A stretch of DNA of 64,000 bases from Halothiobacillus sp. (lineage in GTDB: Bacteria > Pseudomonadota > Gammaproteobacteria > Halothiobacillales > Halothiobacillaceae), in the NCBI GenBank assembly GCA_020061705.1, contig JAGUXT010000055.1, forward strand, positions 124,001 to 188,000, read 5' to 3'. The notes under the pieces were generated by a model. It saw only the letters and a program-made list of their open reading frames with translations. It searched no databases and was not told the origin of the DNA. Each line of letters begins with the position of its first letter. The first letter of the stretch is position 1. This document shows, one piece after another, positions 1 to 64,000 of this stretch. A program made the translations under genes and the position numbers.

Positions 1-1316
1 ATCACCGTCAACAGGCGATCAGGATGAATGCGCTGCTGCCAGGCCTTGCGGATACTGGCTTGGGTGGTGGCTTTGACTTCTTGCGGATAGCGTTCGAGGA
101 AATCCAGCGGGAGTTGGTAAAACGCCATCACGGAAAGCCAGCTTGCAATATCGGCGTTGCTATCCAGGCGCAGCGGGAAGCCGTCGATGATGTTTTTCCT
201 GGCGTGTTCGAGCGCCTTGGGGCTGGGGCCGGATATGACGAAGTTGGCCAGATTTACACGCAGCAGGGCTTCGGCTTGTTCGGCTTGGGCGAGTTTGGTT
301 TGTACGCCCATGAGGAAGGGGCCAGGCTGCTGCATGGGCAGTAAATAGCTGTACACGCCATAAGCGAGGCCGCGTTTTTCGCGGATTTCTTCCATGAGAA
401 TGGAGGAGAAGCCGCTGCCACCGAGGATGTGGTTGCCGACGTACAAGGAAAAATAGTCGGGGTCGCTGCGGCTCATGCCGAGTTGTCCCATCAGGATGCT
501 GGCCTGGCTGGAGGGGAAGGGGATGCGGATGGTTTTGGCGTCCTTGAGTTCGACAGGCGCAGGAATGGCAGGCAGGGCTTCGCCCTTGGGTAGGCTGCTG
601 GCGAGTTGTTCGGCGGTGGCTTCGGCTTGGGCGCGCGTTATGTCACCGACGATGACGATGCTCATGCTGGCGGTGACGAAGTGTTTGGCGTGGAAGTTGC
701 GCACATCGTCGCGGCTGAGCGCTTGCAGACTGCTGACTTCGCCATCGGGTTGGTAGGCGTAGGGATGTTCGCCGTAGAGGGCTTTGTAAAAGGCGCGTTG
801 GGCAACGTCATCAGGTTTTTGCTCGGCGGCTTTCAGGCCAAGCAGAGCGCGTTCGCGTTCACGCTCAAAGGCATCTTGCGGGAAGCTGGGGTGTGACATG
901 ACGCGGCTAAACAGTTTCAGCGCCGCGGACAAACGCTCGGGGTCACTCAGGCTGCGCAGACTGAGGCTGCTGCTGTCTACCGAGGCGGAGGCGCCCATGC
1001 GTGCACCGATATTTTCAAAGCCTTCGGCAATGGCTTGTGCGTCCTGCGCCGTGCCATTGCCGGGCGCCGCGACGATGCCTTGGTCGAGCAGGTCGGCGGT
1101 CAGGCTGGCAAGGCCGTGCGCTTGGCCGTCACGGGCGCTGCCAGCATCAAAGTTCACGCGCAGATCGACCATCGGCAGGCTATGGGTTTCGACCAACAGT
1201 ACACGCACACCTTGTGTGGTACTCCAGTGTTGAATCGGCAGGGCGGCTTGGGCCCAGGTAGTAAGCAGTAAGGCGCCGGCAATCAAAAACGTCATACAAG
1301 CGCGTTTAACGAACAT
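1..1316 (-). CDS. M16-family peptidase-like protein, probably non-catalytic (partial, C-terminus outside the window)
   Basis: I translated this from the minus strand; it starts at ATG 1316 and is open to the window edge, giving about 438 residues. A hydrophobic N-terminal segment ending in an AQA-like site suggests a signal peptide. The fold is that of the M16 (insulinase/PqqL) family, but where active members have HxxEH this protein reads HGLAS, so the zinc site is lost. In pairs of this kind the inactive subunit is thought to partner the active one, and the next gene upstream keeps the motif. The start overlaps the end of that gene by 11 bp, so the two are probably co-translated. The inactive role is inference from the missing motif. 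Confidence 0.85.
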   Translation of the reverse strand, partial: MFVKRACMTFLIAGALLLTTWAQAALPIQHWSTTQGVRVLLVETHSLPMVDLRVNFDAGSARDGQAHGLASLTADLLDQGIVAAPGNGTAQDAQAIAEGFENIGARMGASASVDSSSLSLRSLSDPERLSAALKLFSRVMSHPSFPQDAFERERERALLGLKAAEQKPDDVAQRAFYKALYGEHPYAYQPDGEVSSLQALSRDDVRNFHAKHFVTASMSIVIVGDITRAQAEATAEQLASSLPKGEALPAIPAPVELKDAKTIRIPFPSSQASILMGQLGMSRSDPDYFSLYVGNHILGGSGFSSILMEEIREKRGLAYGVYSYLLPMQQPGPFLMGVQTKLAQAEQAEALLRVNLANFVISGPSPKALEHARKNIIDGFPLRLDSNADIASWLSVMAFYQLPLDFLERYPQEVKATTQASIRKAWQQRIHPDRLLTV

Positions 1317-2727
1317 GGCTGGCTCCCTGGATGGATGTATTGGCCTGTTTGGCCTGCGCTTCGGTCATGGGAAGTGGGTCGAGAATGCCCACGGTCAGGC
1401 GGTCATCGACGAGGTATTTTTTTGCCACTGCTTGAACTTGCTCGGCTGTGATGGCTTCGATAGCCGGAATAATATCGTTCAGGCGTTCATGCCCCAGACC
1501 TACGGCTTCGTAACTGCCAAGACGCATGGCTTGGTAAAACACCGAGTCGCGCCCGTACACATCGGCAGCAATGACTTGTGCCTTGACGCGCGCCAGTTCG
1601 GCTGCGTTGACCGGTGTTTCGCGCAAAGTTTTGATTTCATTGCGAATGGCCTGTTCGAGCTTGGCGGGCTCAACCTGGGCATTGGGCACGGCATAAATAG
1701 TGAAAATATCACTCAGGCGTGAGTCGAGGCTGTAGCCCACGCTGACTTCGCCCGCGATTTGCTCGCCGCGCACCAGGTTTTTGCTCAGGCGCGCGCTTTG
1801 CCCGCCATCCAGAACACCGGCCAGGACTTCAAGGGCGTAGGGTTCCCAGGCTGCGATATCCGGATTCTTGCTGGCGGAAAGCAGGCTGGGGACGCGGTAG
1901 CCCATCATTAACGTAGGCAGTTTGGCCGGGGCGCGCACAGTAATACGACGTTCACCGGATTGGGCGACGGCATCGTAGTAGTCACGCTGTTTGAGTTTGA
2001 ACGGTTTGAGTGGGCCGAAATGTTTTTCAGCAAGCTGCATGACGGCGGCGGGTTTGACGTCACCCACCACGACCAGGGTGGCGTTATTCGGTGCGTAATG
2101 CGCCTGATACCAGGCACGCAGTTTATGAATGTCGTATTGATTGATGTCGTCCATCCAGCCAATCACCGGGTGGTGGTAGCCGCCATTGAGGTAGGCGGTG
2201 GCTTGAAATTGCTCCATCAGCTTGGCATTAGGGTTGTCATCAGTGCGCATACGCCGCTCTTCCTTGACCACTTCGGCTTCTTTGGCCAGGTCTTCGGCGC
2301 GTAAATTCAGATTGCGCATGCGGTCAGCTTCCAGTCGCATGGAAACGTCCAGGTGTTCGCGGGCGAGGGTTTGGAAATAGGCGGTGTAATCGCGGCTGGT
2401 GAAGGCGTTCTCCTGCCCACCATGTGCCGCGATGATTTCGGAAAGCTTGCCGGGTGGCAGGGTTTTGGTGCCTTTGAACATCATGTGTTCGAGCATGTGA
2501 GAAATGCCGGTCATGCCGCCGGGCTCGTCACCCGAGCCGACGCGATACCAGACTTGCGAGGTGACGATCGGTGCGCGATGGTCTTGTTGCACAAGGACGC
2601 GCATTCCGTTGGCAAGCTGGCCTTCAAAAACCGTGGGTGTGGCTTGGGCAGAACTAAAGCCAAGACTGAACAGACATAAAAGGAGCAGGATGATTGGGCG
2701 TTTGCCTGAAAGCTGCTTGTGCTGCAT
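1306..2727 (-). CDS. M16-family zinc metallopeptidase, catalytic
   Basis: A 473-residue secreted or periplasmic protease. The N-terminus (about 29 residues, ending SSAQA) looks like a signal peptide. The inverted zinc motif HMLEH is present near residue 80, followed about 75 residues later by the second metal-ligand glutamate in a KEAEVVKEERR stretch, as in M16 peptidases. The substrate cannot be told from sequence. It forms an operon with the inactive-looking paralogue downstream. This pair next to ftsYEX is a familiar arrangement in pseudomonads and other proteobacteria. It is transcribed divergently from ftsY across a 73-bp gap. Confidence 0.92.
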   Translation of the reverse strand: MQHKQLSGKRPIILLLLCLFSLGFSSAQATPTVFEGQLANGMRVLVQQDHRAPIVTSQVWYRVGSGDEPGGMTGISHMLEHMMFKGTKTLPPGKLSEIIAAHGGQENAFTSRDYTAYFQTLAREHLDVSMRLEADRMRNLNLRAEDLAKEAEVVKEERRMRTDDNPNAKLMEQFQATAYLNGGYHHPVIGWMDDINQYDIHKLRAWYQAHYAPNNATLVVVGDVKPAAVMQLAEKHFGPLKPFKLKQRDYYDAVAQSGERRITVRAPAKLPTLMMGYRVPSLLSASKNPDIAAWEPYALEVLAGVLDGGQSARLSKNLVRGEQIAGEVSVGYSLDSRLSDIFTIYAVPNAQVEPAKLEQAIRNEIKTLRETPVNAAELARVKAQVIAADVYGRDSVFYQAMRLGSYEAVGLGHERLNDIIPAIEAITAEQVQAVAKKYLVDDRLTVGILDPLPMTEAQAKQANTSIQGASHVR

Positions 2728-2800
2728 GAACTGGGGGTCTCCGAATAGTGCAGGAATGATACGATATGTGCCTGAATTTCATCTGTGACACGCTGCACCT

Positions 2801-4066
2801 ATGTTTGGTTTCCTCCGTCGCTTTCGCAAAGAACAGCCTGCACCTCAAATTGAAGCCGTGGCTGAGGCCGTGGTCAAGGAGGATGCTGGATTTATAATTG
2901 AACCTGAAACCGAGACTGGCGCAGGGGATGCTCAGCATGGCAACGAGGGGGTCACGCCGCCTGAGCAGGTGTTTGGGCTTGAGCATGCGACTGCACAGTC
3001 TGAAGTCCTATCTGAGGGGCAATTACCTGTTACAGAGGATGTCGTTGCACCCATGCCTGACTCGCCTCTGGGTGAAACCCATACGCCAATGCCGCAGCCA
3101 GCGACGCGTCCTGGCGCTAAGCCTGTAGAAAAGGCTCCGCTCAAACAAGGTTTGTGGGCAAGTTTGCGTACCCGTCTAGCCCGCACCCGCGAAGGCCTGA
3201 CCGAGGGTTTGGCGAGCTTGGTGCTCGGCAAAAAGCAGATTGACGATGAGTTGCTGGAAGACATTGAAACGCGGCTTTTATTGGCAGACGTAGGTATCGA
3301 CACTACACGTACCTTGATTAATGAATTGACGCAAAAGGTGAAGCGCAAGGATTTGAATTCCCCGGAAGCTCTGCTGGAGGCCTTGTATCAGCACATGGTG
3401 CGTTTGCTTGAGGTTGCCGAGCAACCTTTGCGGGTGTTGAGTGAATCCAAGCCAATGGTTGTGCTGGTGGTGGGCATCAATGGCGCGGGCAAGACCACAT
3501 CCATCGGCAAAATTGGGCAACGCCTGCATGGTGAAGGTCACAATGTCATCCTGGCGGCTGGGGATACTTTTCGTGCGGCGGCGGTCGAGCAGCTGCAAAC
3601 CTGGGGCGAGCGCGTCGGTGTGCCGGTGATTGCCCAAGCTTCGGGGGCGGATTCGGCGGGGGTGATTTTTGATGCGCTGCAAGCGGCACGGGCGCGTGGA
3701 GCCGATGTGTTACTCGCTGATACCGCCGGGCGCTTGCACACGCAGGGCGGCTTGATGGAGGAGCTGAAAAAGGTCAAGCGCGTATTGGCCAAACTTGACC
3801 CCACTGCGCCGCACGAGATTTTGCTGGTGTTGGATGCCAGCATTGGCCAGAACGCACTCAATCAGGCGACGCATTTTCATCAGGCACTCGGTGTGACCGG
3901 GTTGGTGGTGACCAAGCTGGATGGCACGGCCAAGGCAGGGATTTTGTTTGCGATTACGCACAAGCTGGGGCTGCCAATTCGCTATATCGGTGTGGGCGAA
4001 CGTGCCGAGGATTTGCGCCCGTTTAATGCGCGCGAGTTTGTGAATGCAGTGCTCGATCATGAGTAA
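2801..4066 (+). CDS. ftsY: Signal recognition particle receptor FtsY
   Basis: The 421-residue SRP-receptor GTPase delivers ribosome-nascent chain complexes to the translocon at the inner membrane. It has a long acidic N-terminal A domain (about residues 1-110), then the helical N domain and the GTPase G domain. G1 reads GINGAGKTT (about 225-235), G3 is DTAGR (about 306-310) and G4 is TKLDG (about 370-374). The length is within the usual range for proteobacteria. The stop lies 3 bp before ftsE, so ftsY-ftsE-ftsX form one operon, the conserved order. Confidence 0.98.
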   Translation: MFGFLRRFRKEQPAPQIEAVAEAVVKEDAGFIIEPETETGAGDAQHGNEGVTPPEQVFGLEHATAQSEVLSEGQLPVTEDVVAPMPDSPLGETHTPMPQPATRPGAKPVEKAPLKQGLWASLRTRLARTREGLTEGLASLVLGKKQIDDELLEDIETRLLLADVGIDTTRTLINELTQKVKRKDLNSPEALLEALYQHMVRLLEVAEQPLRVLSESKPMVVLVVGINGAGKTTSIGKIGQRLHGEGHNVILAAGDTFRAAAVEQLQTWGERVGVPVIAQASGADSAGVIFDALQAARARGADVLLADTAGRLHTQGGLMEELKKVKRVLAKLDPTAPHEILLVLDASIGQNALNQATHFHQALGVTGLVVTKLDGTAKAGILFAITHKLGLPIRYIGVGERAEDLRPFNAREFVNAVLDHE

Positions 4067-4069
4067 GGT

Positions 4070-4738
4070 GTGCCCGTGATTCAATTTGAGCGCGTGTGTA
4101 AGACTTATCCCGGCGGTCAGGTAGCCTTGCATGATGTAAGTTTTCGTATTCCGCAAGGGCGTTTGGCTTTTCTCACGGGGCCATCAGGCTCGGGCAAAAG
4201 TAGTTTGCTGCGCCTGATTCCGCAGATTGATCGCCCCAGCAGCGGAAAAGTGCTTATCAATGACATGGATATTGCGCGGGTCGGTGCATGGCGTATTCCG
4301 CGTTTGCGGCGGCATATCGGAGTGATTTTTCAAAACCCGCACCTGTTGAATGAATGGAGCGTGTTCGACAATATCGCTCTGCCGTTGCGTGTGCAGCATT
4401 ATCCGCGTGAAGAAATCGTGCGCCGCGTGCGCGCCGCGCTGGACAAAGTTGGGCTGTTTGAGCGGGAGCAGGCGCGACCCTTGGAGCTATCAGGGGGGGA
4501 GCAACAGCGCGTCAATATTGCGCGTGCGCTGGTGGCGCGCCCTTCGATCATCCTTGCCGACGAGCCCACGGGAAATCTTGATCCGGAATTGTCATTTGAA
4601 ATCATGCGCTTATTTATGCAATTTAATGCAGCAGGTGTGACGATGTTGATTGCTACGCACGCGCTGGATTTGATTGATGCGTTTGATGCGCCGCGCTTGC
4701 TGTTGCGCGACGGGCGATTGACGACGGAAGGCTTGTGA
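4070..4738 (+). CDS. ftsE: Cell division ATP-binding protein FtsE
   Basis: The ATPase of the FtsEX complex, which couples the divisome to activation of septal murein hydrolases. It has 222 residues with a GTG start 3 bp after ftsY; a second GTG two codons on is also possible. Walker A GPSGSGKSS lies at residues 37-45, the signature LSGGEQQR at about 140-147, and Walker B ILADEPT close behind, all intact. The stop overlaps the ftsX start (TGATG), a sign of translational coupling. Confidence 0.97.
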   Translation: MPVIQFERVCKTYPGGQVALHDVSFRIPQGRLAFLTGPSGSGKSSLLRLIPQIDRPSSGKVLINDMDIARVGAWRIPRLRRHIGVIFQNPHLLNEWSVFDNIALPLRVQHYPREEIVRRVRAALDKVGLFEREQARPLELSGGEQQRVNIARALVARPSIILADEPTGNLDPELSFEIMRLFMQFNAAGVTMLIATHALDLIDAFDAPRLLLRDGRLTTEGL

Positions 4739-5709
4739 TGATGAAACGTCAACAGCGCCTGCAAGGCATATCGCGCCAACTGGGGATGAAAACCCGCTTT
4801 CAGGCTTGGGTCGATCATCATCGAGACAGCTTCCAGGATGCCCTGCGTCGCCTCGTGCGTCGTCCGGTTGGGCAGCTTTTAAGCATGTTGGTGATTGGTC
4901 TGAGCCTGACCTTGCCGATTACCTTGCTTTTGACTTTGCATTCGGCGCGCGCGGGCTTGAATGGCTGGTCGCAGGAGCTTGGGATGGTGCAGATGTTTCT
5001 GCATGCATCCGCAGGGCAGGCGACGGACGGAGGCGAGGATGCGGCGCATACGCTTTTCAAACAGCTTCAGGCCGACCCACGGCTGCGCGAGGTGCGCATG
5101 ATTCCACCCGAAGAGGGCTTGAAGCAGCTGGCGGAGCTACATAAGTTCGATAGCCTTTTATCCGAGATGAAGCACAACCCCTTGCCTATCGTGATTGAGG
5201 TCTATCCGCAACGCCCCGAGGAGTTGGCCGCACTGCGCAGCGAGCTGGCCGCACGTCCGGAAGTGGCTTCGGCACGCATTGATGCGCAAGCGGTTGAGCG
5301 CCTGCAAGGCTTGATTGTGTCGGCGGAACATCTTCTGGCTTTGTTCTTGTTGATGCTCGCTCCGACGTTGGCGATTACGGTCAGTAACACCATTCGTCTG
5401 GAACTTGAGCATCGCGTGGATGAAATTCGTTTGATGCAACTGATTGGTGCTACGCCGGGTTTTATTCGCCGTCCTTTGTTGTATGTCGGCGGCTTGCTTG
5501 GCTTGGGTGGAACCTTGATGGCCGTGGTCATGACCCTTTTTGCCGCCCATGCCATCAGCGAAGCCATGGGGCAGGTCGGTTTTGCCTTGCCCTCAAGCGC
5601 GGCCCCCGCCTTGGCTTTGCTTGCGGTGTTGCCGCTTGGGTTTTTATTGGGTGTCTTCGCTGCATGGTTGGCCAGTGTGGTGCAGATGCGGAACATTCGA
5701 GTGGTTTAA
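4738..5709 (+). CDS. ftsX: Cell division protein FtsX
   Basis: The membrane partner of FtsE. The 323-residue protein has a cytoplasmic N-terminus rich in Arg, a first membrane segment (about residues 45-65), a large periplasmic loop and three C-terminal membrane segments, the standard FtsX/MacB-like layout. ATG 4738 was chosen because it overlaps the ftsE stop; a GTG one codon upstream is also in frame. In many relatives rpoH follows directly. Here the end of a 12.9-kb phosphonate cluster on the other strand follows instead, 19 bp away, and the two convergent units have no obvious terminator between them. Confidence 0.97.
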   Translation: MMKRQQRLQGISRQLGMKTRFQAWVDHHRDSFQDALRRLVRRPVGQLLSMLVIGLSLTLPITLLLTLHSARAGLNGWSQELGMVQMFLHASAGQATDGGEDAAHTLFKQLQADPRLREVRMIPPEEGLKQLAELHKFDSLLSEMKHNPLPIVIEVYPQRPEELAALRSELAARPEVASARIDAQAVERLQGLIVSAEHLLALFLLMLAPTLAITVSNTIRLELEHRVDEIRLMQLIGATPGFIRRPLLYVGGLLGLGGTLMAVVMTLFAAHAISEAMGQVGFALPSSAAPALALLAVLPLGFLLGVFAAWLASVVQMRNIRVV

Positions 5710-5728
5710 GAGCCGTAAAACATCCGCG

Positions 5729-6595
5729 CTAAACCGACATTTGCAGCATCACAATCCCCAGCACCACGATGATTGCCGCAAACAGCCGCAGTCGCCATGC
5801 GGTGCGTTCACCAAAAATAAACAGTGAAATCAGGCTGGCGGCGACGATGCCGAGATTGGTGAGCGAGACGACCAAGGCGGCGGGGAGTTCGCGCATTGCG
5901 CCAACGACGAGGGCGTAGGCCGTGCCAATCGCCAATCCACCGCCTAACATAATCCATTTTCTGGGTGCGCAGGGCGGCACAATGCGCTGTGTGGCGCGGT
6001 AGCGCAGGGTGCTGAGGGTGATAAACGATAGGGCATAACCGACGCTGATAAAACCCATCAGTGTGGCGAAGTTGGGTAAATGGGGCGCGGCGATTTTGTC
6101 GCTGAGCGAGTAAATCGAGGTCATCAGCGCGGCAAGCAGGGCAAAGGGTAGCGCATGACGGGTGTCGCCGCCGCGTGCGCTCCAGCCGAGCAGTGCGAGT
6201 CCGACGCTGCCTATGGCTAAACCGAGCCAGCCTAAATAGTTGGTGCTTACGCCAAAAAACAGGCTTGCCCACAGCGCAATCAGCAGGGGTGAACTGCGCG
6301 CCATGGGGTAGATCAAGGCGACGGGCGCGTAGTGGTAGGCTTTGCGCAGGGCGAGAAAGTAGATCGGATTGGCAATCGAGGTGACCAGTAGGGCGAGCAG
6401 CAGGGCGCTTGTCCAGGTGGTATCCACAACGAGGTGATACAGCGACCACGGCGCAAACAGCACCAAATGCGCACCTAACGCCCACCAGAGCGGGTCGCAT
6501 TCGCGCTTGGCGTGGCGCGCCATGAGATTCCAGCCGACATGCAGGGCGACGGAAAGCGCAATGGCAAGATAAGCATTCAGCGCAAAGTCGCTCAT
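5729..6595 (-). CDS. EamA/DMT-family membrane protein of the phosphonate cluster
   Basis: A 288-residue integral membrane protein with about ten hydrophobic segments in two homologous halves, the layout of EamA (DUF6) drug/metabolite transporters. Proteins of this type occur next to C-P lyase genes and have been classed as phosphonate-utilisation-associated membrane proteins. The solute is unknown. An uptake or export role for a phosphonate or pathway intermediate is inference from position. ATG 6595 overlaps the phnP stop (ATGA), so it is the last gene of the operon. Confidence 0.85.
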   Translation of the reverse strand: MSDFALNAYLAIALSVALHVGWNLMARHAKRECDPLWWALGAHLVLFAPWSLYHLVVDTTWTSALLLALLVTSIANPIYFLALRKAYHYAPVALIYPMARSSPLLIALWASLFFGVSTNYLGWLGLAIGSVGLALLGWSARGGDTRHALPFALLAALMTSIYSLSDKIAAPHLPNFATLMGFISVGYALSFITLSTLRYRATQRIVPPCAPRKWIMLGGGLAIGTAYALVVGAMRELPAALVVSLTNLGIVAASLISLFIFGERTAWRLRLFAAIIVVLGIVMLQMSV

Positions 6596-7365
6596 TGATC
6601 GCCCGGCATGAGGCCGTGCCAAATTTGGCCGTCATGGGCAAGCAAAACACCTAGCGGCAGGGCGTTGGGATGCGCCATAAACCAGGCATCCAGGTCATGG
6701 CTGATATGGGTCAGCCAGGTTTCAAGCGGCGCAATGCTTTTGTGCAGTTGCAGGGCAAGATTGAGGTCATTGTGATTGCGGCGCGGAGTATCGCTGGGCG
6801 GGTGGCTGCAATCCAGCACCATCAAATCGGGACGATGGCTTTGCAGGAAGGCGAGCGTGGTGGCGGGTAAATTCACCGTATCGGTGAGATACGCAATGCG
6901 TGCGCCATCAACTTCGAGAAAGTAGCCGAGCGTGGGGCGCGAGTGAATCAGCGGCAGGGCGGTGATGCGGATGTCGTTGATGACAAGGCACTGGAAGGGC
7001 TCCAGCGTGGAGGAAAAATCCAGAATGCCGTGATGCGTGTGTAAGTCGTCACAGCCCTTGTCATCCACGGGGCCATGCACGGCAAGGCTTGCGCCTTTGC
7101 CCCAGCGTATTTCAAATAAGCCCGCCACATGATCCATGTGGTAGTGGGTGAGCAGCAGGGCATCGAGACTGCCGCTTGGGAAGCGTTGGCCGAAATCCGC
7201 CAGCCCCGCATCCAGCGCAATGCGCGTGCCTGCGTACTCAAGCAGCGCCGAGGCTGGGCGGCGGATGTGATCTTTGAATGTGCGCGCCCGCTGGCAGGCG
7301 GGGCAATCGCAGCCATACAGCGGCACGCCGCCGACGGCGCCGCTGCCTAGCAGGGTGAATTTCAT
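6592..7365 (-). CDS. phnP: Phosphoribosyl 1,2-cyclic phosphate phosphodiesterase PhnP
   Basis: A metallo-beta-lactamase-fold enzyme that opens the cyclic ribose phosphate released by the C-P lyase pathway. The 257-residue protein has the dinuclear metal motif HYHMDH (H74, H76, D78, H79). The Cys-rich segment C19, C21, C24 matches the extra structural zinc site of PhnP. Later HSRP and YLTD segments supply further ligands. ATG 7365 overlaps the phnN stop by 4 bp (ATGA) and is preferred to an in-frame TTG two codons upstream. Confidence 0.95.
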   Translation of the reverse strand: MKFTLLGSGAVGGVPLYGCDCPACQRARTFKDHIRRPASALLEYAGTRIALDAGLADFGQRFPSGSLDALLLTHYHMDHVAGLFEIRWGKGASLAVHGPVDDKGCDDLHTHHGILDFSSTLEPFQCLVINDIRITALPLIHSRPTLGYFLEVDGARIAYLTDTVNLPATTLAFLQSHRPDLMVLDCSHPPSDTPRRNHNDLNLALQLHKSIAPLETWLTHISHDLDAWFMAHPNALPLGVLLAHDGQIWHGLMPGDQ

Positions 7366-7907
7366 GGGCAAAGTACCTCAACAAGTTGTGCGCTGGCTTC
7401 GCTCAATGCACGATCATTGTTAATCACGATTAAACGCGGGTGGTTAAGCTGTTCAAAGGCCAGAGCACCGCTTAGGCGTTCGTCAATTTGCACGGCAGTT
7501 TCTCGCCCGCGTGCTTCCAGCCGCGCGCGTAAAATCTCGGGCGGCACGCGCACCAATACGGGCACGAGGTTATCGGGATAACGCTTTGCCGCTTCCGGCA
7601 GATAGGCGCGGCTGCCGTTCATCACTACGTTCAAGCCCTTGGCTAACCAGTCGTTGATTTCAATGCCGAGGCCATAATCCAGATCGTGACTATGCCAGTG
7701 CATGGCGAATAGGCCAGCTTGCTTGCGCGTGTGGAATTCTTGCGGCGAGAGTTGAATATGGTTCTCGCCTGCCAACTCAACGGGGCGGGTAATGTAGCGA
7801 TGCGCGAAAACCACCGGCTTGGCGGCGAGTTGTTCACGCGCCGCCCGCAGCAGGCTGTCTTTGCCTGCACCGGAGGCGCCGATGATGTAAAACAGGGTTC
7901 CTTGCAT
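7362..7907 (-). CDS. phnN: Ribose 1,5-bisphosphokinase PhnN
   Basis: A guanylate-kinase-like P-loop kinase of 181 residues that makes PRPP from ribose 1,5-bisphosphate, the last step linking phosphonate breakdown to nucleotide synthesis. The P-loop is GASGAGKDS at residues 10-18, and the HRYITRP and GSR segments are typical of PhnN. It overlaps phnP by 4 bp, but about 200 bp holding a hairpin-forming repeat separates it from phnM upstream, so phnN-phnP-EamA may be expressed at a lower level than the rest. Confidence 0.95.
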   Translation of the reverse strand: MQGTLFYIIGASGAGKDSLLRAAREQLAAKPVVFAHRYITRPVELAGENHIQLSPQEFHTRKQAGLFAMHWHSHDLDYGLGIEINDWLAKGLNVVMNGSRAYLPEAAKRYPDNLVPVLVRVPPEILRARLEARGRETAVQIDERLSGALAFEQLNHPRLIVINNDRALSEASAQLVEVLCP

Positions 7908-7928
7908 GATTTAATCACTTATTTAAGC

Positions 7929-8098
7929 AGGACTTACGCAAAACAGTGGTTTTACCCCCTCCCCCTCGATGGGGGAGGGTTGGGGAGAGGGTGGGAAATC
8001 TGGCATAAGCCTATGATTTTGATTAAATTCTCACCCCCTCTCCCCAGCCCTCTCCCGCGAGGGGAGAGGGGGCTTAATCCGTATCCTGCGTATGTCCT
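7929..8098. repeat. GC-rich hairpin element with AGGACTTACGCA-like ends, between phnM and phnN
   Basis: A 170-bp element bounded by AGGACTTACGCA (7929-7940) and TGCGTATGTCCT (8087-8098), an 11-of-12 inverted match. Inside are two G/C hairpins with 9-bp perfect arms (CCCTCCCCC/GGGGGAGGG and CCCTCTCCC/GGGAGAGGG). The two blocks are also inverted copies of each other over about 30 bp. The ends resemble those of two other elements in this window. Transcribed as part of the phn mRNA, it would fold strongly. Confidence 0.8.
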
Positions 8099-8105
8099 AT
8101 TAAGT

Positions 8106-9254
8106 TCACAGGCCGCGCATCATCACCCGTGCCTGACCTTGCACCCAAACACCTTCGATGCGCGCGGTGCTGCTCAAGGTAGACACGGCGATTAAGTCGG
8201 CACGCAAGCCTGTCGCAATGCTACCGCGATTGGGCAGTCCGGCGGCGCGTGCGGGGTTGTGGCTTGCCAGCGCAATGGCTTGCGACAAAGAGATGCCAGC
8301 CAATTCAGGCAATTTAAGCAAAGCAGGCAGCATAGCGGCGGGGGCGTAGTCGGCACACAAGCAATCCGCCACGTTATTCAGCACCGCATCCAAGGCACGC
8401 ATGGAACCCGACTGGCTTTTGCCGCGCAGGATATTCGGCGCGCCAAACAAGGTTGCCATGCCTAAAGCGCGGGCGGCTTGCGCGGTTTCAAGGTTGATGG
8501 GGAACTCGGAGATGGTCGCACCCAAGCCATGCACAAAGGCCGCTTTTTCGGGGGTGTCGTCGTCGTGGCTGGCGACTTGCACGCCGCGAGCGTGCGCGGC
8601 TTCCGCTAATAAACGCATCCGCGCCTCGGAGCCTGCGCCTGCTGCGTGTTTTTCGGCTAATAGTTGATTGATTTCGGCATCGGTCTTTTTGTACGACTTG
8701 GCAAGATACTCGCGGTAGGCGGCATCGGATTTGAATTGGCCTTGACCCGGCGTGTGATCCATAAACGAAAGCAGATGAATTTCATCGTGTTCCAACAGCT
8801 TGAGTAACAGGCTGGGGGCTTCGCTATCGGTGACTTCGTAACGGCAATGCACGCGGTTGTCCATCAACAAGTGCGGGCGCTCTTGATGCACTGCGCGGGC
8901 AATCTGGGCGGCAAAATCGTTGTTGCGCACGCCCAATTCTTCATTAGCAAAAGAGAGCGCATGAAACACGGTGGTGATGCCCGCGAGCGCATTGCGGCGG
9001 TCGGCGTTGTTAATGGCAAAATCGAGCGGGAAATGCACGCCGGGGCGGGGCTCAATTTCTTTTTCCAGCGCATCGCAATGCAAATCAACTAAACCGGGCA
9101 GCAACAGGCGGCCTTGCAGGTCGATTTCTCGCGCATCGCTGGGCGCGGTTTCTGGGTTGATCGCGGCAATTAGGCCGTTTTCAATAATGAGCGCGGCATC
9201 GTCCAAGGTTTCGTTCGGGGTGACGATGCGGGCGTGGGTCAGGTAGGTTTTCAT
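8106..9254 (-). CDS. phnM: Ribosyl-phosphonate triphosphate diphosphatase PhnM
   Basis: An amidohydrolase-superfamily enzyme that removes pyrophosphate from alpha-D-ribose 1-phosphonate 5-triphosphate, giving the substrate for the PhnJ radical step. It has 382 residues. The metal-binding strand carries H59-C-D61 followed by ALEKEIEPRPG, a hallmark of PhnM, and a later ASHDDDTPE segment supplies further ligands. The start is supported by an AAGGAAAA ribosome-binding site. It follows phnL after 27 bp. Confidence 0.96.
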   Translation of the reverse strand: MKTYLTHARIVTPNETLDDAALIIENGLIAAINPETAPSDAREIDLQGRLLLPGLVDLHCDALEKEIEPRPGVHFPLDFAINNADRRNALAGITTVFHALSFANEELGVRNNDFAAQIARAVHQERPHLLMDNRVHCRYEVTDSEAPSLLLKLLEHDEIHLLSFMDHTPGQGQFKSDAAYREYLAKSYKKTDAEINQLLAEKHAAGAGSEARMRLLAEAAHARGVQVASHDDDTPEKAAFVHGLGATISEFPINLETAQAARALGMATLFGAPNILRGKSQSGSMRALDAVLNNVADCLCADYAPAAMLPALLKLPELAGISLSQAIALASHNPARAAGLPNRGSIATGLRADLIAVSTLSSTARIEGVWVQGQARVMMRGL

Positions 9255-9281
9255 GGGGTTTTCCTTAATTTTTAGCGGCGA

Positions 9282-9980
9282 TTAGGCGGCAACAGGCGGC
9301 TTGAGCGTGACGACATCATCGGCAATGCGCTCGACCAATTCAGGGTGGTGGAAAATTGCCAACATGGCGACCCCGTGCGCTTTAAGGCCATCAAGTTGCT
9401 GGATGACGCGGTCGGTGGTCAGCGGGTCAAGCGAGGCGGTGGGTTCATCCAGCAGCAATAAACGCGGGCGTGAAATCAGGCCACGCGCCAAGTTCACGCG
9501 CTGCTTTTCGCCGCCGGAAAACGTGGCAGGCGGTACGCTCCACAGGCGTTCAGGCACATTGAGTGCATCCAGCAAGGCACAGGCTTGGGTGCGCGCCTCA
9601 GATTGATCCATGCCGCGCTTCAATAAAGGCTCGGCCACGACATCTTGCGCGCCACGACGCGGCAGGCAGTATAAAAACTGGGTTACAAAGCCGATTTCTT
9701 CGCGGCGTAAGTCCAGAATTTGATGCTCTGAGGCCTGCGCCAAATCAATCTGCGTGCCCGCCGCAGTGCGAAACACAATGCGCCCCGCGCTAGGCAAATA
9801 GCTGCGATACACGCCTTTGAGCACCGAGGATTTACCCGTACCGGTCGGGCCAATCAGCGCGGTGAGGCGGCCTGGAAAGACTTTGAAATTCACATCGTTC
9901 GAGGATGGAATGATTGTGCCTTGCGCGTGGTTGATAAAGGTTTTATTGAAACCTTCGACTTCTAAAATAGGCTGTAACAT
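9282..9980 (-). CDS. phnL: C-P lyase ATP-binding protein PhnL
   Basis: An ABC-type ATPase of 232 residues that belongs to the C-P lyase machinery, not to the PhnCDE transporter. Walker A GPTGTGKSS is at residues 44-52, and the signature FSGGEKQR and Walker B LLLLDEPT are intact. ATG 9980 was preferred; an in-frame TTG five codons upstream is possible. An inverted repeat CGGCTT/AAGCCG lies in the 24-bp gap at the end of phnK. Confidence 0.95.
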   Translation of the reverse strand: MLQPILEVEGFNKTFINHAQGTIIPSSNDVNFKVFPGRLTALIGPTGTGKSSVLKGVYRSYLPSAGRIVFRTAAGTQIDLAQASEHQILDLRREEIGFVTQFLYCLPRRGAQDVVAEPLLKRGMDQSEARTQACALLDALNVPERLWSVPPATFSGGEKQRVNLARGLISRPRLLLLDEPTASLDPLTTDRVIQQLDGLKAHGVAMLAIFHHPELVERIADDVVTLKPPVAA

Positions 9981-10004
9981 GTTGTTATTACTCAATAGTT
10001 CGGC

Positions 10005-10835
10005 TTATAAAGCCGAGGCCACAAGGCGTTGCGTGTACGGATGTTGCGGGTCTTCCAGAATCTGATCGGTCAAGCCGGATTCAATCACGCGGCCATATTT
10101 CATCACCAACACGCGGCTGGTAAGTAAACGCACCACGCCTAAATCGTGGGTGACGACGATCATGGCGGTATTGAGTTCGCGTTGAATTTCCAAGATTAAA
10201 TCGAGAATTGCGGCTTGCACGGATAAATCCAGACCGGTGGTGACTTCATCCAAATACAACAACGGCGGTTGGGTGGCGAGCGCCTTGGCAATCTGCACGC
10301 GCTGCTGCATTCCGCCGGAGAATGCGCCGGGTTTTTCGTCCATGCGCTCAATCATCACTTCGGTACGGCGCAGCAATTCGCGTGCGCGCTCGCGGATTTG
10401 GCCGTAATGCGCCAAGCCGCTCATCAGCAAGCGTTCGGCGATATTGCCGCCGGAGCTAATGCCAAAATTCAGGCCAAGATTGGGGTTTTGATACACCATG
10501 CCGTAGCGATGGTTGCGCAGCCAGCGGCGTTCGGCGGCATTTAGCTTAAACAAATCCCATTGCCGGTCGTCGTCGAAAAAAATCGCCTCGCCGTGGGTGG
10601 GCATTTGGTCGAAATACAGGTTTTTGACGGCGGTGGACTTGCCCGAACCGGACTCGCCCATAATGCCCAAAATCTCGCCCTTGTAGAGATCAAACGAGAG
10701 ATCATGCGCCGCCACCACCGAGCCGCAATGCGGGCAGATATTGGTGTCGAACTCGGGGCCGGTGCTCTCAAAACACTGGGGGCAGCCTTTGCCAAAAATT
10801 TTGGAGAGGCCGCGTACTTCTAAAATTTTATCCAT
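10005..10835 (-). CDS. phnK: C-P lyase ATP-binding protein PhnK, with a Cys4 insertion
   Basis: An ABC-type ATPase that docks on the PhnGHIJ core. The 276-residue protein is somewhat longer than the 252-residue E. coli form. The difference lies near the N-terminus, where C18-P-Q-C21 and C34-P-H-C37 form two CxxC pairs like a zinc ribbon, directly before the Walker A segment GESGSGKST (60-68). The signature SGGMQQR and Walker B LLYLDEVT are present. ATG 10835 has an AAGGAG ribosome-binding site 5 bp upstream. The gap to phnJ is 636 bp and holds the opposing parD-parE pair, so phnK is split from the upstream part of the operon. Confidence 0.95.
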   Translation of the reverse strand: MDKILEVRGLSKIFGKGCPQCFESTGPEFDTNICPHCGSVVAAHDLSFDLYKGEILGIMGESGSGKSTAVKNLYFDQMPTHGEAIFFDDDRQWDLFKLNAAERRWLRNHRYGMVYQNPNLGLNFGISSGGNIAERLLMSGLAHYGQIRERARELLRRTEVMIERMDEKPGAFSGGMQQRVQIAKALATQPPLLYLDEVTTGLDLSVQAAILDLILEIQRELNTAMIVVTHDLGVVRLLTSRVLVMKYGRVIESGLTDQILEDPQHPYTQRLVASAL

Positions 10836-10847
10836 GCTGGTTCTCCT

Positions 10848-10862
10848 TGGCAAAGTTTGCCA
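10848..10862. promoter_or_regulatory. Perfect inverted repeat upstream of parD, abutting the phnK ribosome-binding site
   Basis: TGGCAAA-g-TTTGCCA is a perfect 7-bp inverted repeat, 34 bp before the parD start. ParD-type antitoxins usually bind such repeats at their own promoter, and a weak TTTGCC-N17-TATTTT promoter for parDE begins within it (10856-10884). On the other strand it overlaps the first base of the phnK AAGGAG site. The operator role is inference. Confidence 0.45.
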
Positions 10863-10896
10863 TAATCGAGAGTGTGTATATTTTTGGAGTCAAACC

Positions 10897-11133
10897 ATGG
10901 CCACGATGAACATTTCCTTGAACGATGCTTTGCGTGATTTTGTGCAAGAGCGCGTTGAAACATCCGGATTTAGTAATGCCAGCGACTATGTGCGCAGCCT
11001 GATTCGTGCCGATAAAGAGCGGGCGGCCGAGGCGCGGCTGGAGGCTTTGTTGCTTGCGGGTTTGGCCTCGGGCGAAGCTCAACCGGTGGATGCGGCTTTT
11101 TGGCAAAAACTGCAGGCGCGGGCAGGGCTGTAA
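10897..11133 (+). CDS. parD: ParD-family antitoxin
   Basis: A 78-residue type II antitoxin. The N-terminal half (about residues 4-40, with SNASDYVRSLIR) matches the ribbon-helix-helix DNA-binding domain of the ParD/CC2985 family; the C-terminal part should wrap the toxin. ATG 10897 has a GGAG site 8 bp upstream; longer in-frame starts would run into phnK. The stop touches the parE start with no gap, as expected for a TA pair. It runs against the surrounding phn operon. Confidence 0.92.
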   Translation: MATMNISLNDALRDFVQERVETSGFSNASDYVRSLIRADKERAAEARLEALLLAGLASGEAQPVDAAFWQKLQARAGL

Positions 11134-11475
11134 ATGAGCGTGCCGATCACCATCCGCCCGCAAGCCGAGGCCGATATTGTGGGTATTGTGGATGGCTTGA
11201 AGGCGGAAAGCCCCAAGCTTGCGCAGGCATTTGTGCGCCAGTTGCAGCACAGTTTCACTTTGCTGAGTGATTTTCCGCTCATGGGGGCTTTGCGCAGCTA
11301 TCAGCATCCTAGGTTGCATGGGCTGCGCATGGTGCCGCTCAAGCAATTCGAGCGCTATGTGCTGTTCTACCTGCCGCATCCGCACGAAATTCAAGTCATC
11401 CGCGTGCTGCACGGGGCGCGTGATTTGCCCAGCTTGTTTGCAGAGGATGCGCAACGCATTGAGGGCGAGAACTAG
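11134..11475 (+). CDS. parE: RelE/ParE-family toxin
   Basis: A 113-residue toxin of the ParE/RelE fold. ParE toxins poison DNA gyrase; RelE relatives cut mRNA. The N-terminus PITIRPQAEADIVGI, the central LHGLRMVPLKQFERYVLFY and the C-terminal IQVIRVLHGARD are typical of the ParE branch. It starts directly after parD. The last codons overlap the end of phnJ on the other strand: the four bases CTAG at 11472-11475 hold both stop codons. The gyrase target is family knowledge, not shown here. Confidence 0.92.
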   Translation: MSVPITIRPQAEADIVGIVDGLKAESPKLAQAFVRQLQHSFTLLSDFPLMGALRSYQHPRLHGLRMVPLKQFERYVLFYLPHPHEIQVIRVLHGARDLPSLFAEDAQRIEGEN

Positions 11476-12338
11476 CATGGCTTGCCCTCCGCATGAGCCA
11501 TGCGGCTATCGCAATAATCGCTATCGGAGCATTGATAGACTTTTTCACCGCTTTTGGCATCAATAAATTCATCCAAAAAGCTGTCGTCTGCGCCGCAGCG
11601 TTCACATACGCGGCGTTGACCTGTCGCGGGATCATTGAAGTTTTCCACGCGGAACACGACATCCTCAAAGGCCAGCGGTTCGGCAACGGTGTACGGGGGC
11701 ACGGCGTAGATTTTTTTCTCGCGGCCTGCGCCGAGCAGAATCAGTGCGGGGCTTTGGTGCATTTTGGGCACGTCCCAGCGCGGAATCGGTGAGGGGTCGA
11801 TCACATAATGCCCGTTGATGCGCGTGGGGTAGCGGTGCGAGAGGGTAATTTCGTCGAATTTCACGATGTCTTCGTACAGCTTGACCAAGAGGCGCGAATA
11901 ATCGGCCTCGCCGTGCATGATTTTGCGCTTCTCTTCGGAAGACTCGACCACGACCAGCGCGTCGGGGTAGGGGACTTGCAGGGCAATAATCTGATCTTCA
12001 CGCAGCGGTATTTCAGGAATGCGGTGGCGCGACTGAATCAGGTCGGCCTCCGTCGTGTGCGTGGTGGTGTGGATACCGGGGCAGACTTTTTCGATAAAGT
12101 GGCGCAGGTTGACCGCGTTCACTGAATCGTCCGAGCCTTGGTCGATGACTTTGAGGGTTTCGCCTTCGCCAATCAGGGAGAGGGTTAGTTGCAGGCCGCC
12201 CGTACCAAAACCGCGCCCCATCGGCATTTCGCGGCTGGCATAGGGAACTTGATAGCCCGGAATGGCAATCGCTTTAAGAATGCTACGGCGCACTTCTTTT
12301 TTGGCGTATTCATCTAAAAACGCAAAGTTGTAGCTCAT
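11472..12338 (-). CDS. phnJ: Alpha-D-ribose 1-methylphosphonate 5-phosphate C-P lyase PhnJ
   Basis: The radical-SAM-type enzyme that breaks the carbon-phosphorus bond. The 288-residue protein has C245-x2-C248-x21-C270-x5-C276, the same spacing as the E. coli cysteines 241, 244, 266 and 272 that carry the [4Fe-4S] cluster and the catalytic thiol. G28, in IPGYQVPY, matches the Gly32 that forms the glycyl radical. ATG 12338 overlaps the phnI stop (ATGA). The enzyme should be active. Its 3' end is antisense to the end of parE. Confidence 0.97.
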   Translation of the reverse strand: MSYNFAFLDEYAKKEVRRSILKAIAIPGYQVPYASREMPMGRGFGTGGLQLTLSLIGEGETLKVIDQGSDDSVNAVNLRHFIEKVCPGIHTTTHTTEADLIQSRHRIPEIPLREDQIIALQVPYPDALVVVESSEEKRKIMHGEADYSRLLVKLYEDIVKFDEITLSHRYPTRINGHYVIDPSPIPRWDVPKMHQSPALILLGAGREKKIYAVPPYTVAEPLAFEDVVFRVENFNDPATGQRRVCERCGADDSFLDEFIDAKSGEKVYQCSDSDYCDSRMAHAEGKPC

Positions 12339-13450
12339 GATGCGTCTCCTTGCGTGGGCGCTTTGTTTTGGGTGGCACGCAGGCGATCCATGTCGGATTG
12401 GAAGGTGACGTAATGCGGCATTTTGTAGTGGTTGGCAAAGCCCATGGACTCGATGCCATCGACGTGCAACAGCACAAATTCGGGGTCTTCGGAAGGATTC
12501 GATGCGCCGTCTTTCATGCCTTTTTGCAACGAGCGATCCAAAATCGCCATGCTGATCGCCTTGGTTTCGTTGTGCCCTAGGCACGCGCCGTAACCCAAGG
12601 AGAAGGTTGGCAAGCCGCCATCATCTTCATCGGCTTCGTACATGGCGACGACTTCGCATTCGGTCATGAGTACTTCGCCGGCTTCAATCAGCTCGCCGGT
12701 TTCCGGGTGCGGCAACATGATGGGCACATAACCCACGCGCACTTCGGCAATGGTCGGGTGAACATCGCCATAGCCGCGCATGTTGGAGTAGGCAATGGCG
12801 AGCAGGGAGCCAGTTTCGGCGCGTGCCATGGTGGCGAGCGCGGCAGAGCGGGACACGGGGAAAATCAGCGGTTCACGAGTGATGTCGAAGGCGACTTGTT
12901 CGCGGCCTGCGGGGGTGGGGGCGAGTAAGCCCTCTTCACGCAGGTTATCGAGCACTTTGGGGAAGCTGTCGGGAATATCCGCAATATCAATGTCCTTAAA
13001 AAAGCGCGCGGCGGTGGCTTTGAAGGCCTCGGGCGATTCATCGACTAGCTCCATACGCATCAAACGCAGGGCGTAATCAAAAGTCGCGCCCAAGCGCTGG
13101 CCACCGGGAATGTCCTTGAATGAGGACGAAATGCGCCGCGTCACCCGCATCAAGCGGGTATCGATGAGCTGAGGCCCCGGCACACGCGGACGGGTGGAGC
13201 GGTAGGCTCGCAGGGCAAACGCGGCTTCTAGCGTGTCGCCTTGCATTTGCTTGATCGCTAAGGACGCGAGCTTAGGATGGTACAGGCCGCCTTCGGATAG
13301 GACGCGCCCGTGCAGGTAGCGCAGTTGGTTTTCAATCGCCGACAATGCGAGCGATTCGCCCGCTTCGCCTTCCGCGCAGCGCAGCGCTTCAAGCACTTGA
13401 TCGGCTCCGGCAATGGCTTGACCACCGCCTTTAATGGCAACGTAACCCAT
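12335..13450 (-). CDS. phnI: C-P lyase core subunit PhnI
   Basis: A 371-residue component of the PhnG2H2I2J2 core. With PhnG, H and L it replaces the adenine of ATP by the phosphonate to form ribose 1-phosphonate 5-triphosphate. The N-terminal segment MGYVAIKGGGQAI and the MLPHPETGELIEAGEVLMTECEV region are strongly conserved in PhnI. ATG 13450 shares one base with the phnH stop, and its own stop overlaps phnJ. Confidence 0.97.
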   Translation of the reverse strand: MGYVAIKGGGQAIAGADQVLEALRCAEGEAGESLALSAIENQLRYLHGRVLSEGGLYHPKLASLAIKQMQGDTLEAAFALRAYRSTRPRVPGPQLIDTRLMRVTRRISSSFKDIPGGQRLGATFDYALRLMRMELVDESPEAFKATAARFFKDIDIADIPDSFPKVLDNLREEGLLAPTPAGREQVAFDITREPLIFPVSRSAALATMARAETGSLLAIAYSNMRGYGDVHPTIAEVRVGYVPIMLPHPETGELIEAGEVLMTECEVVAMYEADEDDGGLPTFSLGYGACLGHNETKAISMAILDRSLQKGMKDGASNPSEDPEFVLLHVDGIESMGFANHYKMPHYVTFQSDMDRLRATQNKAPTQGDAS

Positions 13451-14004
13451 TAAATCACCTCAATTTGTGTGGTGCGCGGCAGGGCAACGATGCCATTACT
13501 GCCCGCAAGAAAAATATCCACGCCCATAGGGAAGGCGGTGTTCCAGTTTTGGCGCAAGTTCAGCCATTCGCGTGCCAAACCTTCAACATGCAGGCGTTGC
13601 TCGGTTTGAATGCCGGGGCCTGTCAGCTTGAGTTCAAGGCCATCATTCGCCCCAATGTGGCCAACGATGAGCACGAGGCTGGCTGATTTTTCCGGCTCTT
13701 CGAGCGTGCCAATGCGCGGTTTAATCGAGTGGACTTTTTCACCGCCAAGCAGGATGAAATCGGCGTGTTCCGCATCGACGGGGCACGCTTCTAAAAATGG
13801 CCAATCGGCTTTTGCGCACAGCAGGTTTTGCGGGTCAGCAAGGCTCACTTCGGCATCAAGCAGCGCGGCCAGAAGCGCACGATAAGTGGGCAAACCCTCG
13901 ACACTTGTGGGCAAAGCCACACAGCGACCGGGAAACGATTGGGCTTGGAGTGCAGCGCGAAACACCGCTTGTTGCACAGGGGCATTAAAAATAGGTTCAA
14001 GCAT
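13450..14004 (-). CDS. phnH: C-P lyase core subunit PhnH
   Basis: A 184-residue core subunit related in fold to PLP-dependent transferases but without cofactor binding. It is recognised by the FRALLQAQSFPG-type N-terminal region and the LRQNWNTAFPMGVDIFLA C-terminus, the common PhnH ending (xNxxFPxGVDxFL). ATG 14004 overlaps phnG by 8 bp and was chosen over upstream in-frame codons that lie inside phnG. Confidence 0.94.
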   Translation of the reverse strand: MLEPIFNAPVQQAVFRAALQAQSFPGRCVALPTSVEGLPTYRALLAALLDAEVSLADPQNLLCAKADWPFLEACPVDAEHADFILLGGEKVHSIKPRIGTLEEPEKSASLVLIVGHIGANDGLELKLTGPGIQTEQRLHVEGLAREWLNLRQNWNTAFPMGVDIFLAGSNGIVALPRTTQIEVI

Positions 14005-14476
14005 CGTCGTCGTCCTCATCGTCGGTTGCGCCCAACAGGCTGAAGTCCACCGTTGTGGCGGCGAGCATGGCTTTGCGCTCAAAGTCGATGCGTGCAACTG
14101 CCGTTGCGCCTTGCTGCATTAAGTCGAGCAAGGGCGCGGCTTCCGGCCACTCGGCGGCAATCAGTGCATCGGCAATGGCGAGGGTTTCGACCAGCGCCAT
14201 GTCATCCTCCATGACCCAAGCCGCGCCACGGGCTTCACGGTCATCTTGGGCGGTGACGGCAAGATGCACTTTTGCGAGTGGGATTTCGCCTAGGTTAAAG
14301 GCATCGGCAAATGCGCCATCGCGTAGCGGTAGTAAGGCGAGTCCGTTTTGTGGCAGGGCGAGATAGCGGGTTTGCAGTGTGCTTTTAAGCGCTGTGCCTG
14401 TGGCAAGCAGTGCTGCACGGGGCGCAGCCATGAGTAGGCGCATCCACTGCCCGCGTGGGTAGGTTGCTGTATTCAA
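13997..14476 (-). CDS. phnG: C-P lyase core subunit PhnG
   Basis: A 159-residue core subunit, identified by YPRGQWMRLLMAAP near the N-terminus (PhnG proteins begin with RQxWMxxLA) and by position. I place the start at TTG 14476: it overlaps the phnE2 stop (TTGA) and has GAGGA 8 bp upstream. An ATG at 14443 would cut the conserved N-terminus. The C-terminus ends in an acidic run of Asp and Glu. An unusual start codon in the middle of a coupled operon may lower PhnG synthesis. Confidence 0.88.
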   Translation of the reverse strand: MNTATYPRGQWMRLLMAAPRAALLATGTALKSTLQTRYLALPQNGLALLPLRDGAFADAFNLGEIPLAKVHLAVTAQDDREARGAAWVMEDDMALVETLAIADALIAAEWPEAAPLLDLMQQGATAVARIDFERKAMLAATTVDFSLLGATDDEDDDDA

Positions 14477-15276
14477 TGCAGTTTTCCTCGAACAAAGCTG
14501 GAAAGACGATCCAGCAACATGATGGTGACAATCAAAATAATCAGCAGCGCGGCGGATTGGTCGTACTCGAACATGCGCAGGGTGTCGTAAAGCGCAATGC
14601 CGATACCGCCTGCGCCGACAAGGCCGAGTACCGCGCCGGTACGAATGTTGCGGTCGAGGATATACAAGGTATAGCCACTCATTTCGCGCAAAATAGACGG
14701 CCAACCGGCATACATCATTTTTTGCGAGAAGCCCGCACCGACGGCATCCAGCGCTTCATATCGGCCTTTGTCCACGCGCTCTAAACTTTCGGCAAAAAAT
14801 TTACCCAAGAATCCTGCGGTGTGTACTCCAAGCGCCAGCGCCCCCGGCAGTGGTCCCAGACCAAAACTGGCCACAAACACCAGCGCAAGCAGCACATCCG
14901 GCATGGCACGCATAAAGTTGAGGGCTTCACGTGCCAGGTTGTACGTCCAGGCATTCGGAGATAGGTTGCGCGCGGCAAACGGGGCAATGAAAAAGGCGAC
15001 GACAAAGGCGAAAATCGTGCCCCAAAAGCCCATGGCGATGGTTTCCAGCATCAGCTTCACATACGACGGTGCTTGGCTAAAATCCGGATGACCGTAGCGG
15101 CTGAAGTATTCGACGATGTCGTCCCAGCCATAAATCAGGGTTTTGGGCGAAATGTCGAGCTGTACACCCGCCAACCAAACTACGCCTATCAGTGCCGTTG
15201 CCCAAATCGGCATTAAATTGCGTGGCCTAGGTGGCAAAGGCGGCAAGCTTTGCGCTGCAAGCGGTTTAACTGCCAT
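14473..15276 (-). CDS. phnE: Phosphonate ABC transporter permease PhnE, second copy
   Basis: A 267-residue inner-membrane permease with about six membrane segments and the permease loop motif (EALDAVGAG ... GYTLYILDRNIRTGAVLGLVGAGGIG) that contacts the PhnC ATPase. ATG 15276 has a GGAGGG site. It overlaps the first phnE by 11 bp. Two different permease genes suggest a heterodimeric channel; E. coli has one phnE. The two differ clearly in sequence. Confidence 0.94.
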   Translation of the reverse strand: MAVKPLAAQSLPPLPPRPRNLMPIWATALIGVVWLAGVQLDISPKTLIYGWDDIVEYFSRYGHPDFSQAPSYVKLMLETIAMGFWGTIFAFVVAFFIAPFAARNLSPNAWTYNLAREALNFMRAMPDVLLALVFVASFGLGPLPGALALGVHTAGFLGKFFAESLERVDKGRYEALDAVGAGFSQKMMYAGWPSILREMSGYTLYILDRNIRTGAVLGLVGAGGIGIALYDTLRMFEYDQSAALLIILIVTIMLLDRLSSFVRGKLH

Positions 15277-16090
15277 GACGATACCCTCCGCCAGAAATGA
15301 CCCGATTACGCAGTGAATCCGACAGGCGATCGACAATCGTCACCGCGAGATAAATGGCGAGCAAAATCACAATCAGGCGCTCAAATTCAAAGTAGCGAAT
15401 GCTGTTAATCAAGTCGAAGCCAATGCCGCCCGCACCGACAATGCCCAGCACCGTGGCGGCGCGGATGTTGTGGTCAAGCACATAGAGCAACGTGCCCACA
15501 AAGTCCGGCAACGCCTGCGGCAACATGGCGAAGTAGCGCACTTGAAACCAGCCTGCGCCGGTGGCGCGCAGACCTTCAATCGGCCCTATTTCGACCACTT
15601 CAATCGACTCGGCAAAGAACTTGGCCATAAAACCAATACTCACCACCGCAATCGCCAAAATACCCGGCAAAGGACCAAGCCCAATGGCAGAAACGAACAC
15701 CAGCGCCCAAACCAGTTCCGGCAGGGCGCGGAAAAACGAGAGCAGATCGCGGGTGATTTGCCCGACGATTGGGTGCGGCGTGGCGTTGCGTGCGGCCAAC
15801 ACGCCTATTGGCAAGCTGATAATGGCGGCAAGTACCGTGGCAATCAGCGCCATTTCCAGCGTTTCGAGCATTTTTTCAAACAGCTGCGGCAAATAATCCA
15901 AGGGCGGCGGCTTTTCAAACATGCGCAGGATGAACATGAATAAATCATCGAGCTTGCTAATTAAAAACAGCAGGTTGAATTCCACTAAGGGCGCCGAAAT
16001 CACGAGCAGAAAAATGACGCTCCCAAGCGTAATCCACATTGCGCGCGGCGGCAGACCGTCAGGCGTAGGCCAGCGTAGTTGCGGCAACAT
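15266..16090 (-). CDS. phnE: Phosphonate ABC transporter permease PhnE, first copy
   Basis: A 274-residue permease of the PhnCDE importer with the conserved EGLRATGAGWFQ and LDHNIRAATVLGIVGAGGIG segments. ATG 16090 has a strong GAGGAGG site but lies inside phnC, giving a 32-bp overlap. An internal ATG at 16039 would remove the overlap but loses the ribosome-binding site. It works with the second PhnE, PhnC and PhnD. Confidence 0.93.
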   Translation of the reverse strand: MLPQLRWPTPDGLPPRAMWITLGSVIFLLVISAPLVEFNLLFLISKLDDLFMFILRMFEKPPPLDYLPQLFEKMLETLEMALIATVLAAIISLPIGVLAARNATPHPIVGQITRDLLSFFRALPELVWALVFVSAIGLGPLPGILAIAVVSIGFMAKFFAESIEVVEIGPIEGLRATGAGWFQVRYFAMLPQALPDFVGTLLYVLDHNIRAATVLGIVGAGGIGFDLINSIRYFEFERLIVILLAIYLAVTIVDRLSDSLRNRVISGGGYRHGS

Positions 16091-16844
16091 GGTTGGCCTC
16101 CTCAATGACTTCCGGGCGGCGATACAGGGCTTCAATGACCTCATCGGTGAGGGCGGCGGGCGGGCCGTCAAAAATCACCTGCCCGGCGTTGATACCAATC
16201 ACCCGATCCGCATACTGGCGGGTGTATTCGACTTGGTGCAGGTTGGCGACCACCGCGATGTTGTCGTTCTTGCAGATGCTTTTAAGCAAATCCAGCACTT
16301 CGGCGCTGGTGAGCGGGTCGAGGCTGGCGACCGGTTCATCGGCCAAAATAATGCTGGGTTTTTGTGCCAGCGCACGCGCAATGCCTACCCGTTGCTGTTG
16401 ACCGCCGGAGAGTTGATCGGCGCGAATCCAAGCCTTTTCGCTCAAGTCCACACGGGCGAGGGCTTCGTGTGCAATTTCAAAATCCTCGGCGCGAAACAAG
16501 TGCAACATGCTGCCGAGCCACGAGCGATAGGCCAGCCTGCCGGTGAGCACATTGGTCATGACATTCAAACGACCGACAAGGTTGAATTGCTGAAACACCA
16601 TGCCAACGGTGCGCCGCACGGTGCGCAGGGTTTTGCGGGTCAGCAGGGTGTTGTGGACATGCACTGTGCCGGTGGTGGGGGTTTCAAGGCCATTCATCAT
16701 GCGCAGCAAGGTGGATTTCCCCGCGCCGGAAGGGCCGAGAATGACGGTAAAACTACCGGGTTCGATCGTCAGACTAATCCCTTTCACGGCCGATGTGCCG
16801 TTGGGATAAGTTTTGACGACCTGATTCATAACAATGGCGGACAT
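16059..16844 (-). CDS. phnC: Phosphonate ABC transporter ATP-binding protein PhnC
   Basis: A 261-residue ATPase that drives phosphonate uptake. Walker A GPSGAGKST, signature LSGGQQQRVGIARAL and Walker B IILADEPVASLDP are intact. The DEPVASLD form is typical of PhnC. ATG 16844 has GGAG 8 bp upstream; longer in-frame codons belong to the non-coding gap after phnD. That gap of 132 bp is the largest in the transport part of the operon. Confidence 0.96.
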   Translation of the reverse strand: MSAIVMNQVVKTYPNGTSAVKGISLTIEPGSFTVILGPSGAGKSTLLRMMNGLETPTTGTVHVHNTLLTRKTLRTVRRTVGMVFQQFNLVGRLNVMTNVLTGRLAYRSWLGSMLHLFRAEDFEIAHEALARVDLSEKAWIRADQLSGGQQQRVGIARALAQKPSIILADEPVASLDPLTSAEVLDLLKSICKNDNIAVVANLHQVEYTRQYADRVIGINAGQVIFDGPPAALTDEVIEALYRRPEVIEEANHVAATTLAYA

Positions 16845-16976
16845 AAGTGTCTCCAATTCAATGAGCGTTAAAAGCCTGCAACGCAAACACCGCAAATGCT
16901 TGAGTTGCAGGCCTTGCAATCTTGGGCAATCGGCGAAAACCTGTGTTCGAGTTTTCGCCGTTAGATCGTTAAAGAA

Positions 16977-17843
16977 TTACTTCAACATTTCTTCTTTGGA
17001 CAATTTCAGCTCTTTAATCATGTCGCGCACGATTTGATAATCGGCGGCATCGACGGCGGCGTAGTGTGACAACTCACCGTAGCCGGTCACTTGAATCTCG
17101 TTGTGCGCATTCAAAATGGCATCACGGATTTTCTTTTGCATTTCAGGGTTCAAATCGCCACGGTAGACCAGCGGCGAACCAGGCAAGGGCGTGCTTTCGG
17201 CAATGATGCAGCTCACTTTCGGGTCAATTTGGCCTTTTTTGACCATTTTTTCGTAAGTGATGTCGTTGTCCGCAGCGGCTGTGACGGTGCCATTGGCGAC
17301 CGCAAGTTCCGCAGCATCATGGCTGCCGGCATAAGTGAATTTGCCGAAATAATCTTTCGGCATCACGCCAAATTGCTTGTAAATCATGTAGGTGGGCATC
17401 AGGCCGCCAGAGGTTGAGGCGGGGTTCACAAACGCCACATCTTTGCCTTTTAGATCAGCCAAGTTTTTAATGCCTGAATCGCATTTGGCCACGAAAATGG
17501 ATTTGTAGGTGTGGCTGTCTGCGCCTTTACGAATACCGACGGCGAACGGAACCGCACCGGCCTCTTGCTGTGCCAATACATACGAGAGTGGGCCGAACCA
17601 AGCAATGTCGATGCGCTTTTTACGCATGGCTTCAATCACGCCGGTGTAATCGGTGGCGGTGTACACCTTGACGGGCTCGCCGAGTTTTTTCTCAAGATAA
17701 ACACGCATCGGCTCGAACTTTTTAATCATTTCCTCGGTGTTTTCCGCAGGAATAAGCCCCATGGTGATTTCAGCATGGGCGATAGGAGCGGCGATGCTCA
17801 GGGTCATCAGGGAGGCCAGCAGGGTTTTTTTCAGCAAAGACAT
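16977..17843 (-). CDS. phnD: Phosphonate ABC transporter substrate-binding protein PhnD
   Basis: The periplasmic receptor for phosphonates, 288 residues, with a clear signal peptide (positive MSLLKK start, hydrophobic stretch, AHA cleavage site near residue 24). The mature part has the PhnD/SsuA-like features TATDYTGVIEAMRKKRIDIAWFGPLSYVLA and FVNPASTSGGLMPTYM. A GAGGA site precedes ATG 17843. First transport gene after the regulator phnF. Confidence 0.96.
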   Translation of the reverse strand: MSLLKKTLLASLMTLSIAAPIAHAEITMGLIPAENTEEMIKKFEPMRVYLEKKLGEPVKVYTATDYTGVIEAMRKKRIDIAWFGPLSYVLAQQEAGAVPFAVGIRKGADSHTYKSIFVAKCDSGIKNLADLKGKDVAFVNPASTSGGLMPTYMIYKQFGVMPKDYFGKFTYAGSHDAAELAVANGTVTAAADNDITYEKMVKKGQIDPKVSCIIAESTPLPGSPLVYRGDLNPEMQKKIRDAILNAHNEIQVTGYGELSHYAAVDAADYQIVRDMIKELKLSKEEMLK

Positions 17844-17900
17844 GGAGCAGTTCCTCAGGTTTTGAGCGGGGTTAAAAAACAAGTTCAGGTTGCAGGGCGG

Positions 17901-18626
17901 TTACACCATGACCGACAGCTGCACGCGGTCGGCACGGAATCGGGTTAAGGCATACTCGACGGGCTCGCCGGTCGCCTCGGAAACATTCAAACTTTTGACG
18001 CGCAACACAGGGCTGTTCTGTGGCATGGATAAAAGTTGCGCATCGTCACCTTGGGGTAGGGTGCTGGTAATCAGGCTTTCGATGCGGCGCAGGTGGAGAT
18101 TGAGATGCTCGGCCAAAAAGCTGTGCAGCGAGCCGCCGCTGTAATGACTCAGCGGCTCATCAAACTCCTTGGCTGGAAAGAAGTGCGACACCAAACAAAA
18201 AGGCAGGCCATCGGCGCGGCGGCGGGTTTCAATAAACACCACATCCTCGTTCTCGCGCAGATTCAAACGCCGCGCCACGCCTGCGCTGGCGGGGGCGATG
18301 ATATGGTTCAGAATCTCGGTGTCGGTGCTCAAGCCGCTACCTTCGAGCTGTTCGGTAAAGCGGGTTTTGGCGTTGATCGCGTAATCAATCATGCCCAGCA
18401 CGAACGTGCCGCTGCCATGACGGCGCTCGACCAGCCCTGCATCAACCAATAGGTCAACCGCATGACGGATGGTGTGGCGGTTGACACCAAAGCGTGCAGC
18501 CAGAACCATCTCGGAAGGCAAGGCATCGCCGATTTTGTAGCGTTGTTTAATTTCGCCTTCCAGTGATTTGGCAATTTGGCGATAGACATGACCCGTTCGG
18601 TCACGGTTAATGGCGTGGAAGCTCAT
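17901..18626 (-). CDS. phnF: GntR/HutC-family regulator PhnF
   Basis: A 241-residue transcription factor with an N-terminal winged HTH (about residues 12-77; GDALPSEMVLAARFGVNRHTIRHAVDLLVDAGLVERRHGSGTFV) and a C-terminal UTRA ligand-binding domain, the HutC branch. Members of this group next to phn genes act as repressors, sensing a phosphonate-pathway compound or phosphate. It is the first gene of the operon and divergent from rpoH. No ribosome-binding site is visible before ATG 18626, and a palindrome lies 11 bp upstream, so it may be leaderless or weakly translated and autoregulated. Confidence 0.93.
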   Translation of the reverse strand: MSFHAINRDRTGHVYRQIAKSLEGEIKQRYKIGDALPSEMVLAARFGVNRHTIRHAVDLLVDAGLVERRHGSGTFVLGMIDYAINAKTRFTEQLEGSGLSTDTEILNHIIAPASAGVARRLNLRENEDVVFIETRRRADGLPFCLVSHFFPAKEFDEPLSHYSGGSLHSFLAEHLNLHLRRIESLITSTLPQGDDAQLLSMPQNSPVLRVKSLNVSEATGEPVEYALTRFRADRVQLSVMV

Positions 18627-18636
18627 GGAGATTTGT

Positions 18637-18648
18637 ATAGATGTCTAT
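18637..18648. promoter_or_regulatory. Palindrome ahead of phnF, candidate PhnF operator
   Basis: ATAGA-TG-TCTAT is a perfect inverted repeat inside TTGTATAGATGTCTATTTC, 11 bp upstream of the phnF start. TATAGAC-type half sites are known for PhnF/HutC-type regulators, so this is a reasonable operator candidate. No binding evidence is available from sequence alone. Confidence 0.45.
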
Positions 18649-18752
18649 TTCGATGCACCTATTTTCCATAAATAAATCTAATGGTGTGTGAAGTTTTGGT
18701 GAATTTTTTATGAATGCAGATAAATACTGGGTTCGCGGAACAAAAGACGAAT

Positions 18753-18782
18753 TTGGCACTCTGAGGCTTGGAGTGCTAAATT
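18753..18782 (+). promoter_or_regulatory. CIRCE element overlapping the rpoH promoter
   Basis: TTGGCACTC-N9-GAGTGCTAA at 18753-18779 differs by one base from the HrcA operator consensus TTAGCACTC-N9-GAGTGCTAA. The same bases form a sigma-70-like promoter, TTGGCA (18753) - 18 bp - TAAATT (18777-18782), so a bound repressor would cover both promoter boxes. The rpoH start follows 32 bp later. Confidence 0.82.
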
Positions 18783-18813
18783 CATTCCAGATATTTCATT
18801 GAGGAGACTCAAC

Positions 18814-19677
18814 GTGTCATTCACCGATCAACTTCCTGTTCTACAAACTTCGATTCACGACTCGCCGCGCGAGGCGTTGACGGCGTATCTGGCTGATTTG
18901 CGCAAAATTCCGATGCTGGATGCCGACGAGGAGTATCAGCTGGCCAAAAAGCTGCAAGATCACCAAGACCTTGAAGCGGCCAAGCAGTTGGTTATGGGGC
19001 ATCTACGGTTTGTGGTGCATATTGCGCGCAGTTATAGCGGTTATGGCTTGCCGTTGGGTGAGTTGGTGCAGGAGGGCAATATCGGTCTGATGAAGGCCGT
19101 GCGTCGCTATGAACCAGATCGTAAGGTACGTCTGATTACTTTTGCCGTACATTGGATTCGTGCCGAAATTCACGAATTTATTATGCGCAACTGGCGTATG
19201 GTGCGCGTTGCGACCACCAAGGCGCAGCGCAAGTTGTTTTTCCGTCTGCGGGGCATGCGTGAAGGTGAGCATTGGTTGACCCAAGACGAGGGCAAAGCGA
19301 TTGCTGATGAATTAAACGTACCTCTATATGAAGTGTTCGAAATGGAATCGCGTTTGCTGGGGCGTGATGTAGGTATTGATGCAGACAATGAAGATGAGGC
19401 GCATCTTGCTCCGGCGGCTTGGCTGGAGGCTTCGGATGCGGATCCTGCTTTAACACTGGAGCGTGTCGATAGTCATTTTCAGCAACTTGATCAGTTGGAT
19501 AGCGCGGTAGATCAGTTGGATGCGCGTAGTCGCGAAATTGTGCAGCGTCGTTGGTTAGCTCAGGGTGACAAGGCAACGTTGCATGAACTTGCCGCCGAGT
19601 ATGGTGTCTCTGCAGAGCGGATTCGTCAGATCGAGCAGGCGGCGATGAAGAAGATGCGAGCATCCTTGACAGCTTGA
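18814..19677 (+). CDS. rpoH: Heat-shock sigma factor RpoH (sigma-32)
   Basis: A 287-residue alternative sigma factor for heat-shock genes. Region 2 (LRFVVHIARSYSGYGLPLGELVQEGNIGLMKAVRRYEP) and the RpoH box QRKLFFRLR are diagnostic, and region 4 HTH (YGVSAERIRQIEQAAMKKMR) is intact. The start is GTG 18814, with GAGGAG 7 bp upstream; an in-frame TTG at 18799 overlaps the ribosome-binding site. In relatives rpoH follows ftsX directly; here it is alone, with a CIRCE-overlapped promoter and its own terminator. Confidence 0.97.
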   Translation: MSFTDQLPVLQTSIHDSPREALTAYLADLRKIPMLDADEEYQLAKKLQDHQDLEAAKQLVMGHLRFVVHIARSYSGYGLPLGELVQEGNIGLMKAVRRYEPDRKVRLITFAVHWIRAEIHEFIMRNWRMVRVATTKAQRKLFFRLRGMREGEHWLTQDEGKAIADELNVPLYEVFEMESRLLGRDVGIDADNEDEAHLAPAAWLEASDADPALTLERVDSHFQQLDQLDSAVDQLDARSREIVQRRWLAQGDKATLHELAAEYGVSAERIRQIEQAAMKKMRASLTA

Positions 19678-19779
19678 TTTGGATTATTGATAGGGCGCGG
19701 AAAGTTTTTTAATCCGACCTGGGTTGGATGCACAATCACTGCAGGTTGGTTTCGCAATGCCGTATCAATAAATGCCAAC

Positions 19780-19806
19780 AAAAAACCCGCTTGATGCGGG
19801 TTTTTT
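19780..19806. terminator. Bidirectional intrinsic terminator between rpoH and the cco genes
   Basis: AAAAACCCGC-ttgat-GCGGGTTTTTT: a 10-bp stem with A-runs and T-runs on opposite sides, so it can stop both rpoH (plus) and the converging cco transcript (minus). Confidence 0.9.
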
Positions 19807-19829
19807 AATGCCTGTCACTTTCGCTTGAT

Positions 19830-19925
19830 TTAAGAAAAAATCACACCAAAGAAAGTCAACCAGGAAAAAATGATCAAACCAAATACGAAGGTCAGGGCGA
19901 AGTTATCAAAGTTAAACAGATGCAT
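19830..19925 (-). CDS. 31-residue single-span membrane peptide downstream of ccoS
   Basis: ATG 19925 opens 31 codons ending at TAA 19830. The product is almost entirely hydrophobic after the first ten residues (MHLFNFDNFAL, then a 20-residue stretch of F, I, L, V, G, T, W, S), enough for one membrane helix. AAGGAG lies 8 bp before the start, a textbook site. It is 84 bp after ccoS on the same strand and before the shared terminator. Tiny single-helix subunits are known for cbb3 oxidases (CcoQ, CcoM), so an oxidase-related role is plausible, but I see no clear homology. Too short for usual gene finders. Confidence 0.65.
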   Translation of the reverse strand: MHLFNFDNFALTFVFGLIIFSWLTFFGVIFS

Positions 19926-20009
19926 GTTGCAAACTCCTTGCTGCGTTAGGTTGATGAAATCCATGAGCGGATTGTACGTCGGCTTTGATCAGGTTCAAAC
20001 TCAAAAAAC

Positions 20010-20213
20010 TTAATGCTGATCCTTGAGTTCACCCACTGACGATTCGTCGGTCTTTGAACGTGGAATGCGCGGGTCATCGTCGTCCATAAGAATGCGGTGT
20101 GCATTGCCATCCGGATCGTCGTATTGACCACTACGCACTGACCAGATGACTCCCCAAATCAAAAGCCCGGCGACTAACATGCTTAGGGGGATCAAAAGGT
20201 ACAGAATATCCAC
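20010..20213 (-). CDS. ccoS: cbb3-type cytochrome oxidase assembly protein CcoS
   Basis: A 67-residue protein with one N-terminal membrane helix and the conserved CcoS/FixS signature WSVRSGQYDDPDGNAHRIL followed by acidic residues. It is needed for insertion of haem b and copper into the cbb3 oxidase. It follows ccoI after 38 bp. Confidence 0.95.
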   Translation of the reverse strand: MDILYLLIPLSMLVAGLLIWGVIWSVRSGQYDDPDGNAHRILMDDDDPRIPRSKTDESSVGELKDQH

Positions 20214-20251
20214 AAAACTACTCCGTCAATATGCGAAACGTTACGCTGCGT

Positions 20252-22711
20252 TTAGACACGGCGCAAGCGCAAAGCATTTAATACCACCACAAGCGAACTT
20301 AATGACATGCCAATCGCGGCCAACCATGGCGGTACAAATCCGGCCGCAGCCGCTGGAATGGCAATGATGTTGTAGCCCAGCGCCCAGGCGAGGTTTTCGT
20401 GAATGATGCGCATGGTCTTGCGTGCTACGGTCAAACCGGCAGGGATATGGCGGAGGTTTTCCGAGAGCAGGATCATGTCGGCGCTGGATTGGGCGAGTTG
20501 TGTGCCACCGCCCATGGCGAGTGAAACCTGTGCACCCGCCAGCACCGGGGCGTCATTGACGCCATCGCCGACCATCAGCACCACATCGCCATCACTTTGA
20601 AAGCGGCGCAGCTGTTCCAGTTTGTCTTGTGGATGTAAGCCACCAAAAATTTGCTTGATGCCAAGACTGCTACCCATGCGTTGCGCTTCAGCCGGGCGAT
20701 CACCGCTGAGCAGACTGACCTTGATCCCGCGTGTGTACAATTCAGTGATGACTTCTTTGGCTTCGTCGCGCGCCTTGTCGCGCAATACCAGCCAGCCCAG
20801 TGCGTGCTGTTCATTCGCCAACAGCACCAGTGTCCCGCTTTCATCAGGTGCGACGGGTATGGTTTGCCGGGTTAGTTGCGCGGCGAATTCGGCATTGCCC
20901 ACGCGATAGCGCTGTCCGTCCACCCAGCCTTCAATGCCTTGACCGGGCATGGCCTGGATGGATTCGGCCGTGCTACCCGCAGGTGCGCCGGCCAGAATGG
21001 CCTTGGCCACAGGGTGTTCGGAAGCACGCTCCAAGGCAGCGGCTACTGCGAGCAGTTGCTCAGCACTCATGTTCGCGCCAGGTAGTGGAATGATTTTTTC
21101 CAGCGTCAGACGACCAAAAGTCAGGGTTCCGGTTTTATCAAAGACCACGTGGTTGGTCTTGGCGAGCGTTTCCAGCGCATGGCCACGCGTGACCAGCAAT
21201 CCCATACGCGTCAGGCTTCCCGTGGCTGCGGTGAGCGCGGCAGGCGTGGCCAGTCCGAGCGCGCAGGGGCAGGTAATCGCCAGCAAGGAAATCACAACCC
21301 AGAATGCGCGCGCCGGCTCATGAGCCCACCACCATGCAGCCACGAGGACACTGGTCATCAGCAAGCCCAGCACGAACCATTGAGCGGCACGATCTGCAAT
21401 TTCACCAATGCGCGGTTTTTCCGCCTGGGCACGATCAAGCAGGCGCAGGATAGAGGAAAGCATGGTGTCCGCACCCACCTTGTCCACGCGCATCAGCAGG
21501 GGACTTTCGACGTTGACCGAGCCACCGATCAGCACATCACCGATACCGCGTCCGCTGGGCAGGCTTTCCCCCGTGAGCAGCGATTCGTCCACGCTGCTGC
21601 GACCTTCGATGACCACGCCATCGGCAGGCACGCTCTCACCCGGACGGATACGGACATGATCCCCGCGACACAATTCGATCACCGGCACCATGTCTTCTTC
21701 ACCTTGCGCGTTGATGCGTGCCGCAATCGTCGGTAGAAGTTTGACCAGAGCATCTGCAGCGGCTGAGGCCTTGTGGCGTGCCACCATTTCCAGGTAGCGC
21801 CCGGTGAGCAACAGGAATACAAACATGGTTACGGTATCGAAATACACCTCGCCGCTTTGTGTCACCGTCGCCCACACGCTGGCGATAAAACTCAAACCCA
21901 AGGTCAGGCTAATGGGTAAATCCATGCCCAGACGCTTGATTTTCAGCTCACGCCAGGCGGAGATGAAAAAACCGGAGGCGCTGTAAAACATCACTGGCAG
22001 GGTGAGCAACAAGCTGGCCCAGCGCAGGTAATTGCGCAGGGCTTCATCCATGCCGCTGAAATCACCGGAGTACAGTGCAATGGCGAGCATCATCACCTGC
22101 ATCATGCTTAAGCCCGCGACGCCGACACGGCGCAGCGCCACGGTACGTTCCCGCTTGGCGGAGGCTTCCTGTCGTCCTGCATCGAAAGGGTGCGCGCTAT
22201 AGCCGAGAGCGGTGATGGCTTGCAGGATGGCACTAAGTTGAATCTGGCGCTCGTCCCACTGTACGCGGGCGCGCTGGGTACTGTAGTTGATATTGAAAGC
22301 CAGCACGCCGGGCAGGGCGCGCACATGTTTTTCATTCAGCCACACGCAAGCCGGGCAGGTCATGCCTTCCAGAATCAGTGCCGCTTCACGCAAGTCTCCA
22401 TCACGGGTGACAAAGCTTTTCTGCAATGCCTCGCGGTCATACAGGCGCAGACTTTCCAGCTCACGCGGCACCAGCTCATGTCCTTGTGGCGAGGCCTCGG
22501 TGCGATAGCGGTAGTAGTCTTCCATGCCGCCATCGACAATGGCTTCAGCCACCGCCTTGCAGCCGGGACAGCACATTGGGCGTTCTTCGTTCAAAACACG
22601 TGCACTGTAGGTGGCTCCCTTGGGAACGGTCAGGCCACAGTGAAAGCAATTCAGTTCATATGCAGCCTGTTTATCAGACGCAGGTGTAAAGATACTTTCT
22701 GAATCAGCCAT
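20252..22711 (-). CDS. ccoI: Copper-exporting P1B-type ATPase CcoI/FixI
   Basis: A P1B-type Cu+ ATPase of 819 residues that supplies copper to the cbb3 oxidase. The N-terminus has a Cys-rich putative metal-binding module (NCFHCG ... CCPGC) and then one HMA domain with MTCPAC. The membrane part carries the CPC ion-site motif (ITCPCALGLATP), followed by the DKTGTLT phosphorylation site and GDGVNDAPVLAGA hinge. The Cys-rich N-terminal extension is typical of FixI. Its start directly follows the ccoH stop. Confidence 0.97.
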   Translation of the reverse strand: MADSESIFTPASDKQAAYELNCFHCGLTVPKGATYSARVLNEERPMCCPGCKAVAEAIVDGGMEDYYRYRTEASPQGHELVPRELESLRLYDREALQKSFVTRDGDLREAALILEGMTCPACVWLNEKHVRALPGVLAFNINYSTQRARVQWDERQIQLSAILQAITALGYSAHPFDAGRQEASAKRERTVALRRVGVAGLSMMQVMMLAIALYSGDFSGMDEALRNYLRWASLLLTLPVMFYSASGFFISAWRELKIKRLGMDLPISLTLGLSFIASVWATVTQSGEVYFDTVTMFVFLLLTGRYLEMVARHKASAAADALVKLLPTIAARINAQGEEDMVPVIELCRGDHVRIRPGESVPADGVVIEGRSSVDESLLTGESLPSGRGIGDVLIGGSVNVESPLLMRVDKVGADTMLSSILRLLDRAQAEKPRIGEIADRAAQWFVLGLLMTSVLVAAWWWAHEPARAFWVVISLLAITCPCALGLATPAALTAATGSLTRMGLLVTRGHALETLAKTNHVVFDKTGTLTFGRLTLEKIIPLPGANMSAEQLLAVAAALERASEHPVAKAILAGAPAGSTAESIQAMPGQGIEGWVDGQRYRVGNAEFAAQLTRQTIPVAPDESGTLVLLANEQHALGWLVLRDKARDEAKEVITELYTRGIKVSLLSGDRPAEAQRMGSSLGIKQIFGGLHPQDKLEQLRRFQSDGDVVLMVGDGVNDAPVLAGAQVSLAMGGGTQLAQSSADMILLSENLRHIPAGLTVARKTMRIIHENLAWALGYNIIAIPAAAAGFVPPWLAAIGMSLSSLVVVLNALRLRRV

Positions 22712-23533
22712 TTATTTCGCTTTGGATGTTGCGTCGATTACATCCGTCGAGGCACGAATTTCTTGCACATCGTCTCCACGACGCACCACGATCACGACTT
22801 GCCAAAGTCCCGGCATGGGCGGTGTGACTTCAGTGCGATAAACGCCGGGTTCCGATTCGGCAAGTTTAAGATTGAAGTCTTCATTTTTATCCGAAGGGCG
22901 TAAAAAGCTGACTTCAACATTCCCACCGCTAATCGGCTGGTCTTGCTTGTCGCGTGCCCGCACCTGGAAACTGCTTGCTTGATGTGCAACGGCTTCTCCC
23001 AGCCAACCATACTGCACCTGCCAGCCGCGTTCCTTTTGTTGCTCCACCTGATGGAGATACTGATTGTAGAGCGCTTCCTTTTTCTGGAAATCGTGCGAGA
23101 TCACGCCGGGAAAGTGGGAGCTGATGGTTTCCGCATGGCGTGGTTTGGGCAGGAGGATTTCAGCCACGCGCCCACCCATGCCGTTGGTGGCTAGCGTCAC
23201 AAACATCGAGTCCATGGCGATAATGACGGCAAAGAAACCGATAATCATGCCCGGCCCCCAGCGGAAGCTACGTCCACTGGGTGGAAGTTTTTGCTCACGC
23301 TGGTAGGCCAGCAGGCCGAGGACGAACACCGTCATTAAATACACCGCAAGGTGAATGGCGAGAACGTCACCACCCTCCCAGTGAAGTAGGGCATAGGGCA
23401 GATAAAAGCCCAGAGTCAAAATGGCCAGAATCACGGCTGCCTGACGACCGGGCAGGCGCAAGCCGCGATTCAAGCCGAAAAAAACCAGCACGATCAGAGC
23501 AAGGCCAATCGCCAGACTTAGCAATAAATTCAT
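22712..23533 (-). CDS. ccoH: FixH/CcoH-family protein with an extra N-terminal membrane domain
   Basis: A 273-residue protein. The C-terminal two-thirds is a FixH domain: a membrane helix followed by a periplasmic beta-rich part ending in PPMPGLWQVVIVVRRGDDVQE. FixH/CcoH proteins are usually about 150-180 residues with one helix and stabilise the oxidase complex. Here about 90 residues with three more hydrophobic segments (roughly 3-22, 33-53, 59-77) precede it. The open frame is continuous, with no sign of a sequencing error. Position between ccoG and ccoI fits. Confidence 0.88.
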   Translation of the reverse strand: MNLLLSLAIGLALIVLVFFGLNRGLRLPGRQAAVILAILTLGFYLPYALLHWEGGDVLAIHLAVYLMTVFVLGLLAYQREQKLPPSGRSFRWGPGMIIGFFAVIIAMDSMFVTLATNGMGGRVAEILLPKPRHAETISSHFPGVISHDFQKKEALYNQYLHQVEQQKERGWQVQYGWLGEAVAHQASSFQVRARDKQDQPISGGNVEVSFLRPSDKNEDFNLKLAESEPGVYRTEVTPPMPGLWQVVIVVRRGDDVQEIRASTDVIDATSKAK

Positions 23534-23536
23534 GAT

Positions 23537-24970
23537 CTACCGAGGCATATTGAAGGTGGAGGACATGGTTGTCGGAGGAAGCTCGCCGTCCTTGTCGGTC
23601 AGAACGAATTCAAAGCTTTGTTGAGCGCCGCGCGTCGTCATGGGTTGCCGTACCCGTACCAGCATGTTGATGTAACCATCCGTCGGCACGACGATGTCCT
23701 TCGTCGAACCCGCTAGCTCAAGCTCGCCCTTGGGCAGGTCGCGCAAGCTCATGTCCAATCTGAGTGGGCGTGTCAGCTTGTTGTTGATTTTTACTTCGTA
23801 GCTGTTTTGTACCCGGCCATCGGCCATCAGCACGGCCAGCGGGCTTCGTACTTGCGCCACACTGAAATCCATTTTTGCCTGGTTAAAGATACTCCAGGTC
23901 AGCAAGCCGGTAGCCACTAAAATCGCAAGGCCATAGCCAATGGTCTTGGGTTTCAGAATGTGAGGTTTTTGGCCGGTCTCAATTTCGTTTTCAGATGCAT
24001 ATCGAATCAAGCCGTGTTGCCAACCTTGCTTATCCATGATTTCGTCACAGGCATCAATGCACAAACCGCAGTTAATGCAGCCGATTTGCAAGCCGTTACG
24101 AATATCAATCCCCGTGGGGCAAACTTGCACGCACAGGCCGCAATCAATGCAATCGCCATGCCCGGCGGCTTTGCGTTCATCCTGGGTTTTCAGGCCGCGT
24201 GCCAGATGCGTGCGCCCTTGCTCCCCTTCGCCACGAGGTGCGTCGTAGGTTGGGATAAGCGTTTCCTTGTCGAACATCACCGCCTGGAAGCGGGCGTAGG
24301 GACACATATAAAAACACACTTGTTCACGTACGAAGCCTGCGACTACAAAGGTAATCACCGTCAGTAAGCCGATGGTGAAATAGGCGGGCTGCGGCGCCGT
24401 GCCCTGGAAAAACTCGACGAAAAGGGTTGGCGCATCCACCCAGTAGGCAGTAAAGGTAAAACCCGTCCACCAAGCAAACACCAGCCATGCCAGCCAGGTC
24501 AGACCTTTGCGCGTGATTTTTTGTGCATTCCAAGGCATTTTATCGAGCTTGATTTGCGCCGGGCGGTCTCCTTGTATCCAGCGTTCGATGAACATGAACG
24601 CATCGGTCCAAAGTGTCTGAAAGCAAAAATAGCCACAGAAGGCACGCCCAACCACGCTAGTGGCAAAAAACAGTAGCCAGGCAAAAATAATCAGCGCACC
24701 GGCCAGCCAGTAAATATCCTGCGGATGCACAATCAGGTCGAAGATATAGAAGCGGCGATTAGGCAGGTCATAAAGCACCGCCTGAGTGACCGAGCTGCCA
24801 TGATCCCAACGTACCCAGGGCAAAAAATAAAACACGGCAAATGCCATGAGTAACATGGATGACTTGAAGGTGCGGAAGCGGCCTTTGATTGAGCGCGGGT
24901 GAATTGGCTCACGCTTTTGGTACATGGTTTCTTCATCTTCATGCACAACTTTAATTTTTTGCTCGGACAC
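23537..24970 (-). CDS. ccoG: Cytochrome c oxidase accessory protein CcoG (FixG/RdxA)
   Basis: A 477-residue inner-membrane polyferredoxin thought to reduce Cu(II) for cbb3 assembly. After several membrane segments there are two 4Fe-4S motifs, CIDCGLCVQVCPTG and CINCGLCIDACDE, and a C-terminal periplasmic immunoglobulin-like domain. The start is GTG 24970 with AGGAGG 7 bp upstream. It heads the run ccoG-H-I-S. The catalytic genes ccoNOQP are not in the window; mtnA lies upstream in the opposite direction. Confidence 0.95.
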   Translation of the reverse strand: MSEQKIKVVHEDEETMYQKREPIHPRSIKGRFRTFKSSMLLMAFAVFYFLPWVRWDHGSSVTQAVLYDLPNRRFYIFDLIVHPQDIYWLAGALIIFAWLLFFATSVVGRAFCGYFCFQTLWTDAFMFIERWIQGDRPAQIKLDKMPWNAQKITRKGLTWLAWLVFAWWTGFTFTAYWVDAPTLFVEFFQGTAPQPAYFTIGLLTVITFVVAGFVREQVCFYMCPYARFQAVMFDKETLIPTYDAPRGEGEQGRTHLARGLKTQDERKAAGHGDCIDCGLCVQVCPTGIDIRNGLQIGCINCGLCIDACDEIMDKQGWQHGLIRYASENEIETGQKPHILKPKTIGYGLAILVATGLLTWSIFNQAKMDFSVAQVRSPLAVLMADGRVQNSYEVKINNKLTRPLRLDMSLRDLPKGELELAGSTKDIVVPTDGYINMLVRVRQPMTTRGAQQSFEFVLTDKDGELPPTTMSSTFNMPR

Positions 24971-25003
24971 AGCTGGCCTCCTGAGTCAGGATGTTCTTGG
25001 GTA

Positions 25004-25024
25004 TATTATCGGCCGCTGATAATA
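25004..25024. promoter_or_regulatory. Palindrome upstream of ccoG
   Basis: TATTATC-ggccgct-GATAATA, 7-bp perfect arms, 34 bp before the ccoG start. It does not match the FNR/ANR consensus TTGAT-N4-ATCAA. It could be an operator of another regulator of the cco genes or a simple hairpin. Confidence 0.35.
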
Positions 25025-25060
25025 GCACTAGGCGGCCTGAAGCCCCCATAATTCATAGTG

Positions 25061-25160
25061 GGACTTACGCAAAACCGCCCCAGCGGCGTTAAAGCGTCTC
25101 GCCGTACTAACTGTACTGTCTTCGTCGCTTTGCCTTGCTGGAACGCTCTTGCGTAAGTCA
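25061..25160. repeat. MITE-like element, copy A, upstream of mtnA
   Basis: About 100 bp bounded by GACTTACGCAA (25062) and TTGCGTAAGTC (25149-25159). It is about 80 percent identical to copy B at 53093-53199 over its whole length, including the internal CCAGCGGCGTT and GCCTTGCTGGAAC blocks. It has no coding capacity, so a small non-autonomous element is likely. It ends 34 bp before mtnA. Confidence 0.8.
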
Positions 25161-25193
25161 AAAAAGGTTAAAATTCAAAAAATTAGGTGCGAT

Positions 25194-26210
25194 ATGCAGC
25201 AATTTGACACGGTGCGTGCCATGCGTTGGACAGGCCGAACACTTGAACTTCTCGATCAGCGTCGTTTACCGCATGAACAGGTTTACCTTGTCTGTACCAG
25301 TGCGCAGAGCGTGGCTGAGGCCATCCGCGACATGGTGGTTCGTGGAGCGCCTGCGATTGGCGTGGCGGCTGCATTCGGTGTAGTGCTGGCGGCGCAATAT
25401 GCTGCTGATGTGGCGTGGGTTCGTCAGGAAATACAAAAGCTTGCCGAATCCCGTCCTACAGCGGTGAATTTATTCTGGGCTTTGGAGCGTATGGGCAGGG
25501 TGTTGGATGCGGGCGGCAATGCAGCGCGTTTGGAAGAGGAAGCCTTGAGCATTGAGGCCGAGGATATTGCCGCGAATCGACGCATGGGCGAGTTGGGCTC
25601 GGCCCTGATTGAGCCTGGCAAGTCTGTATTGACACATTGCAATACAGGTTCATTGGCAACCGCAGGTTATGGCACGGCCTTGGGTGTGATCCGTAGTGCC
25701 TACGCACAACAGCGCATCACGCAGGTTTTTGCTGATGAAACTCGCCCTTGGTTGCAGGGCGCACGCCTGACCGCCTGGGAATTGCAGCAGGATGGTATTC
25801 CCGTGACTTTACAGTGCGAAGGCGCGGCGGCCAGCCTGATGCGCACGGGACAGGTGGGTTGGGTCATCGTCGGCGCTGATCGCATTACTGCCAATGGCGA
25901 TACAGCCAACAAAATCGGCACCTACGGCCTGGCGATTCTGGCCCGTCACCACGGGCTCAAGTTCATGGTGGTTGCACCATCGACAACTTTTGACCTGAGC
26001 CTGGCGCACGGCGACCTGATCCCGATTGAAACCCGTCCTATGGTCGAGGTCACGTCGGTGGCGGGCGTGCCGATTGCGCCTGAAGGCGTCGAGGCGTGGA
26101 ATCCATCGTTTGATGTCACTCCGGCGGCATTGATTGACGCGATTGTGACTGAGCGCGGTGTGATCGTGCAGCCGACGACGGACGCGGTGCGGGCGCTGCT
26201 GGCAAACTGA
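25194..26210 (+). CDS. mtnA: Methylthioribose-1-phosphate isomerase
   Basis: A 338-residue eIF2B-like enzyme of the methionine salvage pathway that converts methylthioribose 1-phosphate to methylthioribulose 1-phosphate. RGAPAIG near the N-terminus, the [14 protein letters not shown] segment with its catalytic cysteine, and [19 protein letters not shown] with the catalytic aspartate are all present. ATG 25194 has AGGTG upstream; longer in-frame starts fall in the MITE-like element. No other salvage genes are nearby. Confidence 0.95.
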
Positions 26211-26279
26211 TTTGCGGAACTTGTTGTGGCGTTCTATGCTCGCAGTAACTAATCGTTTCTAGATAATCTGAAACACATC

Positions 26280-26642
26280 ATGAAGCTGCTACGCCATCTG
26301 CTTATCCTGCTGCTTACCATTGTGCTCCCTGTACAGGGAATCGCCGGGGTGAGCATGAGCATGTGCAGCATGGATAAGGTGCCTCAGACTGCGCTTGCCG
26401 TGCATGATGCTGGTGCTGCGGTTTGCCATCACAACGTCGATGAGCGTATGGCCGATGGCATGGACAACACCGCGCAACTTTCTGATAACTGCCCGCACTG
26501 CTTTGCACTGGCGCATTTTATTGCGGCACCTGCCCGGGTGTTTTTGCGTGAGCGCTTGCCTGACGACGTGATCGTGCTGCACAGCGCGCATTTTTCTTCG
26601 TACATTCCATTGCCGCCGCTGCGCCCCCCGCTCTTCCTCTGA
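26280..26642 (+). CDS. Small secreted Cys/His-rich protein at the head of the copper cluster
   Basis: A 120-residue protein with a signal peptide (about 22 residues), Met/Cys residues just after it (SMSMCSMD), a CHHN and a CPHC motif and a proline-rich end (LPPLRPPLFL). This resembles the short DUF2946/CopL-type proteins often found first in copper-resistance operons, though I cannot confirm the family by eye. Candidate periplasmic copper binder or sensor. No strong ribosome-binding site is seen. Confidence 0.75.
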   Translation: MKLLRHLLILLLTIVLPVQGIAGVSMSMCSMDKVPQTALAVHDAGAAVCHHNVDERMADGMDNTAQLSDNCPHCFALAHFIAAPARVFLRERLPDDVIVLHSAHFSSYIPLPPLRPPLFL

Positions 26643-26651
26643 TTTTGAAGC

Positions 26652-26692
26652 GCCGTGTCATGCCCCGTTCCGTCAGGACGGGGATGCACGGC
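26652..26692. promoter_or_regulatory. Long hairpin between the two small copper-cluster genes
   Basis: GCCGTG and CCCCGT pair with ACGGGG and CACGGC across a 9-base loop, with a small internal bulge. It lies just after the first small gene and 35 bp before the start of the next. There is no T-run, so it may protect mRNA or attenuate and is not an obvious terminator. Confidence 0.45.
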
Positions 26693-26726
26693 ATGGTCTT
26701 TAATTCAGATTGAGGAGGGCTTTGAT

Positions 26727-27065
26727 ATGAACCTTCGATTTTCGCCTGCGGCAGGCTTTGCCTTGCTGCTGTGCCTGCCCTTGAGTCTTGCGGCGCAGGA
26801 TGAGCCTGCTCCGGCCATGGCTCCGACCATGACTTCAACTACGGCAATGCCACGTGTCGATCAAGCCGACGCGCTGCTTGCGCCGCTTGAATATCACTCG
26901 GTTTTTCTCGATTACATTCCCTTTCAACCCGCCGAGCTTCTGCCCTGGCTTGATGCCAATGCTCGCGTCGCCGGGGCATCCGGCCATGCTGGACATGGCT
27001 CGATGCCGATGGGTGAACATGCCCAACATGGCCACACTCAACATGACATGGGAGGTGCGAAATGA
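26727..27065 (+). CDS. Small secreted His/Met-rich protein of the copper cluster
   Basis: A 112-residue protein with a signal peptide ending near SLAAQ. The C-terminal 30 residues are loaded with His, Met and Gly (GHAGHGSMPMGEHAQHG and similar), as in periplasmic copper buffers. The start has GAGGAGGG upstream. The stop overlaps the next gene by 4 bp (ATGA), so it is translated together with the TolC-like protein. I do not recognise a named family; copper binding is inference from composition and neighbours. Confidence 0.82.
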   Translation: MNLRFSPAAGFALLLCLPLSLAAQDEPAPAMAPTMTSTTAMPRVDQADALLAPLEYHSVFLDYIPFQPAELLPWLDANARVAGASGHAGHGSMPMGEHAQHGHTQHDMGGAK

Positions 27066-28498
27066 ACGCTTTCATGGCTCATGCGCGCATCCCGGGTTTG
27101 CGGGCGCTTGGGTTGACTATGGCCGCTTTGACCTTGGCCGGTTGCGCGACGCTTCAGCCGGATGCGGGCTTAAGCGGCGTGCAACGCGAGGCCGATGCGC
27201 GCCTGCTGGCGGGTGAGAAGCAAGCGCTGCCCAAGCAGGGCGAAGATGTCAGCACGCTGCTTGCTGAGCTACTCAAAAAACAGCCGCTAAGTGCAGACGA
27301 TGCAGTACGTATCGCGCTGCTGAATAACCCGGCCTTGCGCATGTACTTGTCCGATCTGGGGATTGCCGATGCCGAGCGCGTGCAGGCGGGGCGTCTGCGC
27401 AACCCCGGTTTCAGCTATTCACGCACCGAGCAGGGGGCGGAAATCGAAATTGAGCGCCAGTTTGTGTTCGGTATTTTCGATCTGCTGACCATGCCCGCGC
27501 GCATGGAGATTGCCGAAGATCAGCTGGAGGCTGCGCGCTTGCGCACAAGCCAGATGGTGCTGGGCATTGCCTTGGAGACGCGCAAGGCATGGGTTGATGC
27601 GCTCGCCGCCGAAGAAAGCCTGCGCTACTGGCGTCAGGTCAACGAGGCGGCCAAGGCAAGTGCCGAACTGGGCAAGCGCATGAGCGCGGCGGGCAACTGG
27701 GGCGTGCGCGAACAGGCGCGCGAACAGGCGTTTTACGCCGATGCCACGGCGCGGCTGGCCTTGGCGCAGCAGCATGGCGTGGAGACGCGCGAGCGCCTGA
27801 TTCGTCAACTGGGCCTGTGGGGCGCGCAGACGGCCTTCACCCTGCCGGAGCGTCTGCCCGAACTTCCAGCCCAGGCGCGCACGCAGCTTGATGTCGAGCA
27901 GCAGGCCTTGCGCGAGCGTTTGGATGTGCAGCAGGCGCGTCAACAAGCCGTGGCGCTGTCCAAGACCCTGGATCTGAGCGAGGCGACACGTTTTGGCAAT
28001 GTGCTGGATGTGGCTGCGCTCAATACCAGCTACAACGAAAACCTGCCCACCAAGCGCGGTTATGAAATCGAGATCGTCTTGCCGATTTTTGATCTGGGCG
28101 AAGCGCGTATCGCGCGCAACGAGGCGGTGTACATGCAGGCGGTGGAAACCTTACGCGCCACGGCGATCCAGGCGCGTTCCGAGGCGCGCGAAGCCTATCT
28201 GCGCTATCGCACCGCATATGACCTGGCAAGGCACTACCGCCATGAAATCGTGCCGCTGCGTCAGCGTATCGCCGAAGAAAACGTGCTGCGCTACAACGAC
28301 ATGTTGATTGGCGTTTTCGAGCTTTTGGCCGATGCGCGCGTGCAGATTCAGGCGGTGATTGGCGCCATCGAAGCGCAACGTGTGTTCTGGCAGGCCGAAG
28401 CCGATCTGCGCATGGCGCTGGGCGTAGGCAGTCCCCAATCCAGCCGCATGATGCTTGCCGCCCCTGCTGCCGCTGAAGATGCAGCGGGCGGTCACTAA
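27062..28498 (+). CDS. TolC-family outer membrane lipoprotein
   Basis: A 478-residue outer membrane efflux protein with a lipoprotein signal (LTLAGC, acylated Cys28) and two long coiled-coil halves containing the paired EARxRxL...EAREAYLRY type repeats of TolC/CusC. CusC-like proteins normally work with a membrane fusion protein and an RND pump, but neither is coded here. It sits between a His/Met-rich peptide and a multicopper oxidase, so a role in copper export is likely. Confidence 0.9.
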   Translation: MNAFMAHARIPGLRALGLTMAALTLAGCATLQPDAGLSGVQREADARLLAGEKQALPKQGEDVSTLLAELLKKQPLSADDAVRIALLNNPALRMYLSDLGIADAERVQAGRLRNPGFSYSRTEQGAEIEIERQFVFGIFDLLTMPARMEIAEDQLEAARLRTSQMVLGIALETRKAWVDALAAEESLRYWRQVNEAAKASAELGKRMSAAGNWGVREQAREQAFYADATARLALAQQHGVETRERLIRQLGLWGAQTAFTLPERLPELPAQARTQLDVEQQALRERLDVQQARQQAVALSKTLDLSEATRFGNVLDVAALNTSYNENLPTKRGYEIEIVLPIFDLGEARIARNEAVYMQAVETLRATAIQARSEAREAYLRYRTAYDLARHYRHEIVPLRQRIAEENVLRYNDMLIGVFELLADARVQIQAVIGAIEAQRVFWQAEADLRMALGVGSPQSSRMMLAAPAAAEDAAGGH

Positions 28499-28516
28499 TT
28501 TGACGAGATAAATATC

Positions 28517-29887
28517 ATGAGTACACGTCGAGATTTTTTATTCAAGGCGGGTTTTGCCGCTTTAGCCAGTGGCTTGGTACACAAAAGCGCGCTGGCGGCG
28601 CTGCCCGAAGTCGCGGTGATGGATCACGCCGGCACGCAAGCCCCTGTCGCACCCACGCAGGGACGTCCCTACAACCCGGTGGTCACGCTGAATGGCTGGA
28701 CGCTGCCGTTTCGCATGAATCAGGGTGTGAAGGAATTTCACCTGGTGGCCGAGCCGGTGGTGCGCGAAATCGCCCCCGGCATGAACGCCAGGCTTTGGGG
28801 CTACAACGGCCAGAGTCCCGGCCCGACCATCGAGGCGGTCGAGGGCGACCGGGTGCGACTGTTCGTCACCAACCGCCTGCCTGAAGTCACCACGATCCAC
28901 TGGCATGGCCAACGCCTGCCCAATGGCATGGACGGCGTGGCCGGTCTGACCCAGCCGGCCATTCCGCCGGGGCAGACCTATGTTTATGAGTTCACCCTGC
29001 GGCGCAGCGGCACCTTCATGTACCACCCGCACGCCGACGAGATGACGCAGATGGCGATGGGCATGATGGGTATGTTCATCGTTCACCCCAAAGACCCTGC
29101 GTTTATGCCGGTGGATCGGGACTTCTGTTTTTTGCTCAACAGCTATGACATCGACCCCGGTAGTTACACCCCGCGTGTCAACACCATGCTGGATTTCAAT
29201 ATCTGGACGTTCAACAGCCGCGCCTTTCCCGGCATTGACCCGCTGGTATGCCGACATGGGGATCGGGTGCGCATCCGCGTCGGCAACCTGACCATGACCA
29301 ATCACCCCATCCACCTGCACGGCCACGAATTTGAAGTCACCGGCACCGACGGCGGCTGGACGCGCCCCGAATCACGCTGGCCGGAGGTGACGACGGATAT
29401 TGCCGTCGGCCAGATGCGCGCCATCGAATTCGATGCCACGGAGGAGGGCGACTGGGCGTTTCACTGCCACAAGTCGCACCACACCATGAACGCCATGGGG
29501 CATAACGTGCCCACCATGATCGGAGTCGAACAAGACGGCATCGCCGAAAAAATCAGCAGCCTCATCCCCGATTACATGGTGATGGGCGACAAGGGGATGC
29601 ACGACATGGCCGCCATGGAAATGCCCTTGCCCGACAACACCCTGCCGATGATGACCGGCTTCGGCCAGTTTGGCCCCATAGGCATGGGCGGCATGTTCAC
29701 CACGGTGAAAATCCGCAAGGGGCTCGCCCCCGGCAACTACAAAGATCCGGGCGACTACAAGCAGCCCAAGGGCAGCCGTGCTTACGTCTGGAAGGGACGC
29801 GCCCTTCCTGAACCACGTCGCGCCAAAACCGCAGCCACGGCGCCAACCGTGACGGTGCGCAAGCCGTCCGGCCACAGCGACCATTGA
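28517..29887 (+). CDS. Tat-exported multicopper oxidase (CopA/CueO type)
   Basis: A 456-residue enzyme that probably oxidises Cu(I) in the periplasm. The Tat signal has RRDFLFK at residues 4-10. The copper ligands are in place: HWH (128-130), HPH (170-172), HPIHLHGH (264-271) and HCHKSHHTMNAM (317-328), with C318, H323 and axial M328 for the type 1 site. A Met-rich stretch follows (about 360-400). It is separated from the TolC-like gene by 18 bp, so the two are in one operon. Confidence 0.95.
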   Translation: MSTRRDFLFKAGFAALASGLVHKSALAALPEVAVMDHAGTQAPVAPTQGRPYNPVVTLNGWTLPFRMNQGVKEFHLVAEPVVREIAPGMNARLWGYNGQSPGPTIEAVEGDRVRLFVTNRLPEVTTIHWHGQRLPNGMDGVAGLTQPAIPPGQTYVYEFTLRRSGTFMYHPHADEMTQMAMGMMGMFIVHPKDPAFMPVDRDFCFLLNSYDIDPGSYTPRVNTMLDFNIWTFNSRAFPGIDPLVCRHGDRVRIRVGNLTMTNHPIHLHGHEFEVTGTDGGWTRPESRWPEVTTDIAVGQMRAIEFDATEEGDWAFHCHKSHHTMNAMGHNVPTMIGVEQDGIAEKISSLIPDYMVMGDKGMHDMAAMEMPLPDNTLPMMTGFGQFGPIGMGGMFTTVKIRKGLAPGNYKDPGDYKQPKGSRAYVWKGRALPEPRRAKTAATAPTVTVRKPSGHSDH

Positions 29888-29908
29888 ATCAAACACGAGG
29901 ACAACATT

Positions 29909-30304
29909 ATGAAAACCACCCAATCGTCTATCACCGTCGGCCTTTTGGCGCTCACGCTCAGTTTCGGCGCCCAGGTGAATGTTTTGGCCGCCGAAACCCA
30001 CGCCGACCACGATCACAGCACGCCTGAAGACATGCAAAAACATCAGGAGCTGCTGCAAAAGGATGCGCAGACCGCTCAGGCGACCAGCGATGCCATGTCC
30101 GATGGCGAAGTGCGCAAAGTAGATAAATCTGCAGCCAAGGTCACCATTAAGCATGGTCCACTGCCCAAGCTGGGCATGGGCGCCATGACGATGGTTTTTC
30201 GCGTCGCCGACCCGGCCATGCTCGACAAGCTCAAAGCCGGAGACAAAATTCGCTTCCAGGCCGAAAGCGTCAACGGCGCACTGACCGTGACCAAAATCGA
30301 GTGA
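29909..30304 (+). CDS. CusF-like periplasmic copper-binding protein
   Basis: A 131-residue protein with a signal peptide (cleavage near residue 28), an acidic/His-rich linker (HADHDHSTPED) and a C-terminal CusF OB-fold domain. The copper site region reads H82 ... M90-G-A-M93-T-M95, so His and both Met ligands of CusF are kept, while the tryptophan that caps Cu(I) in E. coli CusF is a methionine. It is the last gene of the copper cluster and a candidate metallochaperone. Confidence 0.88.
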   Translation: MKTTQSSITVGLLALTLSFGAQVNVLAAETHADHDHSTPEDMQKHQELLQKDAQTAQATSDAMSDGEVRKVDKSAAKVTIKHGPLPKLGMGAMTMVFRVADPAMLDKLKAGDKIRFQAESVNGALTVTKIE

Positions 30305-30341
30305 AGGAACTGCATGTTGTCTCTGCCCAATCAGCCCTACC

Positions 30342-30460
30342 GAATCCGGTGCACGCCCGGATTCAGTAGCGACAAATCAATCACTTTCGTGATTGATTTG
30401 CGTGCGGGACATCCATGTCCCGCCATAACAGCCTGCTGACACAGTACTTCAGCAGCCTGT
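30342..30460. repeat. Four consecutive hairpins after the copper cluster
   Basis: Perfect or near-perfect inverted repeats follow each other: GAATCCGG/CCGGATTC (30342-30364), CAAATCAATCAC/GTGATTGATTTG (30373-30400), GCGGGACAT/ATGTCCCGC (30404-30423) and ACAGCCTGCTGA/TCAGCAGCCTGT (30428-30460, one mismatch). None has a long T-run. They may end or protect the copper mRNA, or be the remains of mobile-element ends. Confidence 0.7.
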
Positions 30461-30615
30461 CGAACCTGAGACGATCTGGCTGCAAAAGCCGCAAACTGAT
30501 CCGTATTTAACCGATTTTTTGAGCCAATAATCCCGCCATTGCCAAAAAAAAACGTCAAAATTCGTCCTCGGTCGGTGGCTATTTCGCTTAAGCCGCTCAA
30601 GTCCGACAGGCTGCT
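30451..30615. mobile_element. Small inverted-repeat element upstream of gyrA (MITE or IS remnant)
   Basis: The 20-bp ends AGCAGCCTGTCGAACCTGAG (30451-30470) and the inverse CTCAAGTCCGACAGGCTGCT (30596-30615) match at 18 of 20 positions. The 125 bp between them carry no gene. The right end is about 20 bp from the likely gyrA -10 box. This looks like a non-autonomous element or the joined ends of a deleted IS. Confidence 0.65.
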
Positions 30616-30633
30616 AGCCTTTCGCGTCACTGT

Positions 30634-30641
30634 GGTATAGT
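30634..30641 (+). promoter_or_regulatory. Candidate extended -10 promoter of gyrA
   Basis: TGGTATAGT (30633-30641) fits an extended -10 box (TGn-TATAAT with one mismatch), 58 bp before gyrA. No good -35 is seen; its place is next to the end of the inverted-repeat element. Confidence 0.4.
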
Positions 30642-30698
30642 TCCCAACCTTGTTTAACAGTTCGTTCATAGAACCCATGATATTGAGAGCGGGTGTAC

Positions 30699-33374
30699 AT
30701 GGCTGATTTCGCCAAGGAAGTTTTACCGGTCAATCTCGAAGACGAGATGCGCCAGTCCTACATGGAATACGCGATGAGCGTCATTGTGGGGCGCGCCCTG
30801 CCTGATGTTCGCGATGGCATGAAACCTGTGCACCGTCGCGCTCTGTTTGCGATGAGCGAACAGAATAATGATTGGAACAAGCCCTACAAGAAGTCCGCCC
30901 GCCTGGTGGGTGACATCATGGGTAAGTATCACCCTCACGGCGACTCGGCGATTTACGACACCATCGTGCGCATGGCACAGCCGTTTTCGCTGCGCTACAT
31001 GCTGGTCGATGGCCAGGGTAACTTCGGTTCGGTGGATGGTGATGCTCCAGCGGCGATGCGTTATACCGAAATCCGCATGTCGCGTATTGCTCACGAATTG
31101 CTGGCCGATATTGACAAGGACACCGTTGATTTTGCGCCCAACTACGATGGCTCCGAGCGCGAGCCGGTCGTTTTCCCCGCCCGTATCCCCAATCTGCTGA
31201 TCAATGGCTCGTCTGGCATCGCCGTGGGCATGGCCACCAATATCCCGCCGCATAACCTGGGCGAAGTGATTGACGCCTGTCTGGCTCTGATTGATGACGA
31301 ACATGTCGATACCGAGCGCTTGTTGGAGCTGGTGCCAGGGCCGGACTTTCCCACCGCCGGGATTATTTTCGGTGGTGCCGGGCTGCGTGAGGCCTATTTG
31401 ACGGGTCGTGGTCGCATTCAAGTGCGCGCGCGTGCTCGCATTGAGGAAGACGAACGCGGTCATCAGACCATTATCATTTCCGAGCTGCCATATCAGGTGA
31501 ATAAGGCGCGTTTGATCGAACGTATCGCCGAGTTGGTTAAAGAAAAGAAAATCGAAGGTATTTCCGCGCTGCGTGACGAATCCGACAAGGACGGGATGCG
31601 TGTTGTCATTGAAGTCAAACGCGGTGAAATGGCCGAGGTGCTGCTGAATAATCTGTACCAGCAAACCCAGTTGCAGACCGTGTTTGGTTTGAACATGGTG
31701 GCCTTGGTGGATGGGCAGCCACGCACCTTGCCCTTGCGCGACATGCTTGAAGCCTTCCTGCGCCATCGTCGTGATGTAGTGACTCGCCGTACCTTGTTTG
31801 AATTGCGCAAGGCACGTGATCGCGCACATATTTTGGAAGGACTGGCGGTCGCGCTGGCGAACATTGATGAAATCATCGCCTTGATCAAAGCCGCCGCCAG
31901 CCCGGCCGAAGCCAAGGAAGGTTTGCTTTCGCGGCGCTGGAATTCGGGTGTGGTGCGCGAGATGCTTGCGCGCACTGGTGCGTCGTCTTCGCGTCCCGAT
32001 GGCTTGGATGCGGATTTCGGCATGGCAGACGACGGTACTTACCGTCTTTCAGCCACCCAGGCGCAAGCGATTCTTGAGTTGCGGCTGCATCGTTTGACCG
32101 GCCTGGAGCAGGACAAGATCGTCGGTGAGTTCGCTGAAATTCTTAACACCATTGGCGAACTACTTGAAATTCTTGGTAATCCAGATCGTATGCGTGAAGT
32201 GATTCGCGGCGAATTGGTTCAGGTGCGCACGCAGTTCGCAGATGCACGCCGCACCGAGATTCAGGCATCGCGCGCTGACCTGTCGGAAGAAGATTTGATT
32301 ACCGAAGAGCAGCGCGTGGTCACTTTGTCACATGCGGGCTACATTAAAACCCAGTCCTTGTCGGACTATGCCGCGCAACATCGCGGCGGTCGTGGCAAAA
32401 GTGCCGCCAAGGTCAAGGGCGAGGATGCTATCCAGAAATTGCTGGTTGCGAGCTCACACGACATGGTGATGATTTTCACCAGTCGTGGTCGCGTGTACTG
32501 GAAAAAAGTCTGGGAATTGCCATTGGGTAGTGGTCAGGCACGTGGACGCCCAATTGTGAATATCCTGCCACTTGAAGATAACGAGCGCATTGAGGCCTTG
32601 CTGCCGTTGCGTGACTTCTCTGGCGAGTCGTATGTCATGTTCGCCACCCAAAACGGAATTATCAAGAAGACACCTCTGGTTGAATACTCGCGTCCGCGTC
32701 AGAGCGGCATTATCGCCATTGATATTCGCGACGGTGACAGCCTGATTGGCGCAGCACTGACTGATGGCTCGCAGGACGTGATGTTGTTTACCAATGCCGG
32801 CAAGGTGATTCGCTTTGCAGAAACCGATGTGCGTTCCATGGGGCGTGGTGCGTCGGGTGTCATTGGTGTGCGCCTAGCGGAAGGCCAGGTTGTGGTATCG
32901 ATGATTATTGCCCATGGTGAGAACATGGCAGAGAGCTTGGGTGAGGGGGTGCTTGCGGGCGCGCAGGAAAACAAGGGCGACATTCTCACCGCCTCGGCTA
33001 ATGGCTACGGAAAGCGCACGCCTCTGGATGACTTTCCGCGTCATAATCGCGGAGGCCAGGGTGTCATCGCCCTGCAAACGACTGAGCGCAATGGCTTGTT
33101 GGTCGGTGCGGTGCGTGTGCTGGAAGACGATGAACTGATGCTCATTAGCGATCAAGGCACCTTGGTGCGCACGCCGGTGGCGGAGATTTCACAGGTGGGG
33201 CGCAACACGCAAGGCGTAACCTTGATTCGTTTGGGTAAAGACGAGCACCTGGTGCAGATCGAGCGTATTCAAAGCGTGGGGGATGTTGTGAGTGATGCGG
33301 AACAGACCGCCGAAACCCCAACTGCCGATGGGGCTGGTGATGACAGAGGTCATCAAGACAAAATTCAAGATTAA
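30699..33374 (+). CDS. gyrA: DNA gyrase subunit A
   Basis: An 891-residue type II topoisomerase subunit. The active-site tyrosine is in RYTEIRM. The quinolone region reads [19 protein letters not shown], so the positions equal to E. coli Ser83 and Asp87 are unmutated. The C-terminal DNA-wrapping domain has the GyrA box as QHRGGRG, with His for the usual Arg/Lys. ATG 30699 is preferred to GTG 30693. First gene of the gyrA-serC-serA-pheA series; a ParE toxin in the same window could have this enzyme as its target. Confidence 0.97.
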
Positions 33375-33398
33375 TCATTAAGTTAGAGGGTTGTTTTC

Positions 33399-34493
<1,095 letters not shown>

Positions 34494-34520
34494 TAATTAA
34501 TTAATTCAAGGAGTTATACG

Positions 34521-35684
34521 ATGTTTAAGATTCTTACCCTGAACAATATTGCCGCCGTGGGCCTGGATCGTTTGCCACGCAATAATTACGAAATTGCCTC
34601 TGAAGTACAAACCCCGGATGCCATTCTGGTGCGCTCCGCCAAGATGCACGACATGCCAGTGCCTGCCAGCCTGAAGGCGATTGGTCGCGCCGGTGCCGGT
34701 GTGAATAACATCCCGGTCAAGGAGATGAGCGAGAAGGGCATTGTGGTCTTCAACGCACCGGGTGCCAACGCCAATGCGGTAAAGGAGCTGGTGGTAGCTG
34801 GCATGTTGCTGGCAGCGCGTAACATTCCACAGGCGTGGAAATTTGCGACTGAACTGAATGGGGATGACACGTTCCTGCACAAGGCGGTTGAGGATGGCAA
34901 GAAGAATTTCGTCGGCTTCGAACTGCCGGGCCGTACCTTGGGTGTGATTGGCTTGGGTGCAATTGGTGTGCGCGTGGCCAACACAGCGCGTGCCCTGGGC
35001 ATGAAGGTTGTTGGTTTTGACCCGGGCATCACGGTCGAGCGTGCGTGGGAATTGTCTGCCGATGTACAACAGGCCAGCAGCGTGGACGAGCTTTTGGCAC
35101 GTGCCGATTTCGTGACATTCCATGTCCCCTTGATTGAAGCGACCCGTAACCTGATCAACGCCGAGCGTTTGAAGTTCATGAAAGATAACGTGGTAGTGTT
35201 GAACTTCGCCCGTGAAGGCGTGGTGGATGAAGCCGCCATGGTCGCTGCCCTGGACGCTGGCAAGGCGCACGCGTATGTGTCGGATTTCCCGGTCAATGCC
35301 ACCAAGGATCACCCGCGCTGCATCACCTTGCCGCATCTGGGTGCCTCTACGGGCGAGGCCGAAGACAACTGCGCCATTATGGTGGCCGATCAGGTGCGTG
35401 ACTTCCTTGAGAATGGCAACATCCTGAATTCAGTGAATTTCCCGGAAATCAAACTGACTCGCAAGGGCGACCATCGTTTGGCGATTGCCAACAAGAACCT
35501 GCCGGACATGGTCGGTCAGATGTCGCACATCCTCGGCGCACACAAGGTCAACATCGTGCATATGGTGAACGACTCACGCGGCGATGTGGCCTACACCCTG
35601 ATCGACATTGAAGGCGACATTCCAACCGATGCGGCGGAAGCGATCCGTGGCATCAATGGTGTACTGAATGTGCGTGTGATCTAA
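34521..35684 (+). CDS. serA: D-3-phosphoglycerate dehydrogenase
   Basis: A 387-residue dehydrogenase that starts serine synthesis. The N-terminal substrate domain has GRAGAGVNNIPV; the NAD domain has GLGAIGVRVA, with LNFAREGVVDE and the catalytic LPHLGASTGEAEDN region. A single ACT domain ends the protein (about residues 320-387). The start is supported by AAGGAG. Together with serC it gives two steps of the pathway; it stands between serC and pheA, where many relatives have no gene. Confidence 0.95.
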   Translation: MFKILTLNNIAAVGLDRLPRNNYEIASEVQTPDAILVRSAKMHDMPVPASLKAIGRAGAGVNNIPVKEMSEKGIVVFNAPGANANAVKELVVAGMLLAARNIPQAWKFATELNGDDTFLHKAVEDGKKNFVGFELPGRTLGVIGLGAIGVRVANTARALGMKVVGFDPGITVERAWELSADVQQASSVDELLARADFVTFHVPLIEATRNLINAERLKFMKDNVVVLNFAREGVVDEAAMVAALDAGKAHAYVSDFPVNATKDHPRCITLPHLGASTGEAEDNCAIMVADQVRDFLENGNILNSVNFPEIKLTRKGDHRLAIANKNLPDMVGQMSHILGAHKVNIVHMVNDSRGDVAYTLIDIEGDIPTDAAEAIRGINGVLNVRVI

Positions 35685-35698
35685 GTTTGGAGACGGGT

Positions 35699-36805
35699 AT
35701 GGAGGAGGGCGGGCAGCCGATTTTGCGGCTTGAGGATGTGAGAAATCGCATTGATGCGGTCGATCAGCGCCTGCTGGAGTTGTTGTCTGAGCGTGCGAAT
35801 CTTGCGCATTCAGTGGGTGAGATCAAGCGCGCAGCAGGCGATCAAGACGCCCAATTCTATCGCCCGGAGCGGGAGGCGCAGGTGTTGCGCCGCATCAAGA
35901 GCCTGAATATTGGGCCTTTGGATGATGCCAGCGTGGCTTGGTTATTCCGCGAAATCATGTCGGCCTGTCTGGCTCTTGAACAACCCATGCGTGTGGCCTA
36001 TTTGGGCCCGGCGGGGACGTTCAGTCAGCTGGCGGCCTTGCGCCAATTTGGTCATGCGGCTGAATTGGTGCCCTGTTTATCCATCGCCGAAGTGTTCCGT
36101 ATGGTGGCTTCGGCAAGTGTGAGCTATGGCGTTGCACCCGTGGAAAACTCCACTGAGGGTGGCGTTTCTCAAACCCAGGATGCTCTGCTGGCACATGATT
36201 TGTCGATCTGCGGCGAAGTCGCATTGCGTATTCATCATCAATTACTCTCCAACGCACCAGCATTGACAGATGTGCGTCGGGTGTATGGTCATGCGCAATC
36301 GCTTGGGCAATGTCGACATTGGCTGGATGCGCATCTCCCGCAGGCTGAACGTGTGCCGGTGAGCAGCAATGGCGAGGGCGCACGCCTGGCGGCACATGAA
36401 CCTGGTGCGGCGGCGATTGCGCCCGATGTCGCCGCTGAGCTGTATCAGCTCGGCACTCTTGCCAGTAATATCGAGGATGAGGCGCACAACACGACACGCT
36501 TTGTGGTGCTTGGCGCGCAGGATGCGGGTGTGAGCGGAGTGGATAAAACCTCCCTGGTACTTTCCACCGCCAACAAGCCGGGTGCGCTGTTTCATTTGCT
36601 CAAGCCTCTTGCTGAACGCGACATCAGTTTGACGCGCATTGAGTCGCGCCCATCGCGCACGGCGGCTTGGGAATATGTGTTTTTTATTGATGTGGATGGT
36701 CATCGTGCCGATCCGCAGGTGGCCGAAGCGATCAGCGAGCTTGAGCAGCAGGCTGCCTGGATGCGGGTGCTTGGTTCTTATCCCAAGGCGGTGTTGAAGG
36801 CATGA
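35699..36805 (+). CDS. pheA: Chorismate mutase/prephenate dehydratase (P-protein)
   Basis: A 368-residue bifunctional enzyme for phenylalanine. The chorismate mutase domain covers about residues 8-90 (RNRIDAVDQRLLELLSERA), the dehydratase domain about 95-275 (STEGGVSQTQD, TTRFVVL) and the regulatory ACT domain the rest (NKPGALF, ESRPS for Phe binding). ATG 35699 has GGAG 6 bp upstream. Its stop overlaps the following hisC by 4 bp. Confidence 0.97.
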   Translation: MEEGGQPILRLEDVRNRIDAVDQRLLELLSERANLAHSVGEIKRAAGDQDAQFYRPEREAQVLRRIKSLNIGPLDDASVAWLFREIMSACLALEQPMRVAYLGPAGTFSQLAALRQFGHAAELVPCLSIAEVFRMVASASVSYGVAPVENSTEGGVSQTQDALLAHDLSICGEVALRIHHQLLSNAPALTDVRRVYGHAQSLGQCRHWLDAHLPQAERVPVSSNGEGARLAAHEPGAAAIAPDVAAELYQLGTLASNIEDEAHNTTRFVVLGAQDAGVSGVDKTSLVLSTANKPGALFHLLKPLAERDISLTRIESRPSRTAAWEYVFFIDVDGHRADPQVAEAISELEQQAAWMRVLGSYPKAVLKA

Positions 36806-37968
36806 GTGCGCCCAATAATTTGCCCATAAATCCGCCAAATAATCCGTGGTTAGTGCGGGCATGTACGCAGGTTTGCGGCCTTGCGCCCTATGTGCCGGGC
36901 AAGCCTTTGGATGAGCTGGAGCGTGAGCTTGGCATTCAAGGTGCAATCAAGCTTGCATCGAATGAAAATCCTCTTGGACCTTCTCCCGCAGCACTGCTGG
37001 CAATGCGTGAATATGCGTCCAGTGTGCATCTTTATCCTGACGGCAATGGTTTCAGACTCAAGCAGGCTTTGGCGCAATCCCTTGGCGTGGCGATCGAGTC
37101 CATTACTTTGGGAAATGGCTCAAATGATGTGCTGGACTTGATTGCGCGCGCCTTTTTGGGGGCGGGTCGTGGGGCGGTTTTTTCTGAATTTGCTTTCGCT
37201 GTCTATGCAATTAGCACGCAAGCCGTGGGTGCGATTGCGCAGGTTGCCAAAGCCCTGCCCGCCGATCATGCCCATCAGCCTTATGGGCATGATCTTGCCG
37301 CCATGCGCGACGCCATAACCGAACAAACCCGCGTGGTGTTTTTAGCCAACCCGAACAATCCCACGGGAACGTGGGTGGAAAAGGACGCGTTACACGCGTT
37401 TATTGCATCCGTGCCTGCTGACGTGCTTGTGGTGGTGGATGAGGCGTATATTGAGTTTGTCGATGAAGATACGGATTTTCCAAATGCTCTGGCGTGGTTG
37501 GATGAGTTTCCAAATCTGGTCGTCACCCGCACCTTCTCCAAAATTCATGGTTTGGCGGGGTTGCGCGTCGGTTATGCCGTGTCGCATCCGCAGGTGGCTG
37601 AAGTGTTAAATCGTGTGCGTCAACCGTTTAATGTAAATCTGCTTGCTATGGAGGCTTGCATCGCTGCCCTGGATGACGATGCGCATGTTGAGCGTACTCG
37701 CGCCTTGAATAATGCAGGTTTGACCCATGTTCGTGCGGGCTTAACAGCCTTGGGCCTAAAGGCGTTGCCTAGCATGGGCAATTTTCTGTGCATTGATATG
37801 CGCCGCCCCGCGCATGTGTTCTACGACGGTTTATTGCGTCAAGGTGTCATTACGCGCCCGGTCGCGGGCTATGGCTTGCCTCAGCATTTGCGCGTAAGTA
37901 TTGGCATTGAGGCTGAAAACGTACGTTTTTTGAGCGCGCTTGAAAATGTGATGGACGGTCTGGCGTGA
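36802..37968 (+). CDS. hisC: HisC-type aminotransferase in the aromatic cluster
   Basis: A 388-residue class I/II PLP aminotransferase of the histidinol-phosphate type: LASNENPLGPSP, NPNNPTGTW, VVDEAYIEF and the PLP lysine in RTFSKIHGLAGLRVGY. Because it is locked between pheA and tyrA by 4-bp overlaps, and a second hisC lies with hisG/hisD at 48.4 kb, it probably transaminates aromatic precursors (phenylpyruvate, prephenate or 4-hydroxyphenylpyruvate) and may also accept imidazole acetol phosphate. This assignment is inference. Confidence 0.93.
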   Translation: MSAPNNLPINPPNNPWLVRACTQVCGLAPYVPGKPLDELERELGIQGAIKLASNENPLGPSPAALLAMREYASSVHLYPDGNGFRLKQALAQSLGVAIESITLGNGSNDVLDLIARAFLGAGRGAVFSEFAFAVYAISTQAVGAIAQVAKALPADHAHQPYGHDLAAMRDAITEQTRVVFLANPNNPTGTWVEKDALHAFIASVPADVLVVVDEAYIEFVDEDTDFPNALAWLDEFPNLVVTRTFSKIHGLAGLRVGYAVSHPQVAEVLNRVRQPFNVNLLAMEACIAALDDDAHVERTRALNNAGLTHVRAGLTALGLKALPSMGNFLCIDMRRPAHVFYDGLLRQGVITRPVAGYGLPQHLRVSIGIEAENVRFLSALENVMDGLA

Positions 37969-38831
37969 GTTTTTACAGTGCGCGTGTGTGCATTATCGGT
38001 AGCGGGTTAATCGGCAGCTCGCTTGCCTTGGCGCTGAAACAGGCGGGTGCCGTCGCTGATGTCGTGGGCTGCGGGCGCAACAGTGCGACGTTGCAACGCG
38101 CGCTTGAGTTGGGCATTGTTGACCACTACAGCACCGACATTGCAGTGGCTGTGCAAGGCGCTGATATGGTGGTGTTATCTGTGCCGATGCTGGCGATGCG
38201 TGAGGTGTTGGCGCAGCTTCAACCCGTTTTGCAGCCGGGCGTAATGGTGACTGACGTGGGCAGTGCCAAGCAGTCCGTGATTGCGGATGCGCGGGCGGTA
38301 CTGGGCGACAAGCTGGGGCAATTCGTACCTGCGCACCCCATTGCGGGCACGGAAAAAAGCGGCCCCGATGCCGCGTTTGCTGAATTGTTTAGACAACGCC
38401 GTGTAATAGTGACGCCCTTGCCTGAAAACAACGCGTCTGATGTTGCCCGCGTGGTCGCAATGTGGGAATGCGTGGGCGCCATTGTTGAATGCATGGATGC
38501 GGAACATCACGATCATGTGCTTGCCGCGACTAGCCATCTGCCACATCTGTTGGCCTTCACTTTGGTGGATAGCCTGGCACGCATGGATGAGTCGCATGAA
38601 ATTTTCCGTTATGCGGCGGGCGGCTTCCGTGATTTTACCCGTATTGCAGCAAGCGACCCGACTATGTGGCGTGATATTGCTTTAGCTAATTCGTTTGAAA
38701 TCAAACAGATGTTACTTCGTTTTCAACATGAGCTTGAAGTATTGCAGCACGACCTGGAAACCAAGGATGCACAAGCGTTGTTTGAACGCTTCAGTCGTGC
38801 ACAGCAGGCGCGTGAAGGTTTGCAGTTTTAA
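37965..38831 (+). CDS. tyrA: Prephenate/arogenate dehydrogenase
   Basis: A 288-residue NAD(P)-dependent enzyme of tyrosine synthesis. The Rossmann motif GSGLIGSSLALAL opens the protein; PAHPIAGTEKSGPDAA and the AATSHLPHLLAF segment with its catalytic histidine are typical. GTG 37965 overlaps the hisC stop (GTGA). It is the monofunctional form without chorismate mutase. A REP-like hairpin separates it from aroA. Confidence 0.95.
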   Translation: MSFYSARVCIIGSGLIGSSLALALKQAGAVADVVGCGRNSATLQRALELGIVDHYSTDIAVAVQGADMVVLSVPMLAMREVLAQLQPVLQPGVMVTDVGSAKQSVIADARAVLGDKLGQFVPAHPIAGTEKSGPDAAFAELFRQRRVIVTPLPENNASDVARVVAMWECVGAIVECMDAEHHDHVLAATSHLPHLLAFTLVDSLARMDESHEIFRYAAGGFRDFTRIAASDPTMWRDIALANSFEIKQMLLRFQHELEVLQHDLETKDAQALFERFSRAQQAREGLQF

Positions 38832-38837
38832 TTTCGT

Positions 38838-38893
38838 GTAGGTGCGAATTCATTCGCACATGATTATTGAGTTGTGCGACAAGTCGCACCTAC
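38838..38893. repeat. REP-like double hairpin between tyrA and aroA
   Basis: GTAGGTGCGA (38838-38847) and TCGCACCTAC (38884-38893) are perfect inverted arms. Each half is itself a palindrome (GTGCGAAT-tc-ATTCGCAC and GTGCGAC-aa-GTCGCAC). The element sits inside an otherwise coupled operon, ending 16 bp before the aroA start. Confidence 0.75.
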
Positions 38894-38908
38894 GAGCAAG
38901 GGACAAAA

Positions 38909-40255
38909 ATGAACAATAACCTTCAATTCATTGTGCAGCCGGGTGGCTGTCTTACTGGCCAAATGCGCGTGCCCGGTGACAAGTCGATTTCTCACCGTTC
39001 GATCATGTTGGGTGCGTTGGCCGAAGGCGTGACGGAAGTTTCCGGTTTTCTGGAAGGTGAAGACAGTCTGAATACCTTGCGTTGTTTCCGTCGCATGGGG
39101 GTCAAGATTGAAGATCCTGAAACGCTAGGCGCGGGGCGAGTGCGTATTCACGGTGTCGGGCTGCATGGCTTGAAAAAACCGGATGGCACACTTTGGTTGG
39201 GTAACTCGGGCACGTCGATGCGTCTGATGTCGGGCATTATCGCCGGGCAGGATTTTGATGCGGTAATGGAGGGTGATGAGTCATTGTCACGCCGCCCAAT
39301 GCGCCGGGTAACCGAGCCTCTGGCCTTGATGGGTGCGCAGATTGACACCCAGGACGGCGGTCGTCCGCCCTTGCGGGTGCATGGTGGCAGCGCACTCAAG
39401 GGCATCAGCTATGTCATGCCGATGGCCAGTGCGCAGGTGAAGTCCTGTGTGTTGCTAGCGGGCTTGTATGCGAGTGGTGAAACCTGTGTCACCGAGCCTG
39501 CGCCCACCCGCGACCATACCGAGCGCATGTTGCAGGGCTTTGGTTATGAGGTGCGTCGTGTGGCAGGCGAGGGCGGCGTCAGCACGGTATGTTTGAGTGG
39601 TGGTGGATCATTGAAGGCAACCACCATTGACGTGCCGGCGGATATTTCTTCGGCGGCCTTTTTCCTGGTGGCGGCAAGCATTGCGCCTGGCTCCGATCTT
39701 GTCCTGGAGCATGTGGGCATCAATCCGACACGTACCGGCATCATTGAAATTTTGCGTTTGATGGGTGCACAAATCGAGGTGCAAAACGAGCGTACGGTGG
39801 GCGGCGAGCCGGTGGCTGATTTGCGTGTACGCAGTGCAGAGCTGAAAGGCATCTCCATCCCCGAGGCCTTGGTACCACTGGCGATTGATGAATTCCCTGT
39901 GCTTTTCATTGCAGCGGCATGCGCGCAGGGTGAAACGATACTGACCGGTGCGGAAGAGTTGCGCGTGAAAGAGTCGGATCGAATTCAGGTGATGGCAGAC
40001 GGATTGAATGCTTTGGGTGTGGATGCGCAGCCTACAGCGGACGGCATGGTGATTCGTGGCGGAGCACTGCATGGTGGTGAAGTGACCACGCATGGCGATC
40101 ATCGCATTGGCATGTCATTCGCCGTCGCTGCACTGCGCGCAAGCGGAGAAATCCGCATTCATGACTGCGAAAACGTCAATACCTCCTTCCCCGGATTTGT
40201 CGAACTGGCGCAGCGAGCGGGTTTGCGTATTTGTGCACAGAGCGCAGCGTCATGA
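38909..40255 (+). CDS. aroA: 3-phosphoshikimate 1-carboxyvinyltransferase (EPSP synthase)
   Basis: A 448-residue shikimate-pathway enzyme. PGDKSISHRS (residues about 19-28) and LGNSGTSMRLMSG carry the substrate-binding residues. The LFIAAACAQGETILTGAEELRVKESDRI segment is in place. This looks like the class II type, to judge from the NSGTSMRL form. ATG 38909 has AAGGGA upstream; an in-frame start 14 codons earlier lies in the repeat. Overlaps cmk by 4 bp. Confidence 0.96.
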   Translation: MNNNLQFIVQPGGCLTGQMRVPGDKSISHRSIMLGALAEGVTEVSGFLEGEDSLNTLRCFRRMGVKIEDPETLGAGRVRIHGVGLHGLKKPDGTLWLGNSGTSMRLMSGIIAGQDFDAVMEGDESLSRRPMRRVTEPLALMGAQIDTQDGGRPPLRVHGGSALKGISYVMPMASAQVKSCVLLAGLYASGETCVTEPAPTRDHTERMLQGFGYEVRRVAGEGGVSTVCLSGGGSLKATTIDVPADISSAAFFLVAASIAPGSDLVLEHVGINPTRTGIIEILRLMGAQIEVQNERTVGGEPVADLRVRSAELKGISIPEALVPLAIDEFPVLFIAAACAQGETILTGAEELRVKESDRIQVMADGLNALGVDAQPTADGMVIRGGALHGGEVTTHGDHRIGMSFAVAALRASGEIRIHDCENVNTSFPGFVELAQRAGLRICAQSAAS

Positions 40256-40911
40256 GCGTGCCGGTTTTAACGATTGACGGGCCAAGCGGCTCGGGCAAAG
40301 GTACCGTGGCGCGATTGTTGGCCAAACATCTTGGGTGGCATTTGCTGGATTCCGGAGCTCTGTATCGCATCACTGCACTGGCTGCACAGCGTCGCGGGAT
40401 TGACTTGCATGATGCTGCGGCGATTGCCGAGCTGGCGGCGCACCTGGATGTGCGTTTTGTCGGTGAAGATGAAACCTGCGTCTTGCTGGATGGCGAAGAC
40501 GTATCCCGGCAAATTCGCAGTGAACAGGCTGGTGAGGCGGCCTCGGTGGTGGCGGCGCACCCCGCCGTGCGTGATGCCCTGTTCGACTTCCAGCGACGTT
40601 TTGCGGCGGCTCCGGGACTGGTTGCCGACGGGCGGGATATGGGTACAGTCGTTTTTCCGCAGGCGTTCGTGAAGATTTATCTGGATGCCAGTGCCGAAGT
40701 GCGTGGTGAAAGACGTTATAAGCAGTTGAATGAAAAGGGGCTTCATGCTAACTTAGCGCAGATTATTGATGACATCCGTCGTCGTGATGAGCGGGATATG
40801 CAACGTCCGGTTGCCCCGCTCAAAGCTGCCGATGACGCGCATGTGATTGATTCGAGCTTTTTGACAGTGGAACAGGTTTTGACCGAGTGCCTCGCCCGTT
40901 TGGGGAAGTAG
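40252..40911 (+). CDS. cmk: Cytidylate kinase
   Basis: A 219-residue kinase that makes CDP and dCDP. The P-loop GPSGSGKGT is at residues 10-18, and DGRDMGTVVFP is the substrate-binding motif of bacterial Cmk. ATG 40252 overlaps the aroA stop (ATGA). A terminator follows. Confidence 0.97.
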   Translation: MSVPVLTIDGPSGSGKGTVARLLAKHLGWHLLDSGALYRITALAAQRRGIDLHDAAAIAELAAHLDVRFVGEDETCVLLDGEDVSRQIRSEQAGEAASVVAAHPAVRDALFDFQRRFAAAPGLVADGRDMGTVVFPQAFVKIYLDASAEVRGERRYKQLNEKGLHANLAQIIDDIRRRDERDMQRPVAPLKAADDAHVIDSSFLTVEQVLTECLARLGK

Positions 40912-40934
40912 TTTGTCTTGACTCTATTCACGGC

Positions 40935-40966
40935 CCCGCGCACAGGTAGGTGCGCGGGTTTTTTTA
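40935..40966 (+). terminator. Intrinsic terminator between cmk and rpsA
   Basis: CCCGCGCAC-aggtag-GTGCGCGGG followed by eight T residues. The strong hairpin suggests that rpsA has its own promoter in the 60 bp that remain, or receives only read-through. Confidence 0.9.
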
Positions 40967-41025
40967 TTTGACCCTGCGCACAAGGATGCTTACGCAGGCG
41001 AAACCCTGGAATCCCTTAACCCATC

Positions 41026-42699
41026 ATGATTGAAAGTTTTGCCGATCTCTTTGAGGAAAGCCTCAAATCCACCCAAATGCAGACAGGCTCGATCGTTCAA
41101 GGAACGGTTGTTTCTGTCGGCTCTGATTTTGTCGTCGTTAACGTTGGCCTGAAAACGGAAGGCTCGATTCCTACCGAGCAATTCCGCGAAGACAACGGCG
41201 ATTTGCTCGTTAAAGTCGGCGACATTGTCGAGGTTGCAATTGACGCCCTCGAAGACGGATTCGGTGAAACGCGTCTATCGCGCGAAAAAGCCAAGAAGGC
41301 GCAAGCCTGGATCAAGCTTGACAAGGCCTTTGCTGACAATGCAATTATTGTCGGACGTGTCAGTGGCAAGGTTAAAGGCGGCTTTACCGTGGATATCGGT
41401 GAAATTCGTGCCTTCCTGCCCGGCTCCTTGGTCGATGTGCGTCCTGTGCGTGACACCAGCTTTATTGAAGGTAAGGACATCGAAGTCAAGCTGATCAAGC
41501 TGGATCAAAAGCGCAACAATGTTGTTGTATCTCGCAAGGCAGTCGTTGAGCAAGAGTACAGCGCAGAGCGTGAAGCGTTGCTGGATGGTCTGGAAGAAGG
41601 CCAGATGGTTAAGGGCTTCGTGAAGAATTTGACCGATTACGGCGCATTCATCGACTTGGGTGGCATCGACGGTCTGTTGCACATTACCGATATGGCATGG
41701 AAACGTGTCAAGCACCCATCGGAAGTTGTGAACATCAACGACGAAATTGAAGTACGCGTTCTTAAATTTGACCGTGAACGTAACCGTGTGTCCCTGGGTC
41801 TGAAGCAAACCGGCTCTGATCCTTGGTCTGATCTGGTGCGTCGCAAGCCGGTTGGTACCCGTGTGTTCGGTAAGGTCAGCAATATCACCGATTACGGTTG
41901 CTTTGTTGAAATCGAAGACGGTATCGAAGGTTTGGTACACGTTTCCGAAATGGACTGGACCAACAAGAACGTCAATCCAGGCAAGATGGTTGCTTTGGGT
42001 GACGAAGTTGAAGTCATGTTGCTGGATGTCGATGAAGAGCGTCGCCGCATCTCCCTGGGCATGAAGCAGTGCAAGCCTAACCCTTGGGATGAATATGCCT
42101 CGACTCACCAGAAGGGTGAGCGTGTGGTGGGTCAGGTCAAGTCCATCACTGACTTCGGTGTGTTTGTTGGTCTGGAAGGCGGTATCGACGGCCTGATTCA
42201 CCTGTCAGACATTTCCTGGAACGAGCCGGGTGAAGAAGCCGTGCGTCGCTTCAAGAAGGGTGACGAAGTTGAAGCTGTCATCATTGCGATCGACTCCGAG
42301 CGCGAGCGTATTTCACTCGGCCTCAAGCAGATGGATCATGATCCGTTCACCACGTTTGTGGCCGATCATCCGAAGGGCAGCATTGTGACCGGTACGGTTC
42401 TGGATGTGGATGCCAAGGGTGCCACCATTCAGTTGGCGGATAGCGTTGAAGGTTATTTGCGTGCCTCCGATATTTCACGCGACCGCGTGGAAGATGCACG
42501 TAACTTGCTGAAAGTAGGCGATGAAGTTGAAGCCAAGTTTGTTGGCGTTGACCGTAAGAGCCGTGCCATTTCCTTGTCCATCAAGGCTAAGGACAGCCAG
42601 GAAGAAGCGGAAGTGATGAGTGAGTACAGCCGCTCTAACGCGCCGACAACCCCAACCCTGGGCGATTTGCTCAAGGAACAAATGGGTCGTGGTGAGTAA
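41026..42699 (+). CDS. rpsA: 30S ribosomal protein S1
   Basis: A 557-residue mRNA-binding ribosomal protein with six S1 repeats (repeat cores such as [39 protein letters not shown] and [20 protein letters not shown]). Length and domain number are those of E. coli S1. It lies between cmk and ihfB, the usual order. Confidence 0.98.
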
Positions 42700-42832
42700 T
42701 TGCTGACTCCTGCCCTTGCCCATCGCTCGTTGCTTGAATCGTGTGATGGGTGAGGGTCTTGGTGCGCCCAGCCCAGATAGCACTGCTAAGAGTTGGAGCG
42801 CATTTCTTCCCTTCACTCCAAGACTCCAGGAT

Positions 42833-43132
42833 ATGACCAAGTCTGAATTGATTGAGCTACTTGCCCAAAAGCAAGAACACCTGCCTTCGCGGGATGTTGA
42901 ACTCGCTGTCAAGACAATTCTTGAACTGATGAGTGACGCATTGGCAACAGGGGAGCGTGTTGAGGTACGCGGTTTTGGCAGTTTTACGCTGCATTTCCGT
43001 CAGCCACGTCAGGGGCGTAACCCTAAGACAGGTGAGCAGGTGACCTTGCCGGGAAGGCATGTGCCTCACTTCAAGCCTGGAAAAGAGTTGCGTCTTATGG
43101 TGAATGAAGACGAGACAAAATCAGCCCAATAA
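42833..43132 (+). CDS. ihfB: Integration host factor beta subunit
   Basis: A 99-residue DNA-bending protein of the HU/IHF family. It begins [11 protein letters not shown] and has [26 protein letters not shown], with the DNA-intercalating proline region (RNPKTG), and [14 protein letters not shown] 42833 was chosen from homology; the longer frame upstream is non-coding. A terminator follows 36 bp after the stop. Confidence 0.96.
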
Positions 43133-43168
43133 TTGTTAGTTGGTAAGTTTGTTTATATTGCGCCTAAG

Positions 43169-43189
43169 CCCCCGTCTGGGGGTTTTTTT
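43169..43189 (+). terminator. Intrinsic terminator after ihfB
   Basis: CCCCC-gtct-GGGGG followed by seven T residues. The next 157 bp up to the STAS gene hold no feature I can support. Confidence 0.88.
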
Positions 43190-43346
43190 ATGCAATTGCT
43201 TTTAATGTTGCAGAGTAAAGGGCACTTCTGTAAACCCACTGAAGCCGCGCTTGCTGCGTCAAAACACGGTACGATTCAGTCGTTGTATCCATCTTGTGAC
43301 GACATGGAAAGCAATAGTCAAAAAGGTTGAGCGAGGGAGGAAGCTG

Positions 43347-43673
43347 ATGAGCCAAGGAAGAGAAGCAAATCATGGAGGCTGGCATATAGAGATCCAGAAT
43401 CACACTTTAGTGATTGATGGCGAGGTCACATTGGCCACAATTGACCCGGTGTTGGCAAAAATTGCATCCATGACTCAACTTGAGTTTCCGCAAAACGTCG
43501 ATTTAAGTCGCTTGGGGCTGTGCGATAGTTCAGCGGTGGCCTTGGTTCTGGAATTGCAACGACGCGGTGCAAGCCGTGTACAGCACGCACCATCGGCTTT
43601 TATCGCCATTGTGCAGGCCTGTCAGTTGGGTGCGCTTTTTCCTGATTTAGCGCAAAATCACACGAGTCTTTGA
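43347..43673 (+). CDS. STAS-domain protein, MlaB-like
   Basis: A 108-residue single STAS domain: VIDGEVTLATIDPVL ... VDLSRLGLCDSSAVALVLELQRRG, with the conserved DSSAVAL segment. MlaB has this form and position, just before murA, in the phospholipid-transport operon of many relatives. Here no mlaFEDC or bolA/ibaG gene lies between ihfB and murA, so it stands alone. ATG 43347 has a strong GAGGGAGG site. MlaB is the likely identity, but another STAS regulator is possible. Confidence 0.78.
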   Translation: MSQGREANHGGWHIEIQNHTLVIDGEVTLATIDPVLAKIASMTQLEFPQNVDLSRLGLCDSSAVALVLELQRRGASRVQHAPSAFIAIVQACQLGALFPDLAQNHTSL

Positions 43674-43750
43674 ATTGTCACTCCATGTCGGCCTATCGGA
43701 TTTAAGCCGAACTGACTGTTAGGATGGGCAAAGCACATAAATACAATTGA

Positions 43751-45016
<1,266 letters not shown>

Positions 45017-45026
45017 AGGAGACGTG

Positions 45027-45665
45027 ATGACCGACACACTGACCATAGGCCTGTCCAAGGGCCGTATCTACAAGGAAACCCTGCCGCTGTTGGCGGCCGC
45101 AGGCATCGTGCCGAGCGAAGACCCGGAAACCAGCCGCAAACTGATTCTGGATACCAATGTGCCGGGCGTGCGCGTGGTACTGCTGCGTGCTTCGGATGTG
45201 CCAACGTATGTTGAATATGGCGCGGCGGATGTCGGCGTGGCTGGCAAGGACGTGTTGATGGAGCATGGCGGCGACGGCCTGTATGAGCCGCTGGATTTGA
45301 ACATTGCACGCTGCCGCCTGATGGTGGCGGGCAAGCCGGGTGTGCTCGAAGGTCGGCATCGTTTGCGCGTGGCCACCAAATATGTCGAAAGCGCACGCGC
45401 CCACTTTGCCCGTCAGGGCCGTCAGATCGAGGTCATCAAGCTCTACGGCTCGATGGAACTTGCACCGCTGGTGGGCTTGGGTGATTGCATTGTCGATGTG
45501 GTCGATACCGGCAACACCTTGCGCGCCAATGGCCTGGAGCCGCTGGAGCATATTGCCGACATCAGCTCACGCCTGATCGTGAATCGCACCGCCATGAAGA
45601 TGAAATCGGCACGGCTGCGCGAGTTTATTGAGCACATGAGCAACGCTGTCAATGCGCGTGGTTAA
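45027..45665 (+). CDS. hisG: ATP phosphoribosyltransferase, short form
   Basis: A 212-residue first enzyme of histidine synthesis. [15 protein letters not shown] and the PRPP motif [20 protein letters not shown] are clear. It lacks the C-terminal regulatory domain of the long form, so it belongs to the HisGS type, which needs the HisZ subunit; hisZ is not in the window. ATG 45027 with AAGGAG 5 bp upstream is favoured over GTG 45024. Confidence 0.95.
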
Positions 45666-45671
45666 TAAAAC

Positions 45672-46970
45672 ATGAACATCCAAAGACTCTCGACTTTTGA
45701 AGCTGATTTCCAAACCCGCCTGCAAGCCCTGCTGGAATGGGAATCCGTCTCTGACGACCAGGTTTTTGCCACCGTGCAGGGCATCTTGCGGGATGTGCGT
45801 GCGCGGGGTGATGACGCGGTACTCGAATACACCGCGCGCTTCGACCGCTTTCCCGTGCAAACGATGAGCGAGCTTGAAGTTGGCGCGGTACGTATCGACG
45901 AGGCGCTGGCGCGCATCCCCGCTGCGCAGCGCGAGGCGCTGGAGCAGGCCGCCGAGCGCATACGTCGCTATGCCGAGCGTCAAAAGCTCGAATCGTGGCA
46001 GTATCGCGAAGCTGATGGCACCTTGCTCGGGCAGCAAGTTACGCCGCTGGATCGTGTCGGCCTCTACGTTCCGGGCGGCAAGGCCGCCTATCCGTCGTCC
46101 GTGCTGATGAACGCCATCCCGGCCAAGGTGGCGGGCGTGGCCGAACTCATCGTGGTCGTCCCTGCGCCACAGGGTGAATTGAATGATCTGGTGCTGGCCG
46201 CCTGCCGCATTGCTGGAGCCGACCGCGTATTCACCATCGGCGGCTCGCAGGCCGTGGCCGCACTGGCCTATGGCACACAGACCATCCCGCAAGTGGACAA
46301 AATCACCGGCCCCGGCAATATCTACGTCGCTACCGCCAAGCGTCTGGTGTTCGGCACGGTGGGCATCGACATGATTGCCGGGCCGTCCGAAATCGTGGTC
46401 GTCTGCGACGGCCAGACCGACCCGGACTGGATTGCCATGGATCTGTTCTCACAGGCCGAACACGACGAACAGGCGCAGTCCATCCTTATCTCCCCGGATG
46501 CCGCCTTCCTTGAAGCCGTATCCGCCGCCTGCGACCGCCTGGTTGAGGAAATGCCGCGTGGCGAGATTATCCGTGCCTCGATGGAAGGGCGGGGCGCGCT
46601 TATTCATGTACGCGATCTGGACGAGGCGGCGGATGTCATTAATTTCATCGCCCCGGAACACCTTGAACTATCGCTCGACGATGCCGAAGCCTACGCAGGC
46701 AAAATCCGCCATGCAGGCGCCATCTTTATGGGACGCTACACCGCCGAAGCGCTGGGTGACTACTGCGCCGGGCCGAACCATGTGTTGCCCACTTCACGCA
46801 CCGCACGCTTCTCCTCGCCGCTGGGCGTGTACGACTTCCAGAAGCGCTCCAGTTTGATTGGTTGTTCGGCGCAGGGCGCGTCGGAACTGGGCAAGATTGC
46901 GCGCGTGCTGGCGGAGGGTGAGGGCTTGTTTGCTCATGCGGCTTCGGCGGCGTATCGGGTTAAGGATTGA
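45672..46970 (+). CDS. hisD: Histidinol dehydrogenase
   Basis: A 432-residue zinc enzyme that oxidises histidinol to histidine. Typical segments are [26 protein letters not shown], the [11 protein letters not shown] loop, [12 protein letters not shown], and [12 protein letters not shown] with Gln/His zinc ligands. It follows hisG after 6 bp. The next his gene, hisC, is 1.5 kb away because two unrelated genes lie between. Confidence 0.97.
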
Positions 46971-47004
46971 GGCTGTTTCGTCGATTCTGTAAGGAGCTCT
47001 AGCC

Positions 47005-47796
47005 GTGTCTTCCGAATTAACTTGGCGTAAAGCAATCGACAAGGTTCTGGCAGCCTCAGCAGTACCGTTGCATTACAACGAAATTGCCGAGCGAATTATT
47101 GCCGAGAGGTTGCATAAAAATTTAGGTGCGACGCCTGCTGCTACGGTCAATGCGCAAATCTCGGCCTCAATCAAGCATGATGGAGATGGTTCGGATTATA
47201 TCCGCGTAGCTAAAGGCATCTTTACCTTGCGTTCGGGCAGCGCCCATACGCTAGCGGACATGCCAAAATTAACTCCCGATATTGTTGAGTCGGAAGATTC
47301 TGAAGAGCAATACGAGATCGTAACCTCATTTGGTATGTTCTGGCGTAAAGATGCTATTGAATGGATCGCTACGCCAAAATTACTTGGAATGCAGCAAATC
47401 GGCGCCACTCCGGTCGATTTTCACAAGCAACTTGGTATTTACCTGCTTTATGACGGACGAGAGGTCATTTACGTAGGACGTACAACCGATCGCCCTTTGG
47501 GGCGAAGGTTATATGAGCATACGTTGGATCGTTTATCTGCTCGCTGGGATCGTTTTTCATGGTTTGGGTTATTGCCTGTTTCTGAAACAGGACACATTGG
47601 TGCGTTGCCCGAATCTTATGGGGCTGCAAAATTGATTCCTGCTTTGGAAGCGATATTGATTGAAGCGTTGGAGCCTCGCCAAAATCGTAAACGGGGAGAT
47701 GACCTGGCCGCCGTCGAATATCTTCAGAAAATCGATCCGGAAATTGAAAAGAAAAGGGTCAAGGCGACTTTGGATGCCGCGCTTAACAAACTTTAG
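47005..47796 (+). CDS. HARE-HTH / GIY-YIG domain protein
   Basis: A 263-residue protein with an unusual architecture. Residues about 5-78 match the HARE-HTH domain (WRKAIDKVLAASAVPLHYNEIAERI ... ISASIKHDG ... GIFTLR), a winged helix found in RpoE delta, ASXL and restriction-linked proteins. Residues about 140-230 form a GIY-YIG fold: G144-I-Y146, Y156-V-G158, R168, H172, E215 and N227 occupy the usual active-site positions, so nuclease activity is possible. GTG 47005 has AAGGAG 8 bp upstream. It lies 34 bp after hisD and looks lower in GC than the his genes. Defence, repair or restriction is inference. Confidence 0.8.
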   Translation: MSSELTWRKAIDKVLAASAVPLHYNEIAERIIAERLHKNLGATPAATVNAQISASIKHDGDGSDYIRVAKGIFTLRSGSAHTLADMPKLTPDIVESEDSEEQYEIVTSFGMFWRKDAIEWIATPKLLGMQQIGATPVDFHKQLGIYLLYDGREVIYVGRTTDRPLGRRLYEHTLDRLSARWDRFSWFGLLPVSETGHIGALPESYGAAKLIPALEAILIEALEPRQNRKRGDDLAAVEYLQKIDPEIEKKRVKATLDAALNKL

Positions 47797-47806
47797 ACCC
47801 AACCCG

Positions 47807-47897
47807 CGTAGGGCGTATTAGCGCAGTGCAATGCGTCGAAAGGTTGAGCCGATGCACGTTCAATTCGGCGGCTTGCGCTACGCTAACCGGCCCTACG
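47807..47897. repeat. Inverted-repeat element after the HARE/GIY-YIG gene
   Basis: The 91-bp stretch is bounded by CGTAGGGC and GCCCTACG, and the arms continue imperfectly for about 28 bp (TTAGCGCAGTGCAATGCG against the inverse TTAGCGTAGCGCAAGCCG). Repeats of this CGTAGGGCG-TTAGCGC type are common as dispersed, non-coding sequences in proteobacterial genomes. Confidence 0.72.
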
Positions 47898-47971
47898 AAA
47901 TGAGAGCGGGGATTGATTACTAAAAAAAGCCGTCAATTGCCCCAACGAACAAGGTTTTATTGACGATTTCC

Positions 47972-48448
47972 ATGAGAAATAACATTTCCATCCGCCAAGC
48001 TAATCCCCAAGAAGCCGCTGCAATTGCGCAGCTTGTCGGGCATTTGCTGTCCGAAATCATGAGTACGACGGGGGTGCAGGCGTTTCAATTTGATCTGGAC
48101 GCAACCACCGAGCGCTTGGAGCAGTTTCTTGAGCAGGGAAAATATTGGGTGTTCGTTATAGAGGATGGCGGGAAGCTGACGGGTTTTTTTAGTATGTATG
48201 AATGCTATGCGCTTTACGCTGAGGGCGTGTTTGGCACAATGGCCGAGTTTTATGTTGATCCAGCTTATCGTGGGCAAGGTTTGGGACGGGCATTACTGGA
48301 TGAGGCCAAAACATTTGGCCGGGAACGTGGATGGAAGCGCTTGGAAGTTACAACGCCGCCGTTGCCTGAGTATGCGCGCACGTTGAGTTTTTATGAGCGG
48401 GAAGGTTTTGCAGTGGCCGGTGGTCGAAAAATGAAGGTGTTGTTATGA
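47972..48448 (+). CDS. GNAT-family N-acetyltransferase
   Basis: A 158-residue acetyltransferase fold. The acetyl-CoA site motif A reads [27 protein letters not shown], and motif B has [13 protein letters not shown]. The acceptor cannot be told. ATG 47972 is the likely start; the ribosome-binding site is weak. Its stop overlaps the hisC start (ATGA), so it is probably translated with hisC, although it has no known link to histidine synthesis. Confidence 0.88.
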
Positions 48449-49506
48449 GTCGTTTCTGGAGCCCCCTGGTATCCCGTCTTTCGCCCTATGTGCCGGGTGA
48501 GCAGCCGAAGATGAGCAATTTGACCAAGCTGAATACCAATGAAAACCCCTACGGGCCTTCATTGAAGGTGCTGGAGGCGATTCGCGCCGAAGTGGGCGAT
48601 AACCTGCGCTTGTATCCCGACCCAGACTCCTTGGCTTTGAAACAGGCGATTGCGGCTTACCACGGCGTGCAGGTTAATCAGGTGTTTGTCGGCAATGGCT
48701 CGGACGAGGTGTTGGCGTTTGTGTTTCAGGCGCTGTTCAAACACGATGCGCCGTTGCTGTTCCCGGATGTGACCTACAGCTTTTATCCGGTGTATTGCGG
48801 GCTGTATGAAATCGACTATCAAACCGTCCCCTTGGCGGATGATTTTTCGATTCAGATCAATGATTACCTGCGTCCGAACGGCGGGATTATTTTCCCCAAT
48901 CCGAATGCTCCCACAGGACGTTTGCTGGCCTTGGGCGAGATTGAGCGTCTGCTGCAAGCCAATCCCGATTCGGTCGTCGTGGTGGATGAGGCGTATATCG
49001 ACTTTGGCGGTGAAACGGCAATTTGCTTGGTTAACAGCTATCCCAATCTGCTGGTCACGCATTCGTTGTCCAAATCACGTGCCTTGGCGGGGCTGCGGGT
49101 CGGGTTTGCCGTGGGGCATCCTGACTTGATTGAAGCGCTGACCCGGATCAAGGACAGCTTCAATTCCTACCCGCTCGACCGCCTGGCGCAGGCTGGTGCG
49201 GTGGCGGCGTTTGCGGATGATTCGTACTTTCAGAAAACCCGTCATGCGGTGATGGACAGCCGTGAAGCGCTGGTGCAAAACATGAGTGCGCTGGGTTTCG
49301 AGGTCATCCCTTCGGCAGCCAACTTCGTGTTTGCGCGCCATCCTGCGCATGATGCCGCGACGCTGGCCGCCGGGCTGCGCGAATACGGCGTGATCGTGCG
49401 TCATTTCAACAAACCACGCATTGACCAATATTTGCGCATTACTATCGGCACGCCGCAGCAAAATAGCACCCTGCTTGAAGCCCTTGCCAAGGTGTTGCCC
49501 GCATGA
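48445..49506 (+). CDS. hisC: Histidinol-phosphate aminotransferase
   Basis: A 353-residue PLP aminotransferase: [33 protein letters not shown] and the PLP lysine in [17 protein letters not shown]. It belongs with the hisG-hisD group, so this is the better candidate for histidine synthesis of the two HisC-type genes in the window. It overlaps both the GNAT gene and panC by 4 bp. Confidence 0.95.
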
Positions 49507-50351
49507 TGCAGCGTGCCAGTGACGCCGCTGAACTGCGCGCTATCGTGCGCAACTTACGCGCAGACAGGGCAGGGCGGGTGGCTTTTGTGCCGACCATGGG
49601 GGCTTTGCATGACGGGCATCTTGCGCTAGTCAAAACGGCGCGTGAGCACGCGGACGTGGTGGTGGTGAGCATTTTTGTCAACCCGCTGCAATTTGGTGCG
49701 GGCGAGGACTTCAGCCGCTATCCGCGCCAAATTGAGCGTGACGCCGCTTTGCTGGAGTCCGTCGGTGCGGATCTGTTGTTTCTGCCCGGCGTGGACAGCC
49801 TGTTTCCGCACGGACAAGCAGCGCAGTCGCGGGTTGAAGTTCCCGGATTGTCGGATATTTTGTGTGGTGCCTCGCGCCCCGGCCATTTTGTTGGCGTGAC
49901 CACCATCGTTGCCAAGCTGTTCAATCTGGTGCAGCCGGATGTGGCCGTGTTTGGCGAGAAGGACTTTCAGCAACTCGCCATCATCCGGCGCATGGTGGCG
50001 GATTTGAATTTTCCACTGGAAATCATTGGCCATCCCACCACGCGTGAAGCCGACGGGCTGGCCATGAGTTCGCGCAATGCTTATCTGAGCGACGATGAGC
50101 GCCAACGTGCCCCTGCGCTGTATGTCATGCTGCAAAACATCGCTGAGCGCATTCGATCTGGACAGCGGGATTTTGAGCTTTTGCAGAGTGAAGCTTCTCT
50201 CGCTTTGCAATCCGCCGGATTTGTGCCGGATTATGTCGCCATTCGCCGCGCCGAAGATTTAGCCGAACCAAGCTCAGTAGAAAATGCCCTGGTGGTATTG
50301 GTTGCGGCGCGTTTGGGACAAACCCGTCTGATCGACAATATCCGCGTGTGA
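49503..50351 (+). CDS. panC: Pantothenate synthetase
   Basis: A 282-residue enzyme that joins pantoate and beta-alanine. [15 protein letters not shown] carries the HIGH-like ATP motif; [18 protein letters not shown] and the [13 protein letters not shown] segment with its catalytic lysine follow. It overlaps hisC (ATGA) and precedes the SemiSWEET gene by 12 bp. panB and panD are not in the window. Confidence 0.96.
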
Positions 50352-50363
50352 AAAAGCATCAAC

Positions 50364-50618
50364 ATGACGCATATTGAAATCGTCGGTTCCGTGGCGGCGT
50401 TTTTTACCACCATAGCTTTTGTGCCCCAAGTCATTCAGACCTGGAAAAGCAAACACGCCCGCGATCTCTCGCTGGGCATGTTTTCAATGTTCACCACCGG
50501 CGTGGTGTTGTGGCTGATTTATGGCCTGCTGATTGGCTCATGGCCGATCATTATTGCCAATACCATCACTACCGGGCTGGCCGGGACGATTTTGTATTTC
50601 AAGCTGCGCTTTGGTTGA
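50364..50618 (+). CDS. SemiSWEET sugar transporter
   Basis: An 84-residue membrane protein with three hydrophobic segments and the PQ motif in TTIAFVPQVIQTWKSK, then LSLGMFSMFTTGVVLWLIYG. This is a single three-helix bundle of the MtN3/SWEET family, which works as a dimer. The sugar is not known. It is placed 12 bp after panC and may share its mRNA. Confidence 0.9.
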   Translation: MTHIEIVGSVAAFFTTIAFVPQVIQTWKSKHARDLSLGMFSMFTTGVVLWLIYGLLIGSWPIIIANTITTGLAGTILYFKLRFG

Positions 50619-50638
50619 AACCGGGTTCCGCTCGCCTT

Positions 50639-50674
50639 AACAGGCTTCTGAAATACTCATTTCAGCATCCTGTT
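50639..50674. terminator. Hairpin between convergent SemiSWEET and VOC genes
   Basis: AACAGG-ctt-CTGAAAT-actc-ATTTCAG-cat-CCTGTT: 13 paired bases with one 3-base internal loop. There is no T-run, so termination is uncertain; it resembles in form the CTGCTGA hairpin at 30428-30460. Confidence 0.45.
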
Positions 50675-50679
50675 AGACG

Positions 50680-51066
50680 TCAGGCATGCACACGATTTGA
50701 AACCTCGAGCAGATTCATGTCTGGATCGCGGAAATAGACAGAAAGAATGGATCCCGTTGCACCGCTACGCAGAACCGGCCCCTCGATCACGCTGATGTCG
50801 CATGAAGCGAGGTGCTTGATCACTTCAGGCAGGGGGACTGATGTGATGAAACATAAGTCAGCCGAGCCGGGTGTGGGCTGTTGAGCCTTCGGTTCAAATT
50901 CCTGTTTGTGCTGATGCAGGTTGATTTTCTGCGCACCAAAAGACAGCGCCTTGCGGCCACCCGCAAAGGTAACGATGTCCATGCCCAGAACTTTTGAGTA
51001 GAAGGACAGCGTGGTGTCAATGTCTTTGACGGTAAGCACCAAGTGATCAAGGCAGTCAATTTTCAT
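50680..51066 (-). CDS. VOC-family (glyoxalase-like) protein
   Basis: A 128-residue vicinal-oxygen-chelate fold protein. The start DHLVLTVKDIDTTLSFYSKVLGMD supplies the first metal His; INLHQH and the C-terminal YFRDPDMNLLEVSN supply the others. This layout matches the GLOD5-like VOC group. The reaction cannot be assigned. ATG 51066 was chosen at the family start. Confidence 0.88.
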   Translation of the reverse strand: MKIDCLDHLVLTVKDIDTTLSFYSKVLGMDIVTFAGGRKALSFGAQKINLHQHKQEFEPKAQQPTPGSADLCFITSVPLPEVIKHLASCDISVIEGPVLRSGATGSILSVYFRDPDMNLLEVSNRVHA

Positions 51067-51102
51067 GGGCGGCAGTGTGCGCAACGAGAACTAACGAATA
51101 AC

Positions 51103-52455
51103 TCACAAAATATACCGACTCAAATCCTCACTCTTGGCCAGTGCGCCGAGTTTTTCATCCACATCGCTGGCATCCATGCGGATGCTTTCACCACTGCATG
51201 CGGGGGCATCAAACGCGAGAGTTTCCAGCAGGCGCTCGACCACGGTGTGCAGGCGACGTGCGCCGATGTTTTCGGTGCTGGCGTTGACCTGAAAGGCGAT
51301 CTCCGCCAGGCGGCGAATCGCGGCATCGGTGAACTCGAGGGTGACGCCCTCGGTGGCGAGCAGGGCCTGGTATTGCTTGATCAGCGCGGCATCCGGTTCG
51401 GTCAAAATACGCACAAAATCATCGGCACTCAGCGCACTGAGTTCGACACGGATCGGCAAACGGCCTTGCAGCTCGGGAATCAAGTCCGAGGGGCGTGAGA
51501 CATGGAATGCACCCGAGGTGATGAACAGGATGTGATCGGTGTTGATCATGCCAATCTTGGTGGTGACCGTGCTGCCTTCGATCAGCGGCAGCAGGTCGCG
51601 CTGCACACCTTCGCGTGAGACATCGCTGCCGCTGTATTCGCCCTTGCGGCAGATTTTGTCGATTTCGTCGATGAATACGATGCCGCGTTGTTCGACCAGT
51701 TGTGCTGCCTCCGCTTTCAGCTCATCGTCATTCACCCGGCGCGCGGCTTCATCTTCGGTCAGGGCGCGCATAGCCTCGTCCACACGCATTTTCTTGCGTT
51801 GGGTTTTGCCCGTACCCATATTTTGAAACATGCCTTTGAGTTGGCTGGCCATATCTTCCATACCGGGCGGTGCAAAAATCTCCATGCCGGGGCGTGCTGC
51901 ATCAAGTTCGACTTCAATCTCCTTGTCATCCAGGCTGCCATCACGCAGTTTTTGACGGAATTTTTCGCGCGTGTTGCTGTAGGCCTTTTCGGTATTGCTG
52001 TCCGTTTCCCATGCACCGGTTTCCTGACCCAGACTACGCGGCGGAGGGAGAAGTGCATCCAAAACGCGCTCTTCTGCGGCTTCGACGGCCTTCTCGCGCA
52101 CCTTGGCTTGCGCACTGACACGCAACATTTTCATGCCGACTTCAGCCAGGTCGCGGATGATGCTTTCAACATCACGCCCGACATAACCCACTTCAGTGAA
52201 CTTGGTGGCTTCGATTTTCAGAAACGGCGCTTCGGCCAATTTGGCCAGGCGGCGGGCAATTTCCGTTTTGCCCACGCCAGTCGGGCCGATCATCAGGATG
52301 TTCTTGGGCGTGATTTCCGTGCGCATCGGCTCGGCCACGTTCTGGCGACGCCAGCGGTTGCGCAGGGCAATGGCGACAGCGCGCTTGGCATCGGCTTGGC
52401 CGACGATGTGTTTATCCAGTTCGGCGACGATTTGAGCAGGAGTTAATGTGGTCAT
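51103..52455 (-). CDS. hslU: HslUV protease ATPase subunit HslU
   Basis: A 450-residue AAA+ unfoldase that feeds proteins to HslV. Walker [10 protein letters not shown], Walker [11 protein letters not shown] and the arginine-finger region are clear, with the I domain between about 110 and 230. The C-terminus ends in LSRYIL, as needed for docking on HslV. Start overlaps hslV by 4 bp (ATGA). Confidence 0.97.
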
Positions 52456-53000
52456 GATTTGGTCTCGCCCAGAGCTTCGATAGTGAAATTGCGATTGGTG
52501 TACACGCAGGTTTCCGCCGCAATCCCCAGTGAGGCTTCAACGATTTCGCGGGCGCTCAGTGAGGAATGTTGCAGCAGGGCGCGTGCGGAGGATTGGGCAT
52601 AAGCACCACCGGAGCCAATGGCGAGCAGGTCGTGTTCGGGTTCGAGCACATCGCCCAAGCCGGAGAGGGTGAGCATGGCTTCACGATCCGCCACGATCAG
52701 CATGGCTTCCAGACGGCGCATGGCGCGGTCGGTGCGCCAGTCTTTAGCCAGTTCGACCGCAGATCGCAGCAGATTGCCACCATGTTTGACCAGTTTGTCT
52801 TCAAAACGCTCGAACAGGGTAAAGGCATCGGCGGTTGCGCCAGCGAATCCGGCAATCACACGGCCTTCGTACAGGCGTCGTACCTTGCGTGCATTGCCTT
52901 TGACGATGGTCGCACCGAGCGAAACCTGGCCGTCGCCGCCGATCACGGTTTCGCCGTTACGTCGCACGCAGAGAATGGTGGTGCCGTGGTAGCTTTCCAT
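52452..53000 (-). CDS. hslV: HslUV protease peptidase subunit HslV
   Basis: A 182-residue threonine protease. HGTTIL near the N-terminus contains the catalytic threonine (after processing), followed by [11 protein letters not shown]. It is encoded first in the hslV-hslU operon, with a sigma-32-like promoter upstream, in keeping with heat-shock control. ATG 53000; a MESYHG leader of five residues is removed. Confidence 0.97.
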
Positions 53001-53036
53001 GTGTTTATAGCCTTGTTGTGGGGTGATTGCGCTTCA

Positions 53037-53064
53037 TTTTGGGGTTTGTTTGCCCGCTTGCAAG
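53037..53064 (-). promoter_or_regulatory. Sigma-32-like promoter of hslVU
   Basis: On the minus strand CTTGCAA (53064-53058) - 13 bp - CCCCAAAA (53044-53037), close to the E. coli heat-shock consensus CTTGAAA - 11-16 bp - CCCCATnT. It lies 37 bp before the hslV start. The factor RpoH is coded in the same window. Confidence 0.7.
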
Positions 53065-53092
53065 GCTATTCGATGAAAAGCATGGATTATTG

Positions 53093-53199
53093 TTAGGACT
53101 TACGCAAAAGCGCTCCAGCGGCGTTCAAGCGCCTCGCCGAACTAGGTGTAATGTCTTCGGCGCCGTTGCCTTGCTGGAACACTTTTGCGTAAGCCCTAA
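53093..53199. repeat. MITE-like element, copy B, between hslV and rlmKL
   Basis: The 18-bp ends TTAGGACTTACGCAAAAG (53093-53110) and CTTTTGCGTAAGCCCTAA (53182-53199) match inversely at 17 positions. The interior matches copy A at 25061-25160. It has no coding capacity and lies in the divergent promoter region, 28 bp behind the hslVU promoter. Confidence 0.85.
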
Positions 53200-53271
53200 T
53201 TGCGTGATTTCCAAAGCACGATACTTGGCAGGCGCGGTATCATGCAGCGATTGTATTTTGTGGAATAGTCT

Positions 53272-55476
53272 GTGAGCCAATTTGTATTTTTTGCCAGTGC
53301 CGCCAAGGGTCTGGTTTCTGTGGTGGCTGAAGAATTGCGTGCTCTGGGGGCGACCGAGTTGCGCGAGCATCCGGCGGGGGTGCATTTTTCCGGTGATATG
53401 GCGTTTGGCTATCGCGCCTGTTTGTGGCTGCGTGCGGCGAGCCGGGTGTTGGTGGAAATTGCGCAGATTGATGCCGAGAATGCTGAGCGCATGTTTAGCG
53501 AGGTGCATCGTCAGGATTGGCAGCGTTGGTTGAACCCGGCCAAAAGTTTTGCCGTGAGTTTTCATGGTGGTAACGAAAACATCAACAACACCGGTTTTGG
53601 CGCGCAAAAGGTCAAGGATGCGATTGTGGATGCGTTTTTTGAGCGTCACAGTCGCCGTCCGCTGGTGGAGCCACAGCGCCCCGATCAGGTGGTGCGCGTG
53701 CATTTATCCGGGGCGAAGGCGCGTGTTTCGCTGGATTTGGTTGGTGGCGAGGCCTTGCATCAGCGTGGGTATCGCATCGAGGCGGGTGATGCGCCATTGC
53801 GCGAGACACTGGCGGCTGGCTTGTTGTGGCGCGCCGGGTGGCCGGCCATCGCCAAGGCGGGTGGCGGCTTTGTCGACCCGATGTGCGGCTCGGGAACCGT
53901 GTTGATTGAGGCGGGTTGGATGGCGGGTGATGTCGCGCCGGGCATCTTGCGCAAGCAGTGGGCCTTGCAGCATTGGCCGCAGCATGAGGCCGCAGTATGG
54001 GCAGAGCTGCAGGATGAAATGCGCAATCGAGCCGATGTCGGCTTGGAACAATTGCCGCTAATGCTGGGTTTTGATCGTGATGCGCGCATGATTCCGGTGG
54101 CACAGGCGAATCTGGAGCGCGCCGGGCTGGATGAGTTTGTGCATGTCATGCAGGGGAGGGTGGAGGATTTGCATCTGCCGGAGGCCTTGCCTGAGCATGG
54201 TTTGATGCTGACCAATCCGCCGTATGGCGAGCGTCTGGGTGATGTGAGCACGATGCCTGCCCTATACGCCGCACTGGGCGAAACCATGCGCCGTGAGTTG
54301 ATGGGCTGGGAGGCGGCCATGATTCTGCCGAAAGAAGCTGAGTCATGGCATCTCGGCTGGCGTGCCTTCCGCGCGCATGACGTGCTGAACGGGCCGCTGG
54401 AATGCCGCCTGCTGCGCTTTCATTTGCAGGAAGACCAGCGCCTGACACCGCGTGTGCAGGACGATGGCTCGGCGGCGCGCCTGGTGCGTGCCTGTGCGGC
54501 GATGGCAGAGTCCAATGGTGCGCAAATGGTGGCCAACCGCCTGCGCAAGAATCTGAAGGAATTTACGCGCTGGGCAGCACAGGAAAACGTGAGCTGCTAC
54601 CGGGTTTATGATGCCGATATGCCGGAATATTCGCAGGCAATTGATTTGTATCATGATCTTGATGGCAAGCGCTGGGTGAATGTGCAGGAATACGCTGCTC
54701 CGGCGCAGGTGTCGCAGGAGGATGCGCGTCGTCGTTTGCGCGAAACCATGTCGGTGTTGCCCGAGGTGTTGCAGGTCGAGCCGGAACAGATTTTCCTGCG
54801 TATTCGTGAGCGTCAACGCGGCGAGTCACAGTATGAAAAACAGGACGAGCGCGGCGTGTTTCACAAGGTGCGCGAAGGTGCGGCCACTGTTCTGGTGAAT
54901 TTCACCGATTATCTGGACACCGGCTTGTTTCTCGATCACCGCGTCACGCGAGCGTGGCTGGGCGAGTGGGCGCAGGGCAAGGACTGCCTGAATCTGTTCT
55001 GCTACACCGGCGTGGCCAGCGTGCAGATGGGGCTGGGTGGGGCGCGTTCCACGACTTCGGTGGATATGTCACGCACCTATCTGGAATGGGCGCGGCGTAA
55101 TCTGGAATTGAATACCTTGAGCAAAACCAGACACCATCTGATTCAGGCCGATTGTCTGGCCTGGATGGATGAAGCCGCACAGGCTCGGGAACAATTCGAT
55201 CTGATTTTTCTGGATCCGCCGAGTTTTTCCAGCTCAAAAAGAATGCAGGGGACGTTGGATATTCAGCGCGACCATGTTCCGATGTTGCGCCAGGCGTTGC
55301 GCCTGTTGCGCAAGGGCGGCAAGCTGGTGTTTTCCAATAACATGCAGCGCTTCAAGCTGGACATGGCGGCCCTGGATGATCTTGCCATCCAGGATGTGAG
55401 TAAAGCCTCGATTCCGAAGGATTTTGCACGTAATCCACGTATTCATCAGTGCTGGGTACTTGCCTTCAAGAGCTGA
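53272..55476 (+). CDS. rlmL: Bifunctional 23S rRNA methyltransferase RlmKL
   Basis: A 734-residue fusion. It starts with a THUMP RNA-binding domain (about residues 40-155), then the RlmL m2G2445 methyltransferase (FVDPMCGSGTVLIEAGWMA, TNPPYGERLG) and the RlmK m7G2069 methyltransferase (NLFCYTGVASVQMGLGGA, LDPPSFSSSKRM). The two-enzyme form matches gammaproteobacterial RlmKL. GTG 53272 is the start; no strong site upstream. Confidence 0.95.
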   Translation: MSQFVFFASAAKGLVSVVAEELRALGATELREHPAGVHFSGDMAFGYRACLWLRAASRVLVEIAQIDAENAERMFSEVHRQDWQRWLNPAKSFAVSFHGGNENINNTGFGAQKVKDAIVDAFFERHSRRPLVEPQRPDQVVRVHLSGAKARVSLDLVGGEALHQRGYRIEAGDAPLRETLAAGLLWRAGWPAIAKAGGGFVDPMCGSGTVLIEAGWMAGDVAPGILRKQWALQHWPQHEAAVWAELQDEMRNRADVGLEQLPLMLGFDRDARMIPVAQANLERAGLDEFVHVMQGRVEDLHLPEALPEHGLMLTNPPYGERLGDVSTMPALYAALGETMRRELMGWEAAMILPKEAESWHLGWRAFRAHDVLNGPLECRLLRFHLQEDQRLTPRVQDDGSAARLVRACAAMAESNGAQMVANRLRKNLKEFTRWAAQENVSCYRVYDADMPEYSQAIDLYHDLDGKRWVNVQEYAAPAQVSQEDARRRLRETMSVLPEVLQVEPEQIFLRIRERQRGESQYEKQDERGVFHKVREGAATVLVNFTDYLDTGLFLDHRVTRAWLGEWAQGKDCLNLFCYTGVASVQMGLGGARSTTSVDMSRTYLEWARRNLELNTLSKTRHHLIQADCLAWMDEAAQAREQFDLIFLDPPSFSSSKRMQGTLDIQRDHVPMLRQALRLLRKGGKLVFSNNMQRFKLDMAALDDLAIQDVSKASIPKDFARNPRIHQCWVLAFKS

Positions 55477-55519
55477 ATGGGCATAATCGACCGAAGTCCA
55501 AAAAACAGGTGAGAATCGC

Positions 55520-56092
55520 TTGAAACAAAGCAGTGCACTGTCCCCAATGCGGACGACCCCTTGGATCAGCCCAACCTTGCGCCGGGCTGGCGTTTTTCTA
55601 CCCCTGCTGACTTTGGGATGTGTACTGAGTTTGACCTCGGGCTGTTCCATGGTGAGCGAGAAAAAGACCTCGGCGCTTGATAGTCATTACCCAGTGCCTT
55701 TACAGGAAAAGGCGGCGGCTTCACCGCAAGCCGCCAAGGCACTTGAAGTGGCGCTAAAACAGCGCGGTGTGGATTACCGCCCTGGTGGTGACAATCCAAA
55801 CCAAGGGTTTGATTGCAGTGGTTTGGTGAATTTTTCCTATCAAGCGGCTGGGGTGCAGCTTCCACGCGATTCTCGCAGCATGTATTCAGTCACGACTCGC
55901 GTACAAACCTCAGATTTGCGACCCGGCGATTTGGTGTTTTTCCGTCAACGTTCATCGCGCATTAGTCACGTTGGCCTGTATGTTGGCAGCGGCCAATTTG
56001 TGCATGCTCCTTCAGCAGGTAAGGATGTTGAAGTTACCAGCCTGGGTGATGCCTATTGGAAAAAGCGTTATGTCGGGGCAGGGCGCGTTTAG
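55520..56092 (+). CDS. NlpC/P60-family lipoprotein
   Basis: A 190-residue cell-wall peptidase of the NlpC/Spr type. A lipobox (LTSGC, Cys42 from the TTG start) is followed by the peptidase domain with catalytic Cys99 in GFDCSGLV and His150 in RISHVGLYVG. The first in-frame codon is TTG 55520 with AGGTGAG 6 bp upstream; ATG 55547 nine codons on is the alternative, and both keep the signal. Expected to cut peptide crosslinks or stem peptides in murein. Confidence 0.9.
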   Translation: MKQSSALSPMRTTPWISPTLRRAGVFLPLLTLGCVLSLTSGCSMVSEKKTSALDSHYPVPLQEKAAASPQAAKALEVALKQRGVDYRPGGDNPNQGFDCSGLVNFSYQAAGVQLPRDSRSMYSVTTRVQTSDLRPGDLVFFRQRSSRISHVGLYVGSGQFVHAPSAGKDVEVTSLGDAYWKKRYVGAGRV

Positions 56093-56129
56093 CTGAACGC
56101 TCTGGATCAATAATTGCGAGTGATTGATT

Positions 56130-57509
56130 TCAAAAGAGGGCTTTTTGCCCTTTTTTTGTATCTGCGGCTTTGACAGGCTCAATCTGCTGGATGGCACAAT
56201 GCAGAACAGCATCCGCCAAACGGGCTTGAATGCTCTGCCCGATGCGCAAACCCGCGCTTTGCGTAATGAGTGTTCCGTTGACGTGTTCAAGAATTGCATA
56301 ACCGCGTGATAGCGTCGCCAGAGGGCTGAGAATATGCAGGCGTGCGCCCAGTTGTTGCAGGTTTGCCTGCTGTGCGATTAGAGCGCGTTCATTCTGGAAG
56401 CGAATGCTTTTGTGCAGGCTGAGAATGCGAGCACGCAGCACGTCGATTTTGTGTTCAGGATGACGATTGAACAGGCGTTGGCTCAGCGCATCCAAGCGGT
56501 GACTGCGCTGTGTCGCCAAACGTGTTTGCGCACCTGCCAAACGAGCCATCAGAGTCTGCAAGCGTTCATTCATCCGCGCGAGTCGCTGGCGAGGGTGATT
56601 GTTTTTGAGATGGCGCGTGAGCGTGTCCAAGTGGATCGTTCGCGACTCCATGCGATGGCGCATGTGGCGCTGCAGGCGTGCGCTGAGCAGTTCCAGTTGT
56701 TCCAGCATGGTGACTGCATCGGGAACTGCCAATGCTGCAGCGGCGCTTGGTGTCGGCGCACGCGCATCCGCCACAAAATCGGCAATGCTGAAGTCGGTTT
56801 CATGCCCGACGCCGCTAATCACCGGGATGCTGCTGGCACGAACCGCGCGAGCCAAGGCCTCATCATTGAACGCCTGCAAATCCTCCAGTGAACCACCTCC
56901 ACGCACCAGTAGCAGGACATCGCATGCTTGTTCCTGATTGGCGCGTTGCAGCGCCTCAATCAGCTCATGGGCGGCAAGCGCACCTTGCACGCTGCTTGCA
57001 TAAATACGCAGTGGAATAAGTGGAAAGCGCCGTGCCAAGACATGCAGCACATCCTGCACCGCCGCACCGCTGGGTGAAGTGATAATGCCTATGCGGCGCG
57101 GCATGGCGGGCAGGGGGCGCTTGTGTGTGGCATCAAACAAGCCTTCGGCGTTCAAGCGCTGCTTGAGTAACTCAAAGGCGCGCTGCAAGGCACCCAGGCC
57201 CGCATCTTCCATGTGCTCGACCACCAGTTGCAGGTCGCCGCGCGCCTCGTACAGCGTGATGCGTGCGCGCAGCAATACCTGCATCCCATCCTGCGGGCGC
57301 ATGCGTAACAGCCCGGCTCGCGGACGAAACATGGCGCAACGCACCTGAGCGCCCGCATCCTTGAGGGTGAAATACAGATGCCCGGACGCAGGGCGCGCCA
57401 GATTTGAAATCTCGCCTTCCACCCACACCAGAGGCAGTTGAGCTTCAATCAGGTTTTTAAGCGTATTGACCAGTTGGCTGACGCTTAATGCCGAGCCGAC
57501 TTCGTTCAT
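56130..57509 (-). CDS. xseA: Exodeoxyribonuclease VII large subunit
   Basis: A 459-residue subunit of the single-strand DNA exonuclease. The OB fold is at the N-terminus (VWVEGEISNLARPASGHLYFTLKD), then the catalytic domain (RIGIITSPSGAAVQDVLHVLARRFP, LLVRGGGSLEDLQAFNDE, ISGVGHETDFSIADFVAD), then a long coiled coil. ATG 57509 overlaps the opgG stop (ATGA). The small subunit xseB is not in the window. Confidence 0.96.
   Translation of the reverse strand: MNEVGSALSVSQLVNTLKNLIEAQLPLVWVEGEISNLARPASGHLYFTLKDAGAQVRCAMFRPRAGLLRMRPQDGMQVLLRARITLYEARGDLQLVVEHMEDAGLGALQRAFELLKQRLNAEGLFDATHKRPLPAMPRRIGIITSPSGAAVQDVLHVLARRFPLIPLRIYASSVQGALAAHELIEALQRANQEQACDVLLLVRGGGSLEDLQAFNDEALARAVRASSIPVISGVGHETDFSIADFVADARAPTPSAAAALAVPDAVTMLEQLELLSARLQRHMRHRMESRTIHLDTLTRHLKNNHPRQRLARMNERLQTLMARLAGAQTRLATQRSHRLDALSQRLFNRHPEHKIDVLRARILSLHKSIRFQNERALIAQQANLQQLGARLHILSPLATLSRGYAILEHVNGTLITQSAGLRIGQSIQARLADAVLHCAIQQIEPVKAADTKKGQKALF
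56133..56157. terminator. Shared terminator embedded in the end of xseA
   Basis: AAAAGAGGGC-ttttt-GCCCTTTTTTT. On the plus strand it ends the NlpC gene 41 bp after its stop. On the minus strand the same bases encode the last codons of xseA (KKGQKALF), so the hairpin is read before the xseA stop. Confidence 0.85.
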
Positions 57510-59008
57510 CGACGCATCTCGTGCTCGGGTTGAAAGGTGTAGCTCCAGGTTTCGGAAACGGGCTTGTCCACATCTAAAAGCAGCAGGCTCAAATCCTGTG
57601 CCCCCTGCTTGGGGGTGACCACGTTGAAGGCGGCGCGCCAGCCTCCATCGGGGCGGCAATCGACGTGGTTTTCGACAATTTTGGCGGTGCTTGAGGTTTG
57701 AATATGCGGCACGGGTTGAGTTGTGGCGGCCTTGCAGGGTGTGACACCCGGTTCAAAATCAATCACAAAACGCGTGGCCTGTTCGCCGTTGAACACATCA
57801 CCGCGCCCGATGCGGGTGTCGCGCACCATCCACAGTTCGGCCTTGCGTTGCGGGTGGCCGTGCCAGGTCATGCGGTAGGCATAGCTAAGGGTATCGCCCG
57901 CCTTGGCAGGTTTCTCCGGTGTCCAGAAGGCCACCACGTTGTCCATGTATTCGTTGTTGGTCGGAATCTGAATTAGGGCGATGGCACCTTTGCCCCATGC
58001 GCCTTCAGGTTCGATCCAAAGATTGGTGCGATTTGGATAGCGTGCGCCAATGTCCTGATAGTGATCCCACACCCGGTCACGCTGAAACAGGCCAAAACCA
58101 CGCGGCGAATCCATCGCGAAGGCGTTGTCGAGTAGCACGCCGGGATTGGAGAGCGGGCGCCAGATGCGCTCCTGGTTGGCCGTTTCAATTAACAGTCCGT
58201 CGGTGTCATGCACTTCCGGGCGAAAGTCGCCGTGCAGATCAAGGCTCATTTCTCCATGTTCAAACATCGAGGTCAGCGGGGCCAGCCCAAGCCGCTGAAT
58301 TGCCTTGCGCAGATGCAGGGTCATTTGCACCCGCATCACGCTGGCATCGCCCGGCGTTGCGTCGAGGGTCATCGCGCCGGTCAGGCTTTCACTGTCAATC
58401 AGAGCATGAATGCGTACCGCCTTGTCACCTTTCTTAGGTCGCTCGATCCAAAATTCGGTGAAGAGCGGGAACTCTTCCTTTTTCAATACGGTATCAATAG
58501 CCACGGCGCGGGCGGATTGACCGTACCACTCGCCATCCCCGCGCGAGCGGAAATAACTGGCGCCAAGGAACAGCAAAAACTCTTCCGGCATAGCGCCGGG
58601 GTGCATGGGGGCATGCACACGTAATCCGGCAAAGCCAAGTTCTTCCGGAATCACACCGGGGTTGCCATGAAATTTTTCCGGCCACTCGAACATGGATTTG
58701 TCGTAGACCCACGGACGAGTTTGGCCGTTTTCAACCAGATTGATTTTGACTGAGTGGGTATTGAAATTGCCCAAATGGAAGAACTGGAGATAAAACTTTC
58801 CATCCTCAAGCCACGGTGACTTCGCGGTGCGATAGCGCAGCGCCATCATGTCGTCGTAGGTGAGCACGCTTAAAGCCGGGTAGCTCTTTGGCGGACTAAA
58901 GGGCTGCGCGGCCAGCGCTTTGGCTTTGAGAGCAAACTCGGCATGGTCTAGCGCCATAACGGGCGCGCTGGCAAGGCAAGCAAGCAGTGTGGCAATACGT
59001 TTGAGCAT
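57506..59008 (-). CDS. opgG: Periplasmic glucan biosynthesis protein OpgG/MdoG family
   Basis: A 500-residue protein needed for osmoregulated periplasmic glucan. A signal peptide ends near residue 19 (PVMA). The MdoG domain is recognised by FHLGNFNTHSVKINLV-like beta strands, FLGASYFRSRGDGEWYGQSARA, and GFGLFQRDRVWDHYQDIGARY. The close relative OpgD cannot be excluded, but the Sec-type signal favours OpgG. No opgH is next to it; an ArnT-like gene precedes it by 4 bp. Confidence 0.93.
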   Translation of the reverse strand: MLKRIATLLACLASAPVMALDHAEFALKAKALAAQPFSPPKSYPALSVLTYDDMMALRYRTAKSPWLEDGKFYLQFFHLGNFNTHSVKINLVENGQTRPWVYDKSMFEWPEKFHGNPGVIPEELGFAGLRVHAPMHPGAMPEEFLLFLGASYFRSRGDGEWYGQSARAVAIDTVLKKEEFPLFTEFWIERPKKGDKAVRIHALIDSESLTGAMTLDATPGDASVMRVQMTLHLRKAIQRLGLAPLTSMFEHGEMSLDLHGDFRPEVHDTDGLLIETANQERIWRPLSNPGVLLDNAFAMDSPRGFGLFQRDRVWDHYQDIGARYPNRTNLWIEPEGAWGKGAIALIQIPTNNEYMDNVVAFWTPEKPAKAGDTLSYAYRMTWHGHPQRKAELWMVRDTRIGRGDVFNGEQATRFVIDFEPGVTPCKAATTQPVPHIQTSSTAKIVENHVDCRPDGGWRAAFNVVTPKQGAQDLSLLLLDVDKPVSETWSYTFQPEHEMRR

Positions 59009-59012
59009 GGCT

Positions 59013-60566
59013 TTACTCCGCTGGATTTAATCGAATCAGGCTGTACCCACGTTCATTCATGAGGACAGTGTGGGGCGGCAGGGCGGATATTTCCTTGCTG
59101 CGGGTGAAGACCAAATCACCCGCACGCGGTTCACGCAAGTCTTGCACATGGCCGCTGTGGACGCTGTAACTTGGTGTATTCACGCGCCACATCACATACG
59201 GGCCGGGCAGCTCTTGAGCGATTTGGGCAGCATGGGCAATCGGCCCCTGTTGAATCGCACCCAGGGCGGGCAGGAAAAGCAGCGCGAGCGCCAAGTTTCC
59301 CGCCAAAGCGAGGCCAAGCAGGCTGCGGCCCAGTGACAAGCTGCGTACAAACATCAGCGCCAGACTGGTGACGGCCAGCAGGAAAAACACAGTGAAATAC
59401 CCTGTGGGGAACAAGTCAACTGCGCCTATAAGCAAGGCACGTGCATCATTTTCCGGCATCCGCGTGATGATTTCAGGCAACAGGCAAGGTAAGGGTGCAA
59501 GCAGGCCGAAAAACAGCAGCGGCGGCAGCAAGGCCAATGCACGCGAGCCAAGCTTCTCCGATTTGAGCAGGGGCAGGGCGAGCGCGGCAAGGATCAGTGC
59601 GGCGGTCATGCCGTAGTTAAGGTAGTGCGGCAGCTTGGTACCTGAGAGCGAGAAAAACACCAGCACAAAGCCGAACCACAGCCAGAGATATAGTCCGAGC
59701 GGCGATTTGATTTGCCTGGGCAGTTCGCGTGCGGCACGCAGCAAGGGGGTGGCAAAGGGCAGGGCGAGCAGCAGGGCGATGGGAAGGTAATAAAACAGGC
59801 TACCTGCGTGACCTTCCATTGAGCCGCTAAAACGCTCGACGTTGTGCGTGCCAAAAAAACCGTCGATAAACGCCATGCCTTGCGCCTGAAATTGCAGGAT
59901 GTACCAGGGCAAAGGAATGCCAATCAGCAGAATCAAGCCCGGCGGATAAAACGCGGCGCGCATCAGGGCGGGCAGTTCGCGCTGCATGGCAAAAAAGATC
60001 AGCCCCACCGCGCCGGGAACCAGTAGGGCCACCGGCCCCTTGGTCAAAAAGCCCAAGCCCATCGCGGCATGGGTAAGCAGAATCCAGCGCTTTTTGCGCT
60101 CCAGAAAATACAGGTACATGCCGAACATTGCTGCGACCAGCCACAGATTGAGCAGCGCATCGGCGGTCGCTGCGCGGCCAATAATCACGATGCCGAGCGC
60201 GCTACCCAGCATGAGCGCAGCGCGCAAAGCCGTTTCACGGTCAATCACGCGGCTGACAAACATGTAGGTCAAAAGCACCCAGCCGCTTGCCGCTAGCGCC
60301 GAGGGCAGACGGAAGGCGAAGCTATTCACGCCGAACAGGCTCATGCTGGCCGCTTGCAACCAGTGAATCAGCACCGGCTTGTCGAAGCGCGGCAGGCCGT
60401 TGACGAACGGCGAGATGAACTCACCACGCACAAACATTTCTCGTGTGGCCTCGGAGAATGCGCCTTCGTCCAGATCAAACAGCGGCGCACCGCCGAGATT
60501 GAGGAAAAAGCTGATGCCGACGGCGAGAAAGAGCAGGGCATAGTGAAGAATAAGTTGTTGCGGCAT
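59013..60566 (-). CDS. Glycosyltransferase family 39, ArnT-like
   Basis: A 517-residue integral membrane glycosyltransferase with about 11 hydrophobic segments. The first periplasmic loop has LFDLDEGAFSEATREM, with the Asp/Glu pair of GT39/GT83 enzymes, and GLPRFDKPVLIHWLQAASM, as in ArnT. ArnT adds 4-amino-4-deoxyarabinose to lipid A, but no arn genes are nearby, so the donor sugar and acceptor are uncertain. It precedes opgG in the same operon. Confidence 0.88.
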   Translation of the reverse strand: MPQQLILHYALLFLAVGISFFLNLGGAPLFDLDEGAFSEATREMFVRGEFISPFVNGLPRFDKPVLIHWLQAASMSLFGVNSFAFRLPSALAASGWVLLTYMFVSRVIDRETALRAALMLGSALGIVIIGRAATADALLNLWLVAAMFGMYLYFLERKKRWILLTHAAMGLGFLTKGPVALLVPGAVGLIFFAMQRELPALMRAAFYPPGLILLIGIPLPWYILQFQAQGMAFIDGFFGTHNVERFSGSMEGHAGSLFYYLPIALLLALPFATPLLRAARELPRQIKSPLGLYLWLWFGFVLVFFSLSGTKLPHYLNYGMTAALILAALALPLLKSEKLGSRALALLPPLLFFGLLAPLPCLLPEIITRMPENDARALLIGAVDLFPTGYFTVFFLLAVTSLALMFVRSLSLGRSLLGLALAGNLALALLFLPALGAIQQGPIAHAAQIAQELPGPYVMWRVNTPSYSVHSGHVQDLREPRAGDLVFTRSKEISALPPHTVLMNERGYSLIRLNPAE

Positions 60567-60665
60567 GGCGGTAGTGAACTAAAGGGTGAAGCACTTTAAC
60601 AAATTGGCTTGGTTGTTGCTGTGTAGATGGGGATAAACTACGCACAAATAACTAAGGAGGTCACC

Positions 60666-63227
60666 ATGCTCGAAACATATCGTCTGCACGTTGCTGAACG
60701 CGCTGCTCTTGGCTTGCCGCCGCTGCCCCTGACCGCTGAGCAGGTTGCTGCGCTGGTTGAGCTTTTGAAGAACCCGCCTCAAGGCGAGGATGACGTGCTG
60801 GTGGCGTTGATTAGCGATCAGGTGCCGCCGGGTGTTGACCCGGCAGCGTATGTCAAGGCGGCGTTTCTGGCCGATGTGGCACATGGCAAGACAGCCTGCG
60901 CGCTGATTGATCGCAAGCGTGCGACCTTCCTTTTGGGCACCATGCTCGGCGGCTACAACGTACAGCCGTTAATTGCCCTGCTGGATGACGAGGCAGTGGC
61001 GGAAGAAGCGGTGGCGGCCTTGTCGGGTACCTTGCTGATTTACGATGCCTTCCGCGATGTGGAAGACAAGGCCAAGGCAGGCAATGTCCATGCACAAAAG
61101 GTCATGCAGGCCTGGGCGGATGCAGTGTGGTTCAAGAATCGCACTGCGCTGCCGGATGAGCTGACCCTGACCGTGTTCAAGGTGCCGGGCGAAACCAACA
61201 CCGATGACCTTTCACCCGCGCAGGATGCCTGGAGCCGCCCGGATATTCCTTTGCACGCCAAGGCCATGCTGGGCAGCAAAATGCCCGGCGGTCTGGATAC
61301 GATTGAGCAACTCAAGGCCAAAGGCCATCCGATTGCCTATGTCGGTGATGTGGTCGGTACGGGTTCCAGCCGCAAGTCGGCAATCAATTCCGTGCTCTGG
61401 CACATGGGTGCCGACATTCCGTTTGTACCGGGCAAGCGCACCAGCGGGGTGGTACTTGGCGGCAAGATTGCACCTATTTTCTTCAACACCGCCGAAGACT
61501 CCGGCGCCTTGCCGATTGAAGTGGATGTGTCGCAACTTGAAACCGGCGATGTGATTACGCTGCGCCCATATGCGGGTGAGTTGCTCAAAAATGGCGCAGT
61601 GATTGCGCGCTTTGAGTTCAAGCCAACCACGCTGGCGGATGAAGTGAGGGCAGGGGGACGCATTCCGCTGATTATCGGTCGCGCGCTGACCGACCGCGCC
61701 CGTCATGCGCTTGGCCTGCCAGCTTCCGATGTATTCGTGCGCCCGGTCGCGCCGCATGACACCGGCAAGGGCTTTACTCTGGCGCAGAAAATGGTTGGTC
61801 AGGCCTGCGGTGTCACCGGCGTGCGTCCCGGCACCTACTGCGAGCCACGCATGACCACCGTCGGTTCGCAGGACACCACCGGCGCCATGACCCGCGACGA
61901 GCTGACCGAACTGGCCTGCCTCGGCTTCTCTGCCGATCTGGTGATGCAATCGTTCTGCCACACCGCCGCCTATCCCAAGCCGGTGGACATCAAGCTGCAA
62001 CACAGCCTGCCGACCTTTATCCAAAACCGTGGCGGCGTGTCACTGCGTCCGGGCGACGGCGTGATTCACTCCTGGCTTAACCGCATGGTCATGCCGGATA
62101 CCGTCGGTACCGGCGGCGATTCGCATACCCGCTTCCCGATGGGCATTTCCTTCCCGGCGGGTTCCGGCCTGGTGGCTTTTGCCGCCGCGCTGGGCGTAAT
62201 GCCGCTGGACATGCCTGAATCCGTGCTGGTGCGCTTCAAGGGCGAAATGCAGCCGGGCATCACCCTGCGCGATCTGGTCAACGCCATTCCTTATGTCGCC
62301 ATCCAGAAGGGCTTGCTCACCGTCGAGAAGAAGGGCAAGAAAAACGTCTTTAATGGTCGCGTGCTGGAAATCGAAGGCTTGCCGCAACTTAAAGTCGAGC
62401 AAGCGTTTGAATTTGCCGATGCCTCCGCCGAGCGCTCGGCCAACGGTTGCACCGTGCATCTGGACAAGGAACCGATCATCGAATTCCTCAACTCCAACAT
62501 CACCCTGCTCAAGTGGATGATCGCCAACGACTACGAAGACAAGCGCACCTTGTCGCGCCGGATTGAAGCCATGGAAAAATGGCTGGCCAACCCGGTGCTG
62601 CTGCAACCGGATGCGGATGCCGAATATGCCGAAATCATCGAAATCGACCTTGCCACCATCACCGAACCGCTGCTGGCCTGCCCGAACGACCCCGACGACA
62701 TCAAACCGCTGTCCGAAGTGGCGGGTGATGTGGTGCACGAAGTATTTATCGGCTCCTGCATGACCAACATCGGCCACTACCGCGCAGCGGGCAAGGTTCT
62801 GGAAAAGCACGGCGGCTCGGTGCCCACCCGCTTGTGGATTGCCCCTCCGACCAAAATGGACGCGCACCAACTCACCGAAGAAGGCTACTACAGCATCTTT
62901 GGCAAAGCGGGCGCACGCACCGAAATGCCGGGCTGCTCGCTGTGCATGGGCAACCAGGCGCGGGTAGCCACCGGCGCGACCGTGATGTCCACCTCCACCC
63001 GCAACTTCCCCAACCGCATGGGGCAGGATACCAACGTGTATCTTGGCTCAGCCGAACTCGCCGCCGTCACCGCCATTCTGGGGCGCCTGCCCAGCGTCGA
63101 GGATTATCAGGCGCATGTGAAAACCCTGGAACCGCTGGCCGATGATGTGTACCGCTATTTGAATTTCCATCAAATGTCGGCCTACCAGCACGTCGCGGAC
63201 AAAATCATTCCGATTGTTGCGGCCTGA
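60666..63227 (+). CDS. acnB: Aconitate hydratase B
   Basis: An 853-residue TCA-cycle enzyme of the AcnB type. The N-terminal HEAT-like domain (about 1-160) is followed by the swivelling domain and then the Fe-S core: [28 protein letters not shown] and [13 protein letters not shown] bring the three cluster cysteines (the last two as CxxC). ATG 60666 has AAGGAGG upstream. Monocistronic as far as can be seen. Confidence 0.98.
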
Positions 63228-63251
63228 CGGGACAAAGCCTGTCACGCAGAC

Positions 63252-63280
63252 TTCACAGAGGCGGCTCGGACTGGCATAAT
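63252..63280 (+). promoter_or_regulatory. Promoter of tRNA-Pro
   Basis: TTCACA (63252-63257) - 17 bp - CATAAT (63275-63280), placing the start of transcription about 6 bp before the tRNA. Typical sigma-70 form. Confidence 0.65.
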
Positions 63281-63291
63281 GCACAGCTTCA

Positions 63292-63368
63292 CGGGGCGTA
63301 GCGCAGTCTGGTAGCGCACTAGTCTGGGGGACTAGTGGTCGCAGGTTCAAATCCTGTCGTCCCGACCA
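63292..63368 (+). tRNA. tRNA-Pro, anticodon GGG
   Basis: A 77-nt cloverleaf. The acceptor arms CGGGGCG and CGTCCCG pair (one G-T), the T arm has GGTTCAAATCC, and the CCA end is encoded. The anticodon stem CTAGT/ACTAG holds the loop CTGGGGG, with GGG at 63326-63328, so it reads CCC and CCU proline codons. Confidence 0.96.
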
Positions 63369-63377
63369 TATAAATCA

Positions 63378-63409
63378 AGGGTTTAGCTAGAAATGGCTAA
63401 GCCCTTTTT
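63378..63409 (+). terminator. Terminator of tRNA-Pro
   Basis: AGGGTTTAGC-tagaaatg-GCTAAGCCCT followed by TTTT; ten pairs with one T-G. Confidence 0.85.
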
Positions 63410-64000
63410 CTTGTGTGAAGTCTTTATGTACCCACTCACGTACCCACTTTATGTGTGCTTTAAAACGAGTTCAACAGTGACCCATCTGTCATCTACCGAC
63501 CGATGTCAGCCCGGCTGGCTTGGGTCGCGCCTAACATTTGAGCCCAATCCCAATCATGAAGGAAATTAAACTTTAAGAAGTCTTTCAGCTTACCGCTGCC
63601 AATCCGTTGTCTGTCGCCCGTGGTAGTGGGGGCAATTTTTATTTCGGCGACGAATTATGACGCAGCATATACATCAATGCTCACGAAATACTGGTTGCAC
63701 AACTTTTGAACTTTAGAGCATCGTTGCTGCTAGTTGGTGCATCTTCAAAGCGTTCTCAATCTTTTTTTTCGTTTAGAAATTTTTTTCTTGCCTCATTCGG
63801 TCGTAATTGAACGCTATTGGATATCTGCGGACTACATAGGATTTTCAATCATCGGTCTTCTCCTATAAACGGGGGCTTGACGACATTGAATAGGCTTGTC
63901 AGTATTGGTCAAACATTAATTGAAGCAGGAGGTAGTCAAGTTCTTTGTTTGCTCTGTCAGTCATCATCTAGGAGTTAGTAGCCAACCGCCAAACATACAC
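63410..64000. other. AT-richer stretch after tRNA-Pro with no supportable gene
   Basis: No open frame of useful length, with a start and ribosome-binding site, is seen on either strand. A 12-bp-spaced direct repeat, GTACCCAC (63428 and 63440), lies 60 bp after the tRNA. Base composition drops and long T-runs appear near 63760. This is the kind of tract found at the edge of elements that integrate at tRNA genes, but no integrase is in view. Confidence 0.5.

What the first reader, a model, noticed from the sequence alone, without database searches (positions are those of the whole stretch)
10835..11475. ParDE toxin-antitoxin pair embedded antisense inside the C-P lyase operon
Between phnJ and phnK, where other operons have almost no gap, there is a complete parD-parE pair reading the opposite way. 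The phn mRNA would run through it as antisense, and parDE transcripts would converge on phnJ. Phosphonate use and the toxin could thus be linked: high phn transcription (phosphate starvation) may silence or destabilise the antitoxin message. Both parts are intact and the phn genes on either side look functional.
Basis: partly seen in the sequence, partly recalled or inferred. Interest (0 to 1): 0.78.

Follow-up and report, generated by a model that had tools for sequence, protein, structure and literature searches.

The report
Toxin-antitoxin pair inserted in phosphonate operon
An ordinary, complete ParD-ParE toxin-antitoxin gene pair has inserted backwards between two genes of a phosphonate-degradation operon; the position is unusual and its ends look like an insertion scar, but nothing shows that the toxin is tied to phosphonate use.

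Summary
An intact parD (10897-11133) and parE (11134-11475), both on +, fill the gap between phnJ and phnK, which read on -. The parE and phnJ stop codons overlap. Of 119 other phnJ-phnK junctions, 113 have no room for a gene and none carries parDE. The pair is a single-copy insertion, found only in this genome.

The pair keeps its family's upstream operator (TTGGCAAAGTTTGCCA; homologs CTTGCCAAATTTTGCCAA), so it very likely carries its own ParD-repressed promoter. The insert is bounded by a 14-bp inverted repeat with 13 matches, readable as a 9-bp terminal repeat plus a duplicated CATG. Shuffles reach this in 2 of 100,000. Both phn genes keep a start signal. The phn strand across the insert is one 216-codon frame that starts at a Shine-Dalgarno/ATG over the phnJ stop and ends over the phnK start, so phn mRNA could stay translated. 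That open frame is common in homologous parDE pairs and is not evidence of selection.

Best reading: an autonomous, probably selfish, TA module tolerated in an accessory phn cluster between ftsX and rpoH. The proposed phosphate-starvation switch is unsupported: no clear Pho box, no conservation, and antisense RNA would hit both genes.

The parts
10897..11133 (+). parD, RHH-type antitoxin, 78 aa
   Evidence: PF03693 22.4 bits and TIGR02606 54.9 bits, both over cut-off; ParD chains in PDB, best 7ycs_D E=5e-4
11134..11475 (+). parE, ParE/RelE-superfamily toxin, 113 aa; TAG stop overlaps the phnJ stop
   Evidence: PF05016 49.7 bits; PDB 6x0a E=7.6e-6, 5ceg E=6e-4
10847..10864 (+). ParD operator-like element TTGGCAAAGTTTGCCATA with perfect palindrome TGGCAAA-G-TTTGCCA at 10848-10862
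   Evidence: same position and near-identical sequence (CTTGCCAAATTTTGCCAA) upstream of parD in seven homologous pairs (L093, L143, L144, L146, L147, L148, L150)
10886..10889 (+). parD Shine-Dalgarno (GGAG, 7 nt before ATG)
   Evidence: sequence
10832..10845 (+). left arm of the boundary inverted repeat, CCATGCTGGTTCTC; includes the phnK start codon
   Evidence: the repeat finder I3; shuffle P 2e-5; only two exact copies of CATGCTRGTTCTC in the genome, these two
11467..11480 (-). right arm of the boundary inverted repeat, CCATGCTAGTTCTC on the - strand; includes the parE and phnJ stops
10833..10836 (.). CATG copy 1 (candidate 4-bp target-site duplication)
   Evidence: sequence; inference
11476..11479 (.). 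CATG copy 2 (candidate 4-bp target-site duplication)
   Evidence: sequence; inference
10828..11478 (-). 216-codon open frame antisense to parDE; ATG over the phnJ stop (ATGCTAG), TAA over the phnK start (ATGGATAA); Shine-Dalgarno-like GGAGGG at 11485-11490
   Evidence: the ORF listing; codon statistics; homolog comparison
11472..12338 (-). phnJ, intact
   Evidence: PF06007 460.9 bits
10005..10835 (-). phnK, intact, with Shine-Dalgarno AAGGAG (complement of 10843-10848) lying in the insert-side sequence
   Evidence: PF00005 and TIGR02323; relatives about 70-83% identical
5729..18626 (-). accessory cluster phnF-D-C-E-E-G-H-I-J-[parDE]-K-L-M-N-P plus an EamA transporter, between ftsX and the rpoH-like sigma gene
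   Evidence: empty ftsX-rpoH site in congener G003

Best explanation
An autonomous type II ParDE module with its own ParD-repressed promoter inserted backwards at the phnJ-phnK junction of an accessory C-P lyase cluster. Shown: intact genes, the family operator upstream of parD, uniqueness of the insertion among sampled junctions, and an inverted repeat at exactly both ends. Inferred: ParD neutralises ParE (a gyrase-type poison by family) and with it represses the operator; the insertion persists because parDE is self-maintaining and because the junction was left with a start signal on each side, so phn transcripts can still be translated through to phnK-P. Any antisense effect between the phn and parDE transcripts is a by-product, not a purpose-built switch.
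For: Both proteins exceed curated family cut-offs and have solved ParE/ParD relatives. The operator motif is conserved in seven homologous pairs that lie elsewhere in other genomes, so the unit carries its own control. parDE was found at none of 119 other phnJ-phnK junctions (parDE searched by tblastn in 89; of the 30 others only one has room, and its ORFs show no parDE). The insert has no other copy in its genome and no close DNA relative in the 19 related genomes searched. The 14-bp end repeat is far above chance (2 in 100,000 shuffles; 1e-4 for the 9-bp part alone). The review PMC7167474 describes the same phenomenon: TA pairs, including a parDE, sit between genes of working operons without functional link, and REP sequences occupy such sites too.
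Against: No expression or toxicity data. Closest ParE relatives are only 30-42% identical, so the donor is unknown. No congener with a readable phnJ-phnK junction exists in the collection: phn contigs of G002 and G004 break inside the cluster, so age and exact empty site cannot be fixed. GC content (0.556 vs 0.561) gives no sign of recent arrival.
Confidence: 0.75

Rival explanations
1. One reading: under phosphate starvation strong phn transcription through parDE silences its mRNA, labile ParD decays and ParE slows growth.
For: phnJ and phnK flank parDE on the opposite strand with no strong terminator between them, so read-through would be antisense to parDE. Antisense RNAs that act on type II pairs are reported (aMEF on mazEF, PMC8749433; relBE in M. 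tuberculosis, PMC9325379, abstract).
Against: One genome only. No Pho box above 9/14 by phnF or phnD (weak). Antisense would lower ParE as well as ParD. ParD autorepression would buffer mild interference. aMEF stimulates rather than silences.
Confidence: 0.07
2. Addiction of the island: parDE inside the phn cluster penalises loss of the cluster, which is accessory at the ftsX-rpoH site.
For: The cluster is absent at the ftsX-rpoH site of congener G003 but its two edges are at that site in G004, so presence varies. TA pairs stabilise superintegron arrays and the SXT element (PMC7167474).
Against: Other phn clusters lack parDE and persist. One case cannot show an effect on retention. A deletion that spares parDE would not be penalised.
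Confidence: 0.2
3. ParD (or ParD-ParE) bound at 10847-10864 is a roadblock to phn transcription just upstream of phnK, so toxin-antitoxin balance tunes phnK-phnP.
For: The operator abuts the phnK Shine-Dalgarno (sequence) and is the conserved family element.
Against: The position follows directly from where the module landed; no data on occupancy or polarity.
Confidence: 0.06
4. The segment is invertible: recombination between the 14-bp arms flips parDE relative to the phn operon.
For: Inverted repeat with 13/14 matches flanking a 621-bp segment.
Against: No recombinase looked for or seen next to it; no reads to test flipped orientation; other copies of the repeat are absent.
Confidence: 0.03
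5. Silent or decaying passenger: the module is not expressed or its toxin is inactive.
For: The promoter region has diverged from relatives: 34 bp between operator and ATG against about 20, and the spacing to a -10 is less clear.
Against: Both frames intact, a Shine-Dalgarno and the operator are kept, and promoter-like hexamers are found.
Confidence: 0.12

Closest known systems
ParDE type II toxin-antitoxin modules (ParD TIGR02606/PF03693 with ParE PF05016)
   Same: gene order antitoxin-toxin, RHH antitoxin, ParE toxin, upstream operator conserved with homologs
   Different: sequence only 30-42% (ParE) and 45-55% (ParD) identical to the closest pairs found; location inside a catabolic operon on the opposite strand
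TA pairs inserted between operon genes in enterobacteria (mazEF in relA-mazG, yafNO in dinB-yafP, ccd between folA and apaH, parDE in relA-mazG of Salmonella; PMC7167474)
   Same: insertion at an intercistronic site of a working operon with no functional link, patchy presence
   Different: antisense to the operon here, where the relA-mazEFG and dinB-yafNOP insertions are described as part of the larger operon; clear inverted repeat at both ends
Antisense RNA control of type II TA pairs (aMEF on mazEF, PMC8749433)
   Same: a transcript antisense to a type II pair is possible
   Different: here the antisense would be the mRNA of a metabolic operon; not shown to be made or to act

Membership tests
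ParDE type II TA module | ParD-family RHH antitoxin over curated cut-off | tested here: met
   PF03693 22.4 bits (cut-off 21), TIGR02606 54.9 bits (46.2)
ParDE type II TA module | ParE toxin over curated cut-off | tested here: met
   PF05016 49.7 bits (cut-off 23)
ParDE type II TA module | antitoxin gene directly upstream of toxin gene, one transcript | tested here: met
   TAA-ATG adjacency at 11131-11136; co-transcription itself not testable
ParDE type II TA module | operator upstream for autoregulation | tested here: met
   motif shared with seven homologous pairs; binding not testable
ParDE type II TA module | toxicity neutralised by antitoxin, gyrase target | not testable with these tools
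   needs expression assays
TA pair inserted in an operon's intercistronic site | relatives have an undisturbed junction | tested here: met
   84 of 89 and 29 of 30 junctions undisturbed; not available for congeners
Terminal-repeat mobile unit | terminal inverted repeats and target-site duplication | tested here: inconclusive
   9-bp repeat (8/9) plus CATG on both sides, but no exact empty site; the start codon ATG itself constrains part of the duplication
Terminal-repeat mobile unit | other copies bounded by the same repeats | tested here: not met
   no second pair in the genome; the four other ParE-family loci lack paired GTTCTC/GAGAAC ends
Phosphate-controlled antisense switch | Pho box at the phn promoter | tested here: inconclusive
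   best 9/14 near phnF/phnD; phn may be PhnF-controlled
Phosphate-controlled antisense switch | conservation of the arrangement | tested here: not met
   one genome only

The most novel reading that the evidence does not exclude
The parDE pair is a minimal mobile unit with its own 9-bp terminal inverted repeats that inserted at a CATG and duplicated it, giving a footprint for how toxin-antitoxin modules integrate, a step described as unelucidated in PMC7167474. A base-paired stem of the two ends in phn mRNA (pair probability about 0.64 in the naked RNA) would also bring the phnJ stop next to the phnK start.
Probability: 0.15. Interest if true: 0.55.

Novelty: new member of a known kind. Interest (0 to 1): 0.32.

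Why it matters
It adds an antisense-oriented case to the list of toxin-antitoxin pairs lodged in working operons, with an unusually clean boundary repeat that can be used to ask how such modules move. If expression data showed interference in either direction it would also be a natural test of how an operon tolerates an opposing toxin gene.

Tried and rejected
Selection for the 216-codon antisense frame: the chance of no TTA/CTA/TCA codon in parD and parE at this genome's codon usage is about 0.02 (0.198 x 0.113), but five of nine homologous pairs from other genomes also have none in the aligned part, so the open frame is not evidence of selection. Close viral source: none found. Plasmid relatives: only below 40% identity in the listed rows. 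Second genomic copy: none. Same end repeats around homologous parDE pairs: none. parDE in other phnJ-phnK gaps: none; a few gaps hold other things. Literature linking TA pairs to C-P lyase genes: six papers hold all terms, none about this from titles and abstract starts. Congener junctions: not readable because phn contigs of G002 and G004 break inside the cluster.

Full report
What is there. The window holds a complete C-P lyase cluster on the - strand, phnF-D-C-E-E-G-H-I-J-K-L-M-N-P plus an EamA transporter (5729-18626). Between phnJ (11472-12338) and phnK (10005-10835) lies a parD-parE pair on the + strand: parD 10897-11133 and parE 11134-11475. Both exceed curated cut-offs (ParD_antitoxin 22.4 bits and TIGR02606 54.9 bits; ParE_toxin 49.7 bits) and have solved relatives (6x0a, 5ceg for ParE; 7ycs for ParD). 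parE and phnJ end tail to tail with overlapping stops in CTAG.

Is the gap unusual? Yes. I took 80 phnJ loci from GTDB genomes and 9 from other genomes of the class. In 84 of these 89 the phnJ stop lies within about 10 nt of the phnK start or overlaps it, and no parD or parE match occurs in any. The five larger gaps are four cyanobacterial loci (34, 151, 265 and 792 nt) and one class genome (124 nt). In 30 further loci drawn across the phylum, 29 have no room for a gene. The exception, L202, has a short gene on the opposite strand between phnJ and phnK, amid repeated sequence. The antisense parDE is therefore an insertion private to this genome in the data at hand.

The cluster itself is accessory. 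In the closest congener (G003, FtsX 91% identical) ftsX and the rpoH-like gene are directly adjacent; the 13-kb phn segment is absent. In G004 (FtsX 85%) both edges of the cluster sit at the same site, but the contigs end inside the cluster; G002 has a phn fragment at another place that also ends inside. No congener shows a readable phnJ-phnK junction, which limits dating.

Anatomy of the insert. Upstream of parD is TTGGCAAAGTTTGCCATA (10847-10864), with a perfect 7-1-7 palindrome. Seven homologous parDE pairs from other genomes carry CTTGCCAAATTTTGCCAA or a close variant at the corresponding place. This is almost certainly the ParD operator/promoter region of the family, so the module brings its own control. 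At the outer ends a 14-bp inverted repeat with one mismatch (CCATGCTGGTTCTC / CCATGCTAGTTCTC) coincides with both borders. Shuffles of the ends reach that length in 2 of 100,000. Leaving CATG aside, 8 of 9 matches have chance 1e-4. It reads naturally as 9-bp terminal repeats CTRGTTCTC inside a duplicated CATG, but one cannot separate this from other histories: the phnK ATG is functionally required, the phnK-side sequence GGAGAACCAGCATG also resembles the native phnJ tail/phnK start of several other proteobacteria (GGAGAACCGGCATG in L026, L042, L044, L046), and no second copy exists in the genome.

Effect on phn. On the phn strand, phnJ ends GCGGAGGGCAAGCCATGCTAG: a Shine-Dalgarno and an ATG over the stop. 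From that ATG a single frame of 216 codons runs through the whole parDE antisense and ends with TAA inside ATGGATAA of phnK. phnK has its own AAGGAG. So a ribosome leaving phnJ could keep the mRNA covered as far as phnK, which would avoid polarity (inference). The open frame is not proof of selection: about 0.02 by this genome's codon usage, but five of nine homologous pairs elsewhere show the same. In naked RNA the two end repeats pair with probability about 0.64, which would bring the phnJ stop next to the phnK start; untested.

How it most likely works. As a normal autoregulated ParDE pair that maintains itself and is tolerated at this junction. The review PMC7167474 describes TA pairs between genes of intact operons (relA-mazG, dinB-yafP, folA-apaH; a parDE in relA-mazG of Salmonella), argues that insertion was independent of the operon's function, and says the mechanism of integration remains unelucidated. 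This locus fits that picture; its clean end repeat is the one feature that bears on the open question.

Antisense read-through is likely if phn is transcribed, since there is no strong terminator, but silencing would strike parD and parE alike, no strong Pho box was found (weak evidence), and the arrangement is not conserved. Antisense control of a type II pair is known but in the case whose abstract I read it stimulates expression (PMC8749433). I give that model 7%. Stabilisation of the accessory phn cluster by addiction is more plausible (20%) but rests on one genome.

Verdict. Real, unusual in place, ordinary in kind.

Noticed in passing
window 7946-8073: REP-like palindromic repeat between phnN and phnM; dozens of related copies in congener G003 and several in G002 and G004.
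   Followed up: partly
window 5710-18770: The whole phn cluster sits between ftsX and an rpoH-like gene; that site is empty in G003, while G004 has both cluster edges there with contigs broken inside.
   Followed up: partly
L202, about 2362-3150: A locus from another class of the phylum has a small gene on the opposite strand between phnJ and phnK (looks like a DUF559/Vsr-type nuclease by eye), amid repeated CRHLPHKGGD-coding palindromes: a second case of an antisense insertion at this junction.
   Followed up: partly
L073 3852-4650: Nostoc sp. WHI has a same-strand gene between phnJ and phnK that looks by eye like an S51 peptidase.
   Followed up: no
L130 (G002 C127): Congener G002 carries a phn fragment from phnF to phnH at a different locus, ending at the contig end.
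   Followed up: no
G000 C44, C9, C34 and C8:41384-41626: Four other ParE-family toxins in the same genome, each next to a small antitoxin-like ORF by eye, none with the end repeat seen here.
   Followed up: partly
window 14473-16171: Two adjacent phnE-type permease genes, both over the PhnE cut-off.
   Followed up: no

Follow-up and report, generated by a model that had tools for sequence, protein, structure and literature searches.

What is usually taught about control of the heat-shock sigma factor comes from E. coli, which lacks HrcA, and the window analyzed here (a 64,000 nt stretch of DNA from a Halothiobacillus sp.) raises the question of whether rpoH could be under the control of the HrcA repressor in this organism. 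HrcA is a repressor that is kept active by GroEL in Bacillus and acts as a thermosensor in some epsilon groups. In the window, rpoH, encoding the heat-shock sigma factor σ32, is an open reading frame at 18814-19677 (+ strand) with a GTG start and 287 encoded amino acids, and its identity was confirmed by a profile search (TIGR02392, 373.8 bits, cut-off 323.1). The gene is preceded by a ribosome-binding site, GAGGAG, read from the sequence at 18801-18806 (+), and followed by a probable terminator, AACCCGCTTGATGCGGGTTTTTT, identified by eye at 19784-19806 (+). A terminator-like match at 18768-18790 was taken as chance.

Upstream of rpoH, a predicted 27-bp HrcA operator (CIRCE) was found at 18753-18779 (+), composed of a left arm, TTGGCACTC, at 18753-18761, a spacer at 18762-18770 and a right arm, GAGTGCTAA, at 18771-18779 (full sequence TTGGCACTC-TGAGGCTTG-GAGTGCTAA). 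It ends 34 nt before the rpoH GTG (18814), and its single mismatch to the consensus TTAGCACTC-N9-GAGTGCTAA is a G at position 3 of the left arm. This site is the only match at ≤3 mismatches within the window, where 0.00 were expected from 100 dinucleotide shuffles, and none of 2440 shuffled rpoH regions came below 4 mismatches; a chance origin was therefore rejected. The sequence-only reading, which had reported a near-perfect CIRCE on the rpoH promoter, was thus borne out, except that of its coordinates (18753-18782) only the start holds; the operator stops at 18779, and 18782 is the end of a -10-like TAAATT. Only two CIRCE sites (≤3 mismatches) were found in the whole 2.27 Mb genome, the one at rpoH and a perfect one at groES.

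The gene for the repressor, whose absence had been named as fatal to HrcA control of rpoH, is present in this genome (TIGR00331, 299.9 bits, cut-off 197.2; Pfam, 4.4e-60; profile searches). The perfect CIRCE, which had been proposed as a further check, is located at C42:45407-45433, directly upstream of groES (45484), so that the well-known HrcA/CIRCE control of groESL, which uses this operator and presumably this repressor, is represented here as well. A σ32-type promoter (CTTGAAA-N13-CCCTAT), one mismatch from the σ32 consensus, is found just before the groES CIRCE, and because of this combination groESL is predicted to be under both RpoH-type and HrcA-type control. Genome-wide, the σ32 pattern gave 23 matches as compared to 10 for the reversed control and is too noisy for use beyond groES. 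Autoregulation of rpoH by σ32 was not supported, as the best match in 18600-18850 had 4 mismatches. The placement of the promoter at groES differs from that at rpoH; at groES, CIRCE follows closely after the promoter -10, while the rpoH CIRCE contains the promoter boxes. Among groES CIRCE sites (L001, L259-L289), a conserved TATnA immediately precedes the left arm, whose first T completes the hexamer TATnAT.

The hrcA gene itself is part of the gene order glgA-hrcA-grpE-dnaK-dnaJ (L325 3819-6499, contig C43 of the same genome), with its start overlapping the glgA stop (ATGA), and the whole-genome search (≤3 mismatches) found no CIRCE at hrcA. In another genome, G003 (L323), hrcA also directly follows glgA and carries no CIRCE, whereas in G002, which belongs to the same genus, hrcA is preceded by a CIRCE with two mismatches (L324 640-666). 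HrcA autoregulation thus seems to have been lost in the sublineage that includes G003 and the genome of the window.

Further analysis covered 132 gammaproteobacterial genomes, one per family and each ≥90% complete, 122 of which had rpoH; CIRCE with the N9 spacer was counted at ≤3 mismatches within 600 nt upstream of rpoH. A CIRCE was found upstream of rpoH in 84/91 genomes with HrcA as compared to 5/31 genomes without (Fisher p = 2e-15; 122 genomes), a comparison in which the one-per-family sampling lessens the effect of shared ancestry without removing it. In this sample, the constancy of rpoH as a predicted HrcA target comes close to that of groESL, since a groES CIRCE (≤2 mismatches) was found in 29 of the 30 HrcA-positive genomes tested. 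In a set of nearest relatives, the rpoH CIRCE was present in 31/33 HrcA-positive and 3/21 HrcA-negative genomes; the nearest named relatives, the metagenome-assembled genomes Halothiobacillus neapolitanus SulCav and Gammaproteobacteria bacterium 28-57-27, both carry it 34 nt upstream of the matched start of rpoH. A CIRCE (≤3 mismatches) was also found upstream of rpoH in 64/66 further beta- and gammaproteobacterial loci, mostly from Nitrosomonas, and in 0/12 more distant loci (L071-L082), mostly alphaproteobacterial. Taken together, these sequence comparisons support the initial proposal of HrcA control at rpoH.

HrcA could nevertheless bind at rpoH and matter little, with translation and protein stability setting RpoH output as in E. 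coli and HrcA trimming basal transcription. E. coli does depend on translation and stability control without HrcA, and the RpoH encoded here retains an RpoH-box-like stretch, QRKLFFRLR, which in E. coli RpoH belongs to post-translational control. However, the near-perfect operator has been kept in 84 of the 91 HrcA-positive families, and conservation this strong suggests that it is worth keeping; we consider a minor role of HrcA unlikely.

A number of genomes depart from this distribution. Seven HrcA-positive families have no standard CIRCE at rpoH, and G125, which is HrcA-positive, has a site with an N8 spacer. Five HrcA-negative genomes bear an rpoH CIRCE, and for some of these the absence of HrcA may be an assembly gap. 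In one genome, G042 (L162, L290), neither an HrcA match nor a groES CIRCE was found, yet it carries a one-mismatch CIRCE at rpoH; HrcA may have been lost recently or be missing through a gap in the assembly, or the site may have been retained as a promoter. Within the family of the window's own genome, HrcA and the rpoH operator are absent throughout genus g3 (ten genomes). Upstream of rpoH in one of these, G006, the sequence CCCGCACTC-N7-GAATGCTAAAAT follows GGGAACC (L144). Both G006 and G095 (L164), the latter also an HrcA-negative genome, show deletions in the spacer or an arm of the rpoH CIRCE and have kept GGAAC/TGAACTT and TGCTAAAAT; the G006 site reads as an eroded operator within a kept promoter, and that of G095 appears similar.

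The claim that CIRCE covers both the -35 and -10 boxes of rpoH was supported by comparison across families as well as by a consensus scan. In the window, a σ70-type -35, TTGGCA, at 18753-18758 (+) is located inside the left arm, and an extended -10, TG-C-TAAATT, at 18774-18782 (+) begins in the right arm, with an 18-nt spacer after TTGGCA. This TTGGCA-18-TAAATT promoter has 9/12 consensus matches and a TG before the -10, which is weak alone, as 0.5 such sites occur per shuffle. An alignment of 91 rpoH operators, one per family, showed that conservation reaches beyond the palindrome. The right-arm TAA runs on to nnT (TAAAAT, TAATAT or TAAACT) in 63/91 rpoH sites, and the third base after CIRCE is a T in 81/91 rpoH sites as compared to 4/19 groES sites; in a separate set of Nitrosomonas-type sites, it is a T in 63/63. 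Together with the preceding TGC, TAAnnT forms an extended -10 (TGCTAAnnT), 18 nt from the left-arm TTGGCA or TTAGCA. The G at position 3 (TTGGCA) was found in 26/91 rpoH sites, as compared to 2/91 for the right-arm mirror position.

The alignment also revealed a layer that the sequence-only reading had not seen: the operator sits inside a conserved pair of predicted promoters, one of them of σE type. A conserved GGAAC(TT), matching the RpoE -35 GGAACTT (PMC8103513; PMC4890791), begins 16 nt upstream of the CIRCE left arm across the 91 families, and the last two bases of this arm, followed by T-n-A, read TCTNA, which gives GGAACTT-N16-TCTNA, the form of a σE promoter. The corresponding sequence in the window is GGAACAA-N16-TCTGA, with the -35 at 18737-18743 (+; 5/7, two mismatches to GGAACTT) and, after the 16-nt spacer, the -10 at 18760-18764 (+), whose TC is common with the CIRCE left arm; relatives of the same genus have GGAACTT, GGAACCT or TGAACTC as the -35. 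Using an external consensus, a σE match with ≤2 mismatches was found in 67/88 CIRCE-bearing regions as compared to 7/34 regions without CIRCE and 9% of shuffles, and the best match was at an identical offset in 49/88 CIRCE-bearing regions. Since CIRCE itself supplies the TC of the -10, the independent evidence for σE consists solely of the -35 and the T and A positions, the -35 foremost. The genome encodes rpoE (TIGR02939, 268 bits, cut-off 236.15).

The overlap of operator and promoter also raises the question of whether the palindrome has been kept as a core promoter and not for HrcA binding. While the right arm does form the extended -10, the left arm does form part of the σE -10, and G042 does keep its rpoH CIRCE with neither HrcA nor a groES site, positions that are superfluous to the promoter (GCAC, GAG) hardly vary, and the full palindrome is gone in 26/31 HrcA-negative families even though promoter parts can persist, as in G006 and G095; this explanation is thus very improbable. 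Inverted repeats can act at the RNA level, but a role of CIRCE in the rpoH mRNA, as a hairpin or as an element affecting stability, in place of one as an operator in the DNA is hardly credible, because starts from either predicted promoter would fall inside or after the right arm and the palindrome would not be transcribed in full.

We therefore regard it as very probable that the rpoH CIRCE functions as an HrcA operator placed within a compact pair of promoters, through which HrcA would block both promoters until released by chaperonin titration. From the arrangement of the sites, we infer HrcA binding, repression by occlusion, use of both promoters with their start sites, and dependence on GroEL. 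Transcription of rpoH would be driven by the σE-type promoter (18737-18764) and the σ70-type extended -10 promoter (18753-18782), and HrcA bound to 18753-18779 would cover the σE -10 and both σ70 boxes, occluding both promoters. A folding load that titrates GroEL would lead to loss of HrcA activity and to joint release of rpoH and groESL, RpoH would further drive groESL from its σ32-type promoter, and recovery of GroEL would re-arm HrcA and close the loop. σE would add an input from envelope stress, open to veto by HrcA, and rpoH could thereby sense both chaperonin load and envelope stress. The proposal that two heat-shock circuits are wired in series is consistent with this link at rpoH; the circuits are not only in series, though, as groESL has its own σ32-type promoter and CIRCE, which would make the wiring a feed-forward loop, presumably with feedback from GroEL.

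A CIRCE upstream of rpoH is itself already known, from Geobacter sulfurreducens, where the site is given at -51 (PMC545781, Table 8). The two systems have the same operator, the same target gene, a similar distance to the start codon and a groESL CIRCE in common; unlike here, G. sulfurreducens belongs to another class, its hrcA-grpE-dnaK-dnaJ genes bear CIRCE, and the passages considered describe no σE promoter or nesting at rpoH such as is predicted for the window. The σE-dependent P3 promoter of E. coli rpoH (PMC8103513) has the same form and spacing (TGAACTT-N16-TCTGA as compared to GGAACAA-N16-TCTGA here); no CIRCE is present upstream of E. coli rpoH, and the HrcA profile search of an E. 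coli control genome gave no match. Because the layout recurs in most relatives that still have HrcA, it is the E. coli arrangement that looks like the exception. In the HrcA and rpoH literature covered here, mostly through titles and abstracts, neither the class-wide pattern nor the composite layout was found to be described, though earlier accounts may exist.

Should the composite promoter function as proposed, most of the HrcA-bearing gammaproteobacterial families sampled would control rpoH transcription by a chaperonin-sensing repressor and σE, both inputs being combined in a single element of 46 bp, and E. coli would have a simplified layout. We give an even chance to the broader proposal that rpoH, with a constancy close to that of groESL, belongs to the core targets of HrcA throughout the gammaproteobacteria sensu lato (including beta lineages), that HrcA directly gates the σE promoter at rpoH, such that a full rise of RpoH under envelope stress would need titrated chaperonin, and that E. 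coli-like lineages lost this gate with HrcA and kept only the σE promoter.

Divergent from rpoH, and with a common intergenic region, phnF is located at 17901-18626 (- strand) of the window (TIGR02325, 224 bits). A sequence at about 18633-18647, TGTATAGATGTCTAT, resembles a GntR-type operator for phnF, and the genes behind phnF resemble a phosphonate ABC transporter.
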